A stretch of 64,000 nucleotides of DNA, from positions 80,022 to 144,021 of the forward strand of contig JADMXW010000008.1 of NCBI GenBank assembly GCA_015548865.1. The letters are read 5' to 3'. This document shows, piece by piece, positions 1-64,000 of this stretch (within the stretch, counting starts at the first letter, position 1; every line of letters begins with the position of its first letter). A model generated the notes under the pieces. The model did no database searches. It saw only the letters and a list, made by a program, of their open reading frames with translations, and was not told where the DNA came from. The position numbers and the translations under genes were made by a program. The stretch comes from Serratia marcescens. GTDB lineage: Bacteria; Pseudomonadota; Gammaproteobacteria; Enterobacterales; Enterobacteriaceae.

Positions 1-48
1 ACTCCGGCGGCTAACGCCGCTACGACCCCATCGCCGCACTTCACCTAA
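1..48 (+). CDS. 3' end of an upstream gene, partial
   Basis: Frame 1 is open from the window edge to a TAA at 46-48 and would encode a short Ala/Thr/Pro-rich tail. It is followed by a hairpin terminator at 72-91, which supports a gene ending here. Too little remains to identify the protein; being upstream of hutH it could belong to the same locus, but that is a guess. Confidence 0.4.
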   Translation, partial: TPAANAATTPSPHFT

Positions 49-71
49 TAACTGACTTTGTCATCAGTCTG

Positions 72-91
72 AAACGCCCATGGCGTTTTTA
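72..91 (+). terminator. Intrinsic terminator of the upstream gene
   Basis: AACGCC (73-78), a CAT loop and GGCGTT (82-87) form a perfect 6-bp stem running into a T tract (86-90). It closes the gene ending at 48 and isolates the hutH promoter region. Confidence 0.7.
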
Positions 92-102
92 CTTCAGCTT
101 AA

Positions 103-116
103 CTTGTATATACAGG
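103..116 (+). promoter_or_regulatory. HutC-like operator in front of hutH
   Basis: CTTGTATATACAGG is a near-palindrome around TGTATATACA. It resembles the CTTGTATATACAAG-type sites bound by the GntR-family repressor HutC, which is relieved by urocanate. It overlaps the AGGA ribosome-binding site of hutH (start at 125), so a bound repressor would block initiation. No hutC gene is in the window. The site assignment is from memory of the family consensus. Confidence 0.6.
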
Positions 117-124
117 AATAGATT

Positions 125-1669
125 ATGACAACAACACCCCTGTCGATTTGCCTCACTCCTGGCGCGGTCGATCTGGCGACGCTGCGGGCGATTTATCACG
201 GAGGCGTCACGCTGACACTCGCAGAAGAAGCTTGGGCTGACGTAGATGCTGCGTGCCAGCAGGTGGCAGATATCGTGCAGCAGAATCGGGTGGTTTACGG
301 CATCAATACCGGATTTGGCAAGCTGGTGAGTACGTCCATTCCTGTCGATCGCCTGGCGGAATTGCAGCGCAATCTGGTGCTGTCGCACAGCGTCGGTGTG
401 GGTGAACTGCTGCCCGATAATGTGCTACGCCTGGTAATGGCAACCAAAGTGGTGAGTCTTGCGCGAGGCCATTCAGGTGTGCGACGTCAGGTGATTGAAA
501 CCTTGCTGTCGCTGTTTAATGCGGGCGTCATGCCGTGCGTGCCGGAAAAAGGCTCGGTAGGGGCGTCGGGTGATTTGGCGCCGTTGGCCCATATGTCACT
601 GATGCTGTTGGGAGAAGGGCAAGTCAGAATCAATGGTGAGCTGCTGCCGGCACGAGAAGGGCTGGCGCAGGCTGGCGTAGAGCCGTTGGTGTTGGGACCG
701 AAAGAAGGGCTGGCGCTGCTTAACGGTACGCAGGTTTCCACCTCACTTGCTCTGCGCGGCTTGTTTGGTGCAGAGCAAGTGCTTGGGGCCGGTTTGGTCG
801 CGGGGGCGCTGTCGCTGGAAGCCATTCGGGGTTCGGCCAAACCATTTGATGCACGTATCCATCAAGCACGCGGCCAGCTAGGCCAGATTGCTGTGGCGGC
901 GGCGATGGATGCACTGCTCAAAGGCAGCGGTATCATGGATTCACATGTTCACTGTGGTCGGGTGCAGGATCCCTATTCGATCCGTTGTATTCCGCAAGTC
1001 ATGGGCGCCTGTCTGGATAACCTGACGCATGCCGCCCGCATTTTGCAAATTGAAGCCAACGCAGCATCGGACAACCCACTGGTGTTTACCGACAATGGTG
1101 ATGTGATTTCTGGCGGCAACTTCCATGCTGAACCGGTGGCATTTGCCGCTGACATTATTGCCCTTGCTGTCGCCGAAGTTGGCGCGATTTCCGAACGCCG
1201 TTTGGCGCTGTTGCTAGATACAGGCCTCTCGGCACTGCCGCCCTTCCTGGTGGCCGATGGCGGAGTTAACTCCGGCTTTATGATAGCGCAAGTTACTGCC
1301 GCCGCATTGGCATCGGAAAACAAATCGCTGGCACATCCCGGTAGCGTTGACAGTTTGCCTACCTCCGCCAATCAGGAAGATCACGTTTCCATGGCCACTT
1401 ACGCGGCCCGCCGTTTAGGTGCGATGTGCGACAACACGGCTGCCGTGGTGGGTATCGAAGCCATGGCTGCTGCACAGGGGATCGAATTCCACCGCCCGTT
1501 ACGCAGCTCCACGTTGTTGGAACAGGAGTTAACGCGCATTCGTCAGGCGGTGTCTTTCCTCGATAAAGACCGCTATCTGGCACCGGACATTGCCGCTATG
1601 TCTCGCTGGGCAAGTCAGGCCGAGTGGCCGGAACAGGTGGCCGCATTACTGCCTTCTCGCGCCCAGTAA
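125..1669 (+). CDS. hutH: Histidine ammonia-lyase HutH
   Basis: 514 aa, the usual length for HutH. It removes ammonia from L-histidine to give urocanate, in the cytoplasm. The Ala-Ser-Gly triad that cyclises into the MIO cofactor is at residues 147-149, within [15 protein letters not shown]. The substrate-pocket Ser-His pair of true histidine lyases is visible in [12 protein letters not shown], which argues against a phenylalanine or tyrosine lyase. The ATG at 125 has AGGA 9 nt upstream. It is followed after 45 nt by hutU, so the two are probably co-transcribed and repressed through the HutC-like site. No hutI or hutG follows; those steps may be encoded to the left of the window. Confidence 0.95.
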
Positions 1670-1714
1670 CCTGACAGGCTACGGACATTAACCGAATATC
1701 AAAGGAACAGCATT

Positions 1715-3403
1715 ATGACCTCATCTGTGGAACATACGGGTGCGCGTGAAGTGAGAGCACCCCACGGCAGTGAACTGCATTGTGAAAACTGGCTGATCGA
1801 AGCGGCATATCGCATGATCCAGAATAACCTGGATCCGGATGTGGCTGAACGACCTGAAGATCTGGTGGTGTACGGCGGGATTGGCAAGGCGGCACGTAAC
1901 TGGGCCTGCTTTGACGCGATTCTGGCCTCCTTGCGCGTCCTCAAAGGGGATGAAACCTTGTTGGTACAGTCCGGTAAACCGGTGGGGGTTTTCCGTACTC
2001 ATGAAAATGCGCCGCGTGTGTTGATCGCCAACTCGAACCTGGTACCTCACTGGGCCAACTGGGATCACTTTAATAAGTTAGATCGCGACGGGCTGATGAT
2101 GTATGGCCAGATGACGGCGGGCTCATGGATCTACATCGGTGCGCAGGGCATTGTTCAGGGAACTTACGAAACCTTTGCCGAGGCCGGGCAGCAGCACTAC
2201 AACGGTGATTTGCGCGGGCGTTGGATCTTGACAGCTGGCTTGGGTGGCATGGGGGGCGCACAGCCGTTGGCGGGCGTGCTGGCCGGAGCCAGTGTACTGG
2301 CGGTGGAATGTCAGGAATCTCGTATCGATTTTCGCCTGCGGACACGCTATCTCGATTACAAAGCCACCGATCTGGATGAGGCGCTGGCGATGATCGATGA
2401 AGCGTGCAAAGCGGGACGCGCTATTTCTGTAGGCCTGTTGGGTAACGCGGCGGATGTGGTGCCAGAACTGGTGAAACGAGCTAAGGCTGGAGGGATGCGC
2501 CCGGATATCGTGACCGATCAAACCTCGGCGCACGATCCGATTAACGGCTATCTGCCACAAGGCTGGGATGTTGCACACTGGACAGAAATGCGCACCCGCG
2601 ATCCGAAGGCGGTAGAAAAAGCAGCCAAAGCCTCTATGGCAGTGCATGTGCAGGCGATGCTGGAATTCCACCATATGGGCATCCCGACGGTGGATTACGG
2701 TAATAATATTCGCCAGATGGCATTGGAAGAAGGGGTGAAGAATGCATTCGACTTCCCTGGTTTTGTGCCTGCCTATATTCGTCCGTTGTTCTGCCAAGGC
2801 AAAGGCCCGTTCCGCTGGGTGGCGTTGTCAGGCGATCCAGAAGATATCGCGCGCACTGATGCCAAGCTCAAAGAGCTGTTTCCCGAGAATGCTTCGTTAC
2901 ACCGTTGGCTGGATATGGCACAAGAACGCATCGCATTCCAGGGATTACCGGCGCGTATATGCTGGCTGGGACTGGGCGAACGCCATCTTGCTGGGTTGGC
3001 GTTCAATGAAATGGTGCGCAATGGCGAACTGAAAGCGCCGATTGTTATTGGTCGCGATCATTTGGATTGCGGGTCGGTTGCCTCACCCAATCGGGAAACT
3101 GAAGCGATGCGCGATGGCTCGGATGCAGTATCCGACTGGCCGTTGCTCAATGCATTGCTGAACACGGCAGGTGGCGCAACCTGGGTCAGCCTGCATCATG
3201 GCGGCGGTGTAGGCATGGGCTTCTCACAACATGCGGGCACGGTGATTGTGTGCGACGGCAGCGAACAGGCAGATGAACGTCTGGCTCGAGTGCTCTGGAA
3301 CGATCCGGCTACGGGCGTGATGCGCCATGCGGATGCGGGTTATGAGAGTGCGATCGCGTGTGCCGCACAGCATGGGTTGAACTTGCCGATGGTGAAGGGT
3401 TAA
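1715..3403 (+). CDS. hutU: Urocanate hydratase HutU
   Basis: 562 aa, full length for urocanase, which adds water to urocanate to give 4-imidazolone-5-propionate with tightly bound NAD+. The glycine-rich NAD-binding stretch [17 protein letters not shown] is present, and so is the C-terminal signature region rich in HHGGGVGMG and HAG. The start at 1715 follows AAAGGAAC. It lies directly downstream of hutH and 23 nt upstream of an aminotransferase. The pairing with hutH makes histidine breakdown the clear role of these two genes. The usual downstream hut genes are replaced here by two genes not normally in the pathway. Confidence 0.95.
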
Positions 3404-3426
3404 TGGGGCGCGCCGCTGAGGTCATC

Positions 3427-4539
3427 ATGAAAGAAACGATTGAACGACTGGCGCGGCGCGAAGCCCGCCAACTGGGGCGCTATAACTCTGGGTTATCTGA
3501 TGATGCGGTGCGACAGCGTTTTGCTGTGACGGATATTGCTCGTCTCGCCAGCAATGAAAATCCACTGGGTATAAGTCCGTTAGCCGATGCTGCGCTGCGA
3601 ACTGAGGTGACGCGTACGGCCTGTTATCCCGATCCGGCGAGTCTCCAATTGCGCGCGGTGATTGCCGCGCGCACTGGGATGATGCCGGAGCAGGTGGTGA
3701 TGGGCAACGGCTCGGAAAACCTGCTGGAAATGCTGTGTCTGGCTTTTCTCAATCCGGGCGATCGGGTTGTCACGCTGGTACCCTCTTTTGGCCTTCATCA
3801 CTTGTACCCCAAAATGTTAGGGGCAGAGGTGACGCTGGTATCGGTTAATGCGCAAATGGAGTATGACCTGGATGCCTGGGCGCAGGCATTGGTTCAACCG
3901 GCCAAAATGGTGGTGTTCAGTAATCCCTCCAATCCTGTGGGGTGCATGTTGGGGCGTGAAGGTTTTGAACGCCTGATAGCCATGACGCCGCCGGACTGCG
4001 TGTTGGTGATTGACGAGGCTTACTACGAGTATTGCGCCGCACACCCTGACTATCCCGATAGCCTTTCCCTATTGCGTCAGCAGGCGCGACCGTGGATTGT
4101 GTTGCGCACGTTCTCCAAAGCATATGGTCTGGCTGGATTGCGCGTGGGGTATGGCCTGGCTTGTGATGCCGAGATGGTGGAGTTACTCGATCGTGTGCGC
4201 ACGCCGTTCAATATTAACCGTATGGCGCAGGCTGCTGCACAGGCAGCACTGCTGGATGTGGCGCATGTCGCGCGCAGTGTTACCCATGTCACGCAGCAGC
4301 GGGCCTGGCTCAGAGAGCAACTGCACGCCATGGGATGGTTTGTTGCACCGTCGCAGGCTAATTTCCTGTTTGTGAATGTCGCGCAGGATAGTGCTGCATT
4401 GGCTGAACGTTTACTGCATTTTGGTGTGATCGTGAAGCCCTGGCTGGAAGCCGGATACACCCAATGGATCCGGATTTCGGTGGGATCTGAGGCCGCCAAC
4501 CAACAGTGTATCGCGGCGTTGCGCCAGTGTGTGCAGTAA
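3427..4539 (+). CDS. HisC-like class I/II aminotransferase
   Basis: About 370 aa from the ATG at 3427, preceded by GAGG. It is a PLP-dependent fold type I aminotransferase of the histidinol-phosphate aminotransferase group: N-terminal SNENPLG, FSNPSNPVG in the cofactor domain, and the Schiff-base lysine in FSKAYGLAGLRVGYG. A HisC family member would move an amino group between glutamate and histidinol phosphate or an aromatic or imidazole amino acid. Placed behind hutHU rather than in a his operon, it more likely handles a histidine-derived keto or amino acid such as imidazole pyruvate. That is inference. It could be an ordinary paralogue for phenylalanine or tyrosine. Confidence 0.85.
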   Translation: MKETIERLARREARQLGRYNSGLSDDAVRQRFAVTDIARLASNENPLGISPLADAALRTEVTRTACYPDPASLQLRAVIAARTGMMPEQVVMGNGSENLLEMLCLAFLNPGDRVVTLVPSFGLHHLYPKMLGAEVTLVSVNAQMEYDLDAWAQALVQPAKMVVFSNPSNPVGCMLGREGFERLIAMTPPDCVLVIDEAYYEYCAAHPDYPDSLSLLRQQARPWIVLRTFSKAYGLAGLRVGYGLACDAEMVELLDRVRTPFNINRMAQAAAQAALLDVAHVARSVTHVTQQRAWLREQLHAMGWFVAPSQANFLFVNVAQDSAALAERLLHFGVIVKPWLEAGYTQWIRISVGSEAANQQCIAALRQCVQ

Positions 4540-4579
4540 TCCCGCTTCGGCCAATTGATTGAATACTTACGGAGAATAC

Positions 4580-5662
4580 ATGCAACAGGTCTATTTTCCC
4601 GCGCGTGTGGTGCGCGGGAGTGGCGCGATTAACCAGTTGGGTACGATAGCCTCTGCTCTGGGTAAACGTGCCTTGGTTTTGGGTGGCAAGAATGCGCTGG
4701 CGGCGGCATCATCCCTGATTGATGCACAGCTCGACGCTGCCGGGGTGCTCAAATGTGCTGATATCTGGTACGGCGGCGAGTGCAGCGAGACACAGATTTT
4801 ACGTTTGGCACAAGAAGTACGAACACATGCTGCCGATGTGGTTATCGCCGTGGGCGGTGGGAAAGCATTGGATACAGGCAAAGCCGTCGGGCTGGAAACC
4901 TCCCGTCCGGTGATCACCCTACCAACCATTGCTGCGACGTGTGCCGCGGTGACGCCGCTCACTATTCGCTATCATGACGATGGTCACTTTCGCGATCTGT
5001 ACCATCTGCCGGTGGCACCCGCAGTAGTCATTATCGATTCTGATATTTTGGCTAAAGCGCCGTTGCGTTGGTTGGCGGCGGGGCTGGGCGATACGCTGGC
5101 AAAATGGTATGAACTGCGAGCCATTACAGATGATAAGGATGTTAATGGTTTTGGCGCTTCTTCTATGGCAAACAGCCATCTCTGTTATCAACAAATTGCC
5201 CGCTTTGGTGCCGCTGCCTGTGATGCCGTCCGGCAACGGCAGGCATCACCTGCGTTGGATCAGGTGCTTGATGCTATCTTCTTGTTTGCTGGGTTGACTT
5301 CGTTGATGAGCAATGGCGCTCATGCCGCCGCGGCGCATGCATTATACGAAGGATTTACCGTGTGCGATAAAACCCGCTCCTATGGACATGGTTTGTTGGT
5401 GGGTTTTGGCAATCTTTGTTTGCTGGCCCTGGAAGGGCGGAGCGATGAGGCGTTATATGAGGCGATTGCTTTGGCAAAGGATTGTGCCATTCCGACATCG
5501 TTGGAATCGATTGCGCCAACGCTGGACTCAGCGGAACTGACGGCCATATTGCACGCTGCTGTGAAAGCGCCCGATATGGGCAATATGCTCCATACGGTCA
5601 CCGTTGAGGCTCTACGTGATGCGATTCATCGCGTAGAGCGTCTTGCGATGAGCGCCAGTTAA
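4580..5662 (+). CDS. Iron-type (GldA-like) alcohol dehydrogenase
   Basis: 360 aa from the ATG at 4580 behind GGAG (4571). It is a group III metal-dependent dehydrogenase related to glycerol dehydrogenase. The NAD-binding VIAVGGGKALDTGKAVG is at about residues 90-106. Metal ligands are recognisable as Asp in GLGDTLAKWYE and histidines in AAAHALYEGF and SYGHGLLVGFG. Members oxidise secondary alcohols or diols, or reduce ketones. It ends the four-gene hut-led operon and is followed by a repeat element. Together with the aminotransferase it could form and reduce imidazole pyruvate, but the substrate cannot be read from sequence. Confidence 0.85.
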   Translation: MQQVYFPARVVRGSGAINQLGTIASALGKRALVLGGKNALAAASSLIDAQLDAAGVLKCADIWYGGECSETQILRLAQEVRTHAADVVIAVGGGKALDTGKAVGLETSRPVITLPTIAATCAAVTPLTIRYHDDGHFRDLYHLPVAPAVVIIDSDILAKAPLRWLAAGLGDTLAKWYELRAITDDKDVNGFGASSMANSHLCYQQIARFGAAACDAVRQRQASPALDQVLDAIFLFAGLTSLMSNGAHAAAAHALYEGFTVCDKTRSYGHGLLVGFGNLCLLALEGRSDEALYEAIALAKDCAIPTSLESIAPTLDSAELTAILHAAVKAPDMGNMLHTVTVEALRDAIHRVERLAMSAS

Positions 5663-5670
5663 TAGACGCT

Positions 5671-5821
5671 ATACCCGTCATATTTCAATTGCAGATGTTG
5701 TTATTCGGCCTATCCATAGGCCGTACTTCGAGCGAAGCTACCGCAAGCGGTGTTGAAATCTGCTTTAGGCTGATTTATCACATGCTTGCTGCTTTCCTGC
5801 AACGCGAATTATTTAGGGTAT
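5671..5821. repeat. MITE-like intergenic repeat, copy 1
   Basis: About 150 bp bounded by the inverted ends ATACCCGTCATATTTCAA and CGAATTATTTAGGGTAT. The same ends recur at 13149-13312, 14030-14204, 15954-16103 and 36349-36508. It has no coding capacity. It sits between the dehydrogenase gene and the 3' end of ssrB, that is, at the left border of the T3SS locus. Confidence 0.75.
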
Positions 5822-5849
5822 CCACAAAAATGGCCTGGTATAAAAAACT

Positions 5850-6485
5850 TCAATCGGTTAACCCTAAACGCCTCGAGCAGTTAAGCAATTCTGTGACTTT
5901 ATGCACGTTTAGTTTTTTCATAATGTTCAGTCGATGGGTTTCAACAGTTTTAACACTGATGCACAGCTGTTCGCCTATGAGGCGATTGGTATAACTGTTA
6001 GCGATAAGCTTCAGGATTTGCCGTTCACGCGGTGTCAGCAACTCCGGACTGTCTCTTTCGGTATTCAGGGCGGAGTTGATGGCATCTCGGTTGAGTGCCG
6101 GGTCGATATATCTTTTTCTGGCAGCCATTGTCTGTATCGCGGCCAATAAGGTTTTTTGGCTGCTGTTTTTCAGAACGTATCCCATGGCACCCGCCGAAAG
6201 GGTGCGTACTGCCATAAACTCCTCGTTGTGGGCTGTGTAGGCGAGGATTGCCATTTTGGGCCAACGTGAACAGAGTTGTGGGATAAGATCTAACCCATTA
6301 ATGCCTGGTAACCCCAGATCCAGAACTACAATATCTGGCTCATGGAGGCGACAGGCGTTGTATACCTCAAGGCCATCTTCAATCTGCGCAATAATGCGGA
6401 AACGCGGATAGGGCACCAGCAAATTGATAATGCCGTTTATGATCAACTCATGATCGTCCACTAGCAAAATTTTATGATCGTTCAT
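5850..6485 (-). CDS. ssrB: SsrB-like response regulator (NarL/LuxR type)
   Basis: 211 aa. Residues 1-120 form a receiver domain with the acidic pair at Asp10-Asp11, the phospho-acceptor Asp56 in VVLDLGLPG and the conserved Lys in GYVLKNSSQ. Residues about 148-211 are a LuxR-type helix-turn-helix (LTPRERQILKLIANS, SVKTVETHRLNIMKKL). In Salmonella, SsrB activates the SPI-2 operons and remote effector genes. Here it lies immediately downstream of the hybrid kinase and beside the T3SS genes, the same arrangement as SPI-2, so it is the expected activator of this island. Length and domains are intact. Confidence 0.92.
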   Translation of the reverse strand: MNDHKILLVDDHELIINGIINLLVPYPRFRIIAQIEDGLEVYNACRLHEPDIVVLDLGLPGINGLDLIPQLCSRWPKMAILAYTAHNEEFMAVRTLSAGAMGYVLKNSSQKTLLAAIQTMAARKRYIDPALNRDAINSALNTERDSPELLTPRERQILKLIANSYTNRLIGEQLCISVKTVETHRLNIMKKLNVHKVTELLNCSRRLGLTD

Positions 6486-6515
6486 TTTCCATTCCTCTCA
6501 ACAAAACATTGCCCT

Positions 6516-9278
6516 TTACGGAGAGCATTTCCAACGTAAAGTGACATCCAGCGTATGACGCAGTTCTGCTATTTCCTCTCTGGATAATGGCAGACCCTGT
6601 TTGACGCGGTTCTCTATATCGATCACATTGCACAGCAACGGACCAATACCAGCCTGCCCGATACATCCTTTTAGGGTATGCAACAGCGTGATAGTTTTTT
6701 TTTGATTGCTTAAATTTTGTTCAATCTCTGACAGCAGTACGCGAAGTGAACGACGTATTTTTCGTCGCATAGTAGGTTGGGTGATGTCGATGATGGCCTT
6801 ATCCATCAGGTTATCTTGCTCTTGCAGGTGAACGTCTCGCTGGAGCTGGTATTCAGCAGCGATGCTGATGCCATCAGCCAAATGCGCCAGAGTGACGGGT
6901 TTGGTCAGGTAGTGGTGCATACCTGCTTGCTTGCAACGGACGATTTCTTCCGGTGCGGTGTTGGCAGACAGAGCGATGATGACGCACTCAGGATCTTGAT
7001 TGTCTTTGTCTTGACGCCAATGTTGGGTACACTCGAGCCCATCCATTTCAGGCATACATACATCCATCAATACCAGATCAAACCGTTGCTGCCGCCCCAG
7101 TTTCAGTGCCTCTCGGCCACTACTGGCCGTCGTGACGTTTTGCCCGAGCAGTCTTAGCATGGCACCAATAATGTCGAGGTTTAGCATGGCGTCATCGACG
7201 AGCAGGAGGTTTAATCGCCAAGGCTGAACGGGGATAACTTCTGTATCAGTAGCGGTGATGCCGGATGTTATCTGTGTCACAAGCGTATAAAGTTTGCCTG
7301 GAAGAAAACCAAGTTCATCGGCGCATAAGGCATTTCTTTCTGGGGCGGTGTGGCAGGTCAGACCCCATTCGTTCAGTTGCCAGTGGAGTGCCAACGGTGC
7401 GGCAATTTTCCCGGTTAATGCCGCTGGCGCGCAGTGTTCGCCGAGCGGCAACATAAAAGAGATGCGGGTACCGAGTTCCGCTGAACTATCAAGATCCAGC
7501 CAGCCTCCCATCATCCGTGCAAGATTCGAGGCAATCGTGAGTCCAAGCCCTGTGCCTTGAATGTTTCCATGACTCTGGAAGAAGGGGGTGAAAACAGCAT
7601 CGTGATCGGCAAGGGGAATGCCTTTTCCGCTGTCGCTGACGGTAAATATCAATGTGTTATCGTTACACATGACGCTAAGGGTAATATTGCCCTTTTCCGT
7701 AAACTTGACTGCATTGCCGAGCAGGTTCACCAGAATTTGCCGTACGCGTGTAGCGTCCATATCGATCAGCAAAGGGACATTGCCGTTAACGAGCGTGCGA
7801 AGTGCCAATCCTTTGCTTTTACCCGGCCCTTGAATGGTGTACATCGCACGATCGAGCAATGGAAGCAATGCCGTTTGTTCGATGTGCAGTGAGATTTGCC
7901 CCGATTCTATGCGTGAGAAATCCAGCAGATTGTTAATGATATCCAGCAAGGACAGGGTACATAGGCGAGCGGTTTCTACCAGATGAGTTTGTTTGGCACA
8001 CAACGGGGTAAGTTGCAGAAGCTCCAGCGCACCCAGCGCACCGCTGAGTGGCGTGCGCAGTTCATGACTGATGGTCGTGAGGTGACTGCTTTTGCGTTTG
8101 TTGGCCTGCTCCGCTTGCTGTTTGGCAATAATCAGTTCTCGCGTGCGTTCAACCACGGTATTTTCCAGGTTGTCATGCTGTACGCGCAGATCGTTCAACA
8201 GCCGATTGTAAGCGTGAGCAATGCTGCCAAGCTCATCCCGACGGTTTTCAGGCAAACGGAGCGACAAGGGAGCTCGCTTCGTCTTATTGATGATATCTAC
8301 AAAGTCCCGTAGCGGTCGTGCCAGATGGCGGTAGAGCAGCCCAAACAGCATCAGAGCAAGGAGAGCTAGCGTCGCTAATGCGAAAGGCAACTGGCTGATG
8401 ACGATAGACATTGCGCGGTTGATGATATCCCGCTTTGGATACAGGATGACCTGTTGCCAGCCTGGCCCTTTCAACTGAGTGCGTAACACCAGGTAGTGGG
8501 GAATTTCCTGCCAGCCGTCATGTAACGTTATGCCGTTGAACAAACTCTGTAATTCAGCGGTTTTCTTCTTGTCGAACTGGGACAAAGGCAGGATACGATT
8601 CTGATTATCTAGCCAGAGGCTGATATCGCTGCCAGAGAACGGCTGCCCGTAGGACAACACATCGCTGAGTTTTACCGAAAGCCCGGCAAGCGTGCCATGC
8701 GAACAGGTTGCCGCAACGGAGACACTCCAGCCCACATTGTCTGTGTATTTGGGTTCTCCCCAGTACATGTTGTGATGACTGGCGGTACCCAGCAACTCTG
8801 TTAACTCGGTACGCCGACGAGAAAAATAGTCTGCTGCATGGTCTCGCGGAGGTAAAAGCGAGATGCCATAGCGGCGATCCAGCACAAAGCTGTCAAGGTA
8901 GTAGGTTTGCCCGGCTGTGCCGTATACTTGGATAAAGCTGCGAGCCTGCTCCTGTACCGTTTTAGGGATACAGGCACTGGTATCAATGGGCAAGTAACAG
9001 CTTTCACTTTTGTCGACAATTGCCGTATCCGCAGCGCCACTGTGGTAAAGATGGTAACGGTGTGCCAGCGTTTGTGCATCCCGTTCTGCCCCTTCAAAAC
9101 GGTGATTGGTTAACGTTGCCCTGAGGGTAGAAAAGTGCGTTAGATTTTCTATTAAATAATGTTTTTCCTGGTTTAAAGAGGCATAGGTTGCGGCAAAAAC
9201 AGAAACCAGCCAAATAATGAATAAACAGAGTGATATGAATAATGTTGGCTTACTCACCAATGAGCGTTTTCTTTTCAT
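6516..9278 (-). CDS. ssrA: SsrA-like hybrid sensor histidine kinase
   Basis: 920 aa inner-membrane sensor. The order is: membrane helix at about residues 12-32, periplasmic sensing region to about 300, second helix (LPFALATLALLALMLFG), HAMP, dimerisation domain with the phospho-histidine in SHELRTPLSG, ATPase with GKGIPL and GTGLGLTIA, a receiver domain with LVLMDVCMPEMDG, and a C-terminal Hpt with TLLHTLKGCIG. This is the full four-step phosphorelay of SsrA, which responds to acid and osmotic signals. It diverges from ssaB across a 237-nt spacer exactly as in SPI-2. The gap to ssrB is 30 nt, so they are likely co-transcribed. Confidence 0.92.
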   Translation of the reverse strand: MKRKRSLVSKPTLFISLCLFIIWLVSVFAATYASLNQEKHYLIENLTHFSTLRATLTNHRFEGAERDAQTLAHRYHLYHSGAADTAIVDKSESCYLPIDTSACIPKTVQEQARSFIQVYGTAGQTYYLDSFVLDRRYGISLLPPRDHAADYFSRRRTELTELLGTASHHNMYWGEPKYTDNVGWSVSVAATCSHGTLAGLSVKLSDVLSYGQPFSGSDISLWLDNQNRILPLSQFDKKKTAELQSLFNGITLHDGWQEIPHYLVLRTQLKGPGWQQVILYPKRDIINRAMSIVISQLPFALATLALLALMLFGLLYRHLARPLRDFVDIINKTKRAPLSLRLPENRRDELGSIAHAYNRLLNDLRVQHDNLENTVVERTRELIIAKQQAEQANKRKSSHLTTISHELRTPLSGALGALELLQLTPLCAKQTHLVETARLCTLSLLDIINNLLDFSRIESGQISLHIEQTALLPLLDRAMYTIQGPGKSKGLALRTLVNGNVPLLIDMDATRVRQILVNLLGNAVKFTEKGNITLSVMCNDNTLIFTVSDSGKGIPLADHDAVFTPFFQSHGNIQGTGLGLTIASNLARMMGGWLDLDSSAELGTRISFMLPLGEHCAPAALTGKIAAPLALHWQLNEWGLTCHTAPERNALCADELGFLPGKLYTLVTQITSGITATDTEVIPVQPWRLNLLLVDDAMLNLDIIGAMLRLLGQNVTTASSGREALKLGRQQRFDLVLMDVCMPEMDGLECTQHWRQDKDNQDPECVIIALSANTAPEEIVRCKQAGMHHYLTKPVTLAHLADGISIAAEYQLQRDVHLQEQDNLMDKAIIDITQPTMRRKIRRSLRVLLSEIEQNLSNQKKTITLLHTLKGCIGQAGIGPLLCNVIDIENRVKQGLPLSREEIAELRHTLDVTLRWKCSP

Positions 9279-9515
9279 TGTTATACCTGATATTGGCGTT
9301 TAAATGAAATTGCCCTCCATGGGCGAATGAGTTTTTGTTGGTTGATTGTTCGTTAAACTGTAATTTTTACTAAAATTATAATGTAGTTTAGCACCGTTAC
9401 AGTTTTAATTTGTAAATATATATAACGTCTCTGTAAGTAAAAATCAGGTATAGGGTGGATGTCTTAGTTTCTCGTCGAATCTGAGAATGAGATTATCCCA
9501 TGGAGGTTGTTTTAG
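9279..9515. promoter_or_regulatory. Divergent ssrA / ssaB promoter region
   Basis: 237 AT-rich nt with no ORF separate the kinase gene (minus) from ssaB (plus). In SPI-2 this interval holds the ssrA and ssaB promoters and SsrB/OmpR/H-NS sites. I could not pick out individual boxes with confidence. A strong GGAGGT ribosome-binding site (9502-9507) precedes the ssaB ATG at 9516. Confidence 0.55.
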
Positions 9516-9911
9516 ATGCTTGATTTACTAAAAACTATTCCTTTAGTTCAGGACATATCTAGCCCTAATGGTAAAGGAGAATTCGCGATGAAAATAGCGG
9601 GTCTTCATGCAAAAGGATATTCGTGTAATCTCTCTTGGATTCTAACAGTTCACGTCATTGATTGTTGTGATTTATCATTTAAAACATTGTGTTATGTTTC
9701 TTCTTTGTTGGGCGCTCATCATGATGTTCACGATTTTTCGCTGCATTTTTGTGATGAGAAAGGCTGGTTGTGTTGTGTTTATGATAAGAACATTTCTGCT
9801 GAAAAAATGGCAAAGGAAATAGAAATACAACTGGCGCTCACACGTTATCTTCGATACATCATTATGGTTAGAAAACACCCCCACCAGGTAAAAGAATATG
9901 AAGCTATATAA
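9516..9911 (+). CDS. ssaB: SsaB/SpiC-like gatekeeper protein
   Basis: 131 aa, close to Salmonella SpiC (127 aa). Shared segments are the N-terminal LLKTIPLVQDI and the central AHHDVHDFSLHF followed by GWLCCVY. In Salmonella SsaB forms a cytoplasmic complex with SsaL and SsaM that holds back effectors until translocators have been secreted, and it was also reported as an effector. It is the first gene of the secretion operon, diverges from ssrA and overlaps ssaC by 14 nt. All three gatekeeper partners (ssaB, ssaL, ssaM) are present here, supporting an operating pH switch. Confidence 0.85.
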   Translation: MLDLLKTIPLVQDISSPNGKGEFAMKIAGLHAKGYSCNLSWILTVHVIDCCDLSFKTLCYVSSLLGAHHDVHDFSLHFCDEKGWLCCVYDKNISAEKMAKEIEIQLALTRYLRYIIMVRKHPHQVKEYEAI

Positions 9912-11373
9912 AATCGCTCATCTATTTTTATTTTTTTTCTGTTCAGCGTTATCTGCTCAAAACTTACCCTGGAAGGGCAATGATTTCTCATTGCGGGCAC
10001 AAAACATGGCGCTTTCTTCCTTACTAAAAAATTTGGCAGAAAACTATTATACATCAACGAGTATTGATCCTGCGATCACGCAAAGTTTCAGTGGTGTTAT
10101 CTTGCCTGGACCACCAGTCAATATCTTGTGTAAGCTAATGAATGAATATAACTTGGTTTCTTACTATGATGGAAATACTCTGTTTATTTATCCGGCACAG
10201 CATCTTTCACGCCATATTGTTACGCTCAATACACTTTCAGCCACGCGTTTTGCAGCAGATTTGCGCAAGCTTAATATTAATGAAGATCGTAGTTGTGAAC
10301 TCCATCCCGTCTTGAATGAGCATGCGCTGGAAATCAGTGGCGTTCCCGCATGTCTTGCGCGTGTAACGCAGTTGGCGACGACGCTTGATGCTGATATGGG
10401 CAAACGTCAAGATGATGCAGTGAGTGTTGTGGTATATCCCTTGAAATACGCCACCGCGATGGATGACAGCTATCAATACCGTAATCAGACCGTTGTGGTA
10501 CCCGGTATTGTTAGCGTACTGCGTGATATGAATCGTGGTAGTGCACCAACATCAACCAGTAATGTGCCCACCGCTCAGGGGTTACCGATGTTTTCTGCTG
10601 ATCCACGCCAGAATGCCGTTATTGTGCGCGACCGCAGCGCGAATATGGAAGGGTATCGCCAACTGATTTCACAGTTGGATCTGCGCCCTCAAATGATTGA
10701 AATCTCTGTGACCATCATTGATGTGGATGCCGGAGATATCAGTCAGTTGGGCATAGACTGGAGTGTTGCAACGACGCTTGGTGGAGGTTCTCTCGGCTTC
10801 AATAATGACAACGGCAGCCTGGACAGTGGTTTTTCCAGTGTGATCAAAGATACTCCACATTTCATGGTGCGGTTGAGTGCGCTGGAAAAGAACTCTCGGG
10901 CGTATGTGCTATCTCAACCTTCCGTAGTGACGCTAAACAATATTCAAGCGGTATTGGATAAGAATGTCACTTTCTACACCAAGCTGGAGGGTGACAAAGT
11001 GGCCAAACTGGAGTCCGTGACTACAGGGTCGCTTCTGCGCGTCACGCCTCGACTACTTGAGCAGAATGGGAAGCAAAATATCATGCTGAACCTGAATATT
11101 CAGGATGGTCAGCAAAGCGCTCCCATTAATCAGGATGAACCTTTACCCGGAGTTCAAGATTCGCAAATCGCTTCGCAAGCCATGTTGCAGGCGGGACAGA
11201 GCCTCTTGTTGGGGGGATTCAAACAGGATAAGCAGATACAGTCGGAAAAGAAAATTCCTCTGTTGGGCAGTATCCCCGTGCTTGGGCACTTGTTTAGTAC
11301 CAAAACGAATCAAATGCATAGCGTTATTCGTTTGTTCCTGATCAAGGCATCCGTTGCCAATAGACAACAGTGA
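9898..11373 (+). CDS. ssaC: T3SS outer-membrane secretin SsaC (SctC)
   Basis: 491 aa, close to SsaC (497 aa). A Sec signal peptide covers about residues 1-20 (FLFFFCSALSAQ). N-terminal N0/N1 ring domains come next, then a Ser/Thr-rich linker, and the C-terminal secretin barrel from about residue 250, with the family segments VLSQPSVVTLNN and GQSLLLGGF. It forms the ring through which the needle leaves the outer membrane. No separate pilotin is visible in the window. The start overlaps ssaB and the next gene begins 7 nt downstream. Confidence 0.94.
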   Translation: MKLYKIAHLFLFFFCSALSAQNLPWKGNDFSLRAQNMALSSLLKNLAENYYTSTSIDPAITQSFSGVILPGPPVNILCKLMNEYNLVSYYDGNTLFIYPAQHLSRHIVTLNTLSATRFAADLRKLNINEDRSCELHPVLNEHALEISGVPACLARVTQLATTLDADMGKRQDDAVSVVVYPLKYATAMDDSYQYRNQTVVVPGIVSVLRDMNRGSAPTSTSNVPTAQGLPMFSADPRQNAVIVRDRSANMEGYRQLISQLDLRPQMIEISVTIIDVDAGDISQLGIDWSVATTLGGGSLGFNNDNGSLDSGFSSVIKDTPHFMVRLSALEKNSRAYVLSQPSVVTLNNIQAVLDKNVTFYTKLEGDKVAKLESVTTGSLLRVTPRLLEQNGKQNIMLNLNIQDGQQSAPINQDEPLPGVQDSQIASQAMLQAGQSLLLGGFKQDKQIQSEKKIPLLGSIPVLGHLFSTKTNQMHSVIRLFLIKASVANRQQ

Positions 11374-11380
11374 AAAACGT

Positions 11381-12565
11381 ATGGAAAACACATGGAAGAT
11401 CCGCCTGTTAGGCGGTGTGCTACATGGCCGTGAAGTGTGGCTGGCGGAAGGTCGCCTCTCTATTGGCGAACGGGAGTGCGATCTGTGCATTCCTTTACAG
11501 ATTGCAAGCAGCATCGAACTGGTCGTTACTGACGGGCAACTCTATGTTAAAGCCGAAAAGGTATCAGTGCGGGTGAATGGTCGTCGACATCTTCAGCACC
11601 ATCCTCTGCCGACTCAAGGTGTCTTAGAGGGGGCGGGGGTGGCTATGGCTTTTGGCCCACAGCAACAGGAACTCGCAGGTTACCGGTTACCGGTTCGCGC
11701 ATTTTCACTCGCTTGGCTGTTGACACCCGCCATGCTTATTCTGCTTTCCGCTCTGGCGCTGTTTACGGTTCAATTGGCACCGGTATCGTCGACGTCATCT
11801 GTTCCGGTAGATGCACTGTTGCAGCAGATGGGATTAACCCATATTTCGGCGCAATGGCAGAAAGAGGGTGCCTTGCAGCTGTCGGGATATTGTGAATCAA
11901 GTGATACGTTGACGCCGCTATGGCTTGCGCTGCAATCCCACAACATTCGCTACCGCGATAATGTCATTTGCGCAGATCAACTGGTGAGAAACGTTCAGGA
12001 TATCCTGATTCAGGCTGGATACACACAAGCTCATGTTGTAAGCCGGGGGCAGGGCAACGTTGCGATCGATGCAGATATCCGTATGGGTAAGCAGTGGGAG
12101 GCAGTGCAGCCGTTACTGGCGGAGGTTCCGGGCTTAAGACACTGGCAGATCGAAAACACTTCTGAAGAGATTGGCAATGTATTGATTAGCGAACTGCTGA
12201 AACAAGGGTTGGCTGGCAAAGTGAATCTAACGAATACGGGTCAGCGCTTCATATTAAGTGGCGTATTGAATGCTCAAGATAAGCAAACCCTGACGGGGCT
12301 GATGCAGGACATGCTTACCCACTACCCAAATGTAGCTCTGAGTTATCAGGATATACCCATTTCAAGTGAATTTTCCCGACAATTACCCGCCCCTGTTACA
12401 GGCATTATTCACAGCCGCCACGGCGACTATCTGGTGCTCGGAAATGGCGATAATTTGTCTATTGGCAGCCGACTGGCTGATGGCAGTGAGGTAGTGGCTA
12501 TCAATGATACTTCTGTGACATTCAGGCAAGGGCGAACGCTTATTAACTTTGCATTCAATTTTTAA
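11381..12565 (+). CDS. ssaD: T3SS inner-membrane ring protein SsaD (SctD)
   Basis: About 394 aa from the ATG at 11381, preferred over the upstream TTG at 11354 because it begins the conserved MENTWKIRLLGG. It has an N-terminal cytoplasmic FHA-like domain, a single membrane helix at about residues 110-133 (AWLLTPAMLILLSALALFTV) and periplasmic ring-building repeats. It makes the outer of the two inner-membrane rings and contacts the secretin. It lies 7 nt after ssaC, with ssaE 10 nt downstream. Confidence 0.9.
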   Translation: MENTWKIRLLGGVLHGREVWLAEGRLSIGERECDLCIPLQIASSIELVVTDGQLYVKAEKVSVRVNGRRHLQHHPLPTQGVLEGAGVAMAFGPQQQELAGYRLPVRAFSLAWLLTPAMLILLSALALFTVQLAPVSSTSSVPVDALLQQMGLTHISAQWQKEGALQLSGYCESSDTLTPLWLALQSHNIRYRDNVICADQLVRNVQDILIQAGYTQAHVVSRGQGNVAIDADIRMGKQWEAVQPLLAEVPGLRHWQIENTSEEIGNVLISELLKQGLAGKVNLTNTGQRFILSGVLNAQDKQTLTGLMQDMLTHYPNVALSYQDIPISSEFSRQLPAPVTGIIHSRHGDYLVLGNGDNLSIGSRLADGSEVVAINDTSVTFRQGRTLINFAFNF

Positions 12566-12575
12566 GGGAAACGCG

Positions 12576-12815
12576 ATGACAACACTGACGGCATTGGAGG
12601 ATCGTTTACGTGATTCAGATGAATACGCTCAAACTGTATCAATCGAATTGGCGGCTGCGCGTTACCGATTAACACAAGCGATGGCGAATCCAATAACACC
12701 AGAGGAATATCAGCACTTTGCCCTATTGCTGGAGGCTGTGATTCAGAGCGAAGATATTATCGAGGTCATTTACTTTCGTTATCACAATGCTGAACTGAAA
12801 GTAATGCGAAATTAA
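12576..12815 (+). CDS. ssaE: SsaE-like needle chaperone
   Basis: 79 aa from the ATG at 12576 (AAGGGAAACGCG upstream); SsaE is 80 aa. It is a small, charged, helical protein. SsaE-class proteins (SctE/PscE-like) act in the cytoplasm with SsaH to keep needle and translocator subunits soluble before export. Its stop overlaps the first possible start of sseA at 12815. Order between ssaD and sseA is as in SPI-2. Confidence 0.8.
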   Translation: MTTLTALEDRLRDSDEYAQTVSIELAAARYRLTQAMANPITPEEYQHFALLLEAVIQSEDIIEVIYFRYHNAELKVMRN

Positions 12816-12835
12816 TGAATGATGTGAGGTGTATT

Positions 12836-13114
12836 ATGTCAGAGGGAATAGACAGTAAGTTTAAAAAACTAGAGGTGGAGTATGCACACTTACTCAAATG
12901 TTTTTCAGACTTTGAAAAAATAAAAAGTAAATTACCTGTTGCTGATAATGCATTTTCTCAAAACAATGAAACTATTCCTGGGAAAGAATCAAAATCATTC
13001 AGTGGCAATCAATTGAAAATTATTGAGCAAAGAGCAAAGAATGACTTGAAACTATTGAGCATTTCTTTGAGAAAGTTAGAAGCATACATCAAACACAGTG
13101 TTGGTAAACGATAG
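12836..13114 (+). CDS. sseA: SseA-like translocator chaperone
   Basis: 92 aa from the ATG at 12836, which has GAGGT at good spacing; an ATG at 12815 overlapping the ssaE stop is an alternative giving 99 aa. It is Lys/Glu-rich with coiled-coil pattern (KLEVEYAHLLKCFSDFEKIKSK; IEQRAKNDLKLLSISLRKLEAYI). It matches SseA, the chaperone for the filament protein SseB and translocator SseD, in both position and pattern. Base composition drops here relative to ssaC and ssaD. A repeat element follows, separating it from its expected client sseB. Confidence 0.75.
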   Translation: MSEGIDSKFKKLEVEYAHLLKCFSDFEKIKSKLPVADNAFSQNNETIPGKESKSFSGNQLKIIEQRAKNDLKLLSISLRKLEAYIKHSVGKR

Positions 13115-13148
13115 TTTTTAATTATGTGTTTTTTTTATTTATAGTGTT

Positions 13149-13312
13149 ATACCCTAAATAATTTGAGTTGTAGGAAGGCGGCAAGCGAATGACAAATCTG
13201 TCTGGAACAAATTTGAACGCCGCATGCGGCGGCCTCGTAAGAGGTGAGGTCCAGGGATGGGCCGAATAATGAGCGTAGCCAACGCACCTGCAACTTGAAG
13301 TATGACGGATAT
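13149..13312. repeat. MITE-like intergenic repeat, copy 2
   Basis: About 164 bp running from ATACCCTAAATAATTTGAGT to TGCAACTTGAAGTATGACGG. The GGAAGGCGGCAAGCGAA core is typical of a repeat family seen between genes in many Enterobacterales. It lies between sseA and sseB, where Salmonella has almost no spacer. Confidence 0.8.
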
Positions 13313-13374
13313 AGATGTTAGTTTTTATATTGAAGATAATTTACTAAATAAGTTTATTCGCTAAGGGGAATGTG

Positions 13375-13968
13375 ATGAGTAACATATCAGTATCTTCTAC
13401 ATCAGGAACATATGCTGCTAAATATGAAATGAATCAGGTTGAGAATACAATGCAAGAAACATCGCATTTATATGCAGCTGGAGATAATATATTTTCATAT
13501 GCCTATGAAATTATGCTTAAATTGCAAGATTTACAAGCTTCTCGTGCCTTTTCTCAATTTGAATCTATCCAAAAGGCATCCTCAAGGGCCAAAGATACCC
13601 AGGAAATGGCAAACCGCGTGGATGAAGCTATTGCTAAAGCAGCTAAAGGAGATGATAAAACAACGGAGAAACTTCCAGACGGAGTGGAAGATTATATGAA
13701 AAATAATGGTATCACTGTGGATGGGATGACGATCACTGAATATATCAATAAGAATAGTAAAGACGGTGGATTAGACAAGGGAAGCCTACAGGCAATTAAA
13801 GCTGCATTGGATAACAGTTCGAGCCGCGATAGCGATCTTTCAACACAAGGGCAATTAACGATTCAAAAAGCGACACAGATGCTTAACGCTGTGATTACTC
13901 AGGCCACAGGGTTAGTTAGCAAGTGGGGAGATATTTTGCAAATGATAAGTCAAAAGACATTCTCATGA
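13375..13968 (+). CDS. sseB: SseB/EspA-like translocon filament protein
   Basis: 197 aa from the ATG at 13375 (a GTG lies directly before it), with AAGGGG upstream; SseB is about 196 aa. It is an extracellular, mostly helical protein with a C-terminal coiled-coil (STQGQLTIQKATQMLNAVITQATGLVSKWGDILQMI) as in EspA and SseB. It would form the sheath or tip on the needle through which the translocators reach the host membrane. It is flanked on both sides by repeat elements. The expected SseC chaperone gene sscA does not follow. Confidence 0.8.
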   Translation: MSNISVSSTSGTYAAKYEMNQVENTMQETSHLYAAGDNIFSYAYEIMLKLQDLQASRAFSQFESIQKASSRAKDTQEMANRVDEAIAKAAKGDDKTTEKLPDGVEDYMKNNGITVDGMTITEYINKNSKDGGLDKGSLQAIKAALDNSSSRDSDLSTQGQLTIQKATQMLNAVITQATGLVSKWGDILQMISQKTFS

Positions 13969-14029
13969 TGAATAATATGGTTTAACCCTCTTGTTGCAAT
14001 TTTCATGCTTACATATTGCTGAAAGAGAT

Positions 14030-14204
14030 ACACCTAAAATAATTCGAGTTGCAGGACAAAACGTTTACGTTTTGAACAGCGCTTGCGCTGGCCCGCAGAG
14101 TGAATCTCAGGATGAGACTTATTCATCCCAATAAGCCTACGCAGGCAAGTGATTCGGATAAGCGGACGCAACCAATGCACATGCAACTTGAAGTATGACG
14201 GGTA
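14030..14204. repeat. MITE-like intergenic repeat, copy 3
   Basis: About 175 bp from ACCTAAAATAATTCGAGTTG to GCAACTTGAAGTATGACGGG, with a different core from copy 2 (AAAACGTTTACGTTTTGAACAG). It occupies the position of sscA in SPI-2, between the filament gene and the large translocator. Confidence 0.8.
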
Positions 14205-14243
14205 GTAGGGTGCGAAAAGGATTATCTCGTACAGGAGAGCCCG

Positions 14244-15245
14244 ATGGACAGTATACCGGTCTGCAGTGGAAAAAATTACCCGCAATCGTATGATGAAGAA
14301 CAAACAGTATCTTCTTCAGTGAAACAAATTTCACACCCAAACACCAGTTTGTATTATGCACAAGATGATGCAGGAAGCAGCGTTAAAACCGAAGTTCAAT
14401 ATGACCTTATGAGGAAACAGCTGGGCTTGCGTCAAGTAGAGCTCGTCAGACAACGGCTCCTAACGGTAGGCTACAGCAATTCCATATCAGTTTCACAACT
14501 GGATAGCATTAAAACGGATCCACTGCTGTTATCCATGCTGGTGGCGCAGCAGGTGATGAACGTTTCTAGCAGTAATGCAAAAGCGGTATGTGAACAGCTA
14601 AACCGGGCTACTGATCTGCAAATATTTCTTCGGCATCAGCGTGTTGAAGAGTATCAGGAGCAAATGGGTAAAGCGATTGAACAGGGCGACCTGACATCTT
14701 CTTTAATGTTTACCAACGGCATATTCGATTTTCTGCGTAGTGCCTTAGATATCCTGGTGTTGCTAGTGAACCCGGTAATTTGGCTGAACCCAGTCGAGGC
14801 TATTTCACTCGTTGTTGCGGCTGTGGCTGGGATTGTAAAAGGGGTTGCTGAGATTGCATATGCGTTTGGCGCAAATAAAGAATATTGTGAGACTATTATC
14901 GGCATAGCTGGAGTAGTACAACAATTTGCGGAGCAAGTATCCAGTCTTGTTGGTATTTCAGGGCCCTTGCTCAAAGTAACGCGTTTACTCATTAATTTTG
15001 CAGAAAAACTTGTATCATGTGGCATTGATATCCAAAAAGCTTCTTTAGGTAGAGACATTGAAATACTTGTCGTTGCTCAACGATTTAATGAGATAAAAGA
15101 TAATTCAGTTCAGGAAAGAAAAAAGAATCAGGAAAAGCAAGTTGGAGATTATTTACAGCAGAGCACTTCTGCAATAAATGATGCAACGTCTACAATGGAA
15201 AGCTACGGTGCTGTATTGGCTAAAATTGCTTGTAATCGTGCGTGA
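14244..15245 (+). CDS. SseC-like hydrophobic translocator
   Basis: 333 aa, much shorter than Salmonella SseC (484 aa). A long apolar stretch at about residues 165-210 (SALDILVLLVNPVIWLNP, then AISLVVAAVAGIVKGVAEIAYAF) and a second weaker one at about 220-255 fit a pore-forming translocator. The ends are polar and coiled-coil-like. AGGAGA precedes the ATG. It overlaps the next gene by a few bases and sits where sseC is expected. It lacks a neighbouring SycD-class chaperone, so either SseA or a distant gene must serve it. Assignment rests on position and hydropathy more than on residue identity. Confidence 0.7.
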   Translation: MDSIPVCSGKNYPQSYDEEQTVSSSVKQISHPNTSLYYAQDDAGSSVKTEVQYDLMRKQLGLRQVELVRQRLLTVGYSNSISVSQLDSIKTDPLLLSMLVAQQVMNVSSSNAKAVCEQLNRATDLQIFLRHQRVEEYQEQMGKAIEQGDLTSSLMFTNGIFDFLRSALDILVLLVNPVIWLNPVEAISLVVAAVAGIVKGVAEIAYAFGANKEYCETIIGIAGVVQQFAEQVSSLVGISGPLLKVTRLLINFAEKLVSCGIDIQKASLGRDIEILVVAQRFNEIKDNSVQERKKNQEKQVGDYLQQSTSAINDATSTMESYGAVLAKIACNRA

Positions 15246-15253
15246 GGTTTTTT

Positions 15254-15922
15254 ATGTCAATGAGTATTCCCCTGGAAGATGTATTCTCCATAACGTCTAA
15301 TGGTAATGATGTGCCCACTATTTCATCTCGTGATACAAATTGCGCGGTGGAAAAAAAAGAATATGCTTATGGTAATGCTGAGCTAGATGATTTTTTTGCA
15401 ATGTTCGATCAGCTTTGGGGTGTGTTACTCAATCTTGCTCGGCGTTTGCGTGATGTTATGCGTATGTATAATGAAAAGAAACAGATGCTTGGTTGGGCGT
15501 TGGATGTTAATGCACTTTCAACGAGTTTGAATTCAATCAATCTTAGCTTCAGTGCCTCGTGTGCAAAATCATTTGGCTCGCTTTTGAATAGTGGTTTCAA
15601 GCTATATGGAGATAATTGTCCTGATAATGCCGTTGAAGCTGTTGAAGGTGTTGGCGACGTTGAAATCGGCGAGGCCGGAAAAAAATGGAATACAATGGGA
15701 ACGATGGCTGAGGGGAGCCTTTCTATTGCCAGCGCATATCTTAGTCGTATTGCTGAAACAGAAAGAGCAATGGCCGAATTTAAGAATAAAAATGCGCAAT
15801 CCTATAATCGAAATCTCGATGAAATTTTGCAAAAAGCGATAGAAATTATGCAACAAATGATGGATATGGGGCGCAAGATGGTCGAGGTGTTTAGCCAAAC
15901 GCTTCATGCCTTTGCAAAGTAA
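15254..15922 (+). CDS. SseD/EspB-like translocator
   Basis: 222 aa from the ATG at 15254 with GAGG six bases upstream (a GTG at 15242 is less likely). An amphipathic helical protein with a moderately apolar centre (WGVLLNLARRLRDVM; SLNSINLSFSASCAKSFGSLLNSG) and a C-terminal helix rich in Met and Gln (IEIMQQMMDMGRKMVEV). SseD is about 195 aa. It directly follows the SseC-like gene as sseD does. It would complete the two-protein pore in the target membrane. Downstream sseE, sscB, sseF and sseG of SPI-2 are absent and decayed repeats lie in their place. Confidence 0.65.
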   Translation: MSMSIPLEDVFSITSNGNDVPTISSRDTNCAVEKKEYAYGNAELDDFFAMFDQLWGVLLNLARRLRDVMRMYNEKKQMLGWALDVNALSTSLNSINLSFSASCAKSFGSLLNSGFKLYGDNCPDNAVEAVEGVGDVEIGEAGKKWNTMGTMAEGSLSIASAYLSRIAETERAMAEFKNKNAQSYNRNLDEILQKAIEIMQQMMDMGRKMVEVFSQTLHAFAK

Positions 15923-15953
15923 TTAAATATAGCAGTACATTTTTATGCATTTG

Positions 15954-16103
15954 CGCTTAATCGCTGTTCAAAACGTAAATGTTTTGTCCTGGAGCTCGAA
16001 TTATTTAGGGTATAGCGAGAAAAATTGAAAGAGAGTATTGGTTATATACCCTAAATATGGCAAGTTCCGCCAATGTACATGCAATCTGATGTATGGCGAA
16101 TAT
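15954..16103. repeat. Broken MITE-like repeats, copies 4a and 4b
   Basis: 15954-16014 ends in CTCGAATTATTTAGGGTATA, the right end of the family. 16044-16103 begins TATACCCTAAATATGGCAAG and keeps a degraded GCAATCTGATGTATGGCG end. They mark the break between the translocator block and the ssaG operon. The remaining sequence up to ssaG (to 16261) is AT-rich and probably holds the ssaG promoter. Confidence 0.6.
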
Positions 16104-16261
16104 AAATCAGCATATGCCAGATTTTTCTTTGAATTGTCTATTGTTAGGTTAAATACCTGATAGGCAGAGTGACGGGTTAAAACGATAGTATAACTTAATT
16201 AACGGTTCATCAGGCTACCCGATATTTCAGGTAATAAACCTGCATTCTATGGAGGATGACG

Positions 16262-16477
16262 ATGGATGTTCAACAACTTATTGATACGCTGTCTCGTTTG
16301 GCAAATCAGGCGGGGCAATCAGTAAAAGATAAAATGAATGGCGAAGATTTAACCAATCCTGATGCCATGCTCAAAGCACAGTTTGCTGTTCAGCAGTATT
16401 CCACTTTTATCAATTACGAAAGCGCGATGATCAACACTATCAAGAATCTGCTCAGCGGGATTATCTCCAAGATATGA
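16262..16477 (+). CDS. ssaG: T3SS needle subunit SsaG (SctF)
   Basis: 71 aa, identical in length to SsaG, from the ATG at 16262 chosen for its GGAGG at 16251-16255. The C-terminal half (MLKAQFAVQQYSTFINYESAMI) is the strongly conserved needle signature. It polymerises into the extracellular needle. It is the first gene of an unbroken run to ssaU and overlaps ssaH by 4 nt, so it probably heads the structural operon from a promoter in 16104-16250. Confidence 0.92.
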   Translation: MDVQQLIDTLSRLANQAGQSVKDKMNGEDLTNPDAMLKAQFAVQQYSTFINYESAMINTIKNLLSGIISKI

Positions 16478-16725
16478 CGGTACTCACCACCGCTGAACGA
16501 CGGTTATTGCTCGAGGTCGCATTCGCGGGGATTAACCACGGCTTATTGCGCCAAGTGAGTGCGATATTGCCTGTGGTGCCAAGTTTGGTCACTGATACTG
16601 ATGCCCGTGCGGTGTGTACGGCCATCTTGCTTCTGGGGATGAATACACCTGAAGAGGCGAAGCGCGTGTTGGAACATGTGAATACGCCTGAAGCGAAAGT
16701 AGTCATGAACTGCTTTTTATTATGA
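16474..16725 (+). CDS. ssaH: SsaH-like needle co-chaperone
   Basis: 83 aa (SsaH 75 aa), a helical protein resembling the PscG/YscG-type needle chaperones (RLLLEVAFAGINHGLLRQVSAIL). It is thought to act with SsaE to prevent SsaG from polymerising in the cytoplasm. Overlap with ssaG by 4 nt and position before ssaI match SPI-2. Confidence 0.82.
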   Translation: MTVLTTAERRLLLEVAFAGINHGLLRQVSAILPVVPSLVTDTDARAVCTAILLLGMNTPEEAKRVLEHVNTPEAKVVMNCFLL

Positions 16726-16755
16726 ATTTTTTCGCAGTGATAACGAGGGCACATC

Positions 16756-17040
16756 ATGGATATGACACTCATGAATATTTCTCAGAAGGCATCGTCAGGG
16801 GGCGATAGCAATAGCATTGACGCGGTGTCTGCTATTGAATCACCGGATAGCCATGAGGCGCAAACCTTTAAGAATATGCTCTATGCCGGAATGGCATCAG
16901 GTGCTGTTAACACCTTGTCGCCGGAACAGATGTTGCAGCAGCAAGCGAAAATAATGACATTGAGCGTTGGCGTGGATCTGGGCGCAAAGGTCGCTGGTTC
17001 TGCGGCGCAAACAGTCAATAAATTGGCCAATATGACATGA
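16756..17040 (+). CDS. ssaI: T3SS inner rod protein SsaI (SctI)
   Basis: 94 aa (SsaI 82 aa). The C-terminal helix (PEQMLQQQAKIMTLSVGVDLGAKVAG) is typical of SctI inner-rod or needle-adaptor proteins, which connect the needle to the SsaR/S/T export gate. Its stop overlaps the ssaJ start (ATGA). Confidence 0.88.
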   Translation: MDMTLMNISQKASSGGDSNSIDAVSAIESPDSHEAQTFKNMLYAGMASGAVNTLSPEQMLQQQAKIMTLSVGVDLGAKVAGSAAQTVNKLANMT

Positions 17041-17789
17041 ACGGGGTTCGCTGTCTGGGGATGGCAATACTGATTCTTCTGCTGTCAGGCTGCCGTGTTG
17101 ATCTTTATAACGGATTATCTCAGCGCGATGCCAACGAGATGTTGGCTATTCTGATGAACAATAATATTGATGCCGATAAGCAGCCCTCGCCAGACGGCGG
17201 AGTGACCCTGAGGGTGGAACAATCCAGGTTTATTGATGCTGTTGAATTACTGCGAATGGATGGTTTTCCGCGCCAGCGCTACACAACGGTAGAAACGATG
17301 TTTCCGCCTAATCAATTGGTGGTTTCTCCACGAGAAGAGCAGCAGAAGATTCTGTACCTCACTGAACAACATATTGAAGAGATGCTCAGCCAGATGGATG
17401 GTGTTGTTCGTGCCTCCGTCGCGATTGCTTCTCATCCTTCCAGTGATGACGTGGGAACCCGTTCTGGCGATACCACGTCGGTGGCGGTGTTTATCAAATA
17501 TTCGCCGCGGGTGAACATGGAATCGTTTCGAGTACAAATTAAGAGTCTGATTGAAAAATCGATACCCGGTGTCCAGTACGATCAAATCAGCATTTTGATG
17601 CAGCCTGCAGGGTATCGCGTTCGGGTAGCCCCGCCCCCCAATTCCGTTGAAGAGAGAGCGCTCCTGAAATGGCTATCCCGCTATCGACAACATGTGACGC
17701 TAACGCTGGTTTTGCTGGCATCAGCACTGTTTATACTGATGGTGTGGAAGGTGTGGCAGAGGATAAGACCTGCAGAACGGATGCACTGA
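17037..17789 (+). CDS. ssaJ: T3SS inner-ring lipoprotein SsaJ (SctJ)
   Basis: 250 aa (SsaJ 249 aa). A lipoprotein signal with lipobox LLSG-Cys at about residue 19, two periplasmic ring-building domains, and a C-terminal membrane helix (VTLTLVLLASALFILMVWKVW). It forms the inner ring of the basal body with SsaD, related to flagellar FliF. It begins inside ssaI and its 3' end overlaps the SctK-like frame. Confidence 0.94.
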   Translation: MNGVRCLGMAILILLLSGCRVDLYNGLSQRDANEMLAILMNNNIDADKQPSPDGGVTLRVEQSRFIDAVELLRMDGFPRQRYTTVETMFPPNQLVVSPREEQQKILYLTEQHIEEMLSQMDGVVRASVAIASHPSSDDVGTRSGDTTSVAVFIKYSPRVNMESFRVQIKSLIEKSIPGVQYDQISILMQPAGYRVRVAPPPNSVEERALLKWLSRYRQHVTLTLVLLASALFILMVWKVWQRIRPAERMH

Positions 17790-18343
17790 TTTTACTCATC
17801 CATCGTCATGTCTGGCAGCCTGCTCGTTATGCACATCCAGATTGGTTTGCCTTAATCGGTTTTCATCGACGCGAACGATGGTGTTACGGCGAGTACCCTG
17901 CCTTAGACAGGTCACTTAATCGTGTATTACGGACACGGCATTGTGTTGCCACACTGCCAGGACGGCTTAATGAAAGGCAGCGCCGTCTTGTTTCTCTGGC
18001 GTCAAATATATCGAGGTATGCGCTGGCGCTCGGGCTACTCGCTTTGGGTTGCAGTGACTATTTTTTACTGCCTGATTATCGCCATGCGCTTCGCGATTGG
18101 TTGGATAGCGATCTGCTATGGCGCTTGTTTGGCATGTGTGACAACACACAACCCGCCCGCTTTTCGCCGGAAAACGTCATCAACACAGCGAATCGCATTG
18201 GTATCGCCATGCTTTACCGCGCTGCAAGGCATGAACCCGTGCTACATGCGCTCTTGATACGGTTACCACTGCCAACGCATGCGCTGTATCCCGTGGTCCC
18301 TTTGGCGACGATGAATTTAGTGGAGCGTATGCTATGCCGCTGA
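17753..18343 (+). CDS. SctK-like sorting-platform component
   Basis: About 196 aa from a GTG at 17753 (another GTG is at 17744; the frame is open from 17669, deep inside ssaJ, so the start is uncertain). It occupies the slot of the unnamed gene between ssaJ and ssaK in SPI-2, a member of the SctK/OrgA group that links SsaQ pods to the inner ring on the cytoplasmic side. Trp/His/Arg-rich, no signal peptide. Assigned mainly by position and length. It overlaps ssaK by 10 nt. Confidence 0.65.
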   Translation: MAEDKTCRTDALILLIHRHVWQPARYAHPDWFALIGFHRRERWCYGEYPALDRSLNRVLRTRHCVATLPGRLNERQRRLVSLASNISRYALALGLLALGCSDYFLLPDYRHALRDWLDSDLLWRLFGMCDNTQPARFSPENVINTANRIGIAMLYRAARHEPVLHALLIRLPLPTHALYPVVPLATMNLVERMLCR

Positions 18344-19032
18344 ACAGGCTCCCGTTGATTGAATATGAGGGAGAATTTCCCCGTTTGCCGGTGATTCCCG
18401 CTGCAATGCTGAATGATCAACTGGCTTATTCTCGCGCTGTGTGCGATGCGCACAAAGAGGCTGAAGCCATCGTGAAAGCGGCAAGCCGTAAAGCTGAGCA
18501 GATGATGCGCCAGGCGCGCAAAGCGCAGAAACAGATGCAGGATGAGGCTGCCGCTGAATTTGCTCTTCACCAGCAGGAAATACTCTCACGCTATGAAAAT
18601 CAATGGCTGGAGCGGCATATCGTGGCGTTGTGTGATGATGTCTCAGTGGAGCGGCGTGTGGTACAGGCTGTCACGTCACGCATTCGCCTTGCGATGGGAC
18701 AAGTGCTGAATGCCTGGTTTTCCCAACAGTCTGTTGATGATCTGCTATGTGCACGTTTAACACAGCAAGTGGAAAAACTGGCGATGGTAGGATGCGCCAC
18801 ATTGCAGGTTCACCCAGAGAGAGAGGCAAGCATACGTGATGCTCTTGGCGAGCGGGTAGAGATAGCCTGTAACCCACAGTTGGCACAGGATGAGGCGGTA
18901 CTAACGTCATCACAGCTTTGTGTTTCTTTTTCGCTCAGTCGTCATTTTCAGCAGGTATTGGCGTGGATAGATACCGAGAATGAGCTCGGTATTCGTGACC
19001 GGGGAGAAAAGCTTGATGATGAAAATGCCTGA
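18334..19032 (+). CDS. ssaK: T3SS ATPase stator SsaK (SctL)
   Basis: 232 aa (SsaK 224 aa). The N-terminal half is a charged coiled coil (EAIVKAASRKAEQMMRQARK) and the C-terminal half is a FliH/YscL-type domain. It bridges the SsaN ATPase to the sorting platform in the cytoplasm. It overlaps both neighbours, as expected in a tightly packed operon. Confidence 0.88.
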   Translation: MPLNRLPLIEYEGEFPRLPVIPAAMLNDQLAYSRAVCDAHKEAEAIVKAASRKAEQMMRQARKAQKQMQDEAAAEFALHQQEILSRYENQWLERHIVALCDDVSVERRVVQAVTSRIRLAMGQVLNAWFSQQSVDDLLCARLTQQVEKLAMVGCATLQVHPEREASIRDALGERVEIACNPQLAQDEAVLTSSQLCVSFSLSRHFQQVLAWIDTENELGIRDRGEKLDDENA

Positions 19033-20032
19033 ATACCAGAATCTGGCTCGCGAGGTTTTATCACCGCACAATGAACCGCATCAGGCTGGCACCCTACAGC
19101 GTGCCGAATTCAGCATGCCGCCGATGGACATGGCGTTGTTGGAGCTGGAGGAAACGGTAGGCGAATCGCTTGATTCGACGCTGGAAGAGATGGGCATGGT
19201 GCTTTCTGGGCGAATGCGTGATGAAAAACGGCTTGCGTCGTCAGAACGGCAGCTACGTCGGCAGCAAGAGCTCATTGCGCTGATGCAACGTTTGTGTGAG
19301 CAAGAAGGTGATCTTCCTGCTTTCCTCTCCTCATCGTCGGGAGATAACCGTGAGGATATGGAGGGGCTGCGGCGCATTTTTACCCTTGCTCAGCACCTGG
19401 CATCAACGACGTTAGATCAAAAGCGAAGAAAGGCGCTGAATGCTCAGTTGGCCCAGCTTATCGAAGAAAATGAGTGGGAAATCGCGCTCTTTGGCATGCT
19501 TGAACTCGGTACCGTCAGTAAGGCAGTGTTGGCACCCATTGGTCGCTTATTCGAGCGGGCGATGGATGAGCAGGAAATATCGCTGTCTGAATGGTTTAAA
19601 CGCATGCTGGACTGGTCCGATCGCCAACAAAGAGTGCGTATGTTGTTACGCATGGCCGCATTTGAACTCTCTCTTTCGGTCAGTGGAGCCCAACAAACAC
19701 GCCTGGCTACCGTACTGGTTCGCCTGCGTCGTTTGTTATTGTTTCTTGGCCTTGAGCGGGAATGTGAAGAGCAGGAGTTGGTCTATCGGTTACCGGCCTT
19801 TTCATTGTTGACCTTGTTGATTGATATAACGCAGGAAAGCTGGTTGTTTGAAGACTGGTTGATTGCTCGAATAACGTCGCTTACTCCCTGTACGAAGGTG
19901 TTTAACCGTATCGTGCGTTATCTGGATGTGCAGTTCAGGTTGATGCCGGATGCCTGTTTTAATGACGAAGATCAGCGTGAAAGCATTCTTACCGTACTGA
20001 AAAAATTTCAGGGTAATCAGGTGTTGTCTTGA
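19016..20032 (+). CDS. ssaL: Gatekeeper SsaL (SctW)
   Basis: 338 aa from the ATG at 19016, the same length as Salmonella SsaL; the in-frame ATG at 18980 lies further inside ssaK and lacks a good ribosome-binding site, whereas GGGGAG at 19001 serves 19016. It has an InvE/YopN-type helical fold. With SsaB and SsaM it blocks effectors until the needle senses the host environment. Confidence 0.85.
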   Translation: MMKMPEYQNLAREVLSPHNEPHQAGTLQRAEFSMPPMDMALLELEETVGESLDSTLEEMGMVLSGRMRDEKRLASSERQLRRQQELIALMQRLCEQEGDLPAFLSSSSGDNREDMEGLRRIFTLAQHLASTTLDQKRRKALNAQLAQLIEENEWEIALFGMLELGTVSKAVLAPIGRLFERAMDEQEISLSEWFKRMLDWSDRQQRVRMLLRMAAFELSLSVSGAQQTRLATVLVRLRRLLLFLGLERECEEQELVYRLPAFSLLTLLIDITQESWLFEDWLIARITSLTPCTKVFNRIVRYLDVQFRLMPDACFNDEDQRESILTVLKKFQGNQVLS

Positions 20033-20088
20033 TTTCTCCCCCCTCCCTTCTCTGGGATTCTGTTACCGGACGCGAGGGGAAGGATATC

Positions 20089-20457
20089 ATGACATTAGAC
20101 CTGTTCATTGAAAGAAACATCCAACGATTCATGCAGTTGGCTGAGCTGGAAGCACAACCACTCTCTGCCGAGATGCAATGGCTCGATCGAGGGTTTCAAA
20201 CCTTTCTTACTTTTCGTCAAGGGCGCATGCACATCAGTCAGTGCCTGTTGGATCCTTGGTGTGATGATACGTTATTGCTTCTGGCACTACAGCGTGCCCA
20301 TCCTGCCTGGTTTGCGGGTATTCCTCAGCGTATTTTCTCGTTACGTCGCGGTATGGTGATTAGCTGCTCTCCTATGGCAGACAGTGTAGCGGAACAGTGG
20401 TTATGGTTGCACCGCCGCCAACGGACATTTATGGAAAGATTATGCAAACCAACGTGA
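20089..20457 (+). CDS. ssaM: SsaM-like gatekeeper partner
   Basis: 122 aa from the ATG at 20089, which has AAGG upstream and begins the conserved segment ([21 protein letters not shown]); Salmonella SsaM is 122 aa. The upstream start at 20029 would add an unconserved extension. The C-terminal [19 protein letters not shown] and WLWLHRRQ are shared with SsaM. It forms the SsaB-SsaL-SsaM switch complex. It overlaps the ssaV start by 16 nt. Confidence 0.85.
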
Positions 20458-22502
20458 TGAAAAAAGACAAGCTTCAGCGCTGGTTGCAGATTTTCTCAGG
20501 CAGGCAAGACATTATTCTTGCCTTGGTGATGCTCATGGCGATCGTCATGATTACCCTGCCTTTGCCCACGTTTGTAGTAGACATTCTGATCGCCATCAAT
20601 CTGGCTTTTTCGATCATTCTGCTGCTGTTTGCTATTTACATTAACGATCCGTTGGAACTGTCGGTTTTCCCCTCGTTGCTGCTGATCACCACGCTTTATC
20701 GGCTCTCGTTGACCATTAGCACATCACGTCTGGTGTTGTTGCAACATAATGCCGGTGACATCATTGATGCGTTTGGTCGTTTTATGGTGGGCGGGAACTT
20801 AACGGTTGGGTTGGTTATTTTCTCTATTATCACCATTGTGCAATTTATTGTCATCACCAAGGGCACTGAGCGTGTGGCCGAGGTGAGCGCTCGATTTTCA
20901 CTCGATGGCATGCCTGGCAAGCAGATGAGCATCGATGGGGATATGCGCGCCGGTGTCATCGATGCCGATCAGGCCCGCCAATTGCGTCTTCAGGTGCAGC
21001 AGGAGAGTCGTTTTCTGGGGGCGATGGATGGTGCGATGAAGTTTGTTAAAGGGGATGCCATCGCCAGTATTATTGTTGTATTGGTGAACATCCTGGGGGG
21101 CGTTACCATTGCCGTCGTGCAATACGGTATGTCGCTGGGAGAAGCCGTTCAGACGTATAGCGTGCTTTCCATCGGCGATGGTCTATGTGGTCAAATTCCT
21201 TCCCTGCTGATATCGCTCAGCGCCGGCATTATTGTTACTCGCGTGCCGGGTGAGAAACGACAAAATCTGGGACGTGAGCTGAGTGCTCAGTTAGGGAAGC
21301 AACCCCATGCGCTGATTCTTGCAGCAATAGTGATGTTACTGTTCGCCGTCATTCCTGGGTTTCCCTTTTTCTGCTTTTTTATCATGGCGGTGCTTACTGC
21401 TCTGCCTTGTGCCCTGCTGTGGTATCGATCCCGACATCCGCAGTCAGCGCCGGTAACGCAGGATCGTGACGACAATGACCTTATGATTCCGGGGGCGCTT
21501 CCCCTGACGTTGTGCGTCTCACCGGGCTTGTATTCGGATTCTCTGTCGCATGACATCGATGCCTTACGCAAAAAGCTGTTTGACACCATTGGGGTGCCAT
21601 TACCCGATGTTTCCATCACCGTTGATGCCTCAGTGGCAGAGAACACTCTGTCGGTCCTTGTTTATCAGGAACCGGTGTTTTCTCTCACATTACCTTTGGC
21701 GGCAGCTTGCATGATTTTCACTGCGCCGGGTGAGCCTGGATTTGCAGCAGAAACGCAAGTGTTACCGAAAGGGATGGGGAGCGTCTCGTGGCTGTCTGCG
21801 GCTGAGGGGCAACGCGCACATGAAGCCGGACAGAAGGTATTCACTGGCGACCAATGCCTTATTGCTTTGTTGCAGAAGGTGCTGGTGAATCACATGGCGG
21901 AATTTATCGGGGTACAAGAAGCGCGTTATCTGATGGATGCTATGGAGAAAGGCTATGCCGAACTGGTGAAAGAGCTTCAGCGGCAGATGCCCATCAACAA
22001 AATTGCTGAAGTACTCCAACGTTTGGTGTCAGAGAGGGTATCAATTCGCGATTTACGCCTGGTCTTTGGCACGCTGATTGAGTGGGCTCCGCGTGAAAAA
22101 GATGTTCAGATGCTGACGGAATATGTTCGCATCGCCTTACGCCGCCATATTTTGCATCGCCTTATGCCTGTAGATGCGCCGTTGCGTGTGTTGCGTATCG
22201 GTGAAGAGATGGAAAATAGGATTCGTGAGTCCATTCGACAAACCTCAATGGGAACCTATACCGCATTAAGCCATTCGCAAAGTGCACAAATATTACGGCG
22301 GGTGACCGAAGCTCAAACGGCCTATGGCGAGTTTGTCATTGTCACGTCCGTGGATGTTCGCCGTTTCCTGCGCAAAGTGATAGAGCAACAACATTCTGAA
22401 ATCTCTGTGCTGTCGTGGCAAGAGGTGGGGGAGCACTGCCTTATTCAGGTGGTGCACAGCATTGATCTTGATTCAGACCCCCTTTCCTATGATGAAAGCT
22501 AA
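20442..22502 (+). CDS. ssaV: T3SS export gate SsaV (SctV)
   Basis: About 686 aa (SsaV 681 aa), start chosen at 20442 behind GGAAAG. Residues to about 330 carry the membrane helices and FHIPEP-family signatures ([48 protein letters not shown]). The rest is the cytoplasmic domain that forms a nonameric ring and receives chaperone complexes and the SsaB/L/M gatekeeper. This is the best conserved protein of the island relative to Salmonella. Confidence 0.96.
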
Positions 22503-23814
22503 GTTTTCCTCTCTGGTTGATGCGGTGAGCCAACAGTTGTCTTTGCCTAATGGTCCACCCGATGGCGTCATCATGACCGGACAGGTGCTGCATATCAGTT
22601 CCACATTGTTGAAAGTGCGCTTGCCTGGTGTGTTTATGGGAGAGCTTTGTCAAATATTGCCTTGCGGCACCTTGGCGGAGGTGGTCGGGCTTGAGGGGGA
22701 CGACGCGTTATTGTCTCCTTTTGCCAGCACTGTGGGCCTGTTCTGTGGGCAGAAAGTGCGGCCGTTGAGACGACGGCAACAGGTGCCTGTCGGTGACGCT
22801 TTGCTGGGGCGCGTGGTTGATGGCCTTGGACAGATGTTAGATGGCAGTGACGCATGGAAAGGCCCATGGCGTGATTTTGATGCCCCGCCTCCAGGTGCGT
22901 TGGTGCGCGAGATGATTGACAGCCCGCTGTTCACTGGCGTACGCGCAATTGACGGCCTGCTCACCTGCGGTGATGGACAACGGATAGGAATTTTTGCAGC
23001 CGCTGGCGTAGGGAAAAGCACTTTGCTTTCCATGCTCTGCCATGGCGCGGACTGCGACATTATCGTTCTGGCTTTGATAGGGGAGCGCGGTCGGGAGGTA
23101 CGGGAGTTTTTGGAACATTCGCTCAATGAGGAGACTCGACGTCGCTGTGTTGTCGTTGTCGCCACCTCAGACAGACCGCCTTTGGAACGTATGCGCGCAC
23201 TGTTTGTCGCCACCACTATTGCTGAGTCATTTCGCGATCGTGGTAAACGGGTATTGCTCTTGGCTGATTCGCTGACGCGCTACGCGCGCGCTGCGCGAGA
23301 AATTGCTGTGGAGGCTGGAGAGCGTGTCGTTGCGGGTAGCTATCCACCAAGTGTATTTGCAGCGCTGCCACGCTTGCTGGAACGGACCGGAAAAGGACGC
23401 TGCGGGAGTATTACTGCCTTCTACACCGTTCTGGTCGAGGGGGATGATATGAATGAGCCCTTAGCGGATGAAGTGCGTTCACTACTGGATGGACACATCG
23501 TCTTGGCGAGACAGTTGGCTGAGGCTGCGCATTTCCCGGCAATTGATGTGCTTGCCAGCGTAAGCCGGATTATGCCCAATGTCGCGAGTCCGATGCATCT
23601 GGCGCTCGCCAATAATGTACGTCGCTTACTCAGTGTTTATCGCGATGTAGAGCTGCTGGTGCGGGTAGGTGAGTATCAGCAGGGTGAGGATCCGCTTGCC
23701 GATCTGGCGGTAAAAAAGCACGCGGCTATCAATGCATTTTTACAACAGCAGGAGAGTGAACCATGTCATCACGACGTTCTGTTGCAACGGCTAGGGACGC
23801 TGATCGCACCTTGA
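22489..23814 (+). CDS. ssaN: T3SS ATPase SsaN (SctN)
   Basis: 441 aa from the ATG at 22489 (a second ATG follows; an upstream TTG at 22462 is unlikely). Related to FliI and the F1 beta subunit. Walker A AAGVGKST, Walker [20 protein letters not shown], and the export-ATPase signature [19 protein letters not shown] are intact. It unfolds and releases substrates from chaperones at the cytoplasmic face. It overlaps ssaV by 14 nt and ssaO by 52 nt. Confidence 0.96.
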
Positions 23815-24194
23815 TGCTGCGGGGCTTATTATCCATTAAGCAGCGTCGTGAAACATCCTTACGCCGACAGATAGCCCAGCAGAATTCTCAGCTACGGCAA
23901 CTGGAGCAAGATATGTGCAGGTGTTCGGTCAACCGAGCGTTACTTGCGGAGAAACGATACGCATGGTTAGCCTGGTCCGGTACGCGGATGAGCGATGAAC
24001 TGCTGGAAGACAAGCAGACAATGATGACGTTGCACGATGACGACCAACAATGGGTGGCGCGTCAACAGACACTGTCCGATGAGCAGGGCACCATAGTAGC
24101 AAGCCAAAACGACGTCAGAGAAGCGTTGCGCATCGTAATGAAAAAAAAGGAAAAACTTAACAGCCTGCTCAACGATGGAGGTGATGCGCGATGA
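23763..24194 (+). CDS. ssaO: T3SS central stalk protein SsaO (SctO)
   Basis: 143 aa (SsaO 125 aa) from the ATG at 23763 with GGAG upstream. It is predicted to be almost entirely coiled coil and rich in Arg, Gln and Glu ([20 protein letters not shown]), as in FliJ/YscO stalks that connect the ATPase to SsaV. It overlaps the end of ssaN. Confidence 0.82.
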
Positions 24195-24606
24195 ATACAC
24201 ACCTATGAGTACAACACGCATTGAAGGGTGCCTATGGCACGCAGTGGCTGAACAAGGTGAGAGTGACGTTGACTCGCGCATGGACGGTCAGAAATTTTTG
24301 CAACTGATAACGCAAAGAGCCGCACACGCCACCCATTTCCCTTCTTCTCCTGGTACTCAGCACCGACAGCGTTATCGCATGGTGAACAAAAACGGGGAGG
24401 AGATAGTGTGTGAAATAAGCGAGCGGGACGGTGAACTTCACCTTTGTGTTCAGGTGCCTCAGCGCGAGTTGTTCGACACCCTAAACCTTATTTCATCGTG
24501 GCTCTGTGCCCGTTTGCGTGAGGCTGGGCATGCTGTTTTTCTGGAGGTGAAATATGTTGAGGATAACCCAAGAAGAGTGGAGTCTGGCGCAGAGTCTCCC
24601 TCCTGA
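24175..24606 (+). CDS. ssaP: Needle-length regulator SsaP (SctP)
   Basis: 143 aa (SsaP 124 aa), between ssaO and ssaQ as in SPI-2. A C-terminal domain with hydrophobic pattern (LHLCVQVPQRELFDTLNLISSWLCARLREAGH) fits the FliK/SctP substrate-switch domain. Sequence conservation in this family is low, so the call rests on position, length and that pattern. The first ATG lies 20 nt inside ssaO. Confidence 0.7.
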   Translation: MEVMRDEYTPMSTTRIEGCLWHAVAEQGESDVDSRMDGQKFLQLITQRAAHATHFPSSPGTQHRQRYRMVNKNGEEIVCEISERDGELHLCVQVPQRELFDTLNLISSWLCARLREAGHAVFLEVKYVEDNPRRVESGAESPS

Positions 24607-25567
24607 GGGCATTACCAGCGGGGCGGTGCATATTGGGTTACAAACGTGGATGCGAGCACAAGCAGGTGTAGTGGTGGAGTTTTCTGTGGCTGATGGGGGG
24701 CCAGCAAGTGCTGTCTGGTTGGCCGAAGCGGGGTGGCATGCATGGTGTGACCAGATGCTTGGCACGGCTGATACGGCAATGATAGATACTGTCTTACTTG
24801 AGGACATGGCTGAGTGGGCGTTGTCTCCGTTGCTTGCAGAGATTAATGCCGGTATTACGCAGCAAATTGCCCCGCCAAGACCTTGCATCTACTTATCTGA
24901 ACAGAGCGGGATCGCATTCATGTGGCAAGTGGAACAGGTTGTCTTTCAGGCGGTGCTGCTTGGCAATACTGAACCCTGGTTTAGGCATCTGCATGCGCTG
25001 ATTCCGACAGATAGTGAGCCAACCGGCGTATTACCGTCGTTGCAGTGCGCGCTTTACGCTGGGGAATGCGAGTTCTCCCTTTCTGCCTTGCGGCGACTGA
25101 TGCCCGGTGACGGTATTGTCATGCGCGCGTATGGCGATCCGCGTACAGGGCATTTTGTTCTGTCACCGCTGCAGGAAAAGGCAGCCCATGTTCAGATAAA
25201 TGGAGACAACACCATGCATTTTACTGCGTTTGAAACAGACCTTGAAAACGACTGCATTGAAACAACGGGCGAGCATGTTGGTGCAGAATCCATGTCTATC
25301 GATCTCGAGGCCTTACCGCAAAAGCTTTTAGTTGAAGTTGGGCAGGTGACGATGACACTCGGGGGGCTACGGGCGTTACAGGTAGGGGATACGGTGGAGG
25401 TGAACGCTGAGTTTTCTCCAGAAGTCGCGTTGAAGCTGAATGGTCGAGTGATAGGAAAAGGTGTGTTGATTGGCTGCCGCGATCGTTTTTTAGTGCAAAT
25501 TCGACACTGGTATCTGGCCGGACAGGATAAGAGATTGATGAGTGAAGATGGGGTAAATGCCCGGTAG
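24554..25567 (+). CDS. ssaQ: T3SS cytoplasmic C-ring protein SsaQ (SctQ)
   Basis: 337 aa (SsaQ 322 aa), GGAGGT before the ATG. The C-terminal SPOA domain (about 265-330: LLVEVGQVTMTLGGLRALQVGDTV and VLIGCRDRFLVQI) is typical of SctQ/FliN. It builds the sorting platform below the export gate. A second start inside the gene probably yields a separate C-terminal fragment (see 25214-25567). Confidence 0.9.
   Translation: MLRITQEEWSLAQSLPPEGITSGAVHIGLQTWMRAQAGVVVEFSVADGGPASAVWLAEAGWHAWCDQMLGTADTAMIDTVLLEDMAEWALSPLLAEINAGITQQIAPPRPCIYLSEQSGIAFMWQVEQVVFQAVLLGNTEPWFRHLHALIPTDSEPTGVLPSLQCALYAGECEFSLSALRRLMPGDGIVMRAYGDPRTGHFVLSPLQEKAAHVQINGDNTMHFTAFETDLENDCIETTGEHVGAESMSIDLEALPQKLLVEVGQVTMTLGGLRALQVGDTVEVNAEFSPEVALKLNGRVIGKGVLIGCRDRFLVQIRHWYLAGQDKRLMSEDGVNAR
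25214..25567 (+). CDS. Probable internal-start short form of SsaQ
   Basis: In frame with ssaQ, an ATG at 25214 is preceded by GGAG at 25202-25205 with 8-nt spacing and would yield 117 aa containing the whole SPOA domain. Salmonella ssaQ likewise makes a short C-terminal protein from an internal start (about 106 aa) that stabilises the full-length form. The internal site seen here fits that known dual-product design. Confidence 0.6.
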   Translation: MHFTAFETDLENDCIETTGEHVGAESMSIDLEALPQKLLVEVGQVTMTLGGLRALQVGDTVEVNAEFSPEVALKLNGRVIGKGVLIGCRDRFLVQIRHWYLAGQDKRLMSEDGVNAR

Positions 25568-25624
25568 GTGCGTCTGGTTTAGCCGAGGTATAAGGGAGCG
25601 TCAACCCAACACTGTGGATATAAC

Positions 25625-26272
25625 ATGTCACTACCTGACTCTCCCTGGCAGTTAATTGCTTTGCTGTTTGTTCTCTCGCTGCTGCCGCTGATAATTGTTA
25701 TGGGTACGTCTTTCCTCAAATTGGCGGTGGTTTTTTCCATTTTGCGTAATGCATTGGGAATCCAACAGGTACCTCCGAATATGGCGCTGTATGGTCTTGC
25801 GCTGGTGTTGTCCCTTTTTATCATGGCTCCGACGCTGCTGGCAGTAAAAGCGCAGTGGCACCCTGTTAGCGTTGAAGGAGAACCCGACTGGATGAGTGGT
25901 TGGGATAATCAAGCGTTGATGCCCTATCGCCACTTTCTGTTAAAAAACACTGAAGGCAAGCAGGTGCATTATTTTCAAAACCTGATTGCAAAAACCTGGC
26001 CCGAAGAGGCGCGTAGCGCGGTAAAAGATGACTCATTATTTATTTTACTGCCCGCCTTCACGATCAGCCAATTGACTCAAGCATTTCGTATCGGGCTGTT
26101 AATCTATTTACCGTTTCTCGCCATTGATCTTTTGGTATCCAATATTCTTCTGGCGATGGGGATGATGATGGTATCCCCCATGACGATTGCTTTACCGTTC
26201 AAATTGTTGATTTTTCTCTTGGCAGGTGGCTGGGATCTGATCGTTTCCCAATTAGTGCAGAGCTTCCTATGA
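25625..26272 (+). CDS. ssaR: T3SS export-gate protein SsaR (SctR)
   Basis: 215 aa, the exact family length. FliP/SctR fold with four membrane helices and the signatures GTSFLKLAVVFSILRNALGIQQVPPN and FRIGLLIYLPFLAIDLLVSNILLAMGMMMVSP. It forms the core of the export pore with SsaS and SsaT. It starts 57 nt after ssaQ and overlaps ssaS by 4 nt. Confidence 0.95.
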   Translation: MSLPDSPWQLIALLFVLSLLPLIIVMGTSFLKLAVVFSILRNALGIQQVPPNMALYGLALVLSLFIMAPTLLAVKAQWHPVSVEGEPDWMSGWDNQALMPYRHFLLKNTEGKQVHYFQNLIAKTWPEEARSAVKDDSLFILLPAFTISQLTQAFRIGLLIYLPFLAIDLLVSNILLAMGMMMVSPMTIALPFKLLIFLLAGGWDLIVSQLVQSFL

Positions 26273-26535
26273 ATGAAGCTACTCTGACTCATCTGATGAC
26301 TCAACTGCTGTGGATCGTCTTGCTTACCTCATTGCCGATTATTGTTGTCGCGTGTGTTGTGGGCGTATTGGTCAGCTTGTTACAAGCGTTGACGCAGATA
26401 CAGGATCAGACTCTACAGTTCATGATTAAACTGCTGGCTGTGGCGCTGATGTTGATGGCTACCTATCACTGGCTTGGCGGTATCCTACTGGGATATACGC
26501 GCCAGGTGTTATTGCAAATAAGCGTGCATTCATGA
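26269..26535 (+). CDS. ssaS: T3SS export-gate protein SsaS (SctS)
   Basis: 88 aa, two membrane helices, with the FliQ/SctS signature around LVSLLQALTQIQDQTLQFMIKL. It coils around the SsaR ring to make the export pore. Overlaps both neighbours by 4 nt. Confidence 0.94.
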   Translation: MNEATLTHLMTQLLWIVLLTSLPIIVVACVVGVLVSLLQALTQIQDQTLQFMIKLLAVALMLMATYHWLGGILLGYTRQVLLQISVHS

Positions 26536-27299
26536 ATCTGGTAATCAATGAAGAGATCGCCCATCTGGCTTTTCTTATGATGCGTCCGTTGGGAATGACT
26601 CTACTGTTCCCGCTGCTGCAGGCCGGTAATCTGGGCTCGCCGTTGGTGAGAAATGCAGTGTTAATGGCGATTGCGTTGCCGATGATGCCCGTGGTTCAGG
26701 TTCCAGAAGGGGAGGGGTGGACATGGCTGCACTATATTCCGGGCGAGTTACTTATCGGTTTGGTATTAGGCTTCTGCGGAGCCATTCCTTTTTGGGCCGT
26801 GGATATGGCAGGATTTATTATCGACTCGCTGCGTGGCGCAACCATGAGTGCTGTGTTCAATCCAGCGATGTCCGTCCAGTCTTCACTTTTTGGTCTGTTG
26901 TTCAGCCAGTTTCTCTGCGCGCTATTTTTTATCAGCGGTGGGATAAATCTGCACCTTAGCGTGCTGTATGACTCTTACCATTACTTACCGCCAGGTAAAA
27001 CATTGGCATTTAATCAGCCGTTGTTGGATTTTGTTCGGGCTGAATGGCAGACACTTTACCGTCTGTGCTTAAGCTTCTCCTTGCCGGCGGTGTTAGTGAT
27101 GGTATTAGCCGATCTGGCGCTTGGTTTGTTGAACCGATCGGCACAGCAGTTGAACGTGTTCTTTTTGGCCATGCCGATCAAAAGCATTCTGGTACTGTTG
27201 CTGCTGCTATTGTCATTGCCTTATGCCCTGCACCATTATCTGGTTGAAAGTGAAAATCTTTACCGGCATGTTGGTGAGTGGTTCGCCCAACATGAGTGA
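26532..27299 (+). CDS. ssaT: T3SS export-gate protein SsaT (SctT)
   Basis: 255 aa (SsaT 259 aa), FliR/SctT family with about six membrane helices (for example FWAVDMAGFIIDSLRG and SILVLLLLLLSLPYAL). It caps the SsaR/SsaS pore. Its end overlaps the ssaU start by 8 nt. Confidence 0.94.
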   Translation: MNLVINEEIAHLAFLMMRPLGMTLLFPLLQAGNLGSPLVRNAVLMAIALPMMPVVQVPEGEGWTWLHYIPGELLIGLVLGFCGAIPFWAVDMAGFIIDSLRGATMSAVFNPAMSVQSSLFGLLFSQFLCALFFISGGINLHLSVLYDSYHYLPPGKTLAFNQPLLDFVRAEWQTLYRLCLSFSLPAVLVMVLADLALGLLNRSAQQLNVFFLAMPIKSILVLLLLLLSLPYALHHYLVESENLYRHVGEWFAQHE

Positions 27300-28347
27300 A
27301 AAAACGGAGCAGCCGACCAAGAAAAGACGGCAGGATGGAGAAAAAGAAGGCCAGGTGATTAAAAGCGTTGAGCTGACATCTGGTGCTCAGTTGCTGGCCC
27401 TGTTTCTCTTTTTTCATTTTTTTTCCGATGCGTTGGTTCAATGCATTAAGTTACTTATACAAGAGTCAATTCATGTCATTAATGCCCCGTTCGGTTACGC
27501 GTTAGGGACGATTTCTCGTGCGCTTTTTATGGAGTGTGGGCGGTTTTTGCTCTATCTGTTCGCGATGGTCGGTTTTTCCACGGTCGCCAGCGTTCTGATT
27601 CAGATCGGTTTTGTTGTTGCCAGTAAGGCGGTGGGGTTCAAGGGGACTAAACTTAATCCTGTTAACAACCTCAAACAGATTGTCTCATGGCGTAGTGTGA
27701 TTGAACTCATCAAATCCTGTTTGAAAGTGGCGCTGCTGTGTGTGGTTTTTCTCTTGCTGTTTTACGCCTATGCGTCGACTTTTCGGTCATTACCCTACTG
27801 TGAACCCCACTGTGCGTTACCTACGTTTTCCACCATTATGCGTTTTATGTGGTTCGGCATGCTTGGTTTTTATTTGGTGCTTGCTGTGGCTGATTATAGC
27901 TATCAGCGTTTTCACACCTTGAAGCAGCAGCGCATGAGTAAAGAGGACATAAAACAGGAAAACAAGAACAGGGAAGGCGATCCACACGTTAAGCAGCGGC
28001 GTCGAGCGCTACAGCGCGAAGTGCAAAGTGGCAGTCTGGCACAAAATGTCAGGCGCTCGGCTGTGATTGTTCGCAACCCAACTCATCTCGTTGTTTGTCT
28101 CGGATACGATCCCGTTACGATGCCTGTGCCGCGTGTTTTGGAAAAGGGCAAAGATGCTATGGCCGAACACATTGTCGAGTTAGCTCAGCGTGAAGCCATT
28201 CCTATGGTTGAGAATATCCCGTTGGCGAGAACGCTGTTTTATGATGTGAAATGTGGAGAGCGGATCCCTGATGCGCTTTTCGAACCCGTTGCCGCGTTGC
28301 TGCGGTTAGTGTTGCAGATTGAGTATGCTGCCCGCGATACAGAATAG
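27292..28347 (+). CDS. ssaU: T3SS substrate-switch protein SsaU (SctU)
   Basis: 351 aa from the ATG at 27292, the start of the conserved MSEKTEQPTKKRRQDGEKEG; Salmonella SsaU is 352 aa. Four membrane helices precede a cytoplasmic domain with the autocleavage site Asn-Pro-Thr-His (VRNPTHLVVCLGYDP). Self-cleavage switches export from needle parts to translocators and effectors. It is the last gene of the operon and is followed by a terminator. Confidence 0.95.
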   Translation: MSEKTEQPTKKRRQDGEKEGQVIKSVELTSGAQLLALFLFFHFFSDALVQCIKLLIQESIHVINAPFGYALGTISRALFMECGRFLLYLFAMVGFSTVASVLIQIGFVVASKAVGFKGTKLNPVNNLKQIVSWRSVIELIKSCLKVALLCVVFLLLFYAYASTFRSLPYCEPHCALPTFSTIMRFMWFGMLGFYLVLAVADYSYQRFHTLKQQRMSKEDIKQENKNREGDPHVKQRRRALQREVQSGSLAQNVRRSAVIVRNPTHLVVCLGYDPVTMPVPRVLEKGKDAMAEHIVELAQREAIPMVENIPLARTLFYDVKCGERIPDALFEPVAALLRLVLQIEYAARDTE

Positions 28348-28384
28348 CATAGCCTTCGCGGAGACAGCGGCTGTGGAGAATAAA

Positions 28385-28418
28385 CAGTAGCACCCTCCTA
28401 AAAGGGGGCTACTGTTTT
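28385..28418 (+). terminator. Terminator of the ssaG-ssaU operon
   Basis: CAGTAGC (28385-28391) pairs with GCTACTG (28408-28414), with additional C/G pairing inside, followed by TTTT (28415-28418). It lies 38 nt after the ssaU stop. Confidence 0.75.
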
Positions 28419-28447
28419 GATGTGGTAAGGGGATAAACCTATTCGAC

Positions 28448-29716
28448 TTATCGCGTTGCTAAGGCATTTACACAGCCGGTAAATATTTGAACACCGTGTA
28501 GCAATGAAGCTTCATCAATATCGAAGTTAGCTTCATGATGTCCGGCCATGATCGTGGAACCCAGAACAAAATAGATCGCCTTCCCTCCGTGTTCCTGTAC
28601 CCGCTTAACCAATAACGTAGCATCCTCACTTCCGCCAAAGGTGCCTTCGCGAAGGGAGAGACCGACCTCTTCACGCGCGATATGACTAACGATCTCAACC
28701 AATTCTGGGTCGTTATGTAAATCAACAGCCTCTCCCATTACCTCATATTCAAAACGTAAGCCAAATCCTTTCGCAATGCCGTCACCGATGCGTAATGCGC
28801 GTTGATTCATAAAAGTGTTTATTTTCTGGTTGGCGCCACGCACCTCCAACTGAAGTTGCGCATTTGCTGGGATCACATTACGTCCTTCCCCGGCACGAAT
28901 AATACCCACATTAATTCGGGTCATTCCTTCCCCATGGCGAGGAATTGATAACAGTTGGGTCACGCACTGACATGCGCCTGCCAGGGCATTAGCCCCCTCT
29001 TGTGGGTTAACACCCGCATGTGCTGGGGCCCCATAAAAGCGAAAATCCAGTTTAGTTGTACATAAGAAATCCTGCGGATTAACCATGATTTCTCCACTGG
29101 GGCATCCCATCCCTAAGTGTGCAGAGAAGAAATAATCCACATCATCCAGAATGCCTCCCTCGGCGACGGGATGGGCACCCCGCACACCCTCTTCCGCGGG
29201 TTGGAACAGGAGTTTAAAACGTCCTTTGAGTGTTTCCTTGTGCGCCATTATCCACCACGCGACGCCAAGACCTGTAGCCATATGGCCATCATGTCCACAA
29301 GCGTGCATATAACCTGGATTTCGTGAGGTAAATCCTTGTTCGTATGGCACATGTCCAGGGTTCTGGCTTTCGTCCACAGCGACACAATCAATATCAAAGC
29401 GCATTCCGATTGTTGGTCCGGGAATGCCTGTATCCAGTAGTGCCACACACCCCGTGAGTCCATCCATTTCACTTATTAGCTCTGGTGCGATGCCAAAAGC
29501 CTGTGCACGTGCCAGACCGTCATTCACCTCCTGCGGGCATCGTCCGAGAATGGCATCTGGCTTGAGAAACATTTTCCCAGGAAGTACCTGAAAACCCATA
29601 TCTCTCAGTGTGCTAATTAAAATAGATGTTGTGATAAATTCAGCCCAGCCAGGTTCTGGTACCTGGTGAAGTTGCCTACGCCATTCCTGTAATTGCTTAG
29701 GACTCGGATAAGTCAT
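28448..29716 (-). CDS. AbgA-like M20 amidohydrolase
   Basis: 422 aa, metal-dependent amidohydrolase of the M20D group, closest in pattern to AbgA, one subunit of p-aminobenzoyl-glutamate hydrolase. Metal-binding motifs are visible: MHACGHDGHMATGLG, LLFQPAEEGVRGAH, and a final His in AGHHEANFDIDE. Relatives also cleave indole-acetyl-amino acid conjugates and N-acyl amino acids. It is transcribed with the carrier gene just upstream (13-nt gap) and is opposite to the T3SS operon. A carrier plus hydrolase pair under a LysR protein suggests uptake and cleavage of an amide-linked small molecule; the exact substrate is unknown. Confidence 0.85.
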   Translation of the reverse strand: MTYPSPKQLQEWRRQLHQVPEPGWAEFITTSILISTLRDMGFQVLPGKMFLKPDAILGRCPQEVNDGLARAQAFGIAPELISEMDGLTGCVALLDTGIPGPTIGMRFDIDCVAVDESQNPGHVPYEQGFTSRNPGYMHACGHDGHMATGLGVAWWIMAHKETLKGRFKLLFQPAEEGVRGAHPVAEGGILDDVDYFFSAHLGMGCPSGEIMVNPQDFLCTTKLDFRFYGAPAHAGVNPQEGANALAGACQCVTQLLSIPRHGEGMTRINVGIIRAGEGRNVIPANAQLQLEVRGANQKINTFMNQRALRIGDGIAKGFGLRFEYEVMGEAVDLHNDPELVEIVSHIAREEVGLSLREGTFGGSEDATLLVKRVQEHGGKAIYFVLGSTIMAGHHEANFDIDEASLLHGVQIFTGCVNALATR

Positions 29717-29729
29717 TGATAACCTCCTT

Positions 29730-31010
29730 TTATAAGAAAAATACAGCGATAAAGATCACGGCAACAATGGCACCTGGCGCAGTACGTTTTGCTATCTCAA
29801 CTGGGTTCACGCCAGCTAATCCTGCACATACAATGGCGGCTCCGGCGAGGGGCGACATATTGCGGCCAAGTGCTGACGCGAGCATTACGCCGGCACCGAG
29901 ATTGTTTATGCCATAACCAAAGCTATTTGCGTGTGGTGTTACTGCTTCATTGAAGGCGAAGGCGGTTGCATCACCCGTACCGGTAATCAGTCCCATCAAA
30001 AAGGGACCCAATGTTCCACCCCAACGAGCAAACTCAGGGTAACTGGTTAACAAATGGATAAATCCGTTGATAATCCCAGCTGCGCTAAGTCCTTCAATAA
30101 ATACAGCTGCTGCAATAATGATGCCCATAATATCGGCATAGGATGATCCCATACCGTCGAAAAAATTTTTGGTCAATTGGCTCGGGCTGACGCGAGTAAT
30201 AAACAGTGCATAAATAGCACCAATAATCATCGCGGCTGGTACACTCATTTTTATTTCGCCAAACCACCCCAAACCGGTTGCAACCAATAATAGTACTGGC
30301 AAAAATGGGGCGATCGCTTTCAGGTAAAAATTAAAACCTCTAGTTTCGTCACTGTTTAAGACATTTTCCTTGCCGTTTTCGATATTTTCTTGTGGTTGGC
30401 AGTTTAATTCCTTGGCAAATATTGCGGTCAACGTTAGACATACTGCACAAATAACACCACAAATAATTGTGATCGGCGCATGATAAAAGACAAAATCCAT
30501 TAATGGGGTGTGAGATATATTGGAAATAAATGCATTATGGGCAACGCCGGGATTTAAATATGCCCCAAGTGTGCCTGATAACACAGTTCCTCCAGCGATC
30601 GCAGGGTGAATCCGGGCTGCAATCAACAATGGGATGAGTGTTGCCCCGACAGCAGCTGATGCTCCTGCTGCAGAAGGAATCGCAATACAGACGAGGAATG
30701 TGACAGTGACTGCAGAAGGGATAAGCAAAAGCCCTAATTTGGACAAACCTCGTGTTAATAAATGCACTAGTGTAAGATCGCAACGTGTGTATTTCATCAC
30801 ATAAGCGAAGCCCATGCTGGAACAAATAGATTCAATCAGGCCTGACGTCGTCATGCGTGCTGAAAAGGCACTGAAGGCATTCATTGGGGATAAAGAAATG
30901 ATGCACAAGATGAGGCCTGCACCGATCAGCGTTGTTCTTGTATCGTAGCGTTTAATTAATAAAATAATTGTAGCAATGAGTATTGAGATACCCGGAATTA
31001 TGGTTAACAT
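29730..31010 (-). CDS. DcuC-family anion carrier
   Basis: 426 aa inner-membrane protein with about 12 membrane helices, Gly/Ala-rich. It resembles the C4-dicarboxylate DcuC/DcuD carriers (IPSAAGASAAVGATLIPLL; GTGDATAFAFNEAV; LASALGRNMSPLAGA). It is first gene of the minus-strand pair with the amidohydrolase and diverges from the LysR gene over 137 nt. It probably imports the substrate or exports the product of that hydrolase rather than simple dicarboxylates; this is inferred from context. Confidence 0.8.
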   Translation of the reverse strand: MLTIIPGISILIATIILLIKRYDTRTTLIGAGLILCIISLSPMNAFSAFSARMTTSGLIESICSSMGFAYVMKYTRCDLTLVHLLTRGLSKLGLLLIPSAVTVTFLVCIAIPSAAGASAAVGATLIPLLIAARIHPAIAGGTVLSGTLGAYLNPGVAHNAFISNISHTPLMDFVFYHAPITIICGVICAVCLTLTAIFAKELNCQPQENIENGKENVLNSDETRGFNFYLKAIAPFLPVLLLVATGLGWFGEIKMSVPAAMIIGAIYALFITRVSPSQLTKNFFDGMGSSYADIMGIIIAAAVFIEGLSAAGIINGFIHLLTSYPEFARWGGTLGPFLMGLITGTGDATAFAFNEAVTPHANSFGYGINNLGAGVMLASALGRNMSPLAGAAIVCAGLAGVNPVEIAKRTAPGAIVAVIFIAVFFL

Positions 31011-31147
31011 AGGGTCACTTCCTTTTTAATTAATTTATGTCGAGTCTATGATGTTGCAGTGTATTTTTTTTGATTTTGCGCAATGAATTACGATGGGAAA
31101 TGATGCTATTTGGTTTTCCATGATAAAAAAAACTGATAGGGGGTAAA

Positions 31148-32065
31148 GTGAGATATTTACCAAAACTGCATCAGGTTAACGTTTTTAATGAAGTGATTCG
31201 TAGCGGAAGTATTCGGTCTGCTGCAAAAAAAATGAACCTTACCCAGCCCGCATTAACCAGAGCGCTACAAGAGCTTGAGCATAATATGGGGGCTATTCTG
31301 ATGATCAGAAGCAACGAGGGGGTAACACTAACGGAAGCAGGTAAATCTTTTGCTATTCGTGCTAATTTAATTCTGAGCGAGTTGGAGAAGGCGGCAGACG
31401 AAATTGAGGAAATAAATAAAAGTACCTATGGCCGGGTCGCCTTTGGTATATCGTCTCTATTTGGTATCACCATCCTTTCGGGGGTAATGAAGGATTTTAA
31501 AAAATCATACCCAAAAACGTTGATTAATATTAAAGAAGCGCAGTTGTCAACATTATTACCTGGTTTACGTGATGGTCGACTCGATTTTGCCTTGGGTACG
31601 CTAACCGATGAAATGCCATTGGGTGATTTTATTACCACACCTTTGTTTGATGCCCCATTTTGTATCGTTGGTCGAAAAAATCACCCCTTAAGCAACAGCC
31701 GCTCAATACAGGATCTGGCGGAAGCCAAGTGGCTCATTCCTGAGACCGATATGGGGTATTATCACTATATTCGGCAGTGTATTCCGTTTAATCATCCAGA
31801 TAGCCCCTCAGCGCCGGTTCTGACCGATTCTACGGTGTGTATCATGAACCTGGTGATGAACAGTGATTATCTGACTATTTTGGCTCAGGCCCGTCTCAAT
31901 GAACCTCGGTTTGGTGGCGTACTTAGCGCTATACCTGCTGGAGAGTCTTTGTTACCGGTTGGCCACTATGGGCTGCTTTACCCTCGAAAAAGACCTCTGA
32001 CACAGGCCTCATTAGCGATGGTTGAGTTGTTTAAATGGCACTGCCAGCATCATAGTTGGACATAA
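31148..32065 (+). CDS. LysR-type regulator of the carrier/amidohydrolase pair
   Basis: 305 aa, starting with GTG at 31148. The N-terminal winged helix (SIRSAAKKMNLTQPALTRALQELE) is followed by a periplasmic-binding-protein-like effector domain. Divergent orientation to the DcuC-like gene and the 137-nt shared spacer (31011-31147) are the usual LysR layout, so it probably controls that operon. Placement resembles abgR next to abgABT in E. coli, but a functional equivalence is not shown. Confidence 0.85.
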   Translation: MRYLPKLHQVNVFNEVIRSGSIRSAAKKMNLTQPALTRALQELEHNMGAILMIRSNEGVTLTEAGKSFAIRANLILSELEKAADEIEEINKSTYGRVAFGISSLFGITILSGVMKDFKKSYPKTLINIKEAQLSTLLPGLRDGRLDFALGTLTDEMPLGDFITTPLFDAPFCIVGRKNHPLSNSRSIQDLAEAKWLIPETDMGYYHYIRQCIPFNHPDSPSAPVLTDSTVCIMNLVMNSDYLTILAQARLNEPRFGGVLSAIPAGESLLPVGHYGLLYPRKRPLTQASLAMVELFKWHCQHHSWT

Positions 32066-32100
32066 CTGACATTATGATGGGTTATCGGGTGAGTGGTGTA

Positions 32101-32133
32101 AAAAAAGACCGGGCCAAATAAATGGTGCCGGTC
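32101..32133 (-). terminator. Hairpin terminator read on the minus strand
   Basis: GACCGG (32107-32112) pairs with CCGGTC (32128-32133). The A run at 32101-32106 becomes a T tract on the minus strand, so it fits termination of transcription coming from the chemoreceptor gene. The rest of the 32066-32399 spacer shows nothing else convincing. Confidence 0.55.
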
Positions 32134-32399
32134 AAAGTGCAAAGAGAACCATAATGGAGATGCCCCTTTGCAAAATCGAATAGTTATCAATTAGCTATTA
32201 ATGTTTTTCTGTATATTGAGTCCCTGGTGTTGGCTACAATTGGTTAATAGATTTTCATACACGAATAAGAACGTATCGTAAACGGTAAGTATTTTCTGAG
32301 TATCCCCATGACTATCCATTTTATTTTCTTATCTTTATTGTTGTGGCGGTTTTTCAATAGCATGCCGATGGTGCAGCAACCGGCGTGCCGTACCCTTTA

Positions 32400-34073
32400 T
32401 CAAAAATGTGTCCAATTTGAAGTGTTTTTTGCTGCTGACCGAGATGCCGCTGGCAACATGGCAACGAGAGAGTGCTCTTGTGACCTCGCCAACGGTAGCG
32501 CTGAATGTGATGCTTCATAACCGATTACTTTGAAGACAGACACCTCTCTGACAAGCTGGTCGGCCTGCTCTTTGAGGCTTTGTGCCGCTGCTGCAGATTC
32601 CTCTACCAGTGCAGCGTTCTGCTGAGTCGTTTGATCCATCTGACTTACAGCAATCCCCACCTGTTCGACTCCGGTTGATTGCTCTGCGCTGGCTGAACTG
32701 ATCTCGGATACGGTGTCAGTTAACTGACGAATGGACGTGACAACCTGTTGCATCGTTTCCCCTGCTTTATTCACCAGCGAAGATCCTTGCCCGACATGCT
32801 CTACGCTTGCCGTAATCAGGGTTTTTATCTCTTTCGCTGCGTCTGCACTTCTCTGTGCCAGATTGCGAACTTCTCCTGCTACCACCGCAAACCCGCGCCC
32901 TTGTTCACCTGCGCGTGCTGCTTCCACCGCGGCGTTGAGAGCCAGAATATTTGTCTGGAAAGCGATGCTGTCGATAACATTGATGATATCGGCAATGCTG
33001 CGCGAGCTCTCATTGATGGACTTCATGGTCTCCACCACATCATCTACTACATTGCCACCTTGCTGTGCAACCGAGCTTGCATTTTTCGCTAGTACATTTG
33101 CCTGACGAGCGTTATCTGCATTATTTTTTACTGTCATTCCGAGTTGCGTCATGGTTGATGACGTTTCTTCCAGAGCGCTCGCTTGCTCTTCTGTGCGTGA
33201 TGAGAGATCGGCATTACCCTGGGCTATCTGCATGCTGGCGGTAGCGACGCTTTCAGCGTTATTGCGAACGCTGATAACCATTCGTGTCAGTGACGATTGC
33301 ATCTCCTTCATCGCTTCCAGAAGTTGGCCGATCTCATCTTGACTTTCTGCTGCTATTGAACCACTTAGGTCGCCTGCACTGATGCGTTTAGCACAAGTAA
33401 GCGCTGTGGCTAAAGGTGTTGTTACACTGCGCGTTAAACGCCAGGCAATCAAGCACCCTAACAGGGTAGAAATGACAGATAGCAACAACATCCAGAGCAG
33501 AGATTTGGTAATAAAATCCTTGGTGATTTGTTTTGCAGTAACGACATAGGACTCCTGAAGTTCAGTAAACTCAGTCAATTTGGTAAAATACACTGTCTGA
33601 ACTTTAGCGATTTCACCCAATACCAGTGCTGTTGCCAGCTCATCCTGATCTTCCATGGCATAGTTAACGGCTTTACCAATTTGTACACTGTACTCTTTTC
33701 TGATCTCACTGAGTTGATTGAATAAATCTCTGCCTTCCTTGGTATTAAGCATGCCGTCAAGATTTTTATATATCTCACTTGCCGTGTTGGTTGTCTTCAC
33801 AATGATGGCTTTTAAGTCTTGCTTCTCCTGAGTCTTATCTGCAGGAAGGAGAATGATATCACGCAGAGTACGTATATTCGTGTTCAGTATGTCTCGGATA
33901 TCTCGAGACATATCAACTTTCGTCATCCGGTCTTCAGTAATTTCATCAAGTTCTATTTCGATGTTTTTCATAAAGTAATAACTGAGGGATGATAGCGATA
34001 GTGTTAATATAATTAATACACCAAAGCCTAGAAAAAGCCGGTTGCCAATACTCATGTTTTTAAAAAAACTCAT
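32400..34073 (-). CDS. Methyl-accepting chemotaxis protein
   Basis: 557 aa. Membrane helix at about residues 11-32, four-helix-bundle periplasmic ligand domain to about 190, second helix (SLLWMLLLSVISTLLGCLIAW), HAMP, then a long cytoplasmic signalling coiled coil with the invariant hairpin tip (IDSIAFQTNILALNAAVEAARAGEQGRGFAVVAGEVRNLAQRS, residues about 365-405). It ends in NWTHF, an NWxxF-type tail like the NWETF tether for CheR and CheB on Tar and Tsr. That marks it as a high-abundance-type receptor coupled to the flagellar pathway. The ligand is unknown. It is a lone gene. Confidence 0.92.
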   Translation of the reverse strand: MSFFKNMSIGNRLFLGFGVLIILTLSLSSLSYYFMKNIEIELDEITEDRMTKVDMSRDIRDILNTNIRTLRDIILLPADKTQEKQDLKAIIVKTTNTASEIYKNLDGMLNTKEGRDLFNQLSEIRKEYSVQIGKAVNYAMEDQDELATALVLGEIAKVQTVYFTKLTEFTELQESYVVTAKQITKDFITKSLLWMLLLSVISTLLGCLIAWRLTRSVTTPLATALTCAKRISAGDLSGSIAAESQDEIGQLLEAMKEMQSSLTRMVISVRNNAESVATASMQIAQGNADLSSRTEEQASALEETSSTMTQLGMTVKNNADNARQANVLAKNASSVAQQGGNVVDDVVETMKSINESSRSIADIINVIDSIAFQTNILALNAAVEAARAGEQGRGFAVVAGEVRNLAQRSADAAKEIKTLITASVEHVGQGSSLVNKAGETMQQVVTSIRQLTDTVSEISSASAEQSTGVEQVGIAVSQMDQTTQQNAALVEESAAAAQSLKEQADQLVREVSVFKVIGYEASHSALPLARSQEHSLVAMLPAASRSAAKNTSNWTHF

Positions 34074-34748
34074 GTCAATTCCATTTTTTTATTTATTTAA
34101 CAATTAATTCACCTATGGCAATTTCCTGTTGGATTATCTGCATGCTTTTAACCAGACAGATAATATTAAATTGAATTGCAATAGGTTCCCTGGACGTTCT
34201 TACATTTCCTATTATCAATCTATATGCCAAGATACAGGTATGTGGAACTTTTTTGTGGCATATCCCAAAAACAAATGATCCCTAAACGATGAATAGGGAC
34301 TTGGCCGATTTTTTTACACATTAAAATAAAATTAAATGTTAATTTAATGTGTTAAGTATCTCGTGTTCTACCGTTAACCCAGCATCAAAAACAGATTCAG
34401 CATGTTGTATAGTCTTTTGCTATTATAAACACAAGATCGATCGAAAAAAACGATCGTTAAACCGTTTAATTTTTCCTATTCGATCGGTTTTTTCTATCAA
34501 GAAAATTAAAATGAAACGCTTCATTAGTATGATTGTCAAAATAAATTAATAAGTTAGATGACTAATGATTTCATTGATTTGTTTTGGTGTGAAAGATTGA
34601 TGACATTACACGCGAATGTTCAGAGTAAATCATATGCTTGGGGAAAGTCGATGGTAACTCACTTTCTTGTTCGTTTTCGCTTTCATTATGGTACATCAAA
34701 CCTCCCTTCGATAACAAAGAGCGATTGAAGAGAGGTTTGACCAAACGA
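34074..34748. other. 675-nt intergenic region
   Basis: AT-rich, without a credible gene (an ORF at 34349-34549 has no ribosome-binding site and no family). It holds a GATCGATCG/CGATCG palindromic patch around 34436-34457 and a long imperfect hairpin at about 34698-34741 (AAACCTCCCTTCGAT against ATTGAAGAGAGGTTT) just past the murP stop. That hairpin could act as an mRNA 3' end although no T tract follows. Confidence 0.5.
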
Positions 34749-36200
34749 TTAGTTTAGATCAACATTATTGCTGGCGAAGAACCAGGTTAAAATAAATCCT
34801 GCGATGTAAGAGACAACAAGGCCCGAAATATAAACGGCCATTCCAGCAAAAATGCCCTGAGCCGATGTCATTAATGGTATGGAGACCAAACCTGAGGGGC
34901 CGAAGACCGTATTCAGACCAACCGGCAATCCCATCCAGGCAATTGTACCAACGAAGAAACCGCCCACAGCACCGCCGCAACAAGCGGTCACAAAGGGTTT
35001 CAGGCGTGGGAGAGTAACGCCATAAATCAGTGGTTCGCCAATGCCCAATAAACCCGGGAATATAGCCCCTTTAATTTGAGTTCGTAACAGTGCACCTTTC
35101 GGGGCGCGAACAAAAAGGGCCAGTGCTGCCCCGACTTGCCCTGCGCCCGCCATGGCGAGAATGGGAAACAGGGAGTTAAAGCCTTGTGCATCCATCAATG
35201 CGAAATAGACGGGGACAAAACCCTGGTGGATTCCGAAAACCACAGCAATCAGGAATAAACCAGCCAGAATGGCGCTGCCAAATGGATTGCCGTTCAAATG
35301 CAGGAACAGCCATGACATACCTTTAAACAGTTCGCCGCCGATGGGCATGATAACGACAAAGGTAACAGCGCCTGTAATCAGCAGCGTAAGGGTTGCGGTG
35401 AGGATCATATCGAGGTTATCGGGCATTATCCGACGTACGTGCTTCTCGACCCAGGCTCCCAGCATACAAGCCAGTAATACGCCAATAATATTACCGCGTG
35501 GGTCTATGGCCAGACCAAAAAAATGTGTCATGCCAGCGTAATAGCCGACAGTTCCTTCTGGCACATAGCGCAAGATAAACAGTGACGCGATGATTGCGCC
35601 ATTGACGCCGGTTCCGCCAAAAGCCTTTTGTGTGTTAAAACCGATCAAGATGCTAAGAAACGTAAACAAACCGATGCTGAATACTTTCATATAAGCAATC
35701 AAGCTTTTTAGCCAGACAGCTTGTGTGGCGCCTTCGACCAGCAGCGTTTGTTGTAATAAGGTGGCAATCCCCAGTAATAAACCCGCAGCAATGAATCCTG
35801 GGATGAGCGGTGTAAAAATCGTGGCAAATTTTGTCAGAAAGTTGTGTACCGCACTTTTCTGTTTGGCTTTCATTTGCTGCTTGTTTTGACTCGCCAATAG
35901 ACGTAAATCTGCTGATTCTTCACTTGTGGATGCTGATTGAGAAGGGGGAGTCAGTAGCGTATTCATCAGTTCGCTGGCGGTTTGCGCTTTGCCGGGGCCA
36001 AGAATAACCTGCAACTGGTCGTCACCGTTCACTACACCTAAAACACCGGGTATTTTTTTCAGCGCTTCCAATTGTATTAATTGACGATCCTTCAACGTGA
36101 GACGCAATCTGGTCATACAGTTACCGCAGAGAATGATGTTCTCTGCTCCACCGATGAGCTGTAGGATCTGTTCGACCATCGAAACGGTTATTTTTGCCAT
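34749..36200 (-). CDS. murP: MurP-like PTS permease IIBC for N-acetylmuramic acid
   Basis: 483 aa. Residues 1-90 are an EIIB domain with the phospho-cysteine in [10 protein letters not shown]; residues about 115-475 are a glucose/sucrose-superfamily EIIC membrane domain. Several stretches match E. coli MurP closely ([64 protein letters not shown]). It imports and phosphorylates MurNAc, depending on a separate EIIA (Crr). E. coli couples it with murQ, the MurNAc-6-phosphate etherase, but no murQ or murR is adjacent here. TrpP/sucrose-type relatives are the alternative. Confidence 0.85.
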
Positions 36201-36348
36201 GATTATTGTTATATCTCCTGCAATGTTTTATGGGTAAAAGCATTGTTTTTATATAGAGTCATGCCAGTGTTTAAGCTGAAATGCCCCCAGGATCATCACA
36301 ACCGCCGTTTTGCCGTGGCGATTAACGCATTTTCTAGCCCTTTATATC

Positions 36349-36508
36349 TATACCCTAATTAATTCGATAACCATGTTAACTACCTTCATGTGCCGATGGC
36401 AATGCTATGGTTAAGGTGTGGGGGGGCTGCAAGCGGCGTTCAACTCAGTGTCAGACAGATTTCTCATTCCTTTGCCACCTTGCTGCAACGCGAATTATTT
36501 AGGGTATA
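36349..36508. repeat. MITE-like intergenic repeat, copy 5
   Basis: About 160 bp with near-perfect inverted ends: TATACCCTAATTAATTCG on the left and CGAATTATTTAGGGTATA on the right. It sits between murP and the CDF transporter, and apparent coding upstream of 36574 in that frame is repeat sequence, not protein. Confidence 0.8.
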
Positions 36509-36573
36509 TACTTGAACGTGAGTTTCGTTCTGGTTTTCCATCACAACGCTTACTTGCAGATAGGGCAACGATA

Positions 36574-37512
36574 ATGATAACGGCAACGCCTCCCGAAAAT
36601 CATGCGGTACACAGCACTGAGATAGAGCAGAAAGTCCTTAAACGTTCAATTTTATGCACCTTGTTTATTGCAAGTGCCGGGATTGTTTTCGGTCTGATTT
36701 GTGGATCAATGTCGATTATTTTTGATGGTATGTTTTCCATTCTGGATGCCGGAATGTGTTCGCTCTCTTTATTGGTTTCTCGTCTTTTAGGGCAGCCCCA
36801 TAGCCGGCGTTTCCAGTTTGGGTTCTGGCATGTTGAACCGATGGTACTGGCATTTAATGGTTGTCTTTTGGTTATTCTGTGCTTGTATGCATTTGTTAAC
36901 GCGATTAAAGGGATTATTGACGGTGGTCGAGAATTAGAGCTTGGCTGGGCTATCGCCTACGCGATTACCATCAGCATTTTTTGTTTTACGCTTTACTTCA
37001 CACAGCGTCGGCTTAACAGGAAAATCAAATCAGAACTGATCGCACTGGACACGAAAAGCTGGTTAATGTCTGCCTGCATCAGTAGCGCCTTGTTATTTGC
37101 TTTTATTCTTTCCTGGTTGATGGAAGGCACCCGCTACGAATACCTCAATGTTTATACCGATCCTTTCGCACTGGCAGTGTTAACATTAATATTAATTCCT
37201 GTTCCTGTAAAAACCGTTCTGTCAGCTGTTCGAGAAGTTCTACAAATGACGCCAGACAGCCTTGACTGTAAAATTGAATCTATTATGGCGCAGTTAACGT
37301 TGGAATATGGTTTTCTGGATTATTCGAACTATGCGACTCGTATCGGGCGCGGTTTGTTTGTTGAGATCCATATTGTTATTCCTGAGAGCATGGCAAATAG
37401 CGGTGTGCAAAAGTTTGATAGGATTCGCGATGAAATTGCGCGATCTATCGGCGAGGATGGCCCTCATCGTTGGTTAACGATCTCCTTCACTCAAGATCCC
37501 AAATGGTTGTAG
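36574..37512 (+). CDS. Cation diffusion facilitator family transporter
   Basis: 312 aa from the ATG at 36574; the frame is open to 36418 only because it runs through the repeat element. It has six predicted membrane helices and a C-terminal cytoplasmic domain (VQKFDRIRDEIARSIGEDGPHRWLTISFTQDP). The helix-2 metal motif reads SIIFDGMFSILDAG, where Asp pairs take the place of the HxxxD/DxxxD pattern of zinc CDFs. Proteins of this kind efflux Zn, Co, Cd, Mn or Fe against protons. The metal cannot be told. It is a lone gene. Confidence 0.8.
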   Translation: MITATPPENHAVHSTEIEQKVLKRSILCTLFIASAGIVFGLICGSMSIIFDGMFSILDAGMCSLSLLVSRLLGQPHSRRFQFGFWHVEPMVLAFNGCLLVILCLYAFVNAIKGIIDGGRELELGWAIAYAITISIFCFTLYFTQRRLNRKIKSELIALDTKSWLMSACISSALLFAFILSWLMEGTRYEYLNVYTDPFALAVLTLILIPVPVKTVLSAVREVLQMTPDSLDCKIESIMAQLTLEYGFLDYSNYATRIGRGLFVEIHIVIPESMANSGVQKFDRIRDEIARSIGEDGPHRWLTISFTQDPKWL

Positions 37513-37547
37513 CCTGGTGGTTAAGGTTAAGCTCGGACGATCGGCGA

Positions 37548-37832
37548 TCATTGACGCCAGTAAAAATTCTGCGTGGTGGTGGTATTCGTCATGTTTTGCT
37601 GAACGGCGCCTTGTCCTTGAATAAAGCGCAGACCTGATTCCATGTTCCGCTGTTTATCCACTTTGCGGGTGTGCTCGGCGAGGATGACATCACGAGAAGG
37701 GGCTTTTATCGCAACAGCAGGAAATGATATCACGGTTGCCGCGTTGATTCGGCTGGTTCCGGGATTCTCTATGGCATGAATGGGATGGGAAAGTATAGCT
37801 AAAACGCCTGCGATGAATGACACGTTTTTCAT
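37548..37832 (-). CDS. Small secreted protein of unknown function
   Basis: 94 aa with a clear Sec signal peptide (MKNVSFIAGVLAILSHPIHA, cleavage near residue 20) and GAGGTG five bases before the start. The mature part is polar and Asn/Thr/Gln-rich toward its end (QNMTNTTTTQNF). No family recognised. Likely periplasmic or exported. The 283-nt spacer to the next gene shows no other credible gene. Confidence 0.6.
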   Translation of the reverse strand: MKNVSFIAGVLAILSHPIHAIENPGTSRINAATVISFPAVAIKAPSRDVILAEHTRKVDKQRNMESGLRFIQGQGAVQQNMTNTTTTQNFYWRQ

Positions 37833-38115
37833 GACAGCACCTCATAGTGAACACTGTTTGTAGTGTTATCGGTACCGTTAAGGAAAACTGTACCGACTCA
37901 GAGTTCAACGCTGTGAATAGTGCAAGTATAGTGTGTGCCCCGTTGCATTGAGGCTTGAGCTGAAAGGAATGAAGCCGTGAACGGCCACTCGGATCATCGC
38001 TTGCTTCTCCGAAACTGCAGTACAACTTATTCAGAACAGTACGAATGTTCGCCATGCGCAACAGTATAAATAAGCGCATATCAATACGACAAAACCTGTG
38101 CGCATGGCGTGCGTG

Positions 38116-39222
38116 CTATTTAAGGTGAGTCTGGAAGAACGAGGTCAGTTTATCGAAGGGGATGATGTTCACTCGGTCATATAAATCGGTATGATTGGCA
38201 CCTGGGATGATCATCAGCTCCTTGGGCTCTGCTGCCGCCGCATATGCCGTTTCGCTGAAATAACGCGAGTGTGCTTTTTCACCATGGATAAACAATATTG
38301 GACGTGGCGAAATTTCTGCAATATACGTCAGTATCGGCATATTCATGAATGACAGCGGAGTGGTCACCGCCCAGGCATTTCCCGAGTTCACTGCGCGCAG
38401 ATGGTACCCGCGCGGTGTCATGTAATAATCGTGATAGTCGACCAAAAACTGCGCCTCTCCGCCTTTTAATGTGTTGTAGGGAGGCTGATATGCTGGAGCG
38501 CCCTTTTCAGCGTCCATCCACCGCTGCTGGCTCAATTGTTCCAGTGTTTGTGTGCGCTGCTCAAGCGTCACGCTGTCGTTGTAACCCTTTGACATAACGC
38601 GCGTCATGTCGTACATGGTGCTGGCAACTACTGCTTTGATGCGTTTATCTACTGCGGCGGCATTCAGCGCCATTCCGCCCCAGCCGCAAACACCAATGAT
38701 GCCAATACGCCCACGGTCAACGTTGGGTTGCAGGCCGAGAAAATCTACCGCTGCGCTGAAGTCCTCGGTGTTGATATCCGGTGAAGCGATATTGCGCGGT
38801 TCCCCTCCGCTTTCTCCAGTGTAGGAAGGATCGAAGGCCAGTGTGATGAATCCGCGTTCTGCCATGGTTTGCGCATAAAGGCCGGAGGATTGCTCTTTCA
38901 CCGCACCAAACGGGCCGCCCACAGCAATGGCTGGCAGTTTACCGCGGGCATTTTTCGGCTGATACAGGTCAGCGGCCAGGGTGATACCATAGCGGTTTTT
39001 AAAGCTGACTTTCTTGTGATCCACCTTGTCGCTTTTGGCAAATGTTTTGTCCCAGTCGTCGCTGAGTTGTATTGGCGATTGCGCGAAGGCCTGGCTGGTG
39101 GCTACTGCGCTAACGCTAAAAGCGGCGATGCTGGCACCGGTTATTTTTAGCAAATTACGGCGAGCCACATCGGGTTCATCCTGACGTGAAAGAGGGCTGC
39201 CGGTTTCATTGTTTTTGCTCAT
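38116..39222 (-). CDS. Tat-exported alpha/beta hydrolase
   Basis: 368 aa from the ATG at 39222 (GGAG upstream); the frame extends further upstream but without a start signal. A twin-arginine signal (ARRNLLKITGASIAAF, residues about 20-45) sends the folded enzyme to the periplasm. A dienelactone-hydrolase/DUF1100-like alpha/beta hydrolase follows, with nucleophile-elbow-like GVCGWGGMAL, which has Cys and Gly rather than GxSxG, and a late His in PGANHTDLYD. The substrate is unknown. It diverges from an AraC regulator over 178 nt, the pattern seen for stress-linked hydrolase/reductase genes next to AraC regulators. Confidence 0.8.
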   Translation of the reverse strand: MSKNNETGSPLSRQDEPDVARRNLLKITGASIAAFSVSAVATSQAFAQSPIQLSDDWDKTFAKSDKVDHKKVSFKNRYGITLAADLYQPKNARGKLPAIAVGGPFGAVKEQSSGLYAQTMAERGFITLAFDPSYTGESGGEPRNIASPDINTEDFSAAVDFLGLQPNVDRGRIGIIGVCGWGGMALNAAAVDKRIKAVVASTMYDMTRVMSKGYNDSVTLEQRTQTLEQLSQQRWMDAEKGAPAYQPPYNTLKGGEAQFLVDYHDYYMTPRGYHLRAVNSGNAWAVTTPLSFMNMPILTYIAEISPRPILFIHGEKAHSRYFSETAYAAAAEPKELMIIPGANHTDLYDRVNIIPFDKLTSFFQTHLK

Positions 39223-39400
39223 GGTGATTTCTCCAGATGGGGCTGATGCGGGCTGCATTGCATTTTCACGCCGTATACGGCTTTTCAATAGCAAGATCCT
39301 ACGTGTTTCTTGCCTAATCCTCCGGCGTAGCAAAACGGCACATGACTTGGAGGAAATCAGCGACGTACTATTGACCCATCGAGGATTGGGGAGGATAGCC

Positions 39401-40336
39401 ATGACGATTCAATACGTGAATAAGCGAGATGCCGGCAGGTCGCTCAACGCAATACATGCAGGTCTGGCGGAAATAATTGGGCACTGGACACAGGGAAAGG
39501 AGGATTGTACAACCCCGATTGAAAATCTCTCTTTCTTTCGTCGAGAAGTTCCCACGGAGCCTTGTGCTTGCACAGTTGAACCAAGCGTTTTGTTTGTTGT
39601 GCAGGGAGCAAAACAGTTGTTGGTGGGTGAACAACCGTTTGTTTACAATACCGAACACTTCCTGCTCAACTCATTGGATATCCCCGCCAGTTCGCAAGTG
39701 CTCAATGCCAGTTTGGAGCAACCTTGCTTGGGGTTTATGCTTCGTCTGGATCTGCGAATGATGGCGGATATCATCGCGCAAAGTGGCATGCCAGTGCCGC
39801 GCGACCGTACCCGTGATGGATGCACGGCACTCGGTACGGTCACCTATGCCTTATTGGAACCGTTTGAGCGACTGTTGAACCTGCTGCATGAGCCAGAGGC
39901 CATTACGATTGTTGCTCCACTGATTGAGCGAGAGATCCACTTTCGGCTGTTGACGAGCGATCTGGCTGGCCGCCTTTGGCAAATTGCATCAGTAGGGAGT
40001 CAGAGCCATCGGGTTGCGAGAGCCATTGATTGGCTCCGCATTCACTATTCTCAGCCGTTTCGCATCGAAGAGCTTGCTGAGCATGTGCAAATGAGCCCAT
40101 CGACGCTTCATCATCACTTCCGTTTGCTGACAACCATGAGCCCTTTGCAGTATCAGAAATGGCTACGATTAAACGAAGCAAGGCGTTTGATGCTAAACGA
40201 AAATCTCGATGCGGCAAACGCCGCTTTTAATGTTGGCTATGAAAGCCCCTCACAGTTTAGCCGTGAGTATGGACGCCTCTTTGGCGTATCGCCTAAACGT
40301 GATATTGACGCCTTGCGGAGCAGTGGAATGAAATAA
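39401..40336 (+). CDS. AraC-family regulator with AraC_N domain
   Basis: 311 aa from the ATG at 39401 behind GGGGAGGA. Residues about 40-200 form the AraC_N/cupin-like domain of the YqhC group; residues about 220-305 carry the two helix-turn-helix units (FRIEELAEHVQMSPSTLHHHFR and NAAFNVGYESPSQFSREYGRLFG). It faces the Tat hydrolase gene and probably activates it. YqhC relatives respond to aldehydes; whether this one does is inference. Confidence 0.88.
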   Translation: MTIQYVNKRDAGRSLNAIHAGLAEIIGHWTQGKEDCTTPIENLSFFRREVPTEPCACTVEPSVLFVVQGAKQLLVGEQPFVYNTEHFLLNSLDIPASSQVLNASLEQPCLGFMLRLDLRMMADIIAQSGMPVPRDRTRDGCTALGTVTYALLEPFERLLNLLHEPEAITIVAPLIEREIHFRLLTSDLAGRLWQIASVGSQSHRVARAIDWLRIHYSQPFRIEELAEHVQMSPSTLHHHFRLLTTMSPLQYQKWLRLNEARRLMLNENLDAANAAFNVGYESPSQFSREYGRLFGVSPKRDIDALRSSGMK

Positions 40337-40365
40337 CCCGTATCGGCATGCATTTGATGTCCTTT

Positions 40366-41259
40366 TCAGGATGGGTATCTTAGCGCATTGATAACCAGCG
40401 ACAGCGCCGGTGCCACCTGACGGCGACTAGCGTAATAGAGGTGGTAGCCCGGAAATAGCGGCCACCAGGCTTCCAATACGGGAATCAGTCGCCCGCTATC
40501 AATGTGTGGTTGTGCCAGGTCCAGTGGAATGTAAGCGAAGCCCAAACCATCCAGCGCACCCTGTAGCATCAGGTATGTGTTGTTAAATACCGTCTGCCCT
40601 GCGACACGTACCGTTAGCGATTTGCCCTCCTGCTCGAAATCCCAGGCGTAAAGCCCTCCGAGGGTCGGAAGTCGTAGATTGATGCAAGTATGGGCTATCA
40701 GATCGCCGGGCGTGTTGGGAATCGTTTTTCCCTGAAGATATTCCGGTGCACCAACCACCGCCATGCTAAAATCAGGCCCGATTCGTACGGCGATCATGTC
40801 TTTATCTACGATGCTGCCGACCCGAACTCCCGCGTCAAACTGCTGTGTGACGATGTCCGTCAGCCCATAGTCAACGCTGAGTTCAACCTGTATATCCGGA
40901 AACTGCTTCAGCAATGCCTGTAAACGCGGCCAGATGGCAGAGGCGATCGCGTGATCGTGTGCCGTTATGCGCACCGTTCCTGCTGGTTTATCACTGAGCG
41001 ATCGCAGGGCATCAAGTTCACTGTCCAGCTCGCTTAGCATGGGGGCGAGTGTGTTATAGAGACGCAGACCCGCTTCTGTCAGTGCCACACTACGCGTGGT
41101 GCGCATCAATAGCCGGATGCCCAGACGCTCTTCTAAAGCGGTGATGGCGTGGCTAAGCCCCGAGCGCGACATTCCCAGTTGCGCAGCTGCTCGTGTGAAA
41201 TTTTTCTCTTGTGCTACCTGCTGAAAGGCGCGCAAGTCATTCAGATTCTCAATTGTCAT
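40366..41259 (-). CDS. LysR-type regulator
   Basis: 297 aa. N-terminal winged helix ([43 protein letters not shown]) and a ligand-binding domain. It diverges from the cupin/carboxymuconolactone-decarboxylase pair across 138 nt and is their likely regulator. Such sets are frequent in Enterobacterales and Burkholderiales. Its start overlaps no other gene. Confidence 0.85.
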
Positions 41260-41397
41260 TGTTGCATCCTATGCACATACCCGTTCTGATTTGACTATCT
41301 TATCAACTAATCCTTCTGGCTTTACACTTTATGCTGAAATGTCGTTATTGCCGTTGCCCTGGCATTCCATTCACTGACCCTGAAGTACGGAGCCTGT

Positions 41398-41883
41398 ATG
41401 AAGAGACTTGCCGTTATCGCTATCTCCCTTGCACTTTCTGTCTCAGCCGTTTTCGCTAAGGAGAACTCTCCCATGATTACTGTATTGCAAAGTGGTGCGA
41501 AACCTTCCGTTAAAGGTCCGGCGGAGTATTTCACCGGTACTGTGCGTATTGATTCGCCGTTTCAGGGCACCGAACCTGCCCGTGTGGGCGGTGCTACCGT
41601 TACCTTTGAACCTTCAGCTCGGACGGCCTGGCACACACATCCTCTGGGACAAACGCTGATTGTGACCGCTGGTTTGGGGCGGGTGCAGGAGTGGGGTGGG
41701 CAGATACGCGAAATTCGCCCTGGAGATATAGTTTGGATACCGGCAGGTGTTAAACACTGGCACGGCGCGGCACCGGAAAACAGCATGTCTCACATTGCGA
41801 TCGCTGAAGCGTTGGAGGGTAAGGTGGTGGACTGGATGGAAAAAGTCAGCGATGCACAATACGCATTGCCTGAAAAATCATGA
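41398..41883 (+). CDS. Exported cupin protein
   Basis: 161 aa with a Sec signal peptide (cleavage after about residue 20, SVSAVFA). A single cupin barrel: motif 1 with [12 protein letters not shown], motif 2 with [16 protein letters not shown], giving the usual His/Gln/His metal ligands. This cupin type is usually paired with a carboxymuconolactone-decarboxylase protein, as here, and may act on quinone-like compounds in the periplasm. No precise reaction is known. Confidence 0.85.
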
Positions 41884-41893
41884 GGACAGACAG

Positions 41894-42646
41894 ATGAAGA
41901 GAAGCATAAATACTGCTCTGATGATCTGTGCGGCGTTAGCATCCTCAGTGAGTTTTGCTGAAGAATCTTCAGATCCTCATCAGAAGAAAATTGAAGCGAT
42001 GTTGCAAAAACAGACGCATCCGTTGACGTTACAGCAAAAAAACATCGCTATGATTGCGGCGTATGCGGCAGCAGGCGATCTGCCTGGGCTCAACGTAGCC
42101 CTGAATCGCAGTTTGGATACAGGGCTGACGGTTAGTGATTGCCGCGAGGTTTTGGTACAACTCTATGCCTATGCTGGCTTTCCTCGCAGCCTTAACGCGC
42201 TGGGTGAATTGATGAAAGTGCTCGATGCACGCCGCTCTCAGGGAAAACACGATGCAGCAGGCAAAGAACCGGGCCCAATACCGACGCCAGAGGAAATGCT
42301 GGCAGAAGGAACGCGCAACCAAACAGCGTTGGTGGGCAGCCCGGTAACCGGTTCGCTGTTTGAATTCGCCCCCGCCATCGATCAGTATCTGAAAGGGCAC
42401 TTGTTTGGTGCTATTTTTGCGCGGGATAATATCGACTGGAAAAGCCGCGAGCTGGCTACGGTGGGCGCGCTGGCGGCGATGAATGGCGTTGAACCACAGT
42501 TGAAAGCACATCTTGGGATCAGCATGAATGTGGGGTTGAGTTTGAACCAACTGAAGGAATTGGTGCCTTTTTTCAGGGAACAGGGTCAAGATAACGTGGC
42601 GCAGCGGCTTGAGGTTGTACTTGAGTCGGTAAGAAACGGTAATTGA
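41894..42646 (+). CDS. Exported carboxymuconolactone decarboxylase-family protein
   Basis: 250 aa from the ATG at 41894 (GAGGACAG upstream), with a signal peptide ending near residue 22 (SSVSFA). It contains two CMD/AhpD-like helical repeats, at about 50-120 and 155-240; the typical REL-ATVGALAAMNG segment is in the second. CxxC, the redox motif of AhpD, is absent, so a peroxidase role is not supported. It follows the cupin gene by 10 nt in one operon. Confidence 0.82.
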   Translation: MKRSINTALMICAALASSVSFAEESSDPHQKKIEAMLQKQTHPLTLQQKNIAMIAAYAAAGDLPGLNVALNRSLDTGLTVSDCREVLVQLYAYAGFPRSLNALGELMKVLDARRSQGKHDAAGKEPGPIPTPEEMLAEGTRNQTALVGSPVTGSLFEFAPAIDQYLKGHLFGAIFARDNIDWKSRELATVGALAAMNGVEPQLKAHLGISMNVGLSLNQLKELVPFFREQGQDNVAQRLEVVLESVRNGN

Positions 42647-42654
42647 GAGAGATT

Positions 42655-42677
42655 GCGCCAGGGAAATATCCTGGCGC
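42655..42677. terminator. Hairpin between convergent genes
   Basis: GCGCCAGG (42655-42662) pairs perfectly with CCTGGCGC (42670-42677), seven-base loop, just after the CMD stop and before the convergent EthD gene end. No T tract follows, so it may stabilise the 3' end or act as a weak bidirectional terminator. Confidence 0.5.
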
Positions 42678-42747
42678 GGCGTCTACTTGAAACGGAAATA
42701 TCTACACGGGGCATTTTAGGCGCGACCGCTGGAACGGTGGGAGGCCA

Positions 42748-43134
42748 TCACCCCTTCTTCTCAGAAATAACATGTCGTTCTTCGCCATACCACAGCTGTG
42801 AATGTGCCAGATCGACGAATTTACGCTCATCCTCAATGAGTTCCTGAAGCGCCTTTAAGCCTTCTCCTGTTTTTCTTGCGGCAATATGTGATTCCATATC
42901 GTCCCACCATAGCTCGGCACACCCATCAAAATCGACAGGATCTGTTTGTCTGGTACGTTGAAGTGCGTGCTGCGCTGCCGCATCTGCGAAGGGAAATGTT
43001 TGAATATATCTGCGAATGCCGAGAAGTGCTGCATGCTTGCTAACCAGTGACGCATGATTATTACGCCAGTAACGATCAAATTCTTCCCGTGTTAAGCGGG
43101 GATGTCTTTTTACACACATGATGAGTTTTAACAT
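42748..43134 (-). CDS. EthD-domain protein
   Basis: 128 aa from the ATG at 43134 with AAAGGAGT upstream. Ferredoxin-like EthD fold: LKLIMCVKRHPRLTREEFDRYWRNNHASLV is the family signature. EthD proteins are small dimeric alpha-beta barrel proteins found with ether or polyketide-degrading and cyclising enzymes. The gene is controlled by a MerR-type promoter shared with the divergent regulator. Confidence 0.85.
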   Translation of the reverse strand: MLKLIMCVKRHPRLTREEFDRYWRNNHASLVSKHAALLGIRRYIQTFPFADAAAQHALQRTRQTDPVDFDGCAELWWDDMESHIAARKTGEGLKALQELIEDERKFVDLAHSQLWYGEERHVISEKKG

Positions 43135-43164
43135 GTTACGACTCCTTTTATTCTGGAGCGTCAA

Positions 43165-43196
43165 ATCTTACACTCTGACAGTAATGTCAGAGTCAA
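43165..43196 (-). promoter_or_regulatory. MerR-type promoter and operator for the EthD gene
   Basis: A dyad ACTCTGAC (43172-43179), six-base spacer, GTCAGAGT (43186-43193) lies between a -35 TTGACT and a -10 TAAGAT on the minus strand, separated by 20 bp. A stretched 19-20-bp spacer with a central palindrome is the hallmark of MerR-activated promoters, where the regulator twists DNA to bring the boxes into phase. Confidence 0.75.
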
Positions 43197-43206
43197 GGGG
43201 GGCTTG

Positions 43207-43539
43207 ATGCAAATAGGGAAACTGTCTGAACTGACTGGCGTGAGCATCCGAATGCTGCGCTACTATGAAAATTCGGGTCTGCTTCACCCAACGCGAACGG
43301 AAACAGGCTACCGTCACTTCGCTGCACAAGATGTGGATGTAGTGAGACGTATCGTGATGCTGAACCGGGCAGGTTTTACGCTACCGGTTATTGCCAGTGT
43401 GCTGAACTGTGTGCGTGCGAAGGCCACACCCTGTGAAACGTTGAAGATAAAAATACGGGAACAGTTGGCACTGATCGACCGTCAGGTTGACGCGTTGGGG
43501 GAGAGTCGGGCATTGCTTAATGGGTTGCTTGCTAGATAG
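43207..43539 (+). CDS. MerR-family regulator
   Basis: 110 aa from the ATG at 43207. N-terminal MerR helix-turn-helix (IGKLSELTGVSIRMLRYYENSGLLHPTRTETGYRHF), then the dimerisation helix. It lacks the cysteine cluster of metal-sensing MerR proteins; two lone cysteines are present (NCVRAKATPCETL). It diverges from the EthD gene with the operator in between and likely controls both. Confidence 0.88.
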   Translation: MQIGKLSELTGVSIRMLRYYENSGLLHPTRTETGYRHFAAQDVDVVRRIVMLNRAGFTLPVIASVLNCVRAKATPCETLKIKIREQLALIDRQVDALGESRALLNGLLAR

Positions 43540-43582
43540 TGCGGGGAAGGTTTTCCTCAGAACATGTCATTAAAGGATTAAT

Positions 43583-43807
43583 ATGAATAAAAATGATATT
43601 TATCTTGGGGTGTTACGATTATCACTTCCTCACATTAGAAATGGTTCGACCAGGGGAGTTCTGGCAAGGCTAAAAGATAAATCGGTGTATTTTGGGCTTT
43701 CAGGGCAGAACGGCGAATTTATTGCGTGGGAGGATAGCTGGCTCATTCCTTTAGTGCTGAGTGGTAAGGGCAGTTTTGTAGCAACGCCTCGACATGCTAT
43801 AAAATGA
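43583..43807 (+). CDS. Small hypothetical protein
   Basis: 74 aa from the ATG at 43583 with AAAGGA upstream. No family recognised. The mix of hydrophobic strands and a WEDSW segment could be a small beta-rich fold. Codon use is AT-richer than the MerR gene before it. An inverted repeat (43836-43912) and a PipB-like gene follow, so this may be the edge of an acquired segment. Confidence 0.4.
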   Translation: MNKNDIYLGVLRLSLPHIRNGSTRGVLARLKDKSVYFGLSGQNGEFIAWEDSWLIPLVLSGKGSFVATPRHAIK

Positions 43808-43835
43808 GGCTTGTGTTATTATGTGAGCCTAGGGT

Positions 43836-43912
43836 TTCCCATAAGTCAGTTTGATGCGGTGTGAGGATCGCATATTATGATAAATACGACTTAGCGACTG
43901 GTCTTATGGGAA
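43836..43912. repeat. Inverted repeat of 10-bp arms
   Basis: TTCCCATAAG (43836-43845) and CTTATGGGAA (43903-43912) are perfect inverted arms; partial complementarity extends beyond them (CAGT/ACTG). The 77-bp unit lies between the 74-aa gene and the 3' end of the PipB-like gene. It could be a short non-autonomous element or the fold of a transcript 3' end. Confidence 0.5.
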
Positions 43913-43934
43913 GGTTTTCTCATTTTTATATTAT

Positions 43935-44768
43935 TTAGCTAAAGTTGGACCATATTTCAATCTTAGGTGTGTGCTGAATTATCATCTTATTGATGTTGGC
44001 TCCCGGATGTTTTTTAACAGAAATAAAACTATCATAATCTACCTTTGCTTCGATCAAACTAGCACAAGTCAGGTCAGCCTGTTTCAAAACTGTACCGGAT
44101 AAGTCTGCTCTTAATAAATCAGAAAATGATAAGTCAGCACCGGATAAATTTACGCGATTCAGTCTGGCTTTTATTAAACGTGCATTAGAAAGATCTGTAT
44201 TTTCCATGTTTGCGTCAATGAGAATAGCTCTAAAGAGATCTGCATTAGAAAGATCTGCGTTACTCAAATTTTTCCCTGTGAGGTCTTGATGAGCCAGAGA
44301 TGCTCCGCGCAGGTTCATTTTACCTCTATCGGTTAAGATTACGGGATCTTGCGGTATACCTAATTCATCTCGTAGTTTCAATGTTCGGCATACATCAAGA
44401 AATCTCTGTGAGTCAATTTTATAGCTTTCGATGTAGTGATCTTTTTGTACTTCTACAGTGACATGATTTGGAGTACTTTCTGAGGAGATGAAAGATATTT
44501 TGCACCCATTAATATCGTCTAGAAACATGCACATGCCATTTTGAATGTCTTTTTCATTTACCCCAGACAAAGCGTAGATCATACTGTCTACTATCTGGTT
44601 GTAGAATTTATCATTAGCGCGTGTTATTCCACCAAAAGTGAATATATTTATTATGTGTTCAAGAATACCTTTTGGTGATGTTGCTTCTTTTATTGCGCTG
44701 TCTGTTCCAGTTCCTACTGCAGATAAACAATGTAATAAAGTGCTTGGAGATATGGCATTTATGCTCAT
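43935..44768 (-). CDS. PipB/PipB2-like pentapeptide-repeat T3SS effector
   Basis: 277 aa (Salmonella PipB 291 aa). The N-terminal half follows PipB closely: AGTGT-like VGTGTDSAIKEATSPKGILE, NIFTFGGITRAND, and LDDINGCKI. The C-terminal part, about residues 150-235, is a run of A(D/N)LSx pentapeptide repeats that would fold into a quadrilateral beta helix. In Salmonella, PipB and PipB2 are secreted by the SPI-2 T3SS and sit on vacuole membranes and tubules. A SPI-2-type T3SS lies 15 kb away here, so translocation by it is likely; the N-terminal region would hold the export signal. The gene is lower in GC than its neighbours, next to the island. Confidence 0.8.
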   Translation of the reverse strand: MSINAISPSTLLHCLSAVGTGTDSAIKEATSPKGILEHIINIFTFGGITRANDKFYNQIVDSMIYALSGVNEKDIQNGMCMFLDDINGCKISFISSESTPNHVTVEVQKDHYIESYKIDSQRFLDVCRTLKLRDELGIPQDPVILTDRGKMNLRGASLAHQDLTGKNLSNADLSNADLFRAILIDANMENTDLSNARLIKARLNRVNLSGADLSFSDLLRADLSGTVLKQADLTCASLIEAKVDYDSFISVKKHPGANINKMIIQHTPKIEIWSNFS

Positions 44769-45026
44769 GCTTAACTAGCCTATATTTTATATTGCTGAGA
44801 ATAAATATGATTACATCAATTAGTCGGCTTAATAATAGGGTGATATGCGTAATTTAATGCGTTAATAATCTGAAGAAGACTGTTTTGCGAGATATTTACA
44901 TGTAATGGAGCTCGGCCTTCCGGGCTGAATAAAATCGAGCCATTCATTTGTAAAGGGTTTTGGACTCGTTAGTTTTACCTGATTGTGGGAGAGGAGATAA
45001 CGTGATGAGAACATTCAGGATCCCTT
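44769..45026. other. Spacer upstream of the PipB-like gene
   Basis: 258 nt, AT-rich on the left. It should contain the promoter of the minus-strand PipB-like gene, possibly with SsrB sites that I could not delimit. From about 44985 it becomes homologous to 59425 onward (shared CATTCAGGATCC and AATCCCCCAAAACATAAGAT), the start of the duplicated ccd module. Confidence 0.5.
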
Positions 45027-45332
45027 TCAAATCCCCCAAAACATAAGATTAATAGCACCCTTAATTTCATCGGCATACTCGCCAAGATCCGCGATCTCTT
45101 CGCCAATCACCTCAACGGGAACACTCGATAGCTCAGTGGTCATCAGCCGATAATCGTCGCCGTTGATGCGAATCTCAGGGAACAGCATCTTATTCACTTT
45201 CTCAGACAGGTGATGTGATTCGATAAGCGGGATAACTATGCGCCGTTTCGGCGTCTCGACAATATCACTTTGCACATCAACAAACATCTTGTAGTGACTG
45301 GCGCGTTTGTATTGATAAACAATGAATTGCAT
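45027..45332 (-). CDS. ccdB: CcdB-family toxin, left copy
   Basis: 101 aa from the ATG at 45332, the length of F-plasmid CcdB. It keeps the N-terminal [29 protein letters not shown] and the C-terminal NLMFWGI whose Trp-Gly-Ile end poisons DNA gyrase. It overlaps the antitoxin gene by TGATCAC-like linkage (stop of ccdA adjacent). It is nearly the same as the copy at 59459-59764. Confidence 0.92.
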
Positions 45333-45334
45333 GA

Positions 45335-45553
45335 TCACCAGTTCCTGTTTTCATCCGCAAACGAGCCATTCTGTGCGATAAATCGGGCGACTTCCTCCAT
45401 CCCTTCGCGGTTTTCTTTCTTCCACTTTTCTGCCTTTATGCGGCGAGCTTCTTTGCCAATAACATCATTCACCAGCCCAGAGATGTTGATTCCAGCAGCA
45501 CTCAGAACCTGATAATTGTCTTTGTCCACGGTAACGCTTACGTGGTGTTTCAT
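45335..45553 (-). CDS. ccdA: CcdA-family antitoxin, left copy
   Basis: 72 aa, the CcdA length. N-terminal ribbon-helix-helix DNA-binding part ([29 protein letters not shown]) and C-terminal toxin-binding tail ([21 protein letters not shown]). It is upstream of ccdB and would repress the operon. Differs from the copy at 59767-59985 in a few residues, so cross-neutralisation is likely. Confidence 0.92.
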
Positions 45554-45611
45554 GATAGTACTCCTATTGTGTGCATACTTTGAGTATATACTTCACGTGG
45601 TTGTTCAGCAA

Positions 45612-45810
45612 TTAGTCAAAATTCAACGCCAACCGTTTAAGCTCCTCAAAGGCATAAACCCGAAAAACATTACGGTGCTTCGTTTCCTGCGGAATGCACT
45701 GATGGCTTACGATAGCGTATTTCACGCTCCCGAACAGCCGCTCAATTGCGGATCTAGCACGATGTAGAAAGCATATATCCAAAGCTTTTGAGTATGAGCG
45801 AACAATTAGT
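45612..45810 (-). pseudogene. Remnant of a MobC-like gene, left copy
   Basis: The last ~50 residues (IERLFGSVKYAIVSHQCIP to the ELKRLALNFD end) match the C-terminus of the intact 247-aa protein at 60044-60787. The segment before that matches only after a frame change: an internal loss of about 11 nt (CTCGCTTTAT is missing) breaks the frame. All N-terminal coding sequence is gone, replaced directly by the integrase start at 45811. Confidence 0.8.
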
Positions 45811-46115
45811 ACCATGAGTAGATATTGTTAGATAAAGCCCTAAAGAATCAGTGAGCTTGTATGTTTTTTCTAGGCTTTTGGCTGAGCGGATCTTGCTATC
45901 AGTTAACATGGGCGGGTCACTCCGTTCATCGAACTGAATGACCTGTAATTTGACTCACTTTTTTCCGGATACCTAGGGATAACTAAGAACGCATTGGGAA
46001 AGATTTTTACGCCACTCTGCTTACATTAAAAACACATAGGGATTTACGGGAACGCATCGGAGGGTATAAAAGCAAAAACCCAGCCATAGGCTGGGTTTTC
46101 TGAAGAAGTGGTGCC
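45811..46115. repeat. 305-bp direct repeat, left copy, with truncated integrase
   Basis: Identical by eye to 63694-63998. It carries, on the minus strand, the first 33 codons of the integrase (45909 down to 45811), its upstream region, the tRNA-Phe-type terminator and the first bases of the tRNA end. It marks the left border of an 18-kb segment and shows that a similar island once occupied the same site. Confidence 0.9.
46075..46099 (-). terminator. tRNA-Phe terminator, left copy
   Basis: AAAACCCAGCC (46075-46085), loop ATA, GGCTGGGTTTT (46089-46099): an 11-bp perfect stem. The A run and T run make it bidirectional. Its sequence and position beside a tRNA-Phe end resemble the terminator following pheV/pheU in enterobacteria. 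Confidence 0.75.
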
Positions 46116-46124
46116 CGGACTCGG
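46109..46124 (-). other. Attachment-site core: 3' end of tRNA-Phe
   Basis: TGGTGCCCGGACTCGG is the complement of the last 16 bases of enterobacterial tRNA-Phe (CCGAGTCCGGGCACCA). The match ends there and the next bases are unrelated. Such a 3'-end fragment is what site-specific integration into a tRNA gene leaves at the far border of an island. Confidence 0.75.
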
Positions 46125-46297
46125 GAACATTCAGCTTTCTATTAGGTTGAACGGCAGCATAAATTTTAACCATGTCGGTTGTCAAGACCCGTGGGTTGAC
46201 CCCGCTTTTTTGGCTGTTCAGAACGGATGAGTTTGCAAACCGCATGGCAAGCTGTCGGACTCGTTCTTTCTGTTAGTTTTCTTGCGCCATCATTAAA

Positions 46298-46320
46298 ACG
46301 TAATGACATTAGCGTTACGT
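46298..46320 (+). promoter_or_regulatory. Operator-like palindrome upstream of the DUF1778-GNAT operon
   Basis: ACGTAA (46298-46303) and TTACGT (46315-46320) are perfect inverted arms separated by 11 bp, 46 nt upstream of the antitoxin ATG. Ribbon-helix-helix antitoxins of this class repress their own operon through such palindromes. Confidence 0.6.
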
Positions 46321-46365
46321 GTGCTGTATGATTATCATCCAGATGACCGGTCGGAGGGTGACATC

Positions 46366-47144
<779 letters not shown>

Positions 47145-47264
47145 CTTGAAATCGCTGCTTCTGTGCGGATATTTCAAAAGCTCTTATTTAATCTTAGATT
47201 ACCCCCGGCAATTCTATGTAATGTTGCTATAGTCTTGCCATAAGTGAGTTCGAAGGAGTTACGG

Positions 47265-47324
47265 ATGAAGGAACTCGTTCTGGATATTGCATGCTTTATC
47301 TTTGGTATAATTTATTACTATTAA
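47265..47324 (+). CDS. Candidate 19-aa hydrophobic peptide
   Basis: The ATG at 47265 is preceded by AAGGAG at ideal spacing (47253-47258), and a plausible TATAGT -10 element lies at about 47229. The frame encodes MKELVLDIACFIFGIIYYY and then TAA. One hydrophobic helix with an aromatic C-terminus could be a membrane peptide, possibly a type I toxin or a regulatory leader. It sits between the TA pair and the AraC gene. There is no homology evidence. Confidence 0.4.
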   Translation: MKELVLDIACFIFGIIYYY

Positions 47325-47354
47325 TAATCAATCTGTACCTTTAGCTTGAAACGA

Positions 47355-48122
47355 TCATTTCCGTTGTCTCATATATGCTCGAGGTGTGCTTCCGGTCATA
47401 TTCTTAAAAAATGTGGCGAAAGCACTGTCGCTGGAAAACTCTAAAATGCTGGCCACTTCAGTGATCGGGTGTGTTTCTGCCAGTAATTCAATCGCCTTAA
47501 ACAGCCGCCATTGTTGGCGCCATTGCTGATAGTTGAGCCCCGTTTCTCTCATCATAATGCGACTGATGGTTTTTCCCGTGGCTCCATTGTTCACGGCGAG
47601 TTTTCGTAGTGGTGGCGGTATTTCCATTTCACTCAAACAGTGCAAACGTCGGTCTTTTGGTAGTGGAAGAAGCGTTGACTCGCGTTGGGCACTGTGAATT
47701 TCATCCTTACACACAGCCCAAATGCGCGCTGCCGCGCCGCACTGCCAGTTCATAGAAAAATTCGCGAAAGCAATACGTTCTAATATTTCACGCAATAGTG
47801 CTGTCACGCTTAATACTTCCACATGAGGGCTGAAGGTCGGATGGCGTTGGTTATCGACATAGATAGAGCGATACCCAACAACACTACGAATTTGAACACG
47901 ATGCACAATGTTAGGGGGGATCCAGGCAATACGGGCAGGCGGTAACAGGCAAATACTGTCGTTAAGCGTGATGCGCATACAGCCTTGTTGGCTAAACAGT
48001 AACTGTCCCTTTTTATGCCAATGATGACCGGAATCATGCTGAGTTAGCTCAGAGGCAATACCTACGACATCATTGTCATGCTCATCAGGATTAAATACGG
48101 AATCTGCGGGTATCCATGCCAT
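47355..48122 (-). CDS. AraC-family regulator of the biosynthetic cluster
   Basis: 255 aa. N-terminal cupin sensor (HWHKKGQLLFSQQGCMRITL at about residues 33-55, RIAWIPPNIVHRV) and a C-terminal double helix-turn-helix (VNNGATGKTISRIMMRETGLNYQQWRQQWRLFKAIELL; ITEVASILEFSSDSAFATFFKNMTGSTPRAYMR). It diverges from the exporter gene over 96 nt and is the only regulator in the cluster. This AraC type with a short N-terminal cupin is often paired with MFS exporters, so it may sense the product. Confidence 0.9.
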   Translation of the reverse strand: MAWIPADSVFNPDEHDNDVVGIASELTQHDSGHHWHKKGQLLFSQQGCMRITLNDSICLLPPARIAWIPPNIVHRVQIRSVVGYRSIYVDNQRHPTFSPHVEVLSVTALLREILERIAFANFSMNWQCGAAARIWAVCKDEIHSAQRESTLLPLPKDRRLHCLSEMEIPPPLRKLAVNNGATGKTISRIMMRETGLNYQQWRQQWRLFKAIELLAETHPITEVASILEFSSDSAFATFFKNMTGSTPRAYMRQRK

Positions 48123-48218
48123 AAAATGTCCGATTTTATAAATTTTATGTCTGCCATTTTGTAATGGGGAAGATAATATTATGTTACTTTCTCAAAACTT
48201 AACACTATAGCAACATAA

Positions 48219-49388
48219 ATGGTTATGCAACGAAAACTAACTTTGACTTTGGCAACGTCCATGATGATGTTTCCGCAGGTGGTAGAAACGATATACAGCC
48301 CTGCTTTGACGCACATAGCCGATGGGTTTCATGTCAGTGCTGAAGTCGCAGCACAAACGTTATCCAGCTATTTTTTTGCTTTTGCGCTTGGCGTGGTGGT
48401 TTGGGGGCGGTTATGCGATGTCATTGGGCGACGACCGGTCATTTTACTGGGTCTTGGGATATACCTGTTTGCTTCCATTATGGCTGTATTAAGTGACACT
48501 TTCGCTCTCTTGCTGGGCGCACGTGTAATGGCTGCTTTTGGTGCAGCAGTCGGATCAGTGGGAACGCAAACAGCGATTCGAGATTGTTTTAACGGACAAG
48601 AACTGGCACAAGTGTTTTCTCTGATGGGAATAGCAATGGCAATCAGTCCAGCAGTGGGGGTACTGAGTGGCACAGTGCTGACGCATTACTGGGGATTTCA
48701 GGGCGTGTTCACTGGCCTGGCTGTATTAGCTGCCCTACTACTCGGTTACGCAGCATGGCAATTGCCCGAAACCCGCCCGCGACAGAGAGTGCAGGATCCT
48801 TTTTTTAGCACGTTCAAACGCATGTTAAAAGACAGTGATATTTGGCGTAGCGCTGTGCTGGTCGCACTGCTTAATATTTGCATGTTTGGTTATTACCAGC
48901 TTGCTCCCTTTCACTTTGAAGCACTGGCTATTCCACCGCAGTGGTTCGGTTATACCGGCCTGGTACTGGCTATTGGCGTAGGTATCGGCGCTGTAGTGAA
49001 TAAGGTGTTAGTAGCCAGAAACTGGATGTTTATATCGCTGTTGATATTGGCTTGTGGGTTAGGACTGTTGGGCGGGATAGTCATGTGGGTAATCGAAAAC
49101 ACCCTGTGGTTTGTATTAGCGATGATACCGGTTGTCATGGCTTACGGTATCGCCATACCCAATATTTTGGCTCGGGCGCTACGCCGTTATAAAGATTGCG
49201 TCGGAACGGCTGGCGCTATCTTGGGGCTGATGTACTACGTGATGCTGGGTGGTGGTTTGGTGTTAGCCGGTTTAACACAACGTTTAAGCGTGGTATTAAT
49301 TATCAGCACGCTGTTGATGGGGATAATGGCGTTGAGTATTTCGCGAGAAGAACGAAGATCGAATACAGCGAGTATTCAAGATAGTTAA
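48219..49388 (+). CDS. Bcr/CflA-type MFS exporter
   Basis: 389 aa, 12 membrane helices. MFS motif A between helices 2 and 3 is GRLCDVIGRRPVILLG; motif C-like GVLSGTVLTHYWG near helix 5. Bcr/CflA drug-proton antiporters export chloramphenicol, bicyclomycin, peptides and other small molecules. Placement between the regulator and the biosynthetic genes suggests it exports the product or confers self-resistance. The next gene is 118 nt downstream, so a second promoter may drive the core genes. Confidence 0.9.
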   Translation: MVMQRKLTLTLATSMMMFPQVVETIYSPALTHIADGFHVSAEVAAQTLSSYFFAFALGVVVWGRLCDVIGRRPVILLGLGIYLFASIMAVLSDTFALLLGARVMAAFGAAVGSVGTQTAIRDCFNGQELAQVFSLMGIAMAISPAVGVLSGTVLTHYWGFQGVFTGLAVLAALLLGYAAWQLPETRPRQRVQDPFFSTFKRMLKDSDIWRSAVLVALLNICMFGYYQLAPFHFEALAIPPQWFGYTGLVLAIGVGIGAVVNKVLVARNWMFISLLILACGLGLLGGIVMWVIENTLWFVLAMIPVVMAYGIAIPNILARALRRYKDCVGTAGAILGLMYYVMLGGGLVLAGLTQRLSVVLIISTLLMGIMALSISREERRSNTASIQDS

Positions 49389-49506
49389 GCGGTTATCGAG
49401 GGTGTGTCCCACAATTCATTTTCATAGTCTGACGGCTATGGAACGCTGTTTAGTAATTAAGTATTAGTATCATCGATGAGGCGTTTTATTAAAACTTAAC
49501 AATGGA

Positions 49507-49800
49507 ATGGCTATCATGTTAATTGAAGTTGAATCAAGCAAACATAAAGTCACATTGGATGGCATGGAGGTTGGGTATTTTTTTTCTAAAGAGTCGTTAT
49601 TGGATGGCTTTGAAAAAAGACAAGTGGATATTCCAAATTTATGCCGTAAAGGTACATGTGGCTGTTGCAAACTGCTTTTGCTTAAAGGTGCGGTGAAACA
49701 AGATAATCAAACCGCATTGACACAAGAAGAAATGGAGGGAAATATAATTTTGGCTTGTTGCTCTTACCCAAGAGAAGATATTGAAGTTGAAATCTATTAA
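49507..49800 (+). CDS. 2Fe-2S ferredoxin (plant type)
   Basis: 97 aa (95 from a second ATG at 49516). The cluster ligands are in CRKGTCGCC (C-x4-C-x2-C) and a later Cys in ILACCSYP. This is a small electron carrier of the kind found as a domain in oxygenase reductases. It sits 14 nt before the diiron oxygenase gene and is its obvious electron donor; reduction of the ferredoxin itself would need a host reductase. Confidence 0.9.
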   Translation: MAIMLIEVESSKHKVTLDGMEVGYFFSKESLLDGFEKRQVDIPNLCRKGTCGCCKLLLLKGAVKQDNQTALTQEEMEGNIILACCSYPREDIEVEIY

Positions 49801-49814
49801 GCAGGAGGCTTATT

Positions 49815-50732
49815 ATGAATGATATTGGTGCAATTTTGAAAAAATGGGAACGTGCTTCTATTGTACGAACACGTCCACGACGTATCCTTAATGATAAAGA
49901 TTGCCAGGCCGCACGATTTTTTCCTCCAGAACGTTTGCCGCTTTGTATGCATCCTGAAGTGATGAAAATGGGCGATGAAGTGCTTCGCTTTATTCAAGTG
50001 CAAACTTTATATCATTATTTAAATGGCATTGCCAATATTGAGCTGGATATCATCAATGATTCTAGTCATAAACTCTATAAAAATAAGGTTGGTCTTGAAT
50101 TTCCTTTGGATATGCGATTAGAGGCATTAACGGTTGTTGTAGATGAATCTTATCATGCATTAGTAGCGCTGGATCTTAGTAATCAAGTTGCGCAAATGAC
50201 GGGAATTTCCCCAATTCATATGCCAGAGGATACTGAAGCATCATATGCTTTGGCGATGGCACTTAGCGTGGCTCCTGAAGCGTTGAAAGAATTGGTTCGG
50301 TTGGTCTGCGTATCGCTTTCGGAGCAGGCATTAACAACAGATTTGATAGATGTAATAGATAATGAAAATATTTTCCCCACCTTTTATTCGGTGATGAAAG
50401 ATCATGTTGCAGATGAGGGGCGTCATGCGCGTTTTTCTCAGTTGGTGCTGGAGTATATATGGTGTCATAGCAATAGTGCGATGAAAGAGGCGATGAAAAA
50501 CCCGATAATAACCTTCATAGAAGGATACTCGACAGATAATATTTCAAAATCTTTAGGCGTACAAATATTGCGCGAAGTAAATATGGATGAATCGACTATT
50601 TCTATGGTTATTACCGACACGCATCCTCCAGCTACAACTAAACCGTGGGAGGCAAATAACATTGTTACCAAGCAAATGTTACTTGCCTTAAAGAAATCCG
50701 GAGTTCTTCCCGATCTTGCATTAATGAAATAA
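49815..50732 (+). CDS. AurF-like diiron N-oxygenase
   Basis: 305 aa, GGAGG upstream. It belongs to the AurF/CmlI p-aminobenzoate N-oxygenase family. All seven expected iron ligands can be seen: Glu in NIELDII, Glu and His in VDESYHAL, Glu in SLSEQAL, and His, Glu, His in KDHVADEGRHAR. Known members oxidise an arylamine through hydroxylamine and nitroso to nitro (AurF, CmlI, ObaC) or act on amino acids (azomycin pathway). Here the neighbours make kynurenine, which has a free aniline nitrogen, so oxidation of that nitrogen is the best guess. The gene is AT-rich relative to the core chromosome. Confidence 0.88.
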   Translation: MNDIGAILKKWERASIVRTRPRRILNDKDCQAARFFPPERLPLCMHPEVMKMGDEVLRFIQVQTLYHYLNGIANIELDIINDSSHKLYKNKVGLEFPLDMRLEALTVVVDESYHALVALDLSNQVAQMTGISPIHMPEDTEASYALAMALSVAPEALKELVRLVCVSLSEQALTTDLIDVIDNENIFPTFYSVMKDHVADEGRHARFSQLVLEYIWCHSNSAMKEAMKNPIITFIEGYSTDNISKSLGVQILREVNMDESTISMVITDTHPPATTKPWEANNIVTKQMLLALKKSGVLPDLALMK

Positions 50733-50815
50733 TTGTTCTTATAAATAAACTTAAATTTATTTAGTAAATTTTCATCAGTGACACAAGTAAATTATTTTTA
50801 ATTTGGAGGCTTCAT

Positions 50816-53800
50816 ATGGACTTATTAAATATTGGTTTCATGGGTGATGTGTCACTGGGTGAAAAAATCTTCACAGATATAGCGGAATCCGCTCATAGCG
50901 TTAATTTTTTTTCAGAAATTACGGCCGGTAACGAATGTTTTGATTTAGTTGTAATGAGTGATAATTGTCAGCATACAATTAACTTATTACAAAAGTATGC
51001 TAAAAATATCATTCTAGTAGCTTCAAGTATAAGCAATGTTGTTGATTCTTATATAATAAAAAACAATACTAATTTGTGTGTCTATTTTATTTCTAACAAA
51101 AAGCCAGGTTATCTTTGTAGGTATACGACCGACAAAGAATTACATGAGCATGAAAGTAATACCGACTGGCTTAGAGAGCAGATTAATGATATCACTATTT
51201 CGCTTTCTCGCGGCGAAGAGCCAGAGCCTTCATTTGTTCCTTACTACATGAATGAAAAATTTTATACGGAAACGCCAGAACGAATTCGTAGGTTGATATC
51301 TGTCCTGTTACAAAGACTTGGCGATCAAAGTGGGGGTACCTGTGTCAGTAATTTCGCATATCATACGTGGTTGGCAGATACTGAGTTTTTGACCATTCCC
51401 ATGGAGCAAGGGCTTATCGATGATCTTTACGCCTGTCACTTTTTTTTCAACGAAACAGGGGAAGCAAAACGGAGTAAATACGTCAAAACACATGTCATGA
51501 TAACCGTATTATCTCAAGATGCAGGCTCTCTGGTAACAGTTTCAGGGGATGATTCGCGTTTTCAGCGTTTTACACAATATCTAGACACATTACAGCAGGC
51601 GTCGGTTGATCCTGTCTATGCGCCTATCGTAGCTGAAGATGGAGAGTTGGTACAACTAAGCAGTTTCAATAATACCCATAATGATGCGCTGCTCCAGCAT
51701 GATGTTATCACCTTATTTCGGCATATGGCCTCACAGTTCCCACAGTCTATGGCTTTGTATACGAATGAGTGCTGCTACAGTTATGGTGAGTTAGATATTG
51801 CTTCCGATAAAATGGCCTGTTGGCTGCTGGGACGTAGCACAAAAAATTCCCAAGTGGTGGCAGTGTCTTTACAGAAGTCTGTTTTGCTGTTGATTGTACT
51901 GCTTGGTATTTTAAAAAGTAATAAAACTTATGTGCTCCTAGACCCACAGGCACCGGCAGAACGGAATCAGCGAATACTTGACGATGCGCAGCCAAGCCTA
52001 ATTTTGGCTGAAACACCTTTTCTAGCGAAGAATACACCTTGTGTGTGTCCGGTTGATATTGACTACGAAAAAATGCAGGTTGATAGTCAGATGTTGCCGA
52101 TACCAGTAAATGGGCTTGCTTATATTTGCTACACTTCTGGCACTACTGGCATACCCAAAGGGGTCATGATTACCAGGGCCGGCCTCAGTAATGTGGCACA
52201 GAATCATCGTGACTTTATTGGGCTGAAGCCTGGAAGTCGTGTGCTATCTATTGCCTCTTTGGGATTTGATGCTTTTGGCTGGGATGTGTTTGGTGCTTTT
52301 GTCAGTGGGGCTACAGTCTATCTGGCGTCCAACACCTTACATAATAATGTCAAAGCTCTGCACCATTATCTCGTTAAGCATAGAGTAGAGCATGCAACGC
52401 TCACTCCGGCTGTTTTAGAGCTACTGCCTCGCGAGTCTTGGGACGAGTTACGTTCATTAATTGTTATGGGCGACGCACCCCCGGAAAATGTAATTACTTG
52501 GTGGTCTACCCAGACTCGTTTATTCAACGGCTACGGACCGACTGAAGCAACTATTGCAACATCTTTGTGCGAATATACTGAAGGTGTCAGTTGGAATTGT
52601 ATAGGTAAGCCATTACACAATTATCGATGTTATATTCTTGATAAAAATAATAACCTACTCCCCATTGGGTTTGAGGGGGAGCTTTGTATTGCAGGGATAG
52701 GTCTTGCTAGCGGTTACCTAAATCAACCGCTACTTACTAATGATAAATTTGTAACATTCAGAATGTCGGGCAGCTATCATGATGAACGTATTTATAAAAC
52801 TGGCGATGTGGCCAAATGGGATGGCTTGGGGAATATTATATTCATCGGTCGCAGAGATAACCAGATTAAAATACGAGGGATTCGTATTGAAACGGGTGAG
52901 GTTGAAGCAGCAATACGGAACCATCAGCAGGTAGTAAGTGTTTGTGTATTGGCTAAAGGTCAAGATAGTGATAAAAAACTGGTAGCATTTGTGCAAACAA
53001 TGTCTTCCAACATTAGCGAAGCTATTTTACGTGATTCATTGGTTTCACTACTTCATCCAGCAGCGATCCCAAGTGTATTCGTCTTTTTGGCATCATTGCC
53101 TTTATCTTCTAATGGAAAAATCGATCGTCATCAATTAGAAAATTTTCCGTTGGAAGATATTGCTCGGGATTTTGTAAAGGCAGAAACAAAAACTGAATCC
53201 ATTTTAGAGCGGATAGTTGCAAAAGCAATAGACTGCATTCATGTTGATGTAACTCAAGATTTTATTAGTCTAGGTGCGCACTCGCTCACAATGAGCAGAA
53301 TTGTGGCATTAATCGCTCGCGATCTTGATTGTCGATTAAGCATTGCAGATATATTTCAGCGCAATACTGTTCGTAAATTGGCAGGATTTATTGACGAACA
53401 AAACACGGTAACGAGACAAATTGTGGTTATCAGTCAAGAGAGACAGGGGCCACTTAGCCCGCAACAGCATTTACTGTGGTTCCTGAGCGCCTTAAACCCA
53501 GATGATTGTAGCTATAACCTTCCTATTGCTATTGAGATCCGCGGTGCACTTGATTTAGAATTATTTGAAGACGCTATCAATTTCATCTATGAGAAACATG
53601 AAAGCTTGCGTACTCAGTTTGGCGACTTGCAAGGAGTTGCGTATCAATATGCCAATCCCCACACACCAATAAATCTTCGCGATCACTATATTGATGCTCA
53701 ACATGAGTCTGTGGATGCTATGGTCAAAAGATTATGTGCTATACCATTTGACATTATCAAACATCCCCCAGTTGTGTTGCGATTAGTAAAGTATGGTGAT

Positions 53801-56539
53801 TCACATCACGTGTTGATTTGGATAAAACATAATATTATAACTGATGCTTGGAGTGAGAAGTTAATACTTAACGATCTTTGTCAGTATTATAATAATGTGA
53901 ATTATCAAACGGAACTTTCGATATCTTCGTCGACAATACAGACAATAGACTTTGCTAATATGTTGAAGGATAGGTCTAGCGAGGATGATATTACATACTG
54001 GCAGCAACAACTTAAAGGGTGTGAAGAGCTGGATTTTCCCCTGGATAAATCACGTCCAATGTTACCCGATCACGCTGGTGAGGTAGTTCACTATTACTTC
54101 GACTCTGTTTCAACTGACTTACTGGCGGCGAAAGCAAAAGAAAATGGTGTCACGCCATTTGTTCTGCTGCTTTCAGCGCTCAACTATTTATTGAGTAAAT
54201 ATACTCATCAGCAGGATATCGTCATTGGAACAGCAATTGCTGCTCGTGATGATGTGGAGAGTGCTCAAGTCAGTGGTTTTCATGTCAATACGGTACCTCT
54301 AAGGACTGTTTTGAGTGCAGATGATAGCATCGCTAACCTGATCGAAAAAACGGCGGCAACTTGTATCAACGCCTGGCGACATCAATATCTGTCCTTTGAC
54401 AAAATTCTTCATCTTATTGAGCAGGAACGAGTGCCGAACAAAAATCCACTCTTTCAAATCATGGCTATTTTACAAAACACGGGAGACCGCTGCCAAACCA
54501 ACTTGAACGGTTGCACCTTGCAGCGTTTGCCTGTGGTGTCAGGATTTTCAATGTTCGATATGACGTGGAACTTCAGCTTGGAGGAAAACGGTTTAGCGGT
54601 TGAACTGCATTTTTCTAGTGAACTGTTCAATTTTGAATCGATGAGGATGATGTTGGATAATTATGAGCAAATCCTCAACGAGCTACTTACACTTCCTGTA
54701 TTGACGCCACTTACGTTAGTCAATCCATTATGTAAAGCAGAACAACGCTGGTTACTCTCTCAGGCCAGTAACTTAAATAGCAGCGTACGTAAGACCTTGC
54801 TTGATCAAATACAGACTCTAGCCCATACCAGACCCAATAATATCGCGGTGAGTTGCGACCACAATCAGTACAATTATGGACAATTGTGGGCTGCATCGGA
54901 ATATATTGCCCAAGCGTTACATGCGCTAGATAGCGAAGTTTTCTCCGTGGGTATCATGATGGAAAAGAGTTGCCGAGTGGCAGCGTTGATACTCGGAGTA
55001 CTTAGAGCGGGCAAACATTATGTTCCTATAGACGTACATTACCCGGCTGAGCGTATACGTTATATGATTGACAATGCAAGCATGAAAGTTCTTGTGACTG
55101 ACGATGAAGCTAGGTCACTACAGTGTGGTGTGACGCAAATACCCTTTAGCAAGCTCGCAATCCCACCCAATTCTCCTGTGAAGCTTGAGAGCCCTGAAGA
55201 TAATAGTCTTTCTTATATTATGTATACCTCCGGATCAACAGGTAATCCCAAAGGCGTTATGGTCACCTACGGAAACTTAAATAATTTCACTAACTCTTTA
55301 GCTGACACGCTCACTCTAAGCATGAAGGACAAGATATTAAGCTTAACTAGCATTAGTTTTGATATATTTGGACTTGAGTTATTTTGCAGCTTGGTTAGTG
55401 GTGCTCATGTGGTACTCTGCTCGCGCGAAACAATAATGGACCCAGTAAAGCTGTACCATTTTATTCTGCAGCAGCAACCAACAATTATTCAGGCTACACC
55501 CACCGTATGGGGGACCATTGTCAATCACTTACCCGCATCATCAGATGGCATGCTTACGGTATTGTGTGGTGGTGAAAAAATGCCTAGTGCTCTACTAGGT
55601 CCGTTGCGTCGAATTTCCAATCGAGTGTTGCAGGTTTATGGGCCGACGGAGACCACAATATGGTCAACCTGTGTTGACCTGACAAACACAGGTGACAGTG
55701 CCTGTATTGGTAAGCCGATCAATATGACTGATGCTTATATAATGAATGATCAGGGATGTCTTGTGCCTAGCGGCGCATATGGTGAGCTCTGCTTGGGAGG
55801 CGCGGGGGTTTCACCCGGCTATTGGAATAATCCAGAATTAAGCGCTAAATCATTTGTATACCGAGAAGTATTTGGCATTGAGCGATATCTATATCGTACT
55901 GGTGATATTGTACGTCTTAATCGACAAGGACTATTGGAATATGTAGGGCGTAACGATCTACAGGTAAAGATTCGTGGGCATAGAATTGAACTGAGTGAGA
56001 TTGATCTTAAGTTATCTTCGTTGGATAATATAGAGAAGTCGTTAAGTTTGATTATGGGGGAAGGCCATCAAGCAAGCATTATAAGTTATGTGAAATTGAC
56101 TTCAGGTAGTGAATTAAATGAGAGTGTGGTGAGAGCGAAATTGAAGGAGCTCCTACCAAATATAATGATTCCTGCTGGTTTCGTGGTATTGAGTGATTTC
56201 CCTCTTACCAATAATAACAAGATCGATGTTCGTAAATTACCTTTGCCTAAAATAACCAGATCTTTATCAGAACTAGACTATGTCCACCCATCCAATGGGA
56301 TGGAGTGTACGATGCAAAGTATCTGGCAGAGAGTACTAGAGCAGGATCAGATAAGTGTAACTGATAGTTATTTCAGTTTGGGTGGTAACTCACTGCAAAT
56401 TCCTCAACTACTCCATCTTATATATCAGGAGATGGGTGTTTTAATAACTATCCGTGATTTTATTATGCATAATCATATTCGTGAATTGGTCTTGCTGATA
56501 CAGAGTGGGGATAGTGGGGTGTCGCATGACATCCATTAA
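50816..56539 (+). CDS. Nonribosomal peptide synthetase, A-PCP-C-A-PCP
   Basis: 1907 aa. Residues 1-270 match no domain I know. A1 spans about 290-780 with YTSGTTGIPKG (437), NGYGPTEATI, YKTGDVA and a lysine in SNGKIDR (766). PCP1 carries the phosphopantetheine Ser in LGAHSL (about 823). The C domain spans about 880-1320; its HHxxxDG motif reads HNIITDA (about 1004), so the catalytic second His is Asn. A2 spans about 1335-1810 with YTSGSTGNPKG (1470); PCP2 has LGGNSL (about 1857). There is no thioesterase or reductase at the end. My reading of the specificity codes is DAWTIMGIAK for A1, an aromatic type between Phe and the daptomycin kynurenine code, and DILQLGVIWK for A2, close to Gly codes. 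Predicted backbone: aromatic (perhaps kynurenine)-Gly. Confidence 0.92.
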   Translation: MDLLNIGFMGDVSLGEKIFTDIAESAHSVNFFSEITAGNECFDLVVMSDNCQHTINLLQKYAKNIILVASSISNVVDSYIIKNNTNLCVYFISNKKPGYLCRYTTDKELHEHESNTDWLREQINDITISLSRGEEPEPSFVPYYMNEKFYTETPERIRRLISVLLQRLGDQSGGTCVSNFAYHTWLADTEFLTIPMEQGLIDDLYACHFFFNETGEAKRSKYVKTHVMITVLSQDAGSLVTVSGDDSRFQRFTQYLDTLQQASVDPVYAPIVAEDGELVQLSSFNNTHNDALLQHDVITLFRHMASQFPQSMALYTNECCYSYGELDIASDKMACWLLGRSTKNSQVVAVSLQKSVLLLIVLLGILKSNKTYVLLDPQAPAERNQRILDDAQPSLILAETPFLAKNTPCVCPVDIDYEKMQVDSQMLPIPVNGLAYICYTSGTTGIPKGVMITRAGLSNVAQNHRDFIGLKPGSRVLSIASLGFDAFGWDVFGAFVSGATVYLASNTLHNNVKALHHYLVKHRVEHATLTPAVLELLPRESWDELRSLIVMGDAPPENVITWWSTQTRLFNGYGPTEATIATSLCEYTEGVSWNCIGKPLHNYRCYILDKNNNLLPIGFEGELCIAGIGLASGYLNQPLLTNDKFVTFRMSGSYHDERIYKTGDVAKWDGLGNIIFIGRRDNQIKIRGIRIETGEVEAAIRNHQQVVSVCVLAKGQDSDKKLVAFVQTMSSNISEAILRDSLVSLLHPAAIPSVFVFLASLPLSSNGKIDRHQLENFPLEDIARDFVKAETKTESILERIVAKAIDCIHVDVTQDFISLGAHSLTMSRIVALIARDLDCRLSIADIFQRNTVRKLAGFIDEQNTVTRQIVVISQERQGPLSPQQHLLWFLSALNPDDCSYNLPIAIEIRGALDLELFEDAINFIYEKHESLRTQFGDLQGVAYQYANPHTPINLRDHYIDAQHESVDAMVKRLCAIPFDIIKHPPVVLRLVKYGDSHHVLIWIKHNIITDAWSEKLILNDLCQYYNNVNYQTELSISSSTIQTIDFANMLKDRSSEDDITYWQQQLKGCEELDFPLDKSRPMLPDHAGEVVHYYFDSVSTDLLAAKAKENGVTPFVLLLSALNYLLSKYTHQQDIVIGTAIAARDDVESAQVSGFHVNTVPLRTVLSADDSIANLIEKTAATCINAWRHQYLSFDKILHLIEQERVPNKNPLFQIMAILQNTGDRCQTNLNGCTLQRLPVVSGFSMFDMTWNFSLEENGLAVELHFSSELFNFESMRMMLDNYEQILNELLTLPVLTPLTLVNPLCKAEQRWLLSQASNLNSSVRKTLLDQIQTLAHTRPNNIAVSCDHNQYNYGQLWAASEYIAQALHALDSEVFSVGIMMEKSCRVAALILGVLRAGKHYVPIDVHYPAERIRYMIDNASMKVLVTDDEARSLQCGVTQIPFSKLAIPPNSPVKLESPEDNSLSYIMYTSGSTGNPKGVMVTYGNLNNFTNSLADTLTLSMKDKILSLTSISFDIFGLELFCSLVSGAHVVLCSRETIMDPVKLYHFILQQQPTIIQATPTVWGTIVNHLPASSDGMLTVLCGGEKMPSALLGPLRRISNRVLQVYGPTETTIWSTCVDLTNTGDSACIGKPINMTDAYIMNDQGCLVPSGAYGELCLGGAGVSPGYWNNPELSAKSFVYREVFGIERYLYRTGDIVRLNRQGLLEYVGRNDLQVKIRGHRIELSEIDLKLSSLDNIEKSLSLIMGEGHQASIISYVKLTSGSELNESVVRAKLKELLPNIMIPAGFVVLSDFPLTNNNKIDVRKLPLPKITRSLSELDYVHPSNGMECTMQSIWQRVLEQDQISVTDSYFSLGGNSLQIPQLLHLIYQEMGVLITIRDFIMHNHIRELVLLIQSGDSGVSHDIH

Positions 56540-57362
56540 CATCCTTCACTGTGGGCGTCTACATTACATAAATTATAATCAGTCTGTTCGGTTGTCAGTT
56601 AGAATCGATTTATGTAACAACTTAATCAATATTTATGGTGGTGTACCCGCTAGCCAAGAGCCTTTAATTTATGATTCCCATATTGCCAGTGTCAGTCATG
56701 GCGGAGCCTGCAATGCCTCGCAAATTCATCTTGTACCACACTGTCATGGTACTCATACTGAGTGCGTAGGCCATATTTTACCAGAGAAGTATCATGTGGC
56801 CGATATAAAATTTGAGCCATTTATTGCAGCTACTTTTATCAGGGTAACTCCACAGCGCATAGATGCAACGACAGAGGAATATAATGCTTATGCTAACAAC
56901 AGCGATTATGTCATAACTCGTGTAGCAATAGACAATGCACTAACGTTTTTTAGTGCGGATTACTTCCAGGCATTGGTCATTGCATCCGATGCAGTAGGTT
57001 GGTTACCGGAAGGAACTTCTGCCCCTTACTTTACATATCAAGCTATGGATCGGATCGTTGCATTGGGAGTGCGCCATCTTTTAGTGGACATTCCATCAAT
57101 TGACCGTCTACACGATGGTGGTCGCATGGACAATCATAGATGCTTTTGGGGGATTAATGAAAATGTAGGTATTAAACAGATGCGGGCCAGTTGCTCAGTT
57201 ACCGAGATGATTCGGGTTCCGCAGGAGATATCGGAAGGCCACTATTTTTTGTCAGTTTACTTACCAGATATTTCTGGAGATGCGCTTCCCAGCATGCCTA
57301 TGCTATTTCCGTTTTCTTTAATGGACGACATTAAATTAATTATTCAGGTTACCTGCAACTAA
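56526..57362 (+). CDS. Kynurenine formamidase-like cyclase-family hydrolase
   Basis: 278 aa from the ATG at 56526, which overlaps the NRPS stop (upstream GTG at 56505 less likely). Metal-dependent cyclase/KynB superfamily: the HxGTHxD-type motif appears as HCHGTHTECVGH (Glu in place of Asp), with a later DIPSIDRLHDGGRMDNHRCFWG. KynB removes the formyl group from N-formylkynurenine. Since tryptophan dioxygenase follows, this is the matching second step. Its coding frame overlaps the dioxygenase frame by 28 nt. Confidence 0.82.
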   Translation: MTSINILHCGRLHYINYNQSVRLSVRIDLCNNLINIYGGVPASQEPLIYDSHIASVSHGGACNASQIHLVPHCHGTHTECVGHILPEKYHVADIKFEPFIAATFIRVTPQRIDATTEEYNAYANNSDYVITRVAIDNALTFFSADYFQALVIASDAVGWLPEGTSAPYFTYQAMDRIVALGVRHLLVDIPSIDRLHDGGRMDNHRCFWGINENVGIKQMRASCSVTEMIRVPQEISEGHYFLSVYLPDISGDALPSMPMLFPFSLMDDIKLIIQVTCN

Positions 57363-58072
57363 ATAAATTACTTACGCTTCAGCAGCCACTCTCACCTGCT
57401 AGTGAGCATCGTAACGAAAATCTGTTCATTATTACTCATCAAACGTATGAACTTTGGTTTAGACAATTAATATTAGAGATTCATTATGTTATAGATGCCA
57501 TTGAAGTTGGGGAAATCCCCACTGCCATTGATGCTGTGCAACGAGTCAATGCCATAACTCAGACAATAGTTAATCAAATTAGTGTAATTCGTACGCTAAA
57601 ATATCATGAATTTCAGCGATTTCGTAGCTATTTGGGGACGTCTAGTGGTTTACAGTCTTGGCAATTTGCGGGCATAGAGGCCATATTAGGCAAAGTAAAT
57701 CAAAAAAAGATGCAACAATATAATAAAGATAGTGCTATCCAGCATAGCCTGGAGGAAATTATCCGACCAGTTTCCTTGTGGCAGGCAGTTAAATCTCATT
57801 TATTGAAATGGTCCGATATTTCTGGAGTTGAATCTAGGGATATAATTGAACTGATAAAAATTTTATTAGAAAAACCTTCGTGCGAGTCATTGTTGCTTAA
57901 TCACCTTCTAGACTTGGATGCTCTTTTGCAGGAATGGCGATACCAGCATGTAAAACTGGTAGAACGGACCATCGGTCTAAATCGAGGGACTGGCGGGACA
58001 TCAGGGTTAGATTATCTGAAAACTACCTTATTCACGCCAATATTTGAAGAGTTGTGGGAAGCATTTAACTAA
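57335..58072 (+). CDS. Tryptophan 2,3-dioxygenase with non-standard start
   Basis: 245 aa if counted from the first codon after an in-frame TAA (57332-57334). The protein begins INYSGYLQLNKLL, matching the YxxYLxLDxLL start of the family, but the codon at 57335 is ATT and no ATG, GTG or TTG occurs until 57536. Conserved catalytic parts are all present: Phe and His in LFIITHQTYELW (active-site base), Arg in FQRFRSYLGTSSG, the heme-ligand His in WRYQHVKL and Thr in RGTGGTSG. The enzyme opens tryptophan to N-formylkynurenine. Starting at 57536 would delete the active-site His. Translation may begin at ATT, be coupled to the upstream gene, or a base may be misread. Confidence 0.85.
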   Translation: MNYSGYLQLNKLLTLQQPLSPASEHRNENLFIITHQTYELWFRQLILEIHYVIDAIEVGEIPTAIDAVQRVNAITQTIVNQISVIRTLKYHEFQRFRSYLGTSSGLQSWQFAGIEAILGKVNQKKMQQYNKDSAIQHSLEEIIRPVSLWQAVKSHLLKWSDISGVESRDIIELIKILLEKPSCESLLLNHLLDLDALLQEWRYQHVKLVERTIGLNRGTGGTSGLDYLKTTLFTPIFEELWEAFN

Positions 58073-58144
58073 ATCCCCCTTAGTTTGAATGGGTTTCACA
58101 CATGGTTTTAAAATTGTCGCACTGACGACTATAAGTGATAATCG

Positions 58145-58897
58145 ATGAACATATTACCTACGCTGAGTTTATCGCGTTGTCTAAAAAAGCTTACGCATCA
58201 GAGTCATCAGACCACTGTGCGAATGGTTTTTTTCCCCCATGCTGGTGCTAGTGCGAGTATTTTTTCTTCATGGGTTGAGCTCATGCCTTCTAACATTGAG
58301 ATGTTTGCTGTGGAATATCCTGGGCGTGGGGGACGTATATCTGAGAATGCCGTTTGCGATCCGCAAAACTTGATTAACGAGATAGCACATGCATTGGAGT
58401 TGTTGCCAAATAAGCCCTGTATTTTTTTCGGGCATAGTCTTGGGGGCAGGCTGGCGCTGGCAGTTTCTTTAATAATCTCGAAGCCTCCTATACAGCTCAT
58501 TGTTTCTGGTTGTACAACGCCTTATTTAGCTCGGCATAATCATTTTTTACGTCTTACTCGTAATTTAATGATCTATGAGTTGATAAAATCAGGAATGGTT
58601 AACTTTAGCACTTTCAGTGATTCTGACTTGCTTGATTATTATTTACCACTCATCCGTGCGGATATGTATCTCGCAAATCAGTTGGTTTTTTCACGTGAAA
58701 CTTACTGTTATTTCCCTATACTTTTCTATTTTGGGGAGGATGATCCCTGGTTAAACGAAGAAGATGTGGAGGATTGGAAGCGATTGACTGATGGAAAGTT
58801 TGAACAGATTAAATTACCTGGCAACCACATGTTTATTTATCAGAAAAAGGAAAAAGTAATCGATTTCCTTCAGTGTAGGCTAAATGATTTTAAATAA
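58145..58897 (+). CDS. Type II thioesterase
   Basis: 250 aa alpha/beta hydrolase of the GrsT/TEII group: PHAGASASIFSSW, the nucleophile in FFGHSLGGRLAL (Ser about residue 100), Asp in FYFGEDDPW and His in LPGNHMFIY. Such enzymes clear misloaded carrier proteins. Because the NRPS has no terminal release domain, it may also release the dipeptide product. It is the last gene of the cluster. Confidence 0.9.
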   Translation: MNILPTLSLSRCLKKLTHQSHQTTVRMVFFPHAGASASIFSSWVELMPSNIEMFAVEYPGRGGRISENAVCDPQNLINEIAHALELLPNKPCIFFGHSLGGRLALAVSLIISKPPIQLIVSGCTTPYLARHNHFLRLTRNLMIYELIKSGMVNFSTFSDSDLLDYYLPLIRADMYLANQLVFSRETYCYFPILFYFGEDDPWLNEEDVEDWKRLTDGKFEQIKLPGNHMFIYQKKEKVIDFLQCRLNDFK

Positions 58898-59202
58898 CAG
58901 ACTGAATTATAACGATTAATTAAGCTGCTTGTATTGATTCTATGGCAGTAGACAGATCTGATTACCGTTGTGAGGACAGTATGAGGCGCAGGTTCTTGCG
59001 CAGGAAGACAGAATTCGATGAATAGCTGAGCGTAATGTTGCTTCCGTTGGCTTCCAAGTAGCAATGAGCTATTTGTCTTACGCTCGTAAAACAAAGTTTG
59101 ACACCGATGATTAATTATCATTACCCCAGTCAGAGTTAATTACTGATCCTTCGCACAACTAAACGCACCCTGAGCAGGTTAATCACTCAGGGAGTGTTCA
59201 CG
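58898..59202. other. Spacer between the cluster and the mobile-element genes
   Basis: No convincing gene (a minus-strand ORF at 58870-59121 overlaps the thioesterase end and has no recognisable features). CCCTGAG...CTCAGGG arms at about 59168-59192 form a hairpin just upstream of the next gene. Confidence 0.45.
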
Positions 59203-59385
59203 ATGAAAATAGCCTTTTGCTGCTTGCCAGCACTTATCCTCTCCGCCAGTGCCTCTGCTGGTGCCGTCATTTATACCGACAGCAAGCATCCGGTGCCGGA
59301 TGGTCAAAATGCCCCCGTCGTTTTTCTGGATGCGCAAGAGCATGTTCATGTAAGTATCCCGCTAAACCGGGCCATTCATTTTTAG
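59203..59385 (+). CDS. Truncated integrative-element protein (PFL_4709/TIGR03757 type)
   Basis: 60 aa from the ATG at 59203 behind GGGAG. A signal peptide (CLPALILSASASAGA) is followed by VIYTDSKHPVP and VVFLDAQE, matching from memory the N-terminal part of small secreted proteins encoded by SXT/PFGI-like integrative conjugative elements. Full members are about 130 aa or more, so the C-terminal half is missing. Evidence that the island descends from a conjugative element. Confidence 0.6.
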   Translation: MKIAFCCLPALILSASASAGAVIYTDSKHPVPDGQNAPVVFLDAQEHVHVSIPLNRAIHF

Positions 59386-59458
59386 ATGTATTTCGGTTCA
59401 TTGGTGTTACCCCATTTCGGAGAGAGGAGGGAATGTGATGCAACATTCAGGATCCCCC

Positions 59459-59764
59459 TCAAATCCCCCAAAACATAAGATTAATCGCATCCTTAATCTC
59501 ATCCGCACAGTCGCCAAGATCCGCGATAGTCTCACCAATGACCTCAATGGGAACGCTCGATAGTTCAGTTGTCATCAGCCGATAATCTTCGCCGTCGATG
59601 CGAATCAGCGGGAACAGCGTTTTATTCACTTTCTCAGACAGATGGTGTGCTTCGATAAGCGGAATGACCATGCGCCGCTTGGGTGTCTCGACAATATCAC
59701 TCTGCACATCAACAAACATTGTGTAGTGACTGGCTCTTTTATATTGATAAACAATGAATTGCAT
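59459..59764 (-). CDS. ccdB: CcdB-family toxin, right copy
   Basis: 101 aa from the ATG at 59764; N-terminal [21 protein letters not shown] and C-terminal NLMFWGI intact. It differs from the left copy (45027-45332) at a limited number of positions, mainly in the centre. A functional gyrase toxin is likely. Confidence 0.92.
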
Positions 59765-59766
59765 GC

Positions 59767-59985
59767 TCACCAGTTCCTGTTTTCATCAGCAAAGGAGCCA
59801 TGCTGTGCGATAAATCGGGCGACTTCCTCCATCCCTTCGCGGTTTTCTTTCTTCCACTCTTCAGCCCTGATGCGGCGGGCTTCTTTGCCAATGGCGTCAT
59901 TCACCAGCCCGGAAATATTGACTCCGGCAGCACTCAGAACCTGATAATTGTCTTTGTCCACGGTAACGCTGACGCGGTGTTTCAT
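59767..59985 (-). CDS. ccdA: CcdA-family antitoxin, right copy
   Basis: 72 aa, ribbon-helix-helix N-terminus and the conserved [17 protein letters not shown] tail. Operon order ccdA-ccdB on the minus strand as in the left copy. Lies next to an intact MobC-like gene, so this is the undamaged version of the module. Confidence 0.92.
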
Positions 59986-60043
59986 GATAGTGCTCCTCTC
60001 GTGTGCATACTGTGAGTATATACTCCGTGTGGTTGTTCAGCAA

Positions 60044-60787
60044 TTAATCAAAAATTAACTCCAACCGTTTAAGTTCCTCAACCGTATAAAACCGAAAAAC
60101 ATTGCGATGCTTCGCTTCCAGCGGGATACGCTGATGGCTGACGATGGCGTATTTAACGCTATTGAACATCCGCTCAATAGCTCGCTTTATCTGCGGATCG
60201 GGCACGATATAGAAAACATACATCCAAACCTTCTGAGTGCGAGTTATCAAATGCTGGGTGATTATCGCCTGATAGCGGGCCTTGGTTTTCAGGTGGCGCT
60301 CAGTCTCAACGGCGATAACCGTCCCGTCAGGCAACGTTATCACCCCGGCCGGGCGATGATATGCCTGATAACGGCTACGGAACGTTGAACAGGTGCCGCT
60401 AATCCACCCATAAGCGCCTTTCTTCTCCAGAATGAGTCGTGCTAGCTGATTATCAAGGTGCTGCGCCAGCCTCCAGCCAGTGACTTTCGAAGGCTCAAAC
60501 CGTGCAGGAAAGCTATCCTCATGGGGTGTGATAACAATGGCTAATCCGTCATTGGTGATTCCCCACAGAGAGATTTTCACCATTCTGGTGTTTATTTCAT
60601 GCTTTTGGATCAACCCCATGCTAATGGCTTTCGCCAGCAGCAGATAAAGCGATTTGTGATTTTTAAAATCAAACAGCAGCATCAGGTTTTTAAAACTACT
60701 GTAGGTTTCTTGTTTCAGAAAATTGAGCAGGACACGGATCTTTTTGTGATTACGCGCCCGTCGTTCACTGTGATCGTAAATAAGCAT
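60044..60787 (-). CDS. MobC-like mobilisation protein
   Basis: 247 aa. Predicted helix-turn-helix rich N-terminal half (LLFDFKNHKSLYLLLAKAISMGLIQKHE) and a basic C-terminal half. Proteins of this length next to ccdAB on enterobacterial genomic islands are usually annotated MobC. A DNA-binding or mobilisation role fits, but I assign this from memory of such islands. No relaxase is present, so the island could not mobilise alone. A remnant copy is at 45612-45810. Confidence 0.6.
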   Translation of the reverse strand: MLIYDHSERRARNHKKIRVLLNFLKQETYSSFKNLMLLFDFKNHKSLYLLLAKAISMGLIQKHEINTRMVKISLWGITNDGLAIVITPHEDSFPARFEPSKVTGWRLAQHLDNQLARLILEKKGAYGWISGTCSTFRSRYQAYHRPAGVITLPDGTVIAVETERHLKTKARYQAIITQHLITRTQKVWMYVFYIVPDPQIKRAIERMFNSVKYAIVSHQRIPLEAKHRNVFRFYTVEELKRLELIFD

Positions 60788-60838
60788 GCATCCTCCTTCA
60801 CATTGTATTGGACTGTTCTCTCTTCTGGCTTTATCGCC

Positions 60839-61480
60839 TCATGGCATGGGGGAATACCTTCGCCCACTGGCATGAGTCGATGTCATGAGGTGATCTCGTG
60901 AGGCAAAAGAGGTGGCCGCATTGCGGCCATGTGCTGGGAAGTAGACTTCCCAGCATAAAATGGCATGCGCCAGTTCATGCGGGCTGGACGCCCTTATTCC
61001 CTGGTGCATGGGGGTAATGTCGCGGCTGGACGCCACGCCAAAACCCCCAAGGTCAACGGCGGCACACCGTCGCGCGCTACGCGCGACTAACCCCTTTGAG
61101 ACGCCGTTTTTTGCCCCTTTTTTCTTTTGCCCGTTCCGGTCAGCGAAAAAATAGGAAAACGACTTCAAAGTGGTTAGTCGCGCCGCGCTACCGGCTTTTG
61201 GCCGGAGACTTAGCCGCGACGGTGTGCGGGGCAAGCCCCCCACAAAAACCGGCATTCTGGGGAATGCCTTTTTGCTCGCTGGGGCGGCAAAATTTTTGCG
61301 GCTCCCCCCGGCCAGCTCGGTTCCCCTTGGGGAAAACGCTCGCCGGTGGGTTCGGGCGACGCAAATTAGCCATTTCTGCGAAATGGAATTTACTCGCCTC
61401 ACGCCACTTATTAATTCCTGCGGAGCGCAGAAATTAATAAGCCTAAATGCGTCATGCTTGGGGTGTCCGCAGGGCTGCAT
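60839..61480 (-). CDS. Possible Ash/Icd-like island protein
   Basis: 213 aa, very rich in Arg, Ala, Ser and Gly. The C-terminal part (HELAHAILCWEVYFPAHGRN, then SRDHLM) is reminiscent of the Ash or host-division-inhibitor-like ORFs next to P4-type integrases. Overlapping frames on the plus strand (61096-61496) are also open because of GC-rich repeats, so coding is uncertain. The region may rather hold a structured regulatory RNA. Confidence 0.35.
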   Translation of the reverse strand: MQPCGHPKHDAFRLINFCAPQELISGVRRVNSISQKWLICVARTHRRAFSPRGTELAGGSRKNFAAPASKKAFPRMPVFVGGLPRTPSRLSLRPKAGSAARLTTLKSFSYFFADRNGQKKKGAKNGVSKGLVARSARRCAAVDLGGFGVASSRDITPMHQGIRASSPHELAHAILCWEVYFPAHGRNAATSFASRDHLMTSTHASGRRYSPMP

Positions 61481-61650
61481 TTTTTCCCCCGGTTGAAGTG
61501 CGTTGTTTGGGAATGCTAGCGAGAAAGGGGAGGTGTGGCGTTAAATAACTCAATATCGAATGTGATGAGTTTTTGGTTATGCAGTTCCACCAACAAAAAA
61601 AGCTCTACCCGTCACTACTGGTGGCAGAGCTTTGATCGGGAGTGCTACGT

Positions 61651-62001
61651 TCAGCACGTTTTCTTGCTGCTCAGTGCTTGCGCGCGTTCTTGCATATCGG
61701 TGAGGGCAGGGATAAGCAGACAGATAGCGGTAAGCCCATGCCCTAATTGGCATAAGCTCTCTGGTGTGGATTCATACACCTCATTTTCAGCAAAGGTGAT
61801 CAGTGCGTCACCGATAAAATTGAGGCAATGACAAAGTCCAGCGCGGGTTTCAGCGCAATAATAGGCGGTCAGCGACAGTTCGTCGTTGTCCATGATCGAG
61901 AAGTCCAGATGAGCCAGTGCGGCGCTCATGGCAGAATACAGGCTATCGCACTCCGCCAGTGATTGATAAGGCGTGCACGTGTTACTATCAGCGTCAGCCA
62001 T
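61651..62001 (-). CDS. Hypothetical island protein
   Basis: 116 aa from the ATG at 62001 with GGAG upstream; an earlier in-frame start at 62124 is less likely. Helical, acidic and Cys-containing (SAALAHLDFSIMDNDELSLTAYYCAETRAGLCHCL). No family recognised. It is typical of small genes found between integrase and cargo in P4-like islands. Confidence 0.55.
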   Translation of the reverse strand: MADADSNTCTPYQSLAECDSLYSAMSAALAHLDFSIMDNDELSLTAYYCAETRAGLCHCLNFIGDALITFAENEVYESTPESLCQLGHGLTAICLLIPALTDMQERAQALSSKKTC

Positions 62002-62186
62002 AGCATTAGTCTCCTTAATGTTGTGGTCAGAAGCCCGGTGAGTGTTGGCGCACTGCCGGGTTTCGTTTTTCACCATAAATTCTCTTTTGGTGCACATACA
62101 CCATAGCGCTAGGTGCATATACACGTCAACGTGTTTGAAAAATATTTTCCCTTGTATAGTGTTCGCTCAGTGAAAAGGAAAACGGC

Positions 62187-62381
62187 ATGCCTACAGGCTC
62201 AAAAAACAAACGTTCGACAACAAAGGGAATACGTTTCCCGCACGAGCTTATTGAAGCAATCAATGCCAGCGTTGCGCTGGAAAAGGCGAATGACTCTGAT
62301 GCGAATTTTTCAGCCTGGGTGCTGGATGCTTGCAACAAAAAACTGGCTGCTTCATTGCAGGCCAAGCCCAAGAAATCATAG
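62187..62381 (+). CDS. YlcI/YnfO-like (DUF3950) small protein
   Basis: 64 aa starting MPTGSKNKRSTTKGIRFPHE with AAAAGGAAAA upstream. The N-terminal GSKNK and the LIEAINASV...FSAWVLDACNKKL arrangement recall the YlcI/YnfO prophage family. It has a ribbon-helix-helix flavour and may bind DNA. The role is unknown. Confidence 0.65.
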   Translation: MPTGSKNKRSTTKGIRFPHELIEAINASVALEKANDSDANFSAWVLDACNKKLAASLQAKPKKS

Positions 62382-62458
62382 CGTTATGAGCAGCGACTGA
62401 CGGGCGGTAAAGGCGTTCTTATTGTGAATCAGTGCTGCATGCATAATGCAACGAAATT

Positions 62459-62501
62459 GCTCCCGACAGGCTTTCTATGGAATAGAAAGCCTGTCGGGAG
62501 C
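62459..62501. repeat. Perfect 19-bp inverted repeat downstream of the integrase
   Basis: GCTCCCGACAGGCTTTCTA (62459-62477) and its exact complement TAGAAAGCCTGTCGGGAGC (62483-62501) flank a 5-nt loop. No T tract follows on either side. It lies 29 nt past the integrase stop and could act as a very stable terminator, RNA stabiliser or transfer/recombination site. Confidence 0.7.
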
Positions 62502-62529
62502 CAGTGTGGGTAACGCGTCAGCGGCAAGA

Positions 62530-63792
62530 TCAATGCTTCCCTGCGTTACTCCGCGCATAAACATAGGGCGCGACATAACCCTCTCGATTGACATCCAGAT
62601 AATCTGACCACCACTGCATCATTTCGATTCTGGCTTCCAGATGCTCCGCCTTATGTACGTAAGCCGCCCGCACGCCGTTGCGCTCTTTGTGACTCATTTG
62701 TCGCTCGATGGCATCCTTTGACCACCGTCCGGACTCGTTCAGGGCGCTACAGGCCATGGTCCTGAAACCGTGGCCGCACACCTCGGTTTTGGTGTCATAG
62801 CCAATAACGCGCAGCGCCTTGTTGATGGTGTTTTCACTCATCGGCTTGTTCTGCGTATGTGCGCCCGGAAAAACAAAGACTGATTCGCCAGAAATTGCCC
62901 TAATCTGCTCCAGCAGGGCGACCGCCTGCTGCGACAGTGGCACCAGATGTTCATCCCTCATTTTTGCGCCACGCTCTGAGAACCTCACGCCGTTTACCGC
63001 TTCACGCTGGGGTGGCACAGTCCAGATATGCGCTTTCAGGTTGAATTCATCCCAGCGGGCAAGACGTAGCTCACTGGCGCGCAGGAAAACATGGAGATTA
63101 AGTTCCAGCGCTAGTCGAGTTAGCATCCGACCTTGGTAGCTATCAATCTTCATCAGCAGTTCTGGTAGGCGTTTCAACGGCAGGGCGGGGTGATGTTGGG
63201 TCACAACCGGGGTCACAACGCCATCCAGATCGTAAGCTGGATTGTATTTGATCACGCCTTGCTGCACCGCATGACGCATGATTTTGGTCAGATGCTGGCG
63301 CACCCGACCAGCGACGTCATGCACGCCTTTATCGTCAATTGCTTTAACCAGTTGTGCCAGATGGCGGGTTTCAATCTGAGCGATATCCATCGCGCCAATC
63401 GCGGGGAAAACGTAGCGTTTCAGGCAGGTGAGGATTTTATCGGCGTGCGCATCCGACCACAGCTTAAGGCTGCTGGTGTGCCAGCCAGTGGCGATATAGC
63501 GAAACGTTCTTGATTCATCCACTGTGACCTTTTCTGCTTTACGAGACAGTGAAGGGCAGACACCGGATGCCAGCAACTTACGCGCCGCATCGCGCTTTTC
63601 ACGGGCTGCTGCTAATGAAATCAACGGGTAAGCGCCAAGGGCGAGGCGGTTCTCTTTACGATCAAAGGTATAACGGAAATACCACCGCTTAGCACCATGA
63701 GTAGATATTGTTAGATAAAGCCCTAAAGAATCAGTGAGCTTGTATGTTTTTTCTAGGCTTTTGGCTGAGCGGATCTTGCTATCAGTTAACAT
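62530..63792 (-). CDS. int: P4-type tyrosine integrase
   Basis: 420 aa, full length. Residues 1-90 are the DUF4102 arm-binding domain (LTDSKIRSAKSLEKTYKLTDSLGLYLTIS); the core-binding domain follows; the catalytic domain at about 210-400 has the first Arg in LHVFLRASELRLARWDE, His-x-x-Arg in GHGFRTMACSAL, a later His in MSHKERNGV and the Tyr in RAAYVHKAEHLEAR. P4-type integrases act at tRNA 3' ends, and a tRNA-Phe-type end lies just outside its start. It would catalyse excision of the island using the repeat borders. Confidence 0.94.
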   Translation of the reverse strand: MLTDSKIRSAKSLEKTYKLTDSLGLYLTISTHGAKRWYFRYTFDRKENRLALGAYPLISLAAAREKRDAARKLLASGVCPSLSRKAEKVTVDESRTFRYIATGWHTSSLKLWSDAHADKILTCLKRYVFPAIGAMDIAQIETRHLAQLVKAIDDKGVHDVAGRVRQHLTKIMRHAVQQGVIKYNPAYDLDGVVTPVVTQHHPALPLKRLPELLMKIDSYQGRMLTRLALELNLHVFLRASELRLARWDEFNLKAHIWTVPPQREAVNGVRFSERGAKMRDEHLVPLSQQAVALLEQIRAISGESVFVFPGAHTQNKPMSENTINKALRVIGYDTKTEVCGHGFRTMACSALNESGRWSKDAIERQMSHKERNGVRAAYVHKAEHLEARIEMMQWWSDYLDVNREGYVAPYVYARSNAGKH

Positions 63793-63998
63793 GGGCGGGT
63801 CACTCCGTTCATCGAACTGAATGACCTGTAATTTGACTCACTTTTTTCCGGATACCTAGGGATAACTAAGAACGCATTGGGAAAGATTTTTACGCCACTC
63901 TGCTTACATTAAAAACACATAGGGATTTACGGGAACGCATCGGAGGGTATAAAAGCAAAAACCCAGCCATAGGCTGGGTTTTCTGAAGAAGTGGTGCC
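63694..63998. repeat. 305-bp direct repeat, right copy
   Basis: Identical by eye to 45811-46115. It holds the first 33 codons and upstream region of the intact integrase, the terminator AAAACCCAGCC-ATA-GGCTGGGTTTT (63958-63982) and TGGTGCC of the presumed tRNA end. The last bases of the window (TGGTGCCGG) differ from the left copy (TGGTGCCCGG) by one C, so whether a full tRNA-Phe follows cannot be seen here. Confidence 0.88.
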
Positions 63999-64000
63999 GG

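What the first reader, a model, noticed from the sequence alone, without database searches (positions are those of the whole stretch)
47355..58897. Island-borne NRPS cluster that appears to build an N-oxidised kynurenine peptide
An AurF-type diiron N-oxygenase with a dedicated ferredoxin, a two-module NRPS, a kynurenine formamidase-like enzyme and tryptophan 2,3-dioxygenase are adjacent with exporter, regulator and TEII. TDO plus formamidase yield kynurenine. No kynurenine monooxygenase, kynureninase or transaminase is present, so kynurenine itself, not anthranilate or kynurenate, is likely the building block. Its aniline nitrogen is a natural AurF target. Chemically, an ortho-hydroxylamino aryl ketone can close to a 2,1-benzisoxazole, so a nitro, nitroso or anthranil dipeptide is possible. 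I know of no described pathway with this exact gene set.
Basis: partly seen in the sequence, partly recalled or inferred. Interest (0 to 1): 0.93.

Follow-up and report, generated by a model that had tools for sequence, protein, structure and literature searches.

The report
Gene cluster for N-oxidised kynurenine-glycine peptide
A cluster of eight bacterial genes, also found in Photorhabdus and Serratia, is predicted to turn tryptophan into kynurenine, would likely oxidise its backbone nitrogen on an assembly line and likely join it to glycine, a small peptide for which our paper searches listed no known match.

Summary
Three points change the reading. (1) The N-oxygenase keeps all seven metal ligands but is only 17-19% identical to the arylamine enzymes AurF and CmlI; it groups (100/100) with HamC and Alb2-like proteins, whose reported or proposed targets are alpha-amines of NRPS starter residues. 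A homologue is fused to a starter module in Fluviispira. So the alpha-amine, not the aniline, is the likelier target. HamC also oxidised p-aminobenzoate in vitro, so aniline attack stays open. (2) A2 has a glycine code (9/10 with an althiomycin-type glycine starter). A1 is an aromatic code as near Phe as Kyn (7/10 each); TDO and formamidase-like genes in all five complete clusters argue for kynurenine. (3) The catalytic second His of the condensation domain is Asn in all five. An alpha-oximino kynurenine could close on its gamma-ketone to an isoxazole. Ten paper searches listed no such cluster (titles and abstract starts seen). In the window the TDO frame has no canonical start codon.

The parts
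47355..48122 (-). AraC-family regulator, divergent from the exporter
   Evidence: PF12833 64.3 bits, PF02311; orthologues 60-63% in four relatives, two of them cut
48219..49388 (+). Bcr/CflA-type MFS exporter, likely efflux of the product or self-resistance
   Evidence: PF07690 144.6 bits; TIGR00710 192.7 bits, just under its cut-off of 200.9; orthologues 74-75%
49507..49800 (+). 2Fe-2S ferredoxin, predicted electron donor of the diiron oxygenase
   Evidence: PF00111 50 bits; fdx_plant 54.9 and YfaE (maintenance ferredoxin of class I ribonucleotide reductase) 51.1 bits, both below their cut-offs; cysteines 46, 51, 54, 84 fit CX4CX2C...C; orthologue upstream of the oxygenase in 4 other complete clusters and in L004/L019
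49815..50732 (+). PF11583 diiron N-oxygenase of the NRPS-partner branch
   Evidence: PF11583 58.6 bits; all 7 AurF ligand positions kept as E76 E111 H114 E170 H197 E201 H204; tree
50816..51715 (+). N-terminal region of the NRPS (residues 1-300) ahead of A1, function unresolved
   Evidence: no Pfam match in window or in L002, L003; AlphaFold2 pLDDT 38.8, not usable
51716..53155 (+). A1 domain, pocket read as DAWTIMGIAK (large aromatic, kynurenine-compatible)
   Evidence: PF00501; pocket positions read by eye, Lys; identical in 5 of 5 clusters
53270..53287 (+). PCP1 core LGAHSL with the phosphopantetheine serine
   Evidence: PF00550, motif in 5 of 5 clusters
53426..54745 (+). Condensation domain
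   Evidence: PF00668 239 bits; best solved relatives Txo2/Txo1
53825..53851 (+). altered C-domain motif KHNIITDAW: second His of HHxxxDG is Asn, Gly is Ala
   Evidence: alignment to Txo2; HN in 5 of 5 clusters and in L005 and L007, HH in L006
54746..56245 (+). A2 domain, pocket read as DILQCGVIWK (glycine)
   Evidence: 9/10 with the first A domain of the Alb4-like NRPS in L015
56378..56395 (+). PCP2 core LGGNSL; no releasing domain follows
   Evidence: PF00550
56526..57362 (+). cyclase-family metal hydrolase, likely N-formylkynurenine formamidase
57335..58072 (+). tryptophan 2,3-dioxygenase, 245 codons, first aligned codon ATT
   Evidence: PF03301 161.2 bits; haem ligand and substrate residues kept except Y113F; only TDO found in the genome
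58145..58897 (+). stand-alone type II thioesterase, candidate release enzyme
   Evidence: PF00975 85 bits; GHSLG at residue 96; orthologues in 4 other complete clusters
45806..46115 (.). left copy of 310-nt exact direct repeat flanking the island
63689..63998 (.). right copy of the 310-nt repeat, overlapping the 5' end of the integrase gene
62530..63792 (-). tyrosine integrase of the island
   Evidence: PF00589, PF13356, PF22022

Best explanation
Eight adjacent genes near an integrase gene encode a two-module peptide synthetase, a diiron N-oxygenase that groups with HamC and Alb2-like proteins rather than with AurF, a ferredoxin and a tryptophan dioxygenase with a formamidase-like neighbour; together they would make kynurenine, likely load it on the first carrier, are predicted to oxidise its alpha-nitrogen there, and likely join it to glycine. 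Steps: (1) TDO cuts free L-Trp to N-formylkynurenine (predicted from conserved residues). (2) The KynB-fold hydrolase removes the formyl group (inferred). (3) A1 loads kynurenine on PCP1 (inferred from co-conserved genes and a permissive pocket). (4) The ferredoxin-fed oxygenase turns the alpha-NH2 into a hydroxylamine or oxime on PCP1 (inferred from the HamC/Alb2 branch and from a natural fusion). (5) An alpha-oxime facing the gamma-ketone could close to 5-(2-aminophenyl)isoxazole-3-carbonyl (chemical inference). (6) The HNIITDA condensation domain joins it to glycine on PCP2 (glycine: pocket match). (7) The stand-alone thioesterase releases the product and the MFS pump exports it (inferred).
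Against: A1 code is 7/10 to taromycin Kyn, 6/10 to daptomycin Kyn, but also 7/10 to recalled PheA; L. londiniensis has a near-identical code (DAWTVMGIGK) in a genome with no TDO found, so the pocket need not mean kynurenine. HamC oxidised p-aminobenzoate in vitro, and the 2018 ham paper gave the oxidation of valine presumably to HamA, not HamC (PMC5878181, passages). For Alb2 the timing is unclear in the paper, and the drawn route has it act on the late, ACP-bound chain (PMC3445576). The AurF/CmlI rows were partial and only two; the root is at the midpoint. The N-terminal NRPS region could not be linked to Alb4 or HamD by profile comparison (probabilities 0.1-1.4%), so no docking domain is shown. 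The KFA has Glu where KynB has Asp and falls far below the arylformamidase cut-off. TDO lacks a canonical start in this strain. The C domain lacks the catalytic His.
Confidence: 0.46

Rival explanations
1. One reading: kynurenine is loaded and the N-oxygenase oxidises its aniline nitrogen, giving a nitro, nitroso or 2,1-benzisoxazole (anthranil) dipeptide.
For: Kynurenine has an ortho-acyl aniline; the founding members AurF and CmlI act on arylamines; HamC, in the same branch as this enzyme, turned p-aminobenzoate into p-nitrobenzoate in vitro (PMC5878181 passage).
Against: Separate branch from AurF/CmlI and 17-19% identity; homologues lie near or in NRPS starter modules in genomes where no TDO was found; the reported or proposed natural targets of HamC and Alb2 are alpha-amines.
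Confidence: 0.25
2. A1 loads an ordinary aromatic amino acid (Phe, Tyr or Trp), whose alpha-nitrogen is oxidised; kynurenine is made for another step, for instance a later acylation, or TDO and hydrolase act on a Trp-derived intermediate.
For: A1 code equally close to Phe; L. londiniensis has a nearly identical A1 code and the readable part of the same A2 code with no TDO found in its genome.
Against: TDO and KFA are present in 5 of 5 complete clusters; in the window the NRPS, KFA and TDO frames overlap; among the 8 genes none other than the NRPS looks like a user of kynurenine; TDO keeps the residues that bind free Trp; code 3/10 to the CDA Trp pocket.
Confidence: 0.2
3. A decayed or silent cluster in this strain: the TDO frame has no canonical start and the C domain lacks the catalytic His, so little or no product is made.
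For: ATT at the aligned start of the TDO; HN instead of HH.
Against: HN is shared by all five clusters and two distant loci, so it is not decay here; the other seven frames are open with canonical starts; a public copy of the formamidase-like protein (P0121, identical over 95% of the window protein) ends earlier than in the window, so an ordinary junction seems to exist elsewhere, though the TDO next to it was not seen; ATT is a known rare start codon (recalled).
Confidence: 0.1

Closest known systems
Althiomycin cluster alb1-alb6 (Serratia marcescens Db10; PMC3445576, passages)
   Same: MFS exporter, PF11583 N-oxygenase, NRPS whose first module lies behind an N-terminal region, external TEII; an alb-like locus lies in G409, a genome of the window's family; a glycine pocket 9/10 identical
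   Different: Alb2-like oxygenase only 25-26% identical; alb has a methyltransferase, a hybrid NRPS-PKS and, among its six genes, no TDO, formamidase or ferredoxin; glycine is the starter there and the predicted second residue here. G409 carries both clusters
ham / pvf / mgo clusters (fragin, valdiazen; mangotoxin-linked)
   Same: PF11583 oxygenase beside an NRPS; HamC said to work on carrier-bound L-valine (PMC11659414)
   Different: ham has HamA, HamE and a single A-T-reductase NRPS (PMC5878181); no such genes or domain among the 8 here; no TDO or formamidase in the ham gene list
Kynurenine-containing NRPS products (daptomycin, taromycin, terreazepine, aspkyncin)
   Same: kynurenine-loading module with a related pocket (daptomycin, taromycin: PMC9113097 passages) or a dioxygenase repurposed for the cluster (terreazepine: abstract start in the listing)
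   Different: no N-oxygenase is mentioned in the passages or abstract starts seen; those papers were not read whole
AurF / CmlI arylamine N-oxygenases
   Same: family PF11583, seven metal ligands
   Different: 17-19% identity, separate branch at 100/100; no NRPS starter partner for AurF (recalled)

Membership tests
PF11583 diiron N-oxygenase family | score above the Pfam cut-off | tested here: met
   58.6 bits against 29.6
PF11583 diiron N-oxygenase family | seven metal ligands (positions recalled for AurF) | tested here: met
   7 of 7 in the window, 25 of 25 rows
AurF (4-aminobenzoate N-oxygenase) proper | NCBIfam NF045603 cut-off | tested here: not met
   15 bits against 620
NRPS-partner branch (HamC, Alb2) | groups apart from arylamine enzymes | tested here: met
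   split at 100/100; only two partial arylamine rows, midpoint root
NRPS-partner branch (HamC, Alb2) | gene next to, or fused with, an NRPS starter module | tested here: met
   83 nt upstream of the NRPS; fused in L006
NRPS-partner branch (HamC, Alb2) | oxidises the alpha-amine of a carrier-bound amino acid | not testable with these tools
   needs enzyme assay
Althiomycin (alb) cluster | NRPS-PKS line Alb4-Alb5 plus methyltransferase Alb3 | tested here: not met
   two NRPS modules only, no methyltransferase among the 8 genes
ham/pvf/mgo cluster | A-T-reductase NRPS with HamA and HamE homologues | tested here: not met
   no reductase domain in the NRPS and no such genes among the 8
Tryptophan 2,3-dioxygenase | PF03301 cut-off and haem/substrate residues | tested here: met
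   161.2 bits against 34.9; Y24 F51 H55 R117 S124 G125 H240 T254 kept, Y113 is Phe (roles of residues recalled)
Tryptophan 2,3-dioxygenase | NCBIfam TIGR03036 cut-off | tested here: inconclusive
   118.6 bits against 390.7, but only the 178-residue internal ORF was given to that library
Kynurenine formamidase (KynB) | NCBIfam TIGR03035 cut-off | tested here: not met
   21.5 bits against 223
Kynurenine formamidase (KynB) | fold | tested here: met
Kynurenine formamidase (KynB) | metal motif HxGTHxD (recalled) | tested here: inconclusive
   HCHGTHTECVGH: Glu in place of Asp, in all 14 aligned members
Canonical NRPS condensation domain | HHxxxDG motif | tested here: not met
   HNIITDA; domain score itself 239 bits
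Kynurenine-loading A domain | pocket code of DptD or Tar10 (PMC9113097) | tested here: inconclusive
   6/10 and 7/10, PheA recalled 7/10
Glycine-loading A domain | pocket code of a known glycine module | tested here: met
   9/10 with the first A of the Alb4-like NRPS in L015

The most novel reading that the evidence does not exclude
The cluster builds an isoxazole from tryptophan: kynurenine on the first carrier is oxidised at its alpha-nitrogen to an oxime, which closes on the side-chain ketone to 5-(2-aminophenyl)isoxazole-3-carbonyl, and a condensation domain with Asn in place of the catalytic His passes it to glycine. This would be a carrier-bound route to isoxazoles and a use of kynurenine that none of our paper searches listed.
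Probability: 0.22. Interest if true: 0.87.

Novelty: new variant of a known kind. Interest (0 to 1): 0.64.

Why it matters
A cluster conserved in Photorhabdus, Serratia and relatives (one Serratia NRPS protein cluster stands for 179 member sequences) has no product that our paper searches listed. It combines dedicated kynurenine supply with an NRPS-partner diiron N-oxygenase and a ferredoxin. It offers a direct test of what decides between alpha-amine and arylamine oxidation in PF11583, because its predicted substrate has both nitrogens. The His-to-Asn condensation motif, fixed in the five clusters, bears on the open debate about what the second His does (PMC11546977, passages).

Tried and rejected
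Docking-domain idea: the NRPS N-terminal region (1-300) looked like the N-termini of Alb4 and HamD by eye (GHxV pattern), but profile comparison gave probabilities of 0.1-1.4% (7 pairs), Pfam gave nothing, AlphaFold2 gave pLDDT 38.8, so no fold search was made and the idea is not claimed. A protein search with that region gave 4 proteins.

Plasmid origin: no KFA match in plasmids at E 1e-30; the 8 AurF matches there are below 60% identity. The cluster had no near match in E. coli genomes.

tRNA-borne island: the repeat ends in a stretch that looks like a tRNA 3' end by eye, but ARAGORN found none in the window or in 19.9 and 12.0 kb beside it; a run of N follows the right repeat, so this is not excluded and not claimed.

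KFA homologues of Pectobacterium, Rahnella, BIT-l23 and the P. syringae group (P0123, P0127, P0130, P0132) may mean clusters without the N-oxygenase, since no oxygenase homologue above 40% named after those taxa is among the 120 of 156 rows listed; unnamed rows could be theirs. I could not see their loci: the KFA alignment hit 1 of 394 order genomes (E 1e-70) and 2 of 369 class genomes (E 1e-60), own included. Left open.

Host name: not found; G000 is unnamed and the only one of five genomes searched in its genus with an oxygenase match.


Full report
What is there. The eight genes of the finding are real and in the stated place. The NRPS of 1907 residues has an N-terminal region of about 300 residues with no family match, then A-PCP-C-A-PCP, and ends behind the second carrier without a thioesterase or reductase domain. 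Genes from exporter to thioesterase run in one direction; NRPS and formamidase-like gene overlap by 14 nt, the latter and the TDO by 28 nt. The TDO needs a correction: the mechanical start at 57536 is internal; the frame opens at 57335 and codes a full 245-residue TDO (PF03301 161.2 bits), but its first aligned codon is ATT, where L002 and L003 have canonical starts. A public protein identical over 95% of the window's formamidase-like protein (P0121) ends earlier than it does, so another copy seems to have an ordinary junction there; the TDO beside it was not seen.

It recurs. A scan of genome contigs (one genome for each of 84,980 species, by the tool's description) with the N-oxygenase alignment gave six loci. 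Photorhabdus sp. CRCIA-P01 (L002) and Serratia ureilytica (L003) hold the whole set; L004 (P. bodei) is cut by its contig end. Family-wide, 4 of 392 genomes (own included) match with the oxygenase and the same 4 with the formamidase-like protein. Two of them, G409 and G739, give complete clusters (L020, L018); G724 is split over contigs: ferredoxin and oxygenase on C73 (L019, the same length as L004), formamidase-like gene and TDO on C60, the NRPS not seen. So there are five complete clusters with the window. Order-wide 2 of 394 genomes match the oxygenase (the second, G004, is the althiomycin type by gene order); in the genus 1 of 5. The exporter-regulator pair sits at the 5' end in the window and at the 3' end in the other four. 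With an integrase gene, a 310-nt exact direct repeat at either side and a GC of 41.7% against 47.4% for the window, the island reading holds.

The N-oxygenase. All seven metal ligand positions are kept, in 25 of 25 aligned rows (positions recalled from AurF). In a maximum-likelihood tree of 25 rows the two arylamine enzymes are split from the other 23 at 100/100; this cluster's eight rows lie among HamC, Pseudomonas homologues, Alb2-like proteins and NRPS-linked proteins of Legionella, Fluviispira and a Legionellales MAG. Only two partial arylamine rows were used, the root is a midpoint, and 11 of the 22 inner branches are firmly supported. I took L026 for a ham locus from its gene order (haem-oxygenase-like, oxygenase, A domain, cyclase-like, read by eye) and L015 for an alb locus from the order MFS, oxygenase, next gene, NRPS of 2376 aa, near the printed 266.68 kDa of Alb4. 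That the Pseudomonas rows are MgoC or PvfB is recalled, not tested.

What that branch does. The 2024 ham paper says that the L-valine tethered to HamD is oxidised by HamC (PMC11659414, passages), and a review calls this likely (PMC11705231, passage). Alb2 is essential for althiomycin and is proposed to oxidise the chain's amino group, that of the first glycine, to an oxime; the authors call the timing unclear and draw it on the late chain (PMC3445576, passages). In Fluviispira the oxygenase and A-PCP-C are one protein. The Legionella londiniensis locus has an oxygenase, an A1 read as DAWTVMGIGK, an HN condensation motif and an A2 whose readable part is DILQCG, with no TDO found in its genome; nor was one found in the Fluviispira or Legionellales genomes (0 of 3 as held, completeness not told). 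So the partnership of oxygenase and starter module does not need kynurenine. This favours the alpha-amine. The results against it: purified HamC turned p-aminobenzoate into p-nitrobenzoate, and the 2018 authors gave the oxidation of valine presumably to HamA (PMC5878181, passages). So a member of this branch can take an aniline.

What the modules load. A2 reads DILQCGVIWK, 9/10 with the first A of the Alb4-like NRPS in L015; the first althiomycin module is predicted to load glycine in PMC3445576. A1 reads DAWTIMGIAK in all five clusters. Kynurenine pockets are DAWTTTGVGK and DAWTTTGVAK (PMC9113097, passages): 6/10 and 7/10. Recalled PheA is 7/10 too, the CDA Trp pocket 3/10. The pocket alone does not name kynurenine, and the Legionella pocket in a genome without a TDO hit warns against leaning on it. 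The case for kynurenine is the gene set: TDO and formamidase-like genes in 5 of 5 complete clusters; the only TDO found in the window's genome; no kynureninase hit. Of five other genomes with the cluster, three hold a second TDO elsewhere and two Photorhabdus ones do not. The TDO keeps the residues that hold free Trp (roles recalled), which fits cutting before loading. The genome has two phosphopantetheinyl-transferase-family matches, so carriers can be primed.

An altered condensation domain. The motif HHxxxDG reads HNIITDA: the second His is Asn. This holds in 5 of 5 clusters and in L005 and L007; L006 keeps HH (7 of 8 examined). A review says that loss of this His does not always abolish activity and that its role is debated, and names an HQ variant at work (PMC11546977, passages). 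The family-wide change speaks for altered function, not decay. The one search that held the term 'HNxxxDG' showed no paper with that string among the 12 listed of 40.

Proposed working. Trp to N-formylkynurenine to kynurenine (predicted); loading on PCP1 (inferred); ferredoxin-fed oxidation of the alpha-amine to hydroxylamine or oxime on PCP1 (inferred); possible closure of the oxime on the gamma-ketone to an isoxazole (chemistry, untested); condensation with glycine (predicted); release by the stand-alone thioesterase and export (inferred). Shown directly are the genes, their conservation, the metal and haem residues, the branch of the oxygenase, the glycine-type pocket and the Asn motif.

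Known or new. Ten paper searches were made. Judged from titles and abstract starts of capped lists, none listed a cluster with this gene set. The library holds open-licence papers only, and MIBiG could not be searched. I file it as a new variant of a known kind: an NRPS cluster with an NRPS-partner N-oxygenase, as in althiomycin and fragin, with a kynurenine supply added.

Noticed in passing
57335-57362: The TDO frame has no canonical start codon in this assembly (ATT at the aligned start) and the preceding formamidase-like frame runs on into it; L002 and L003 have ordinary starts. Real variant or sequencing error is not known.
   Followed up: partly
53825-53851; L002, L003, L018, L020, L005, L007: Catalytic second His of the C-domain motif is Asn in all five clusters and in two distant AurF-linked NRPSs.
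   Followed up: partly
L006 10004-14644: Fluviispira multicolorata (Bdellovibrionota) has an AurF-family domain fused to A-PCP-C of an NRPS.
   Followed up: partly
L005 about 9965-15903: Legionella londiniensis has a parallel oxygenase plus two-module NRPS with a similar A1 pocket and a glycine-type A2 but no TDO found in its genome; the reading frame is interrupted and part is masked.
   Followed up: partly
L007 4629-13915: A Legionellales MAG has TEII, oxygenase, a gene that looks like an exporter by eye, and a two-module NRPS with a glycine-like second pocket: another relative of this cluster type.
   Followed up: no
44932-45746 and 59364-60178: An 815-nt repeat of 86% identity with a CcdB-family gene in each copy lies on both sides of the cluster.
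   Followed up: partly
L027 3690-4230 (just right of the window): Right of the window the assembly has a run of N and then another copy of the end of the 310-nt repeat, so islands may lie in tandem.
   Followed up: no
43935-44768: Pentapeptide-repeat protein with a PipB2_N domain (107.8 bits), so it looks like a secreted effector, just left of the island.
   Followed up: no
46303-47144: TacA-like antitoxin and GNAT acetyltransferase pair inside the island; 80-82% DNA identity to Klebsiella and Salmonella records of the plasmid collection.
   Followed up: partly
window cluster compared with L002, L003, L018, L020: The divergent AraC-MFS pair sits at the 5' end here but at the 3' end of the cluster in the four other complete loci.
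   Followed up: no
290-3391: hut genes (urocanate hydratase, histidine ammonia-lyase) with 75% identity to E. coli plasmid records.
   Followed up: no
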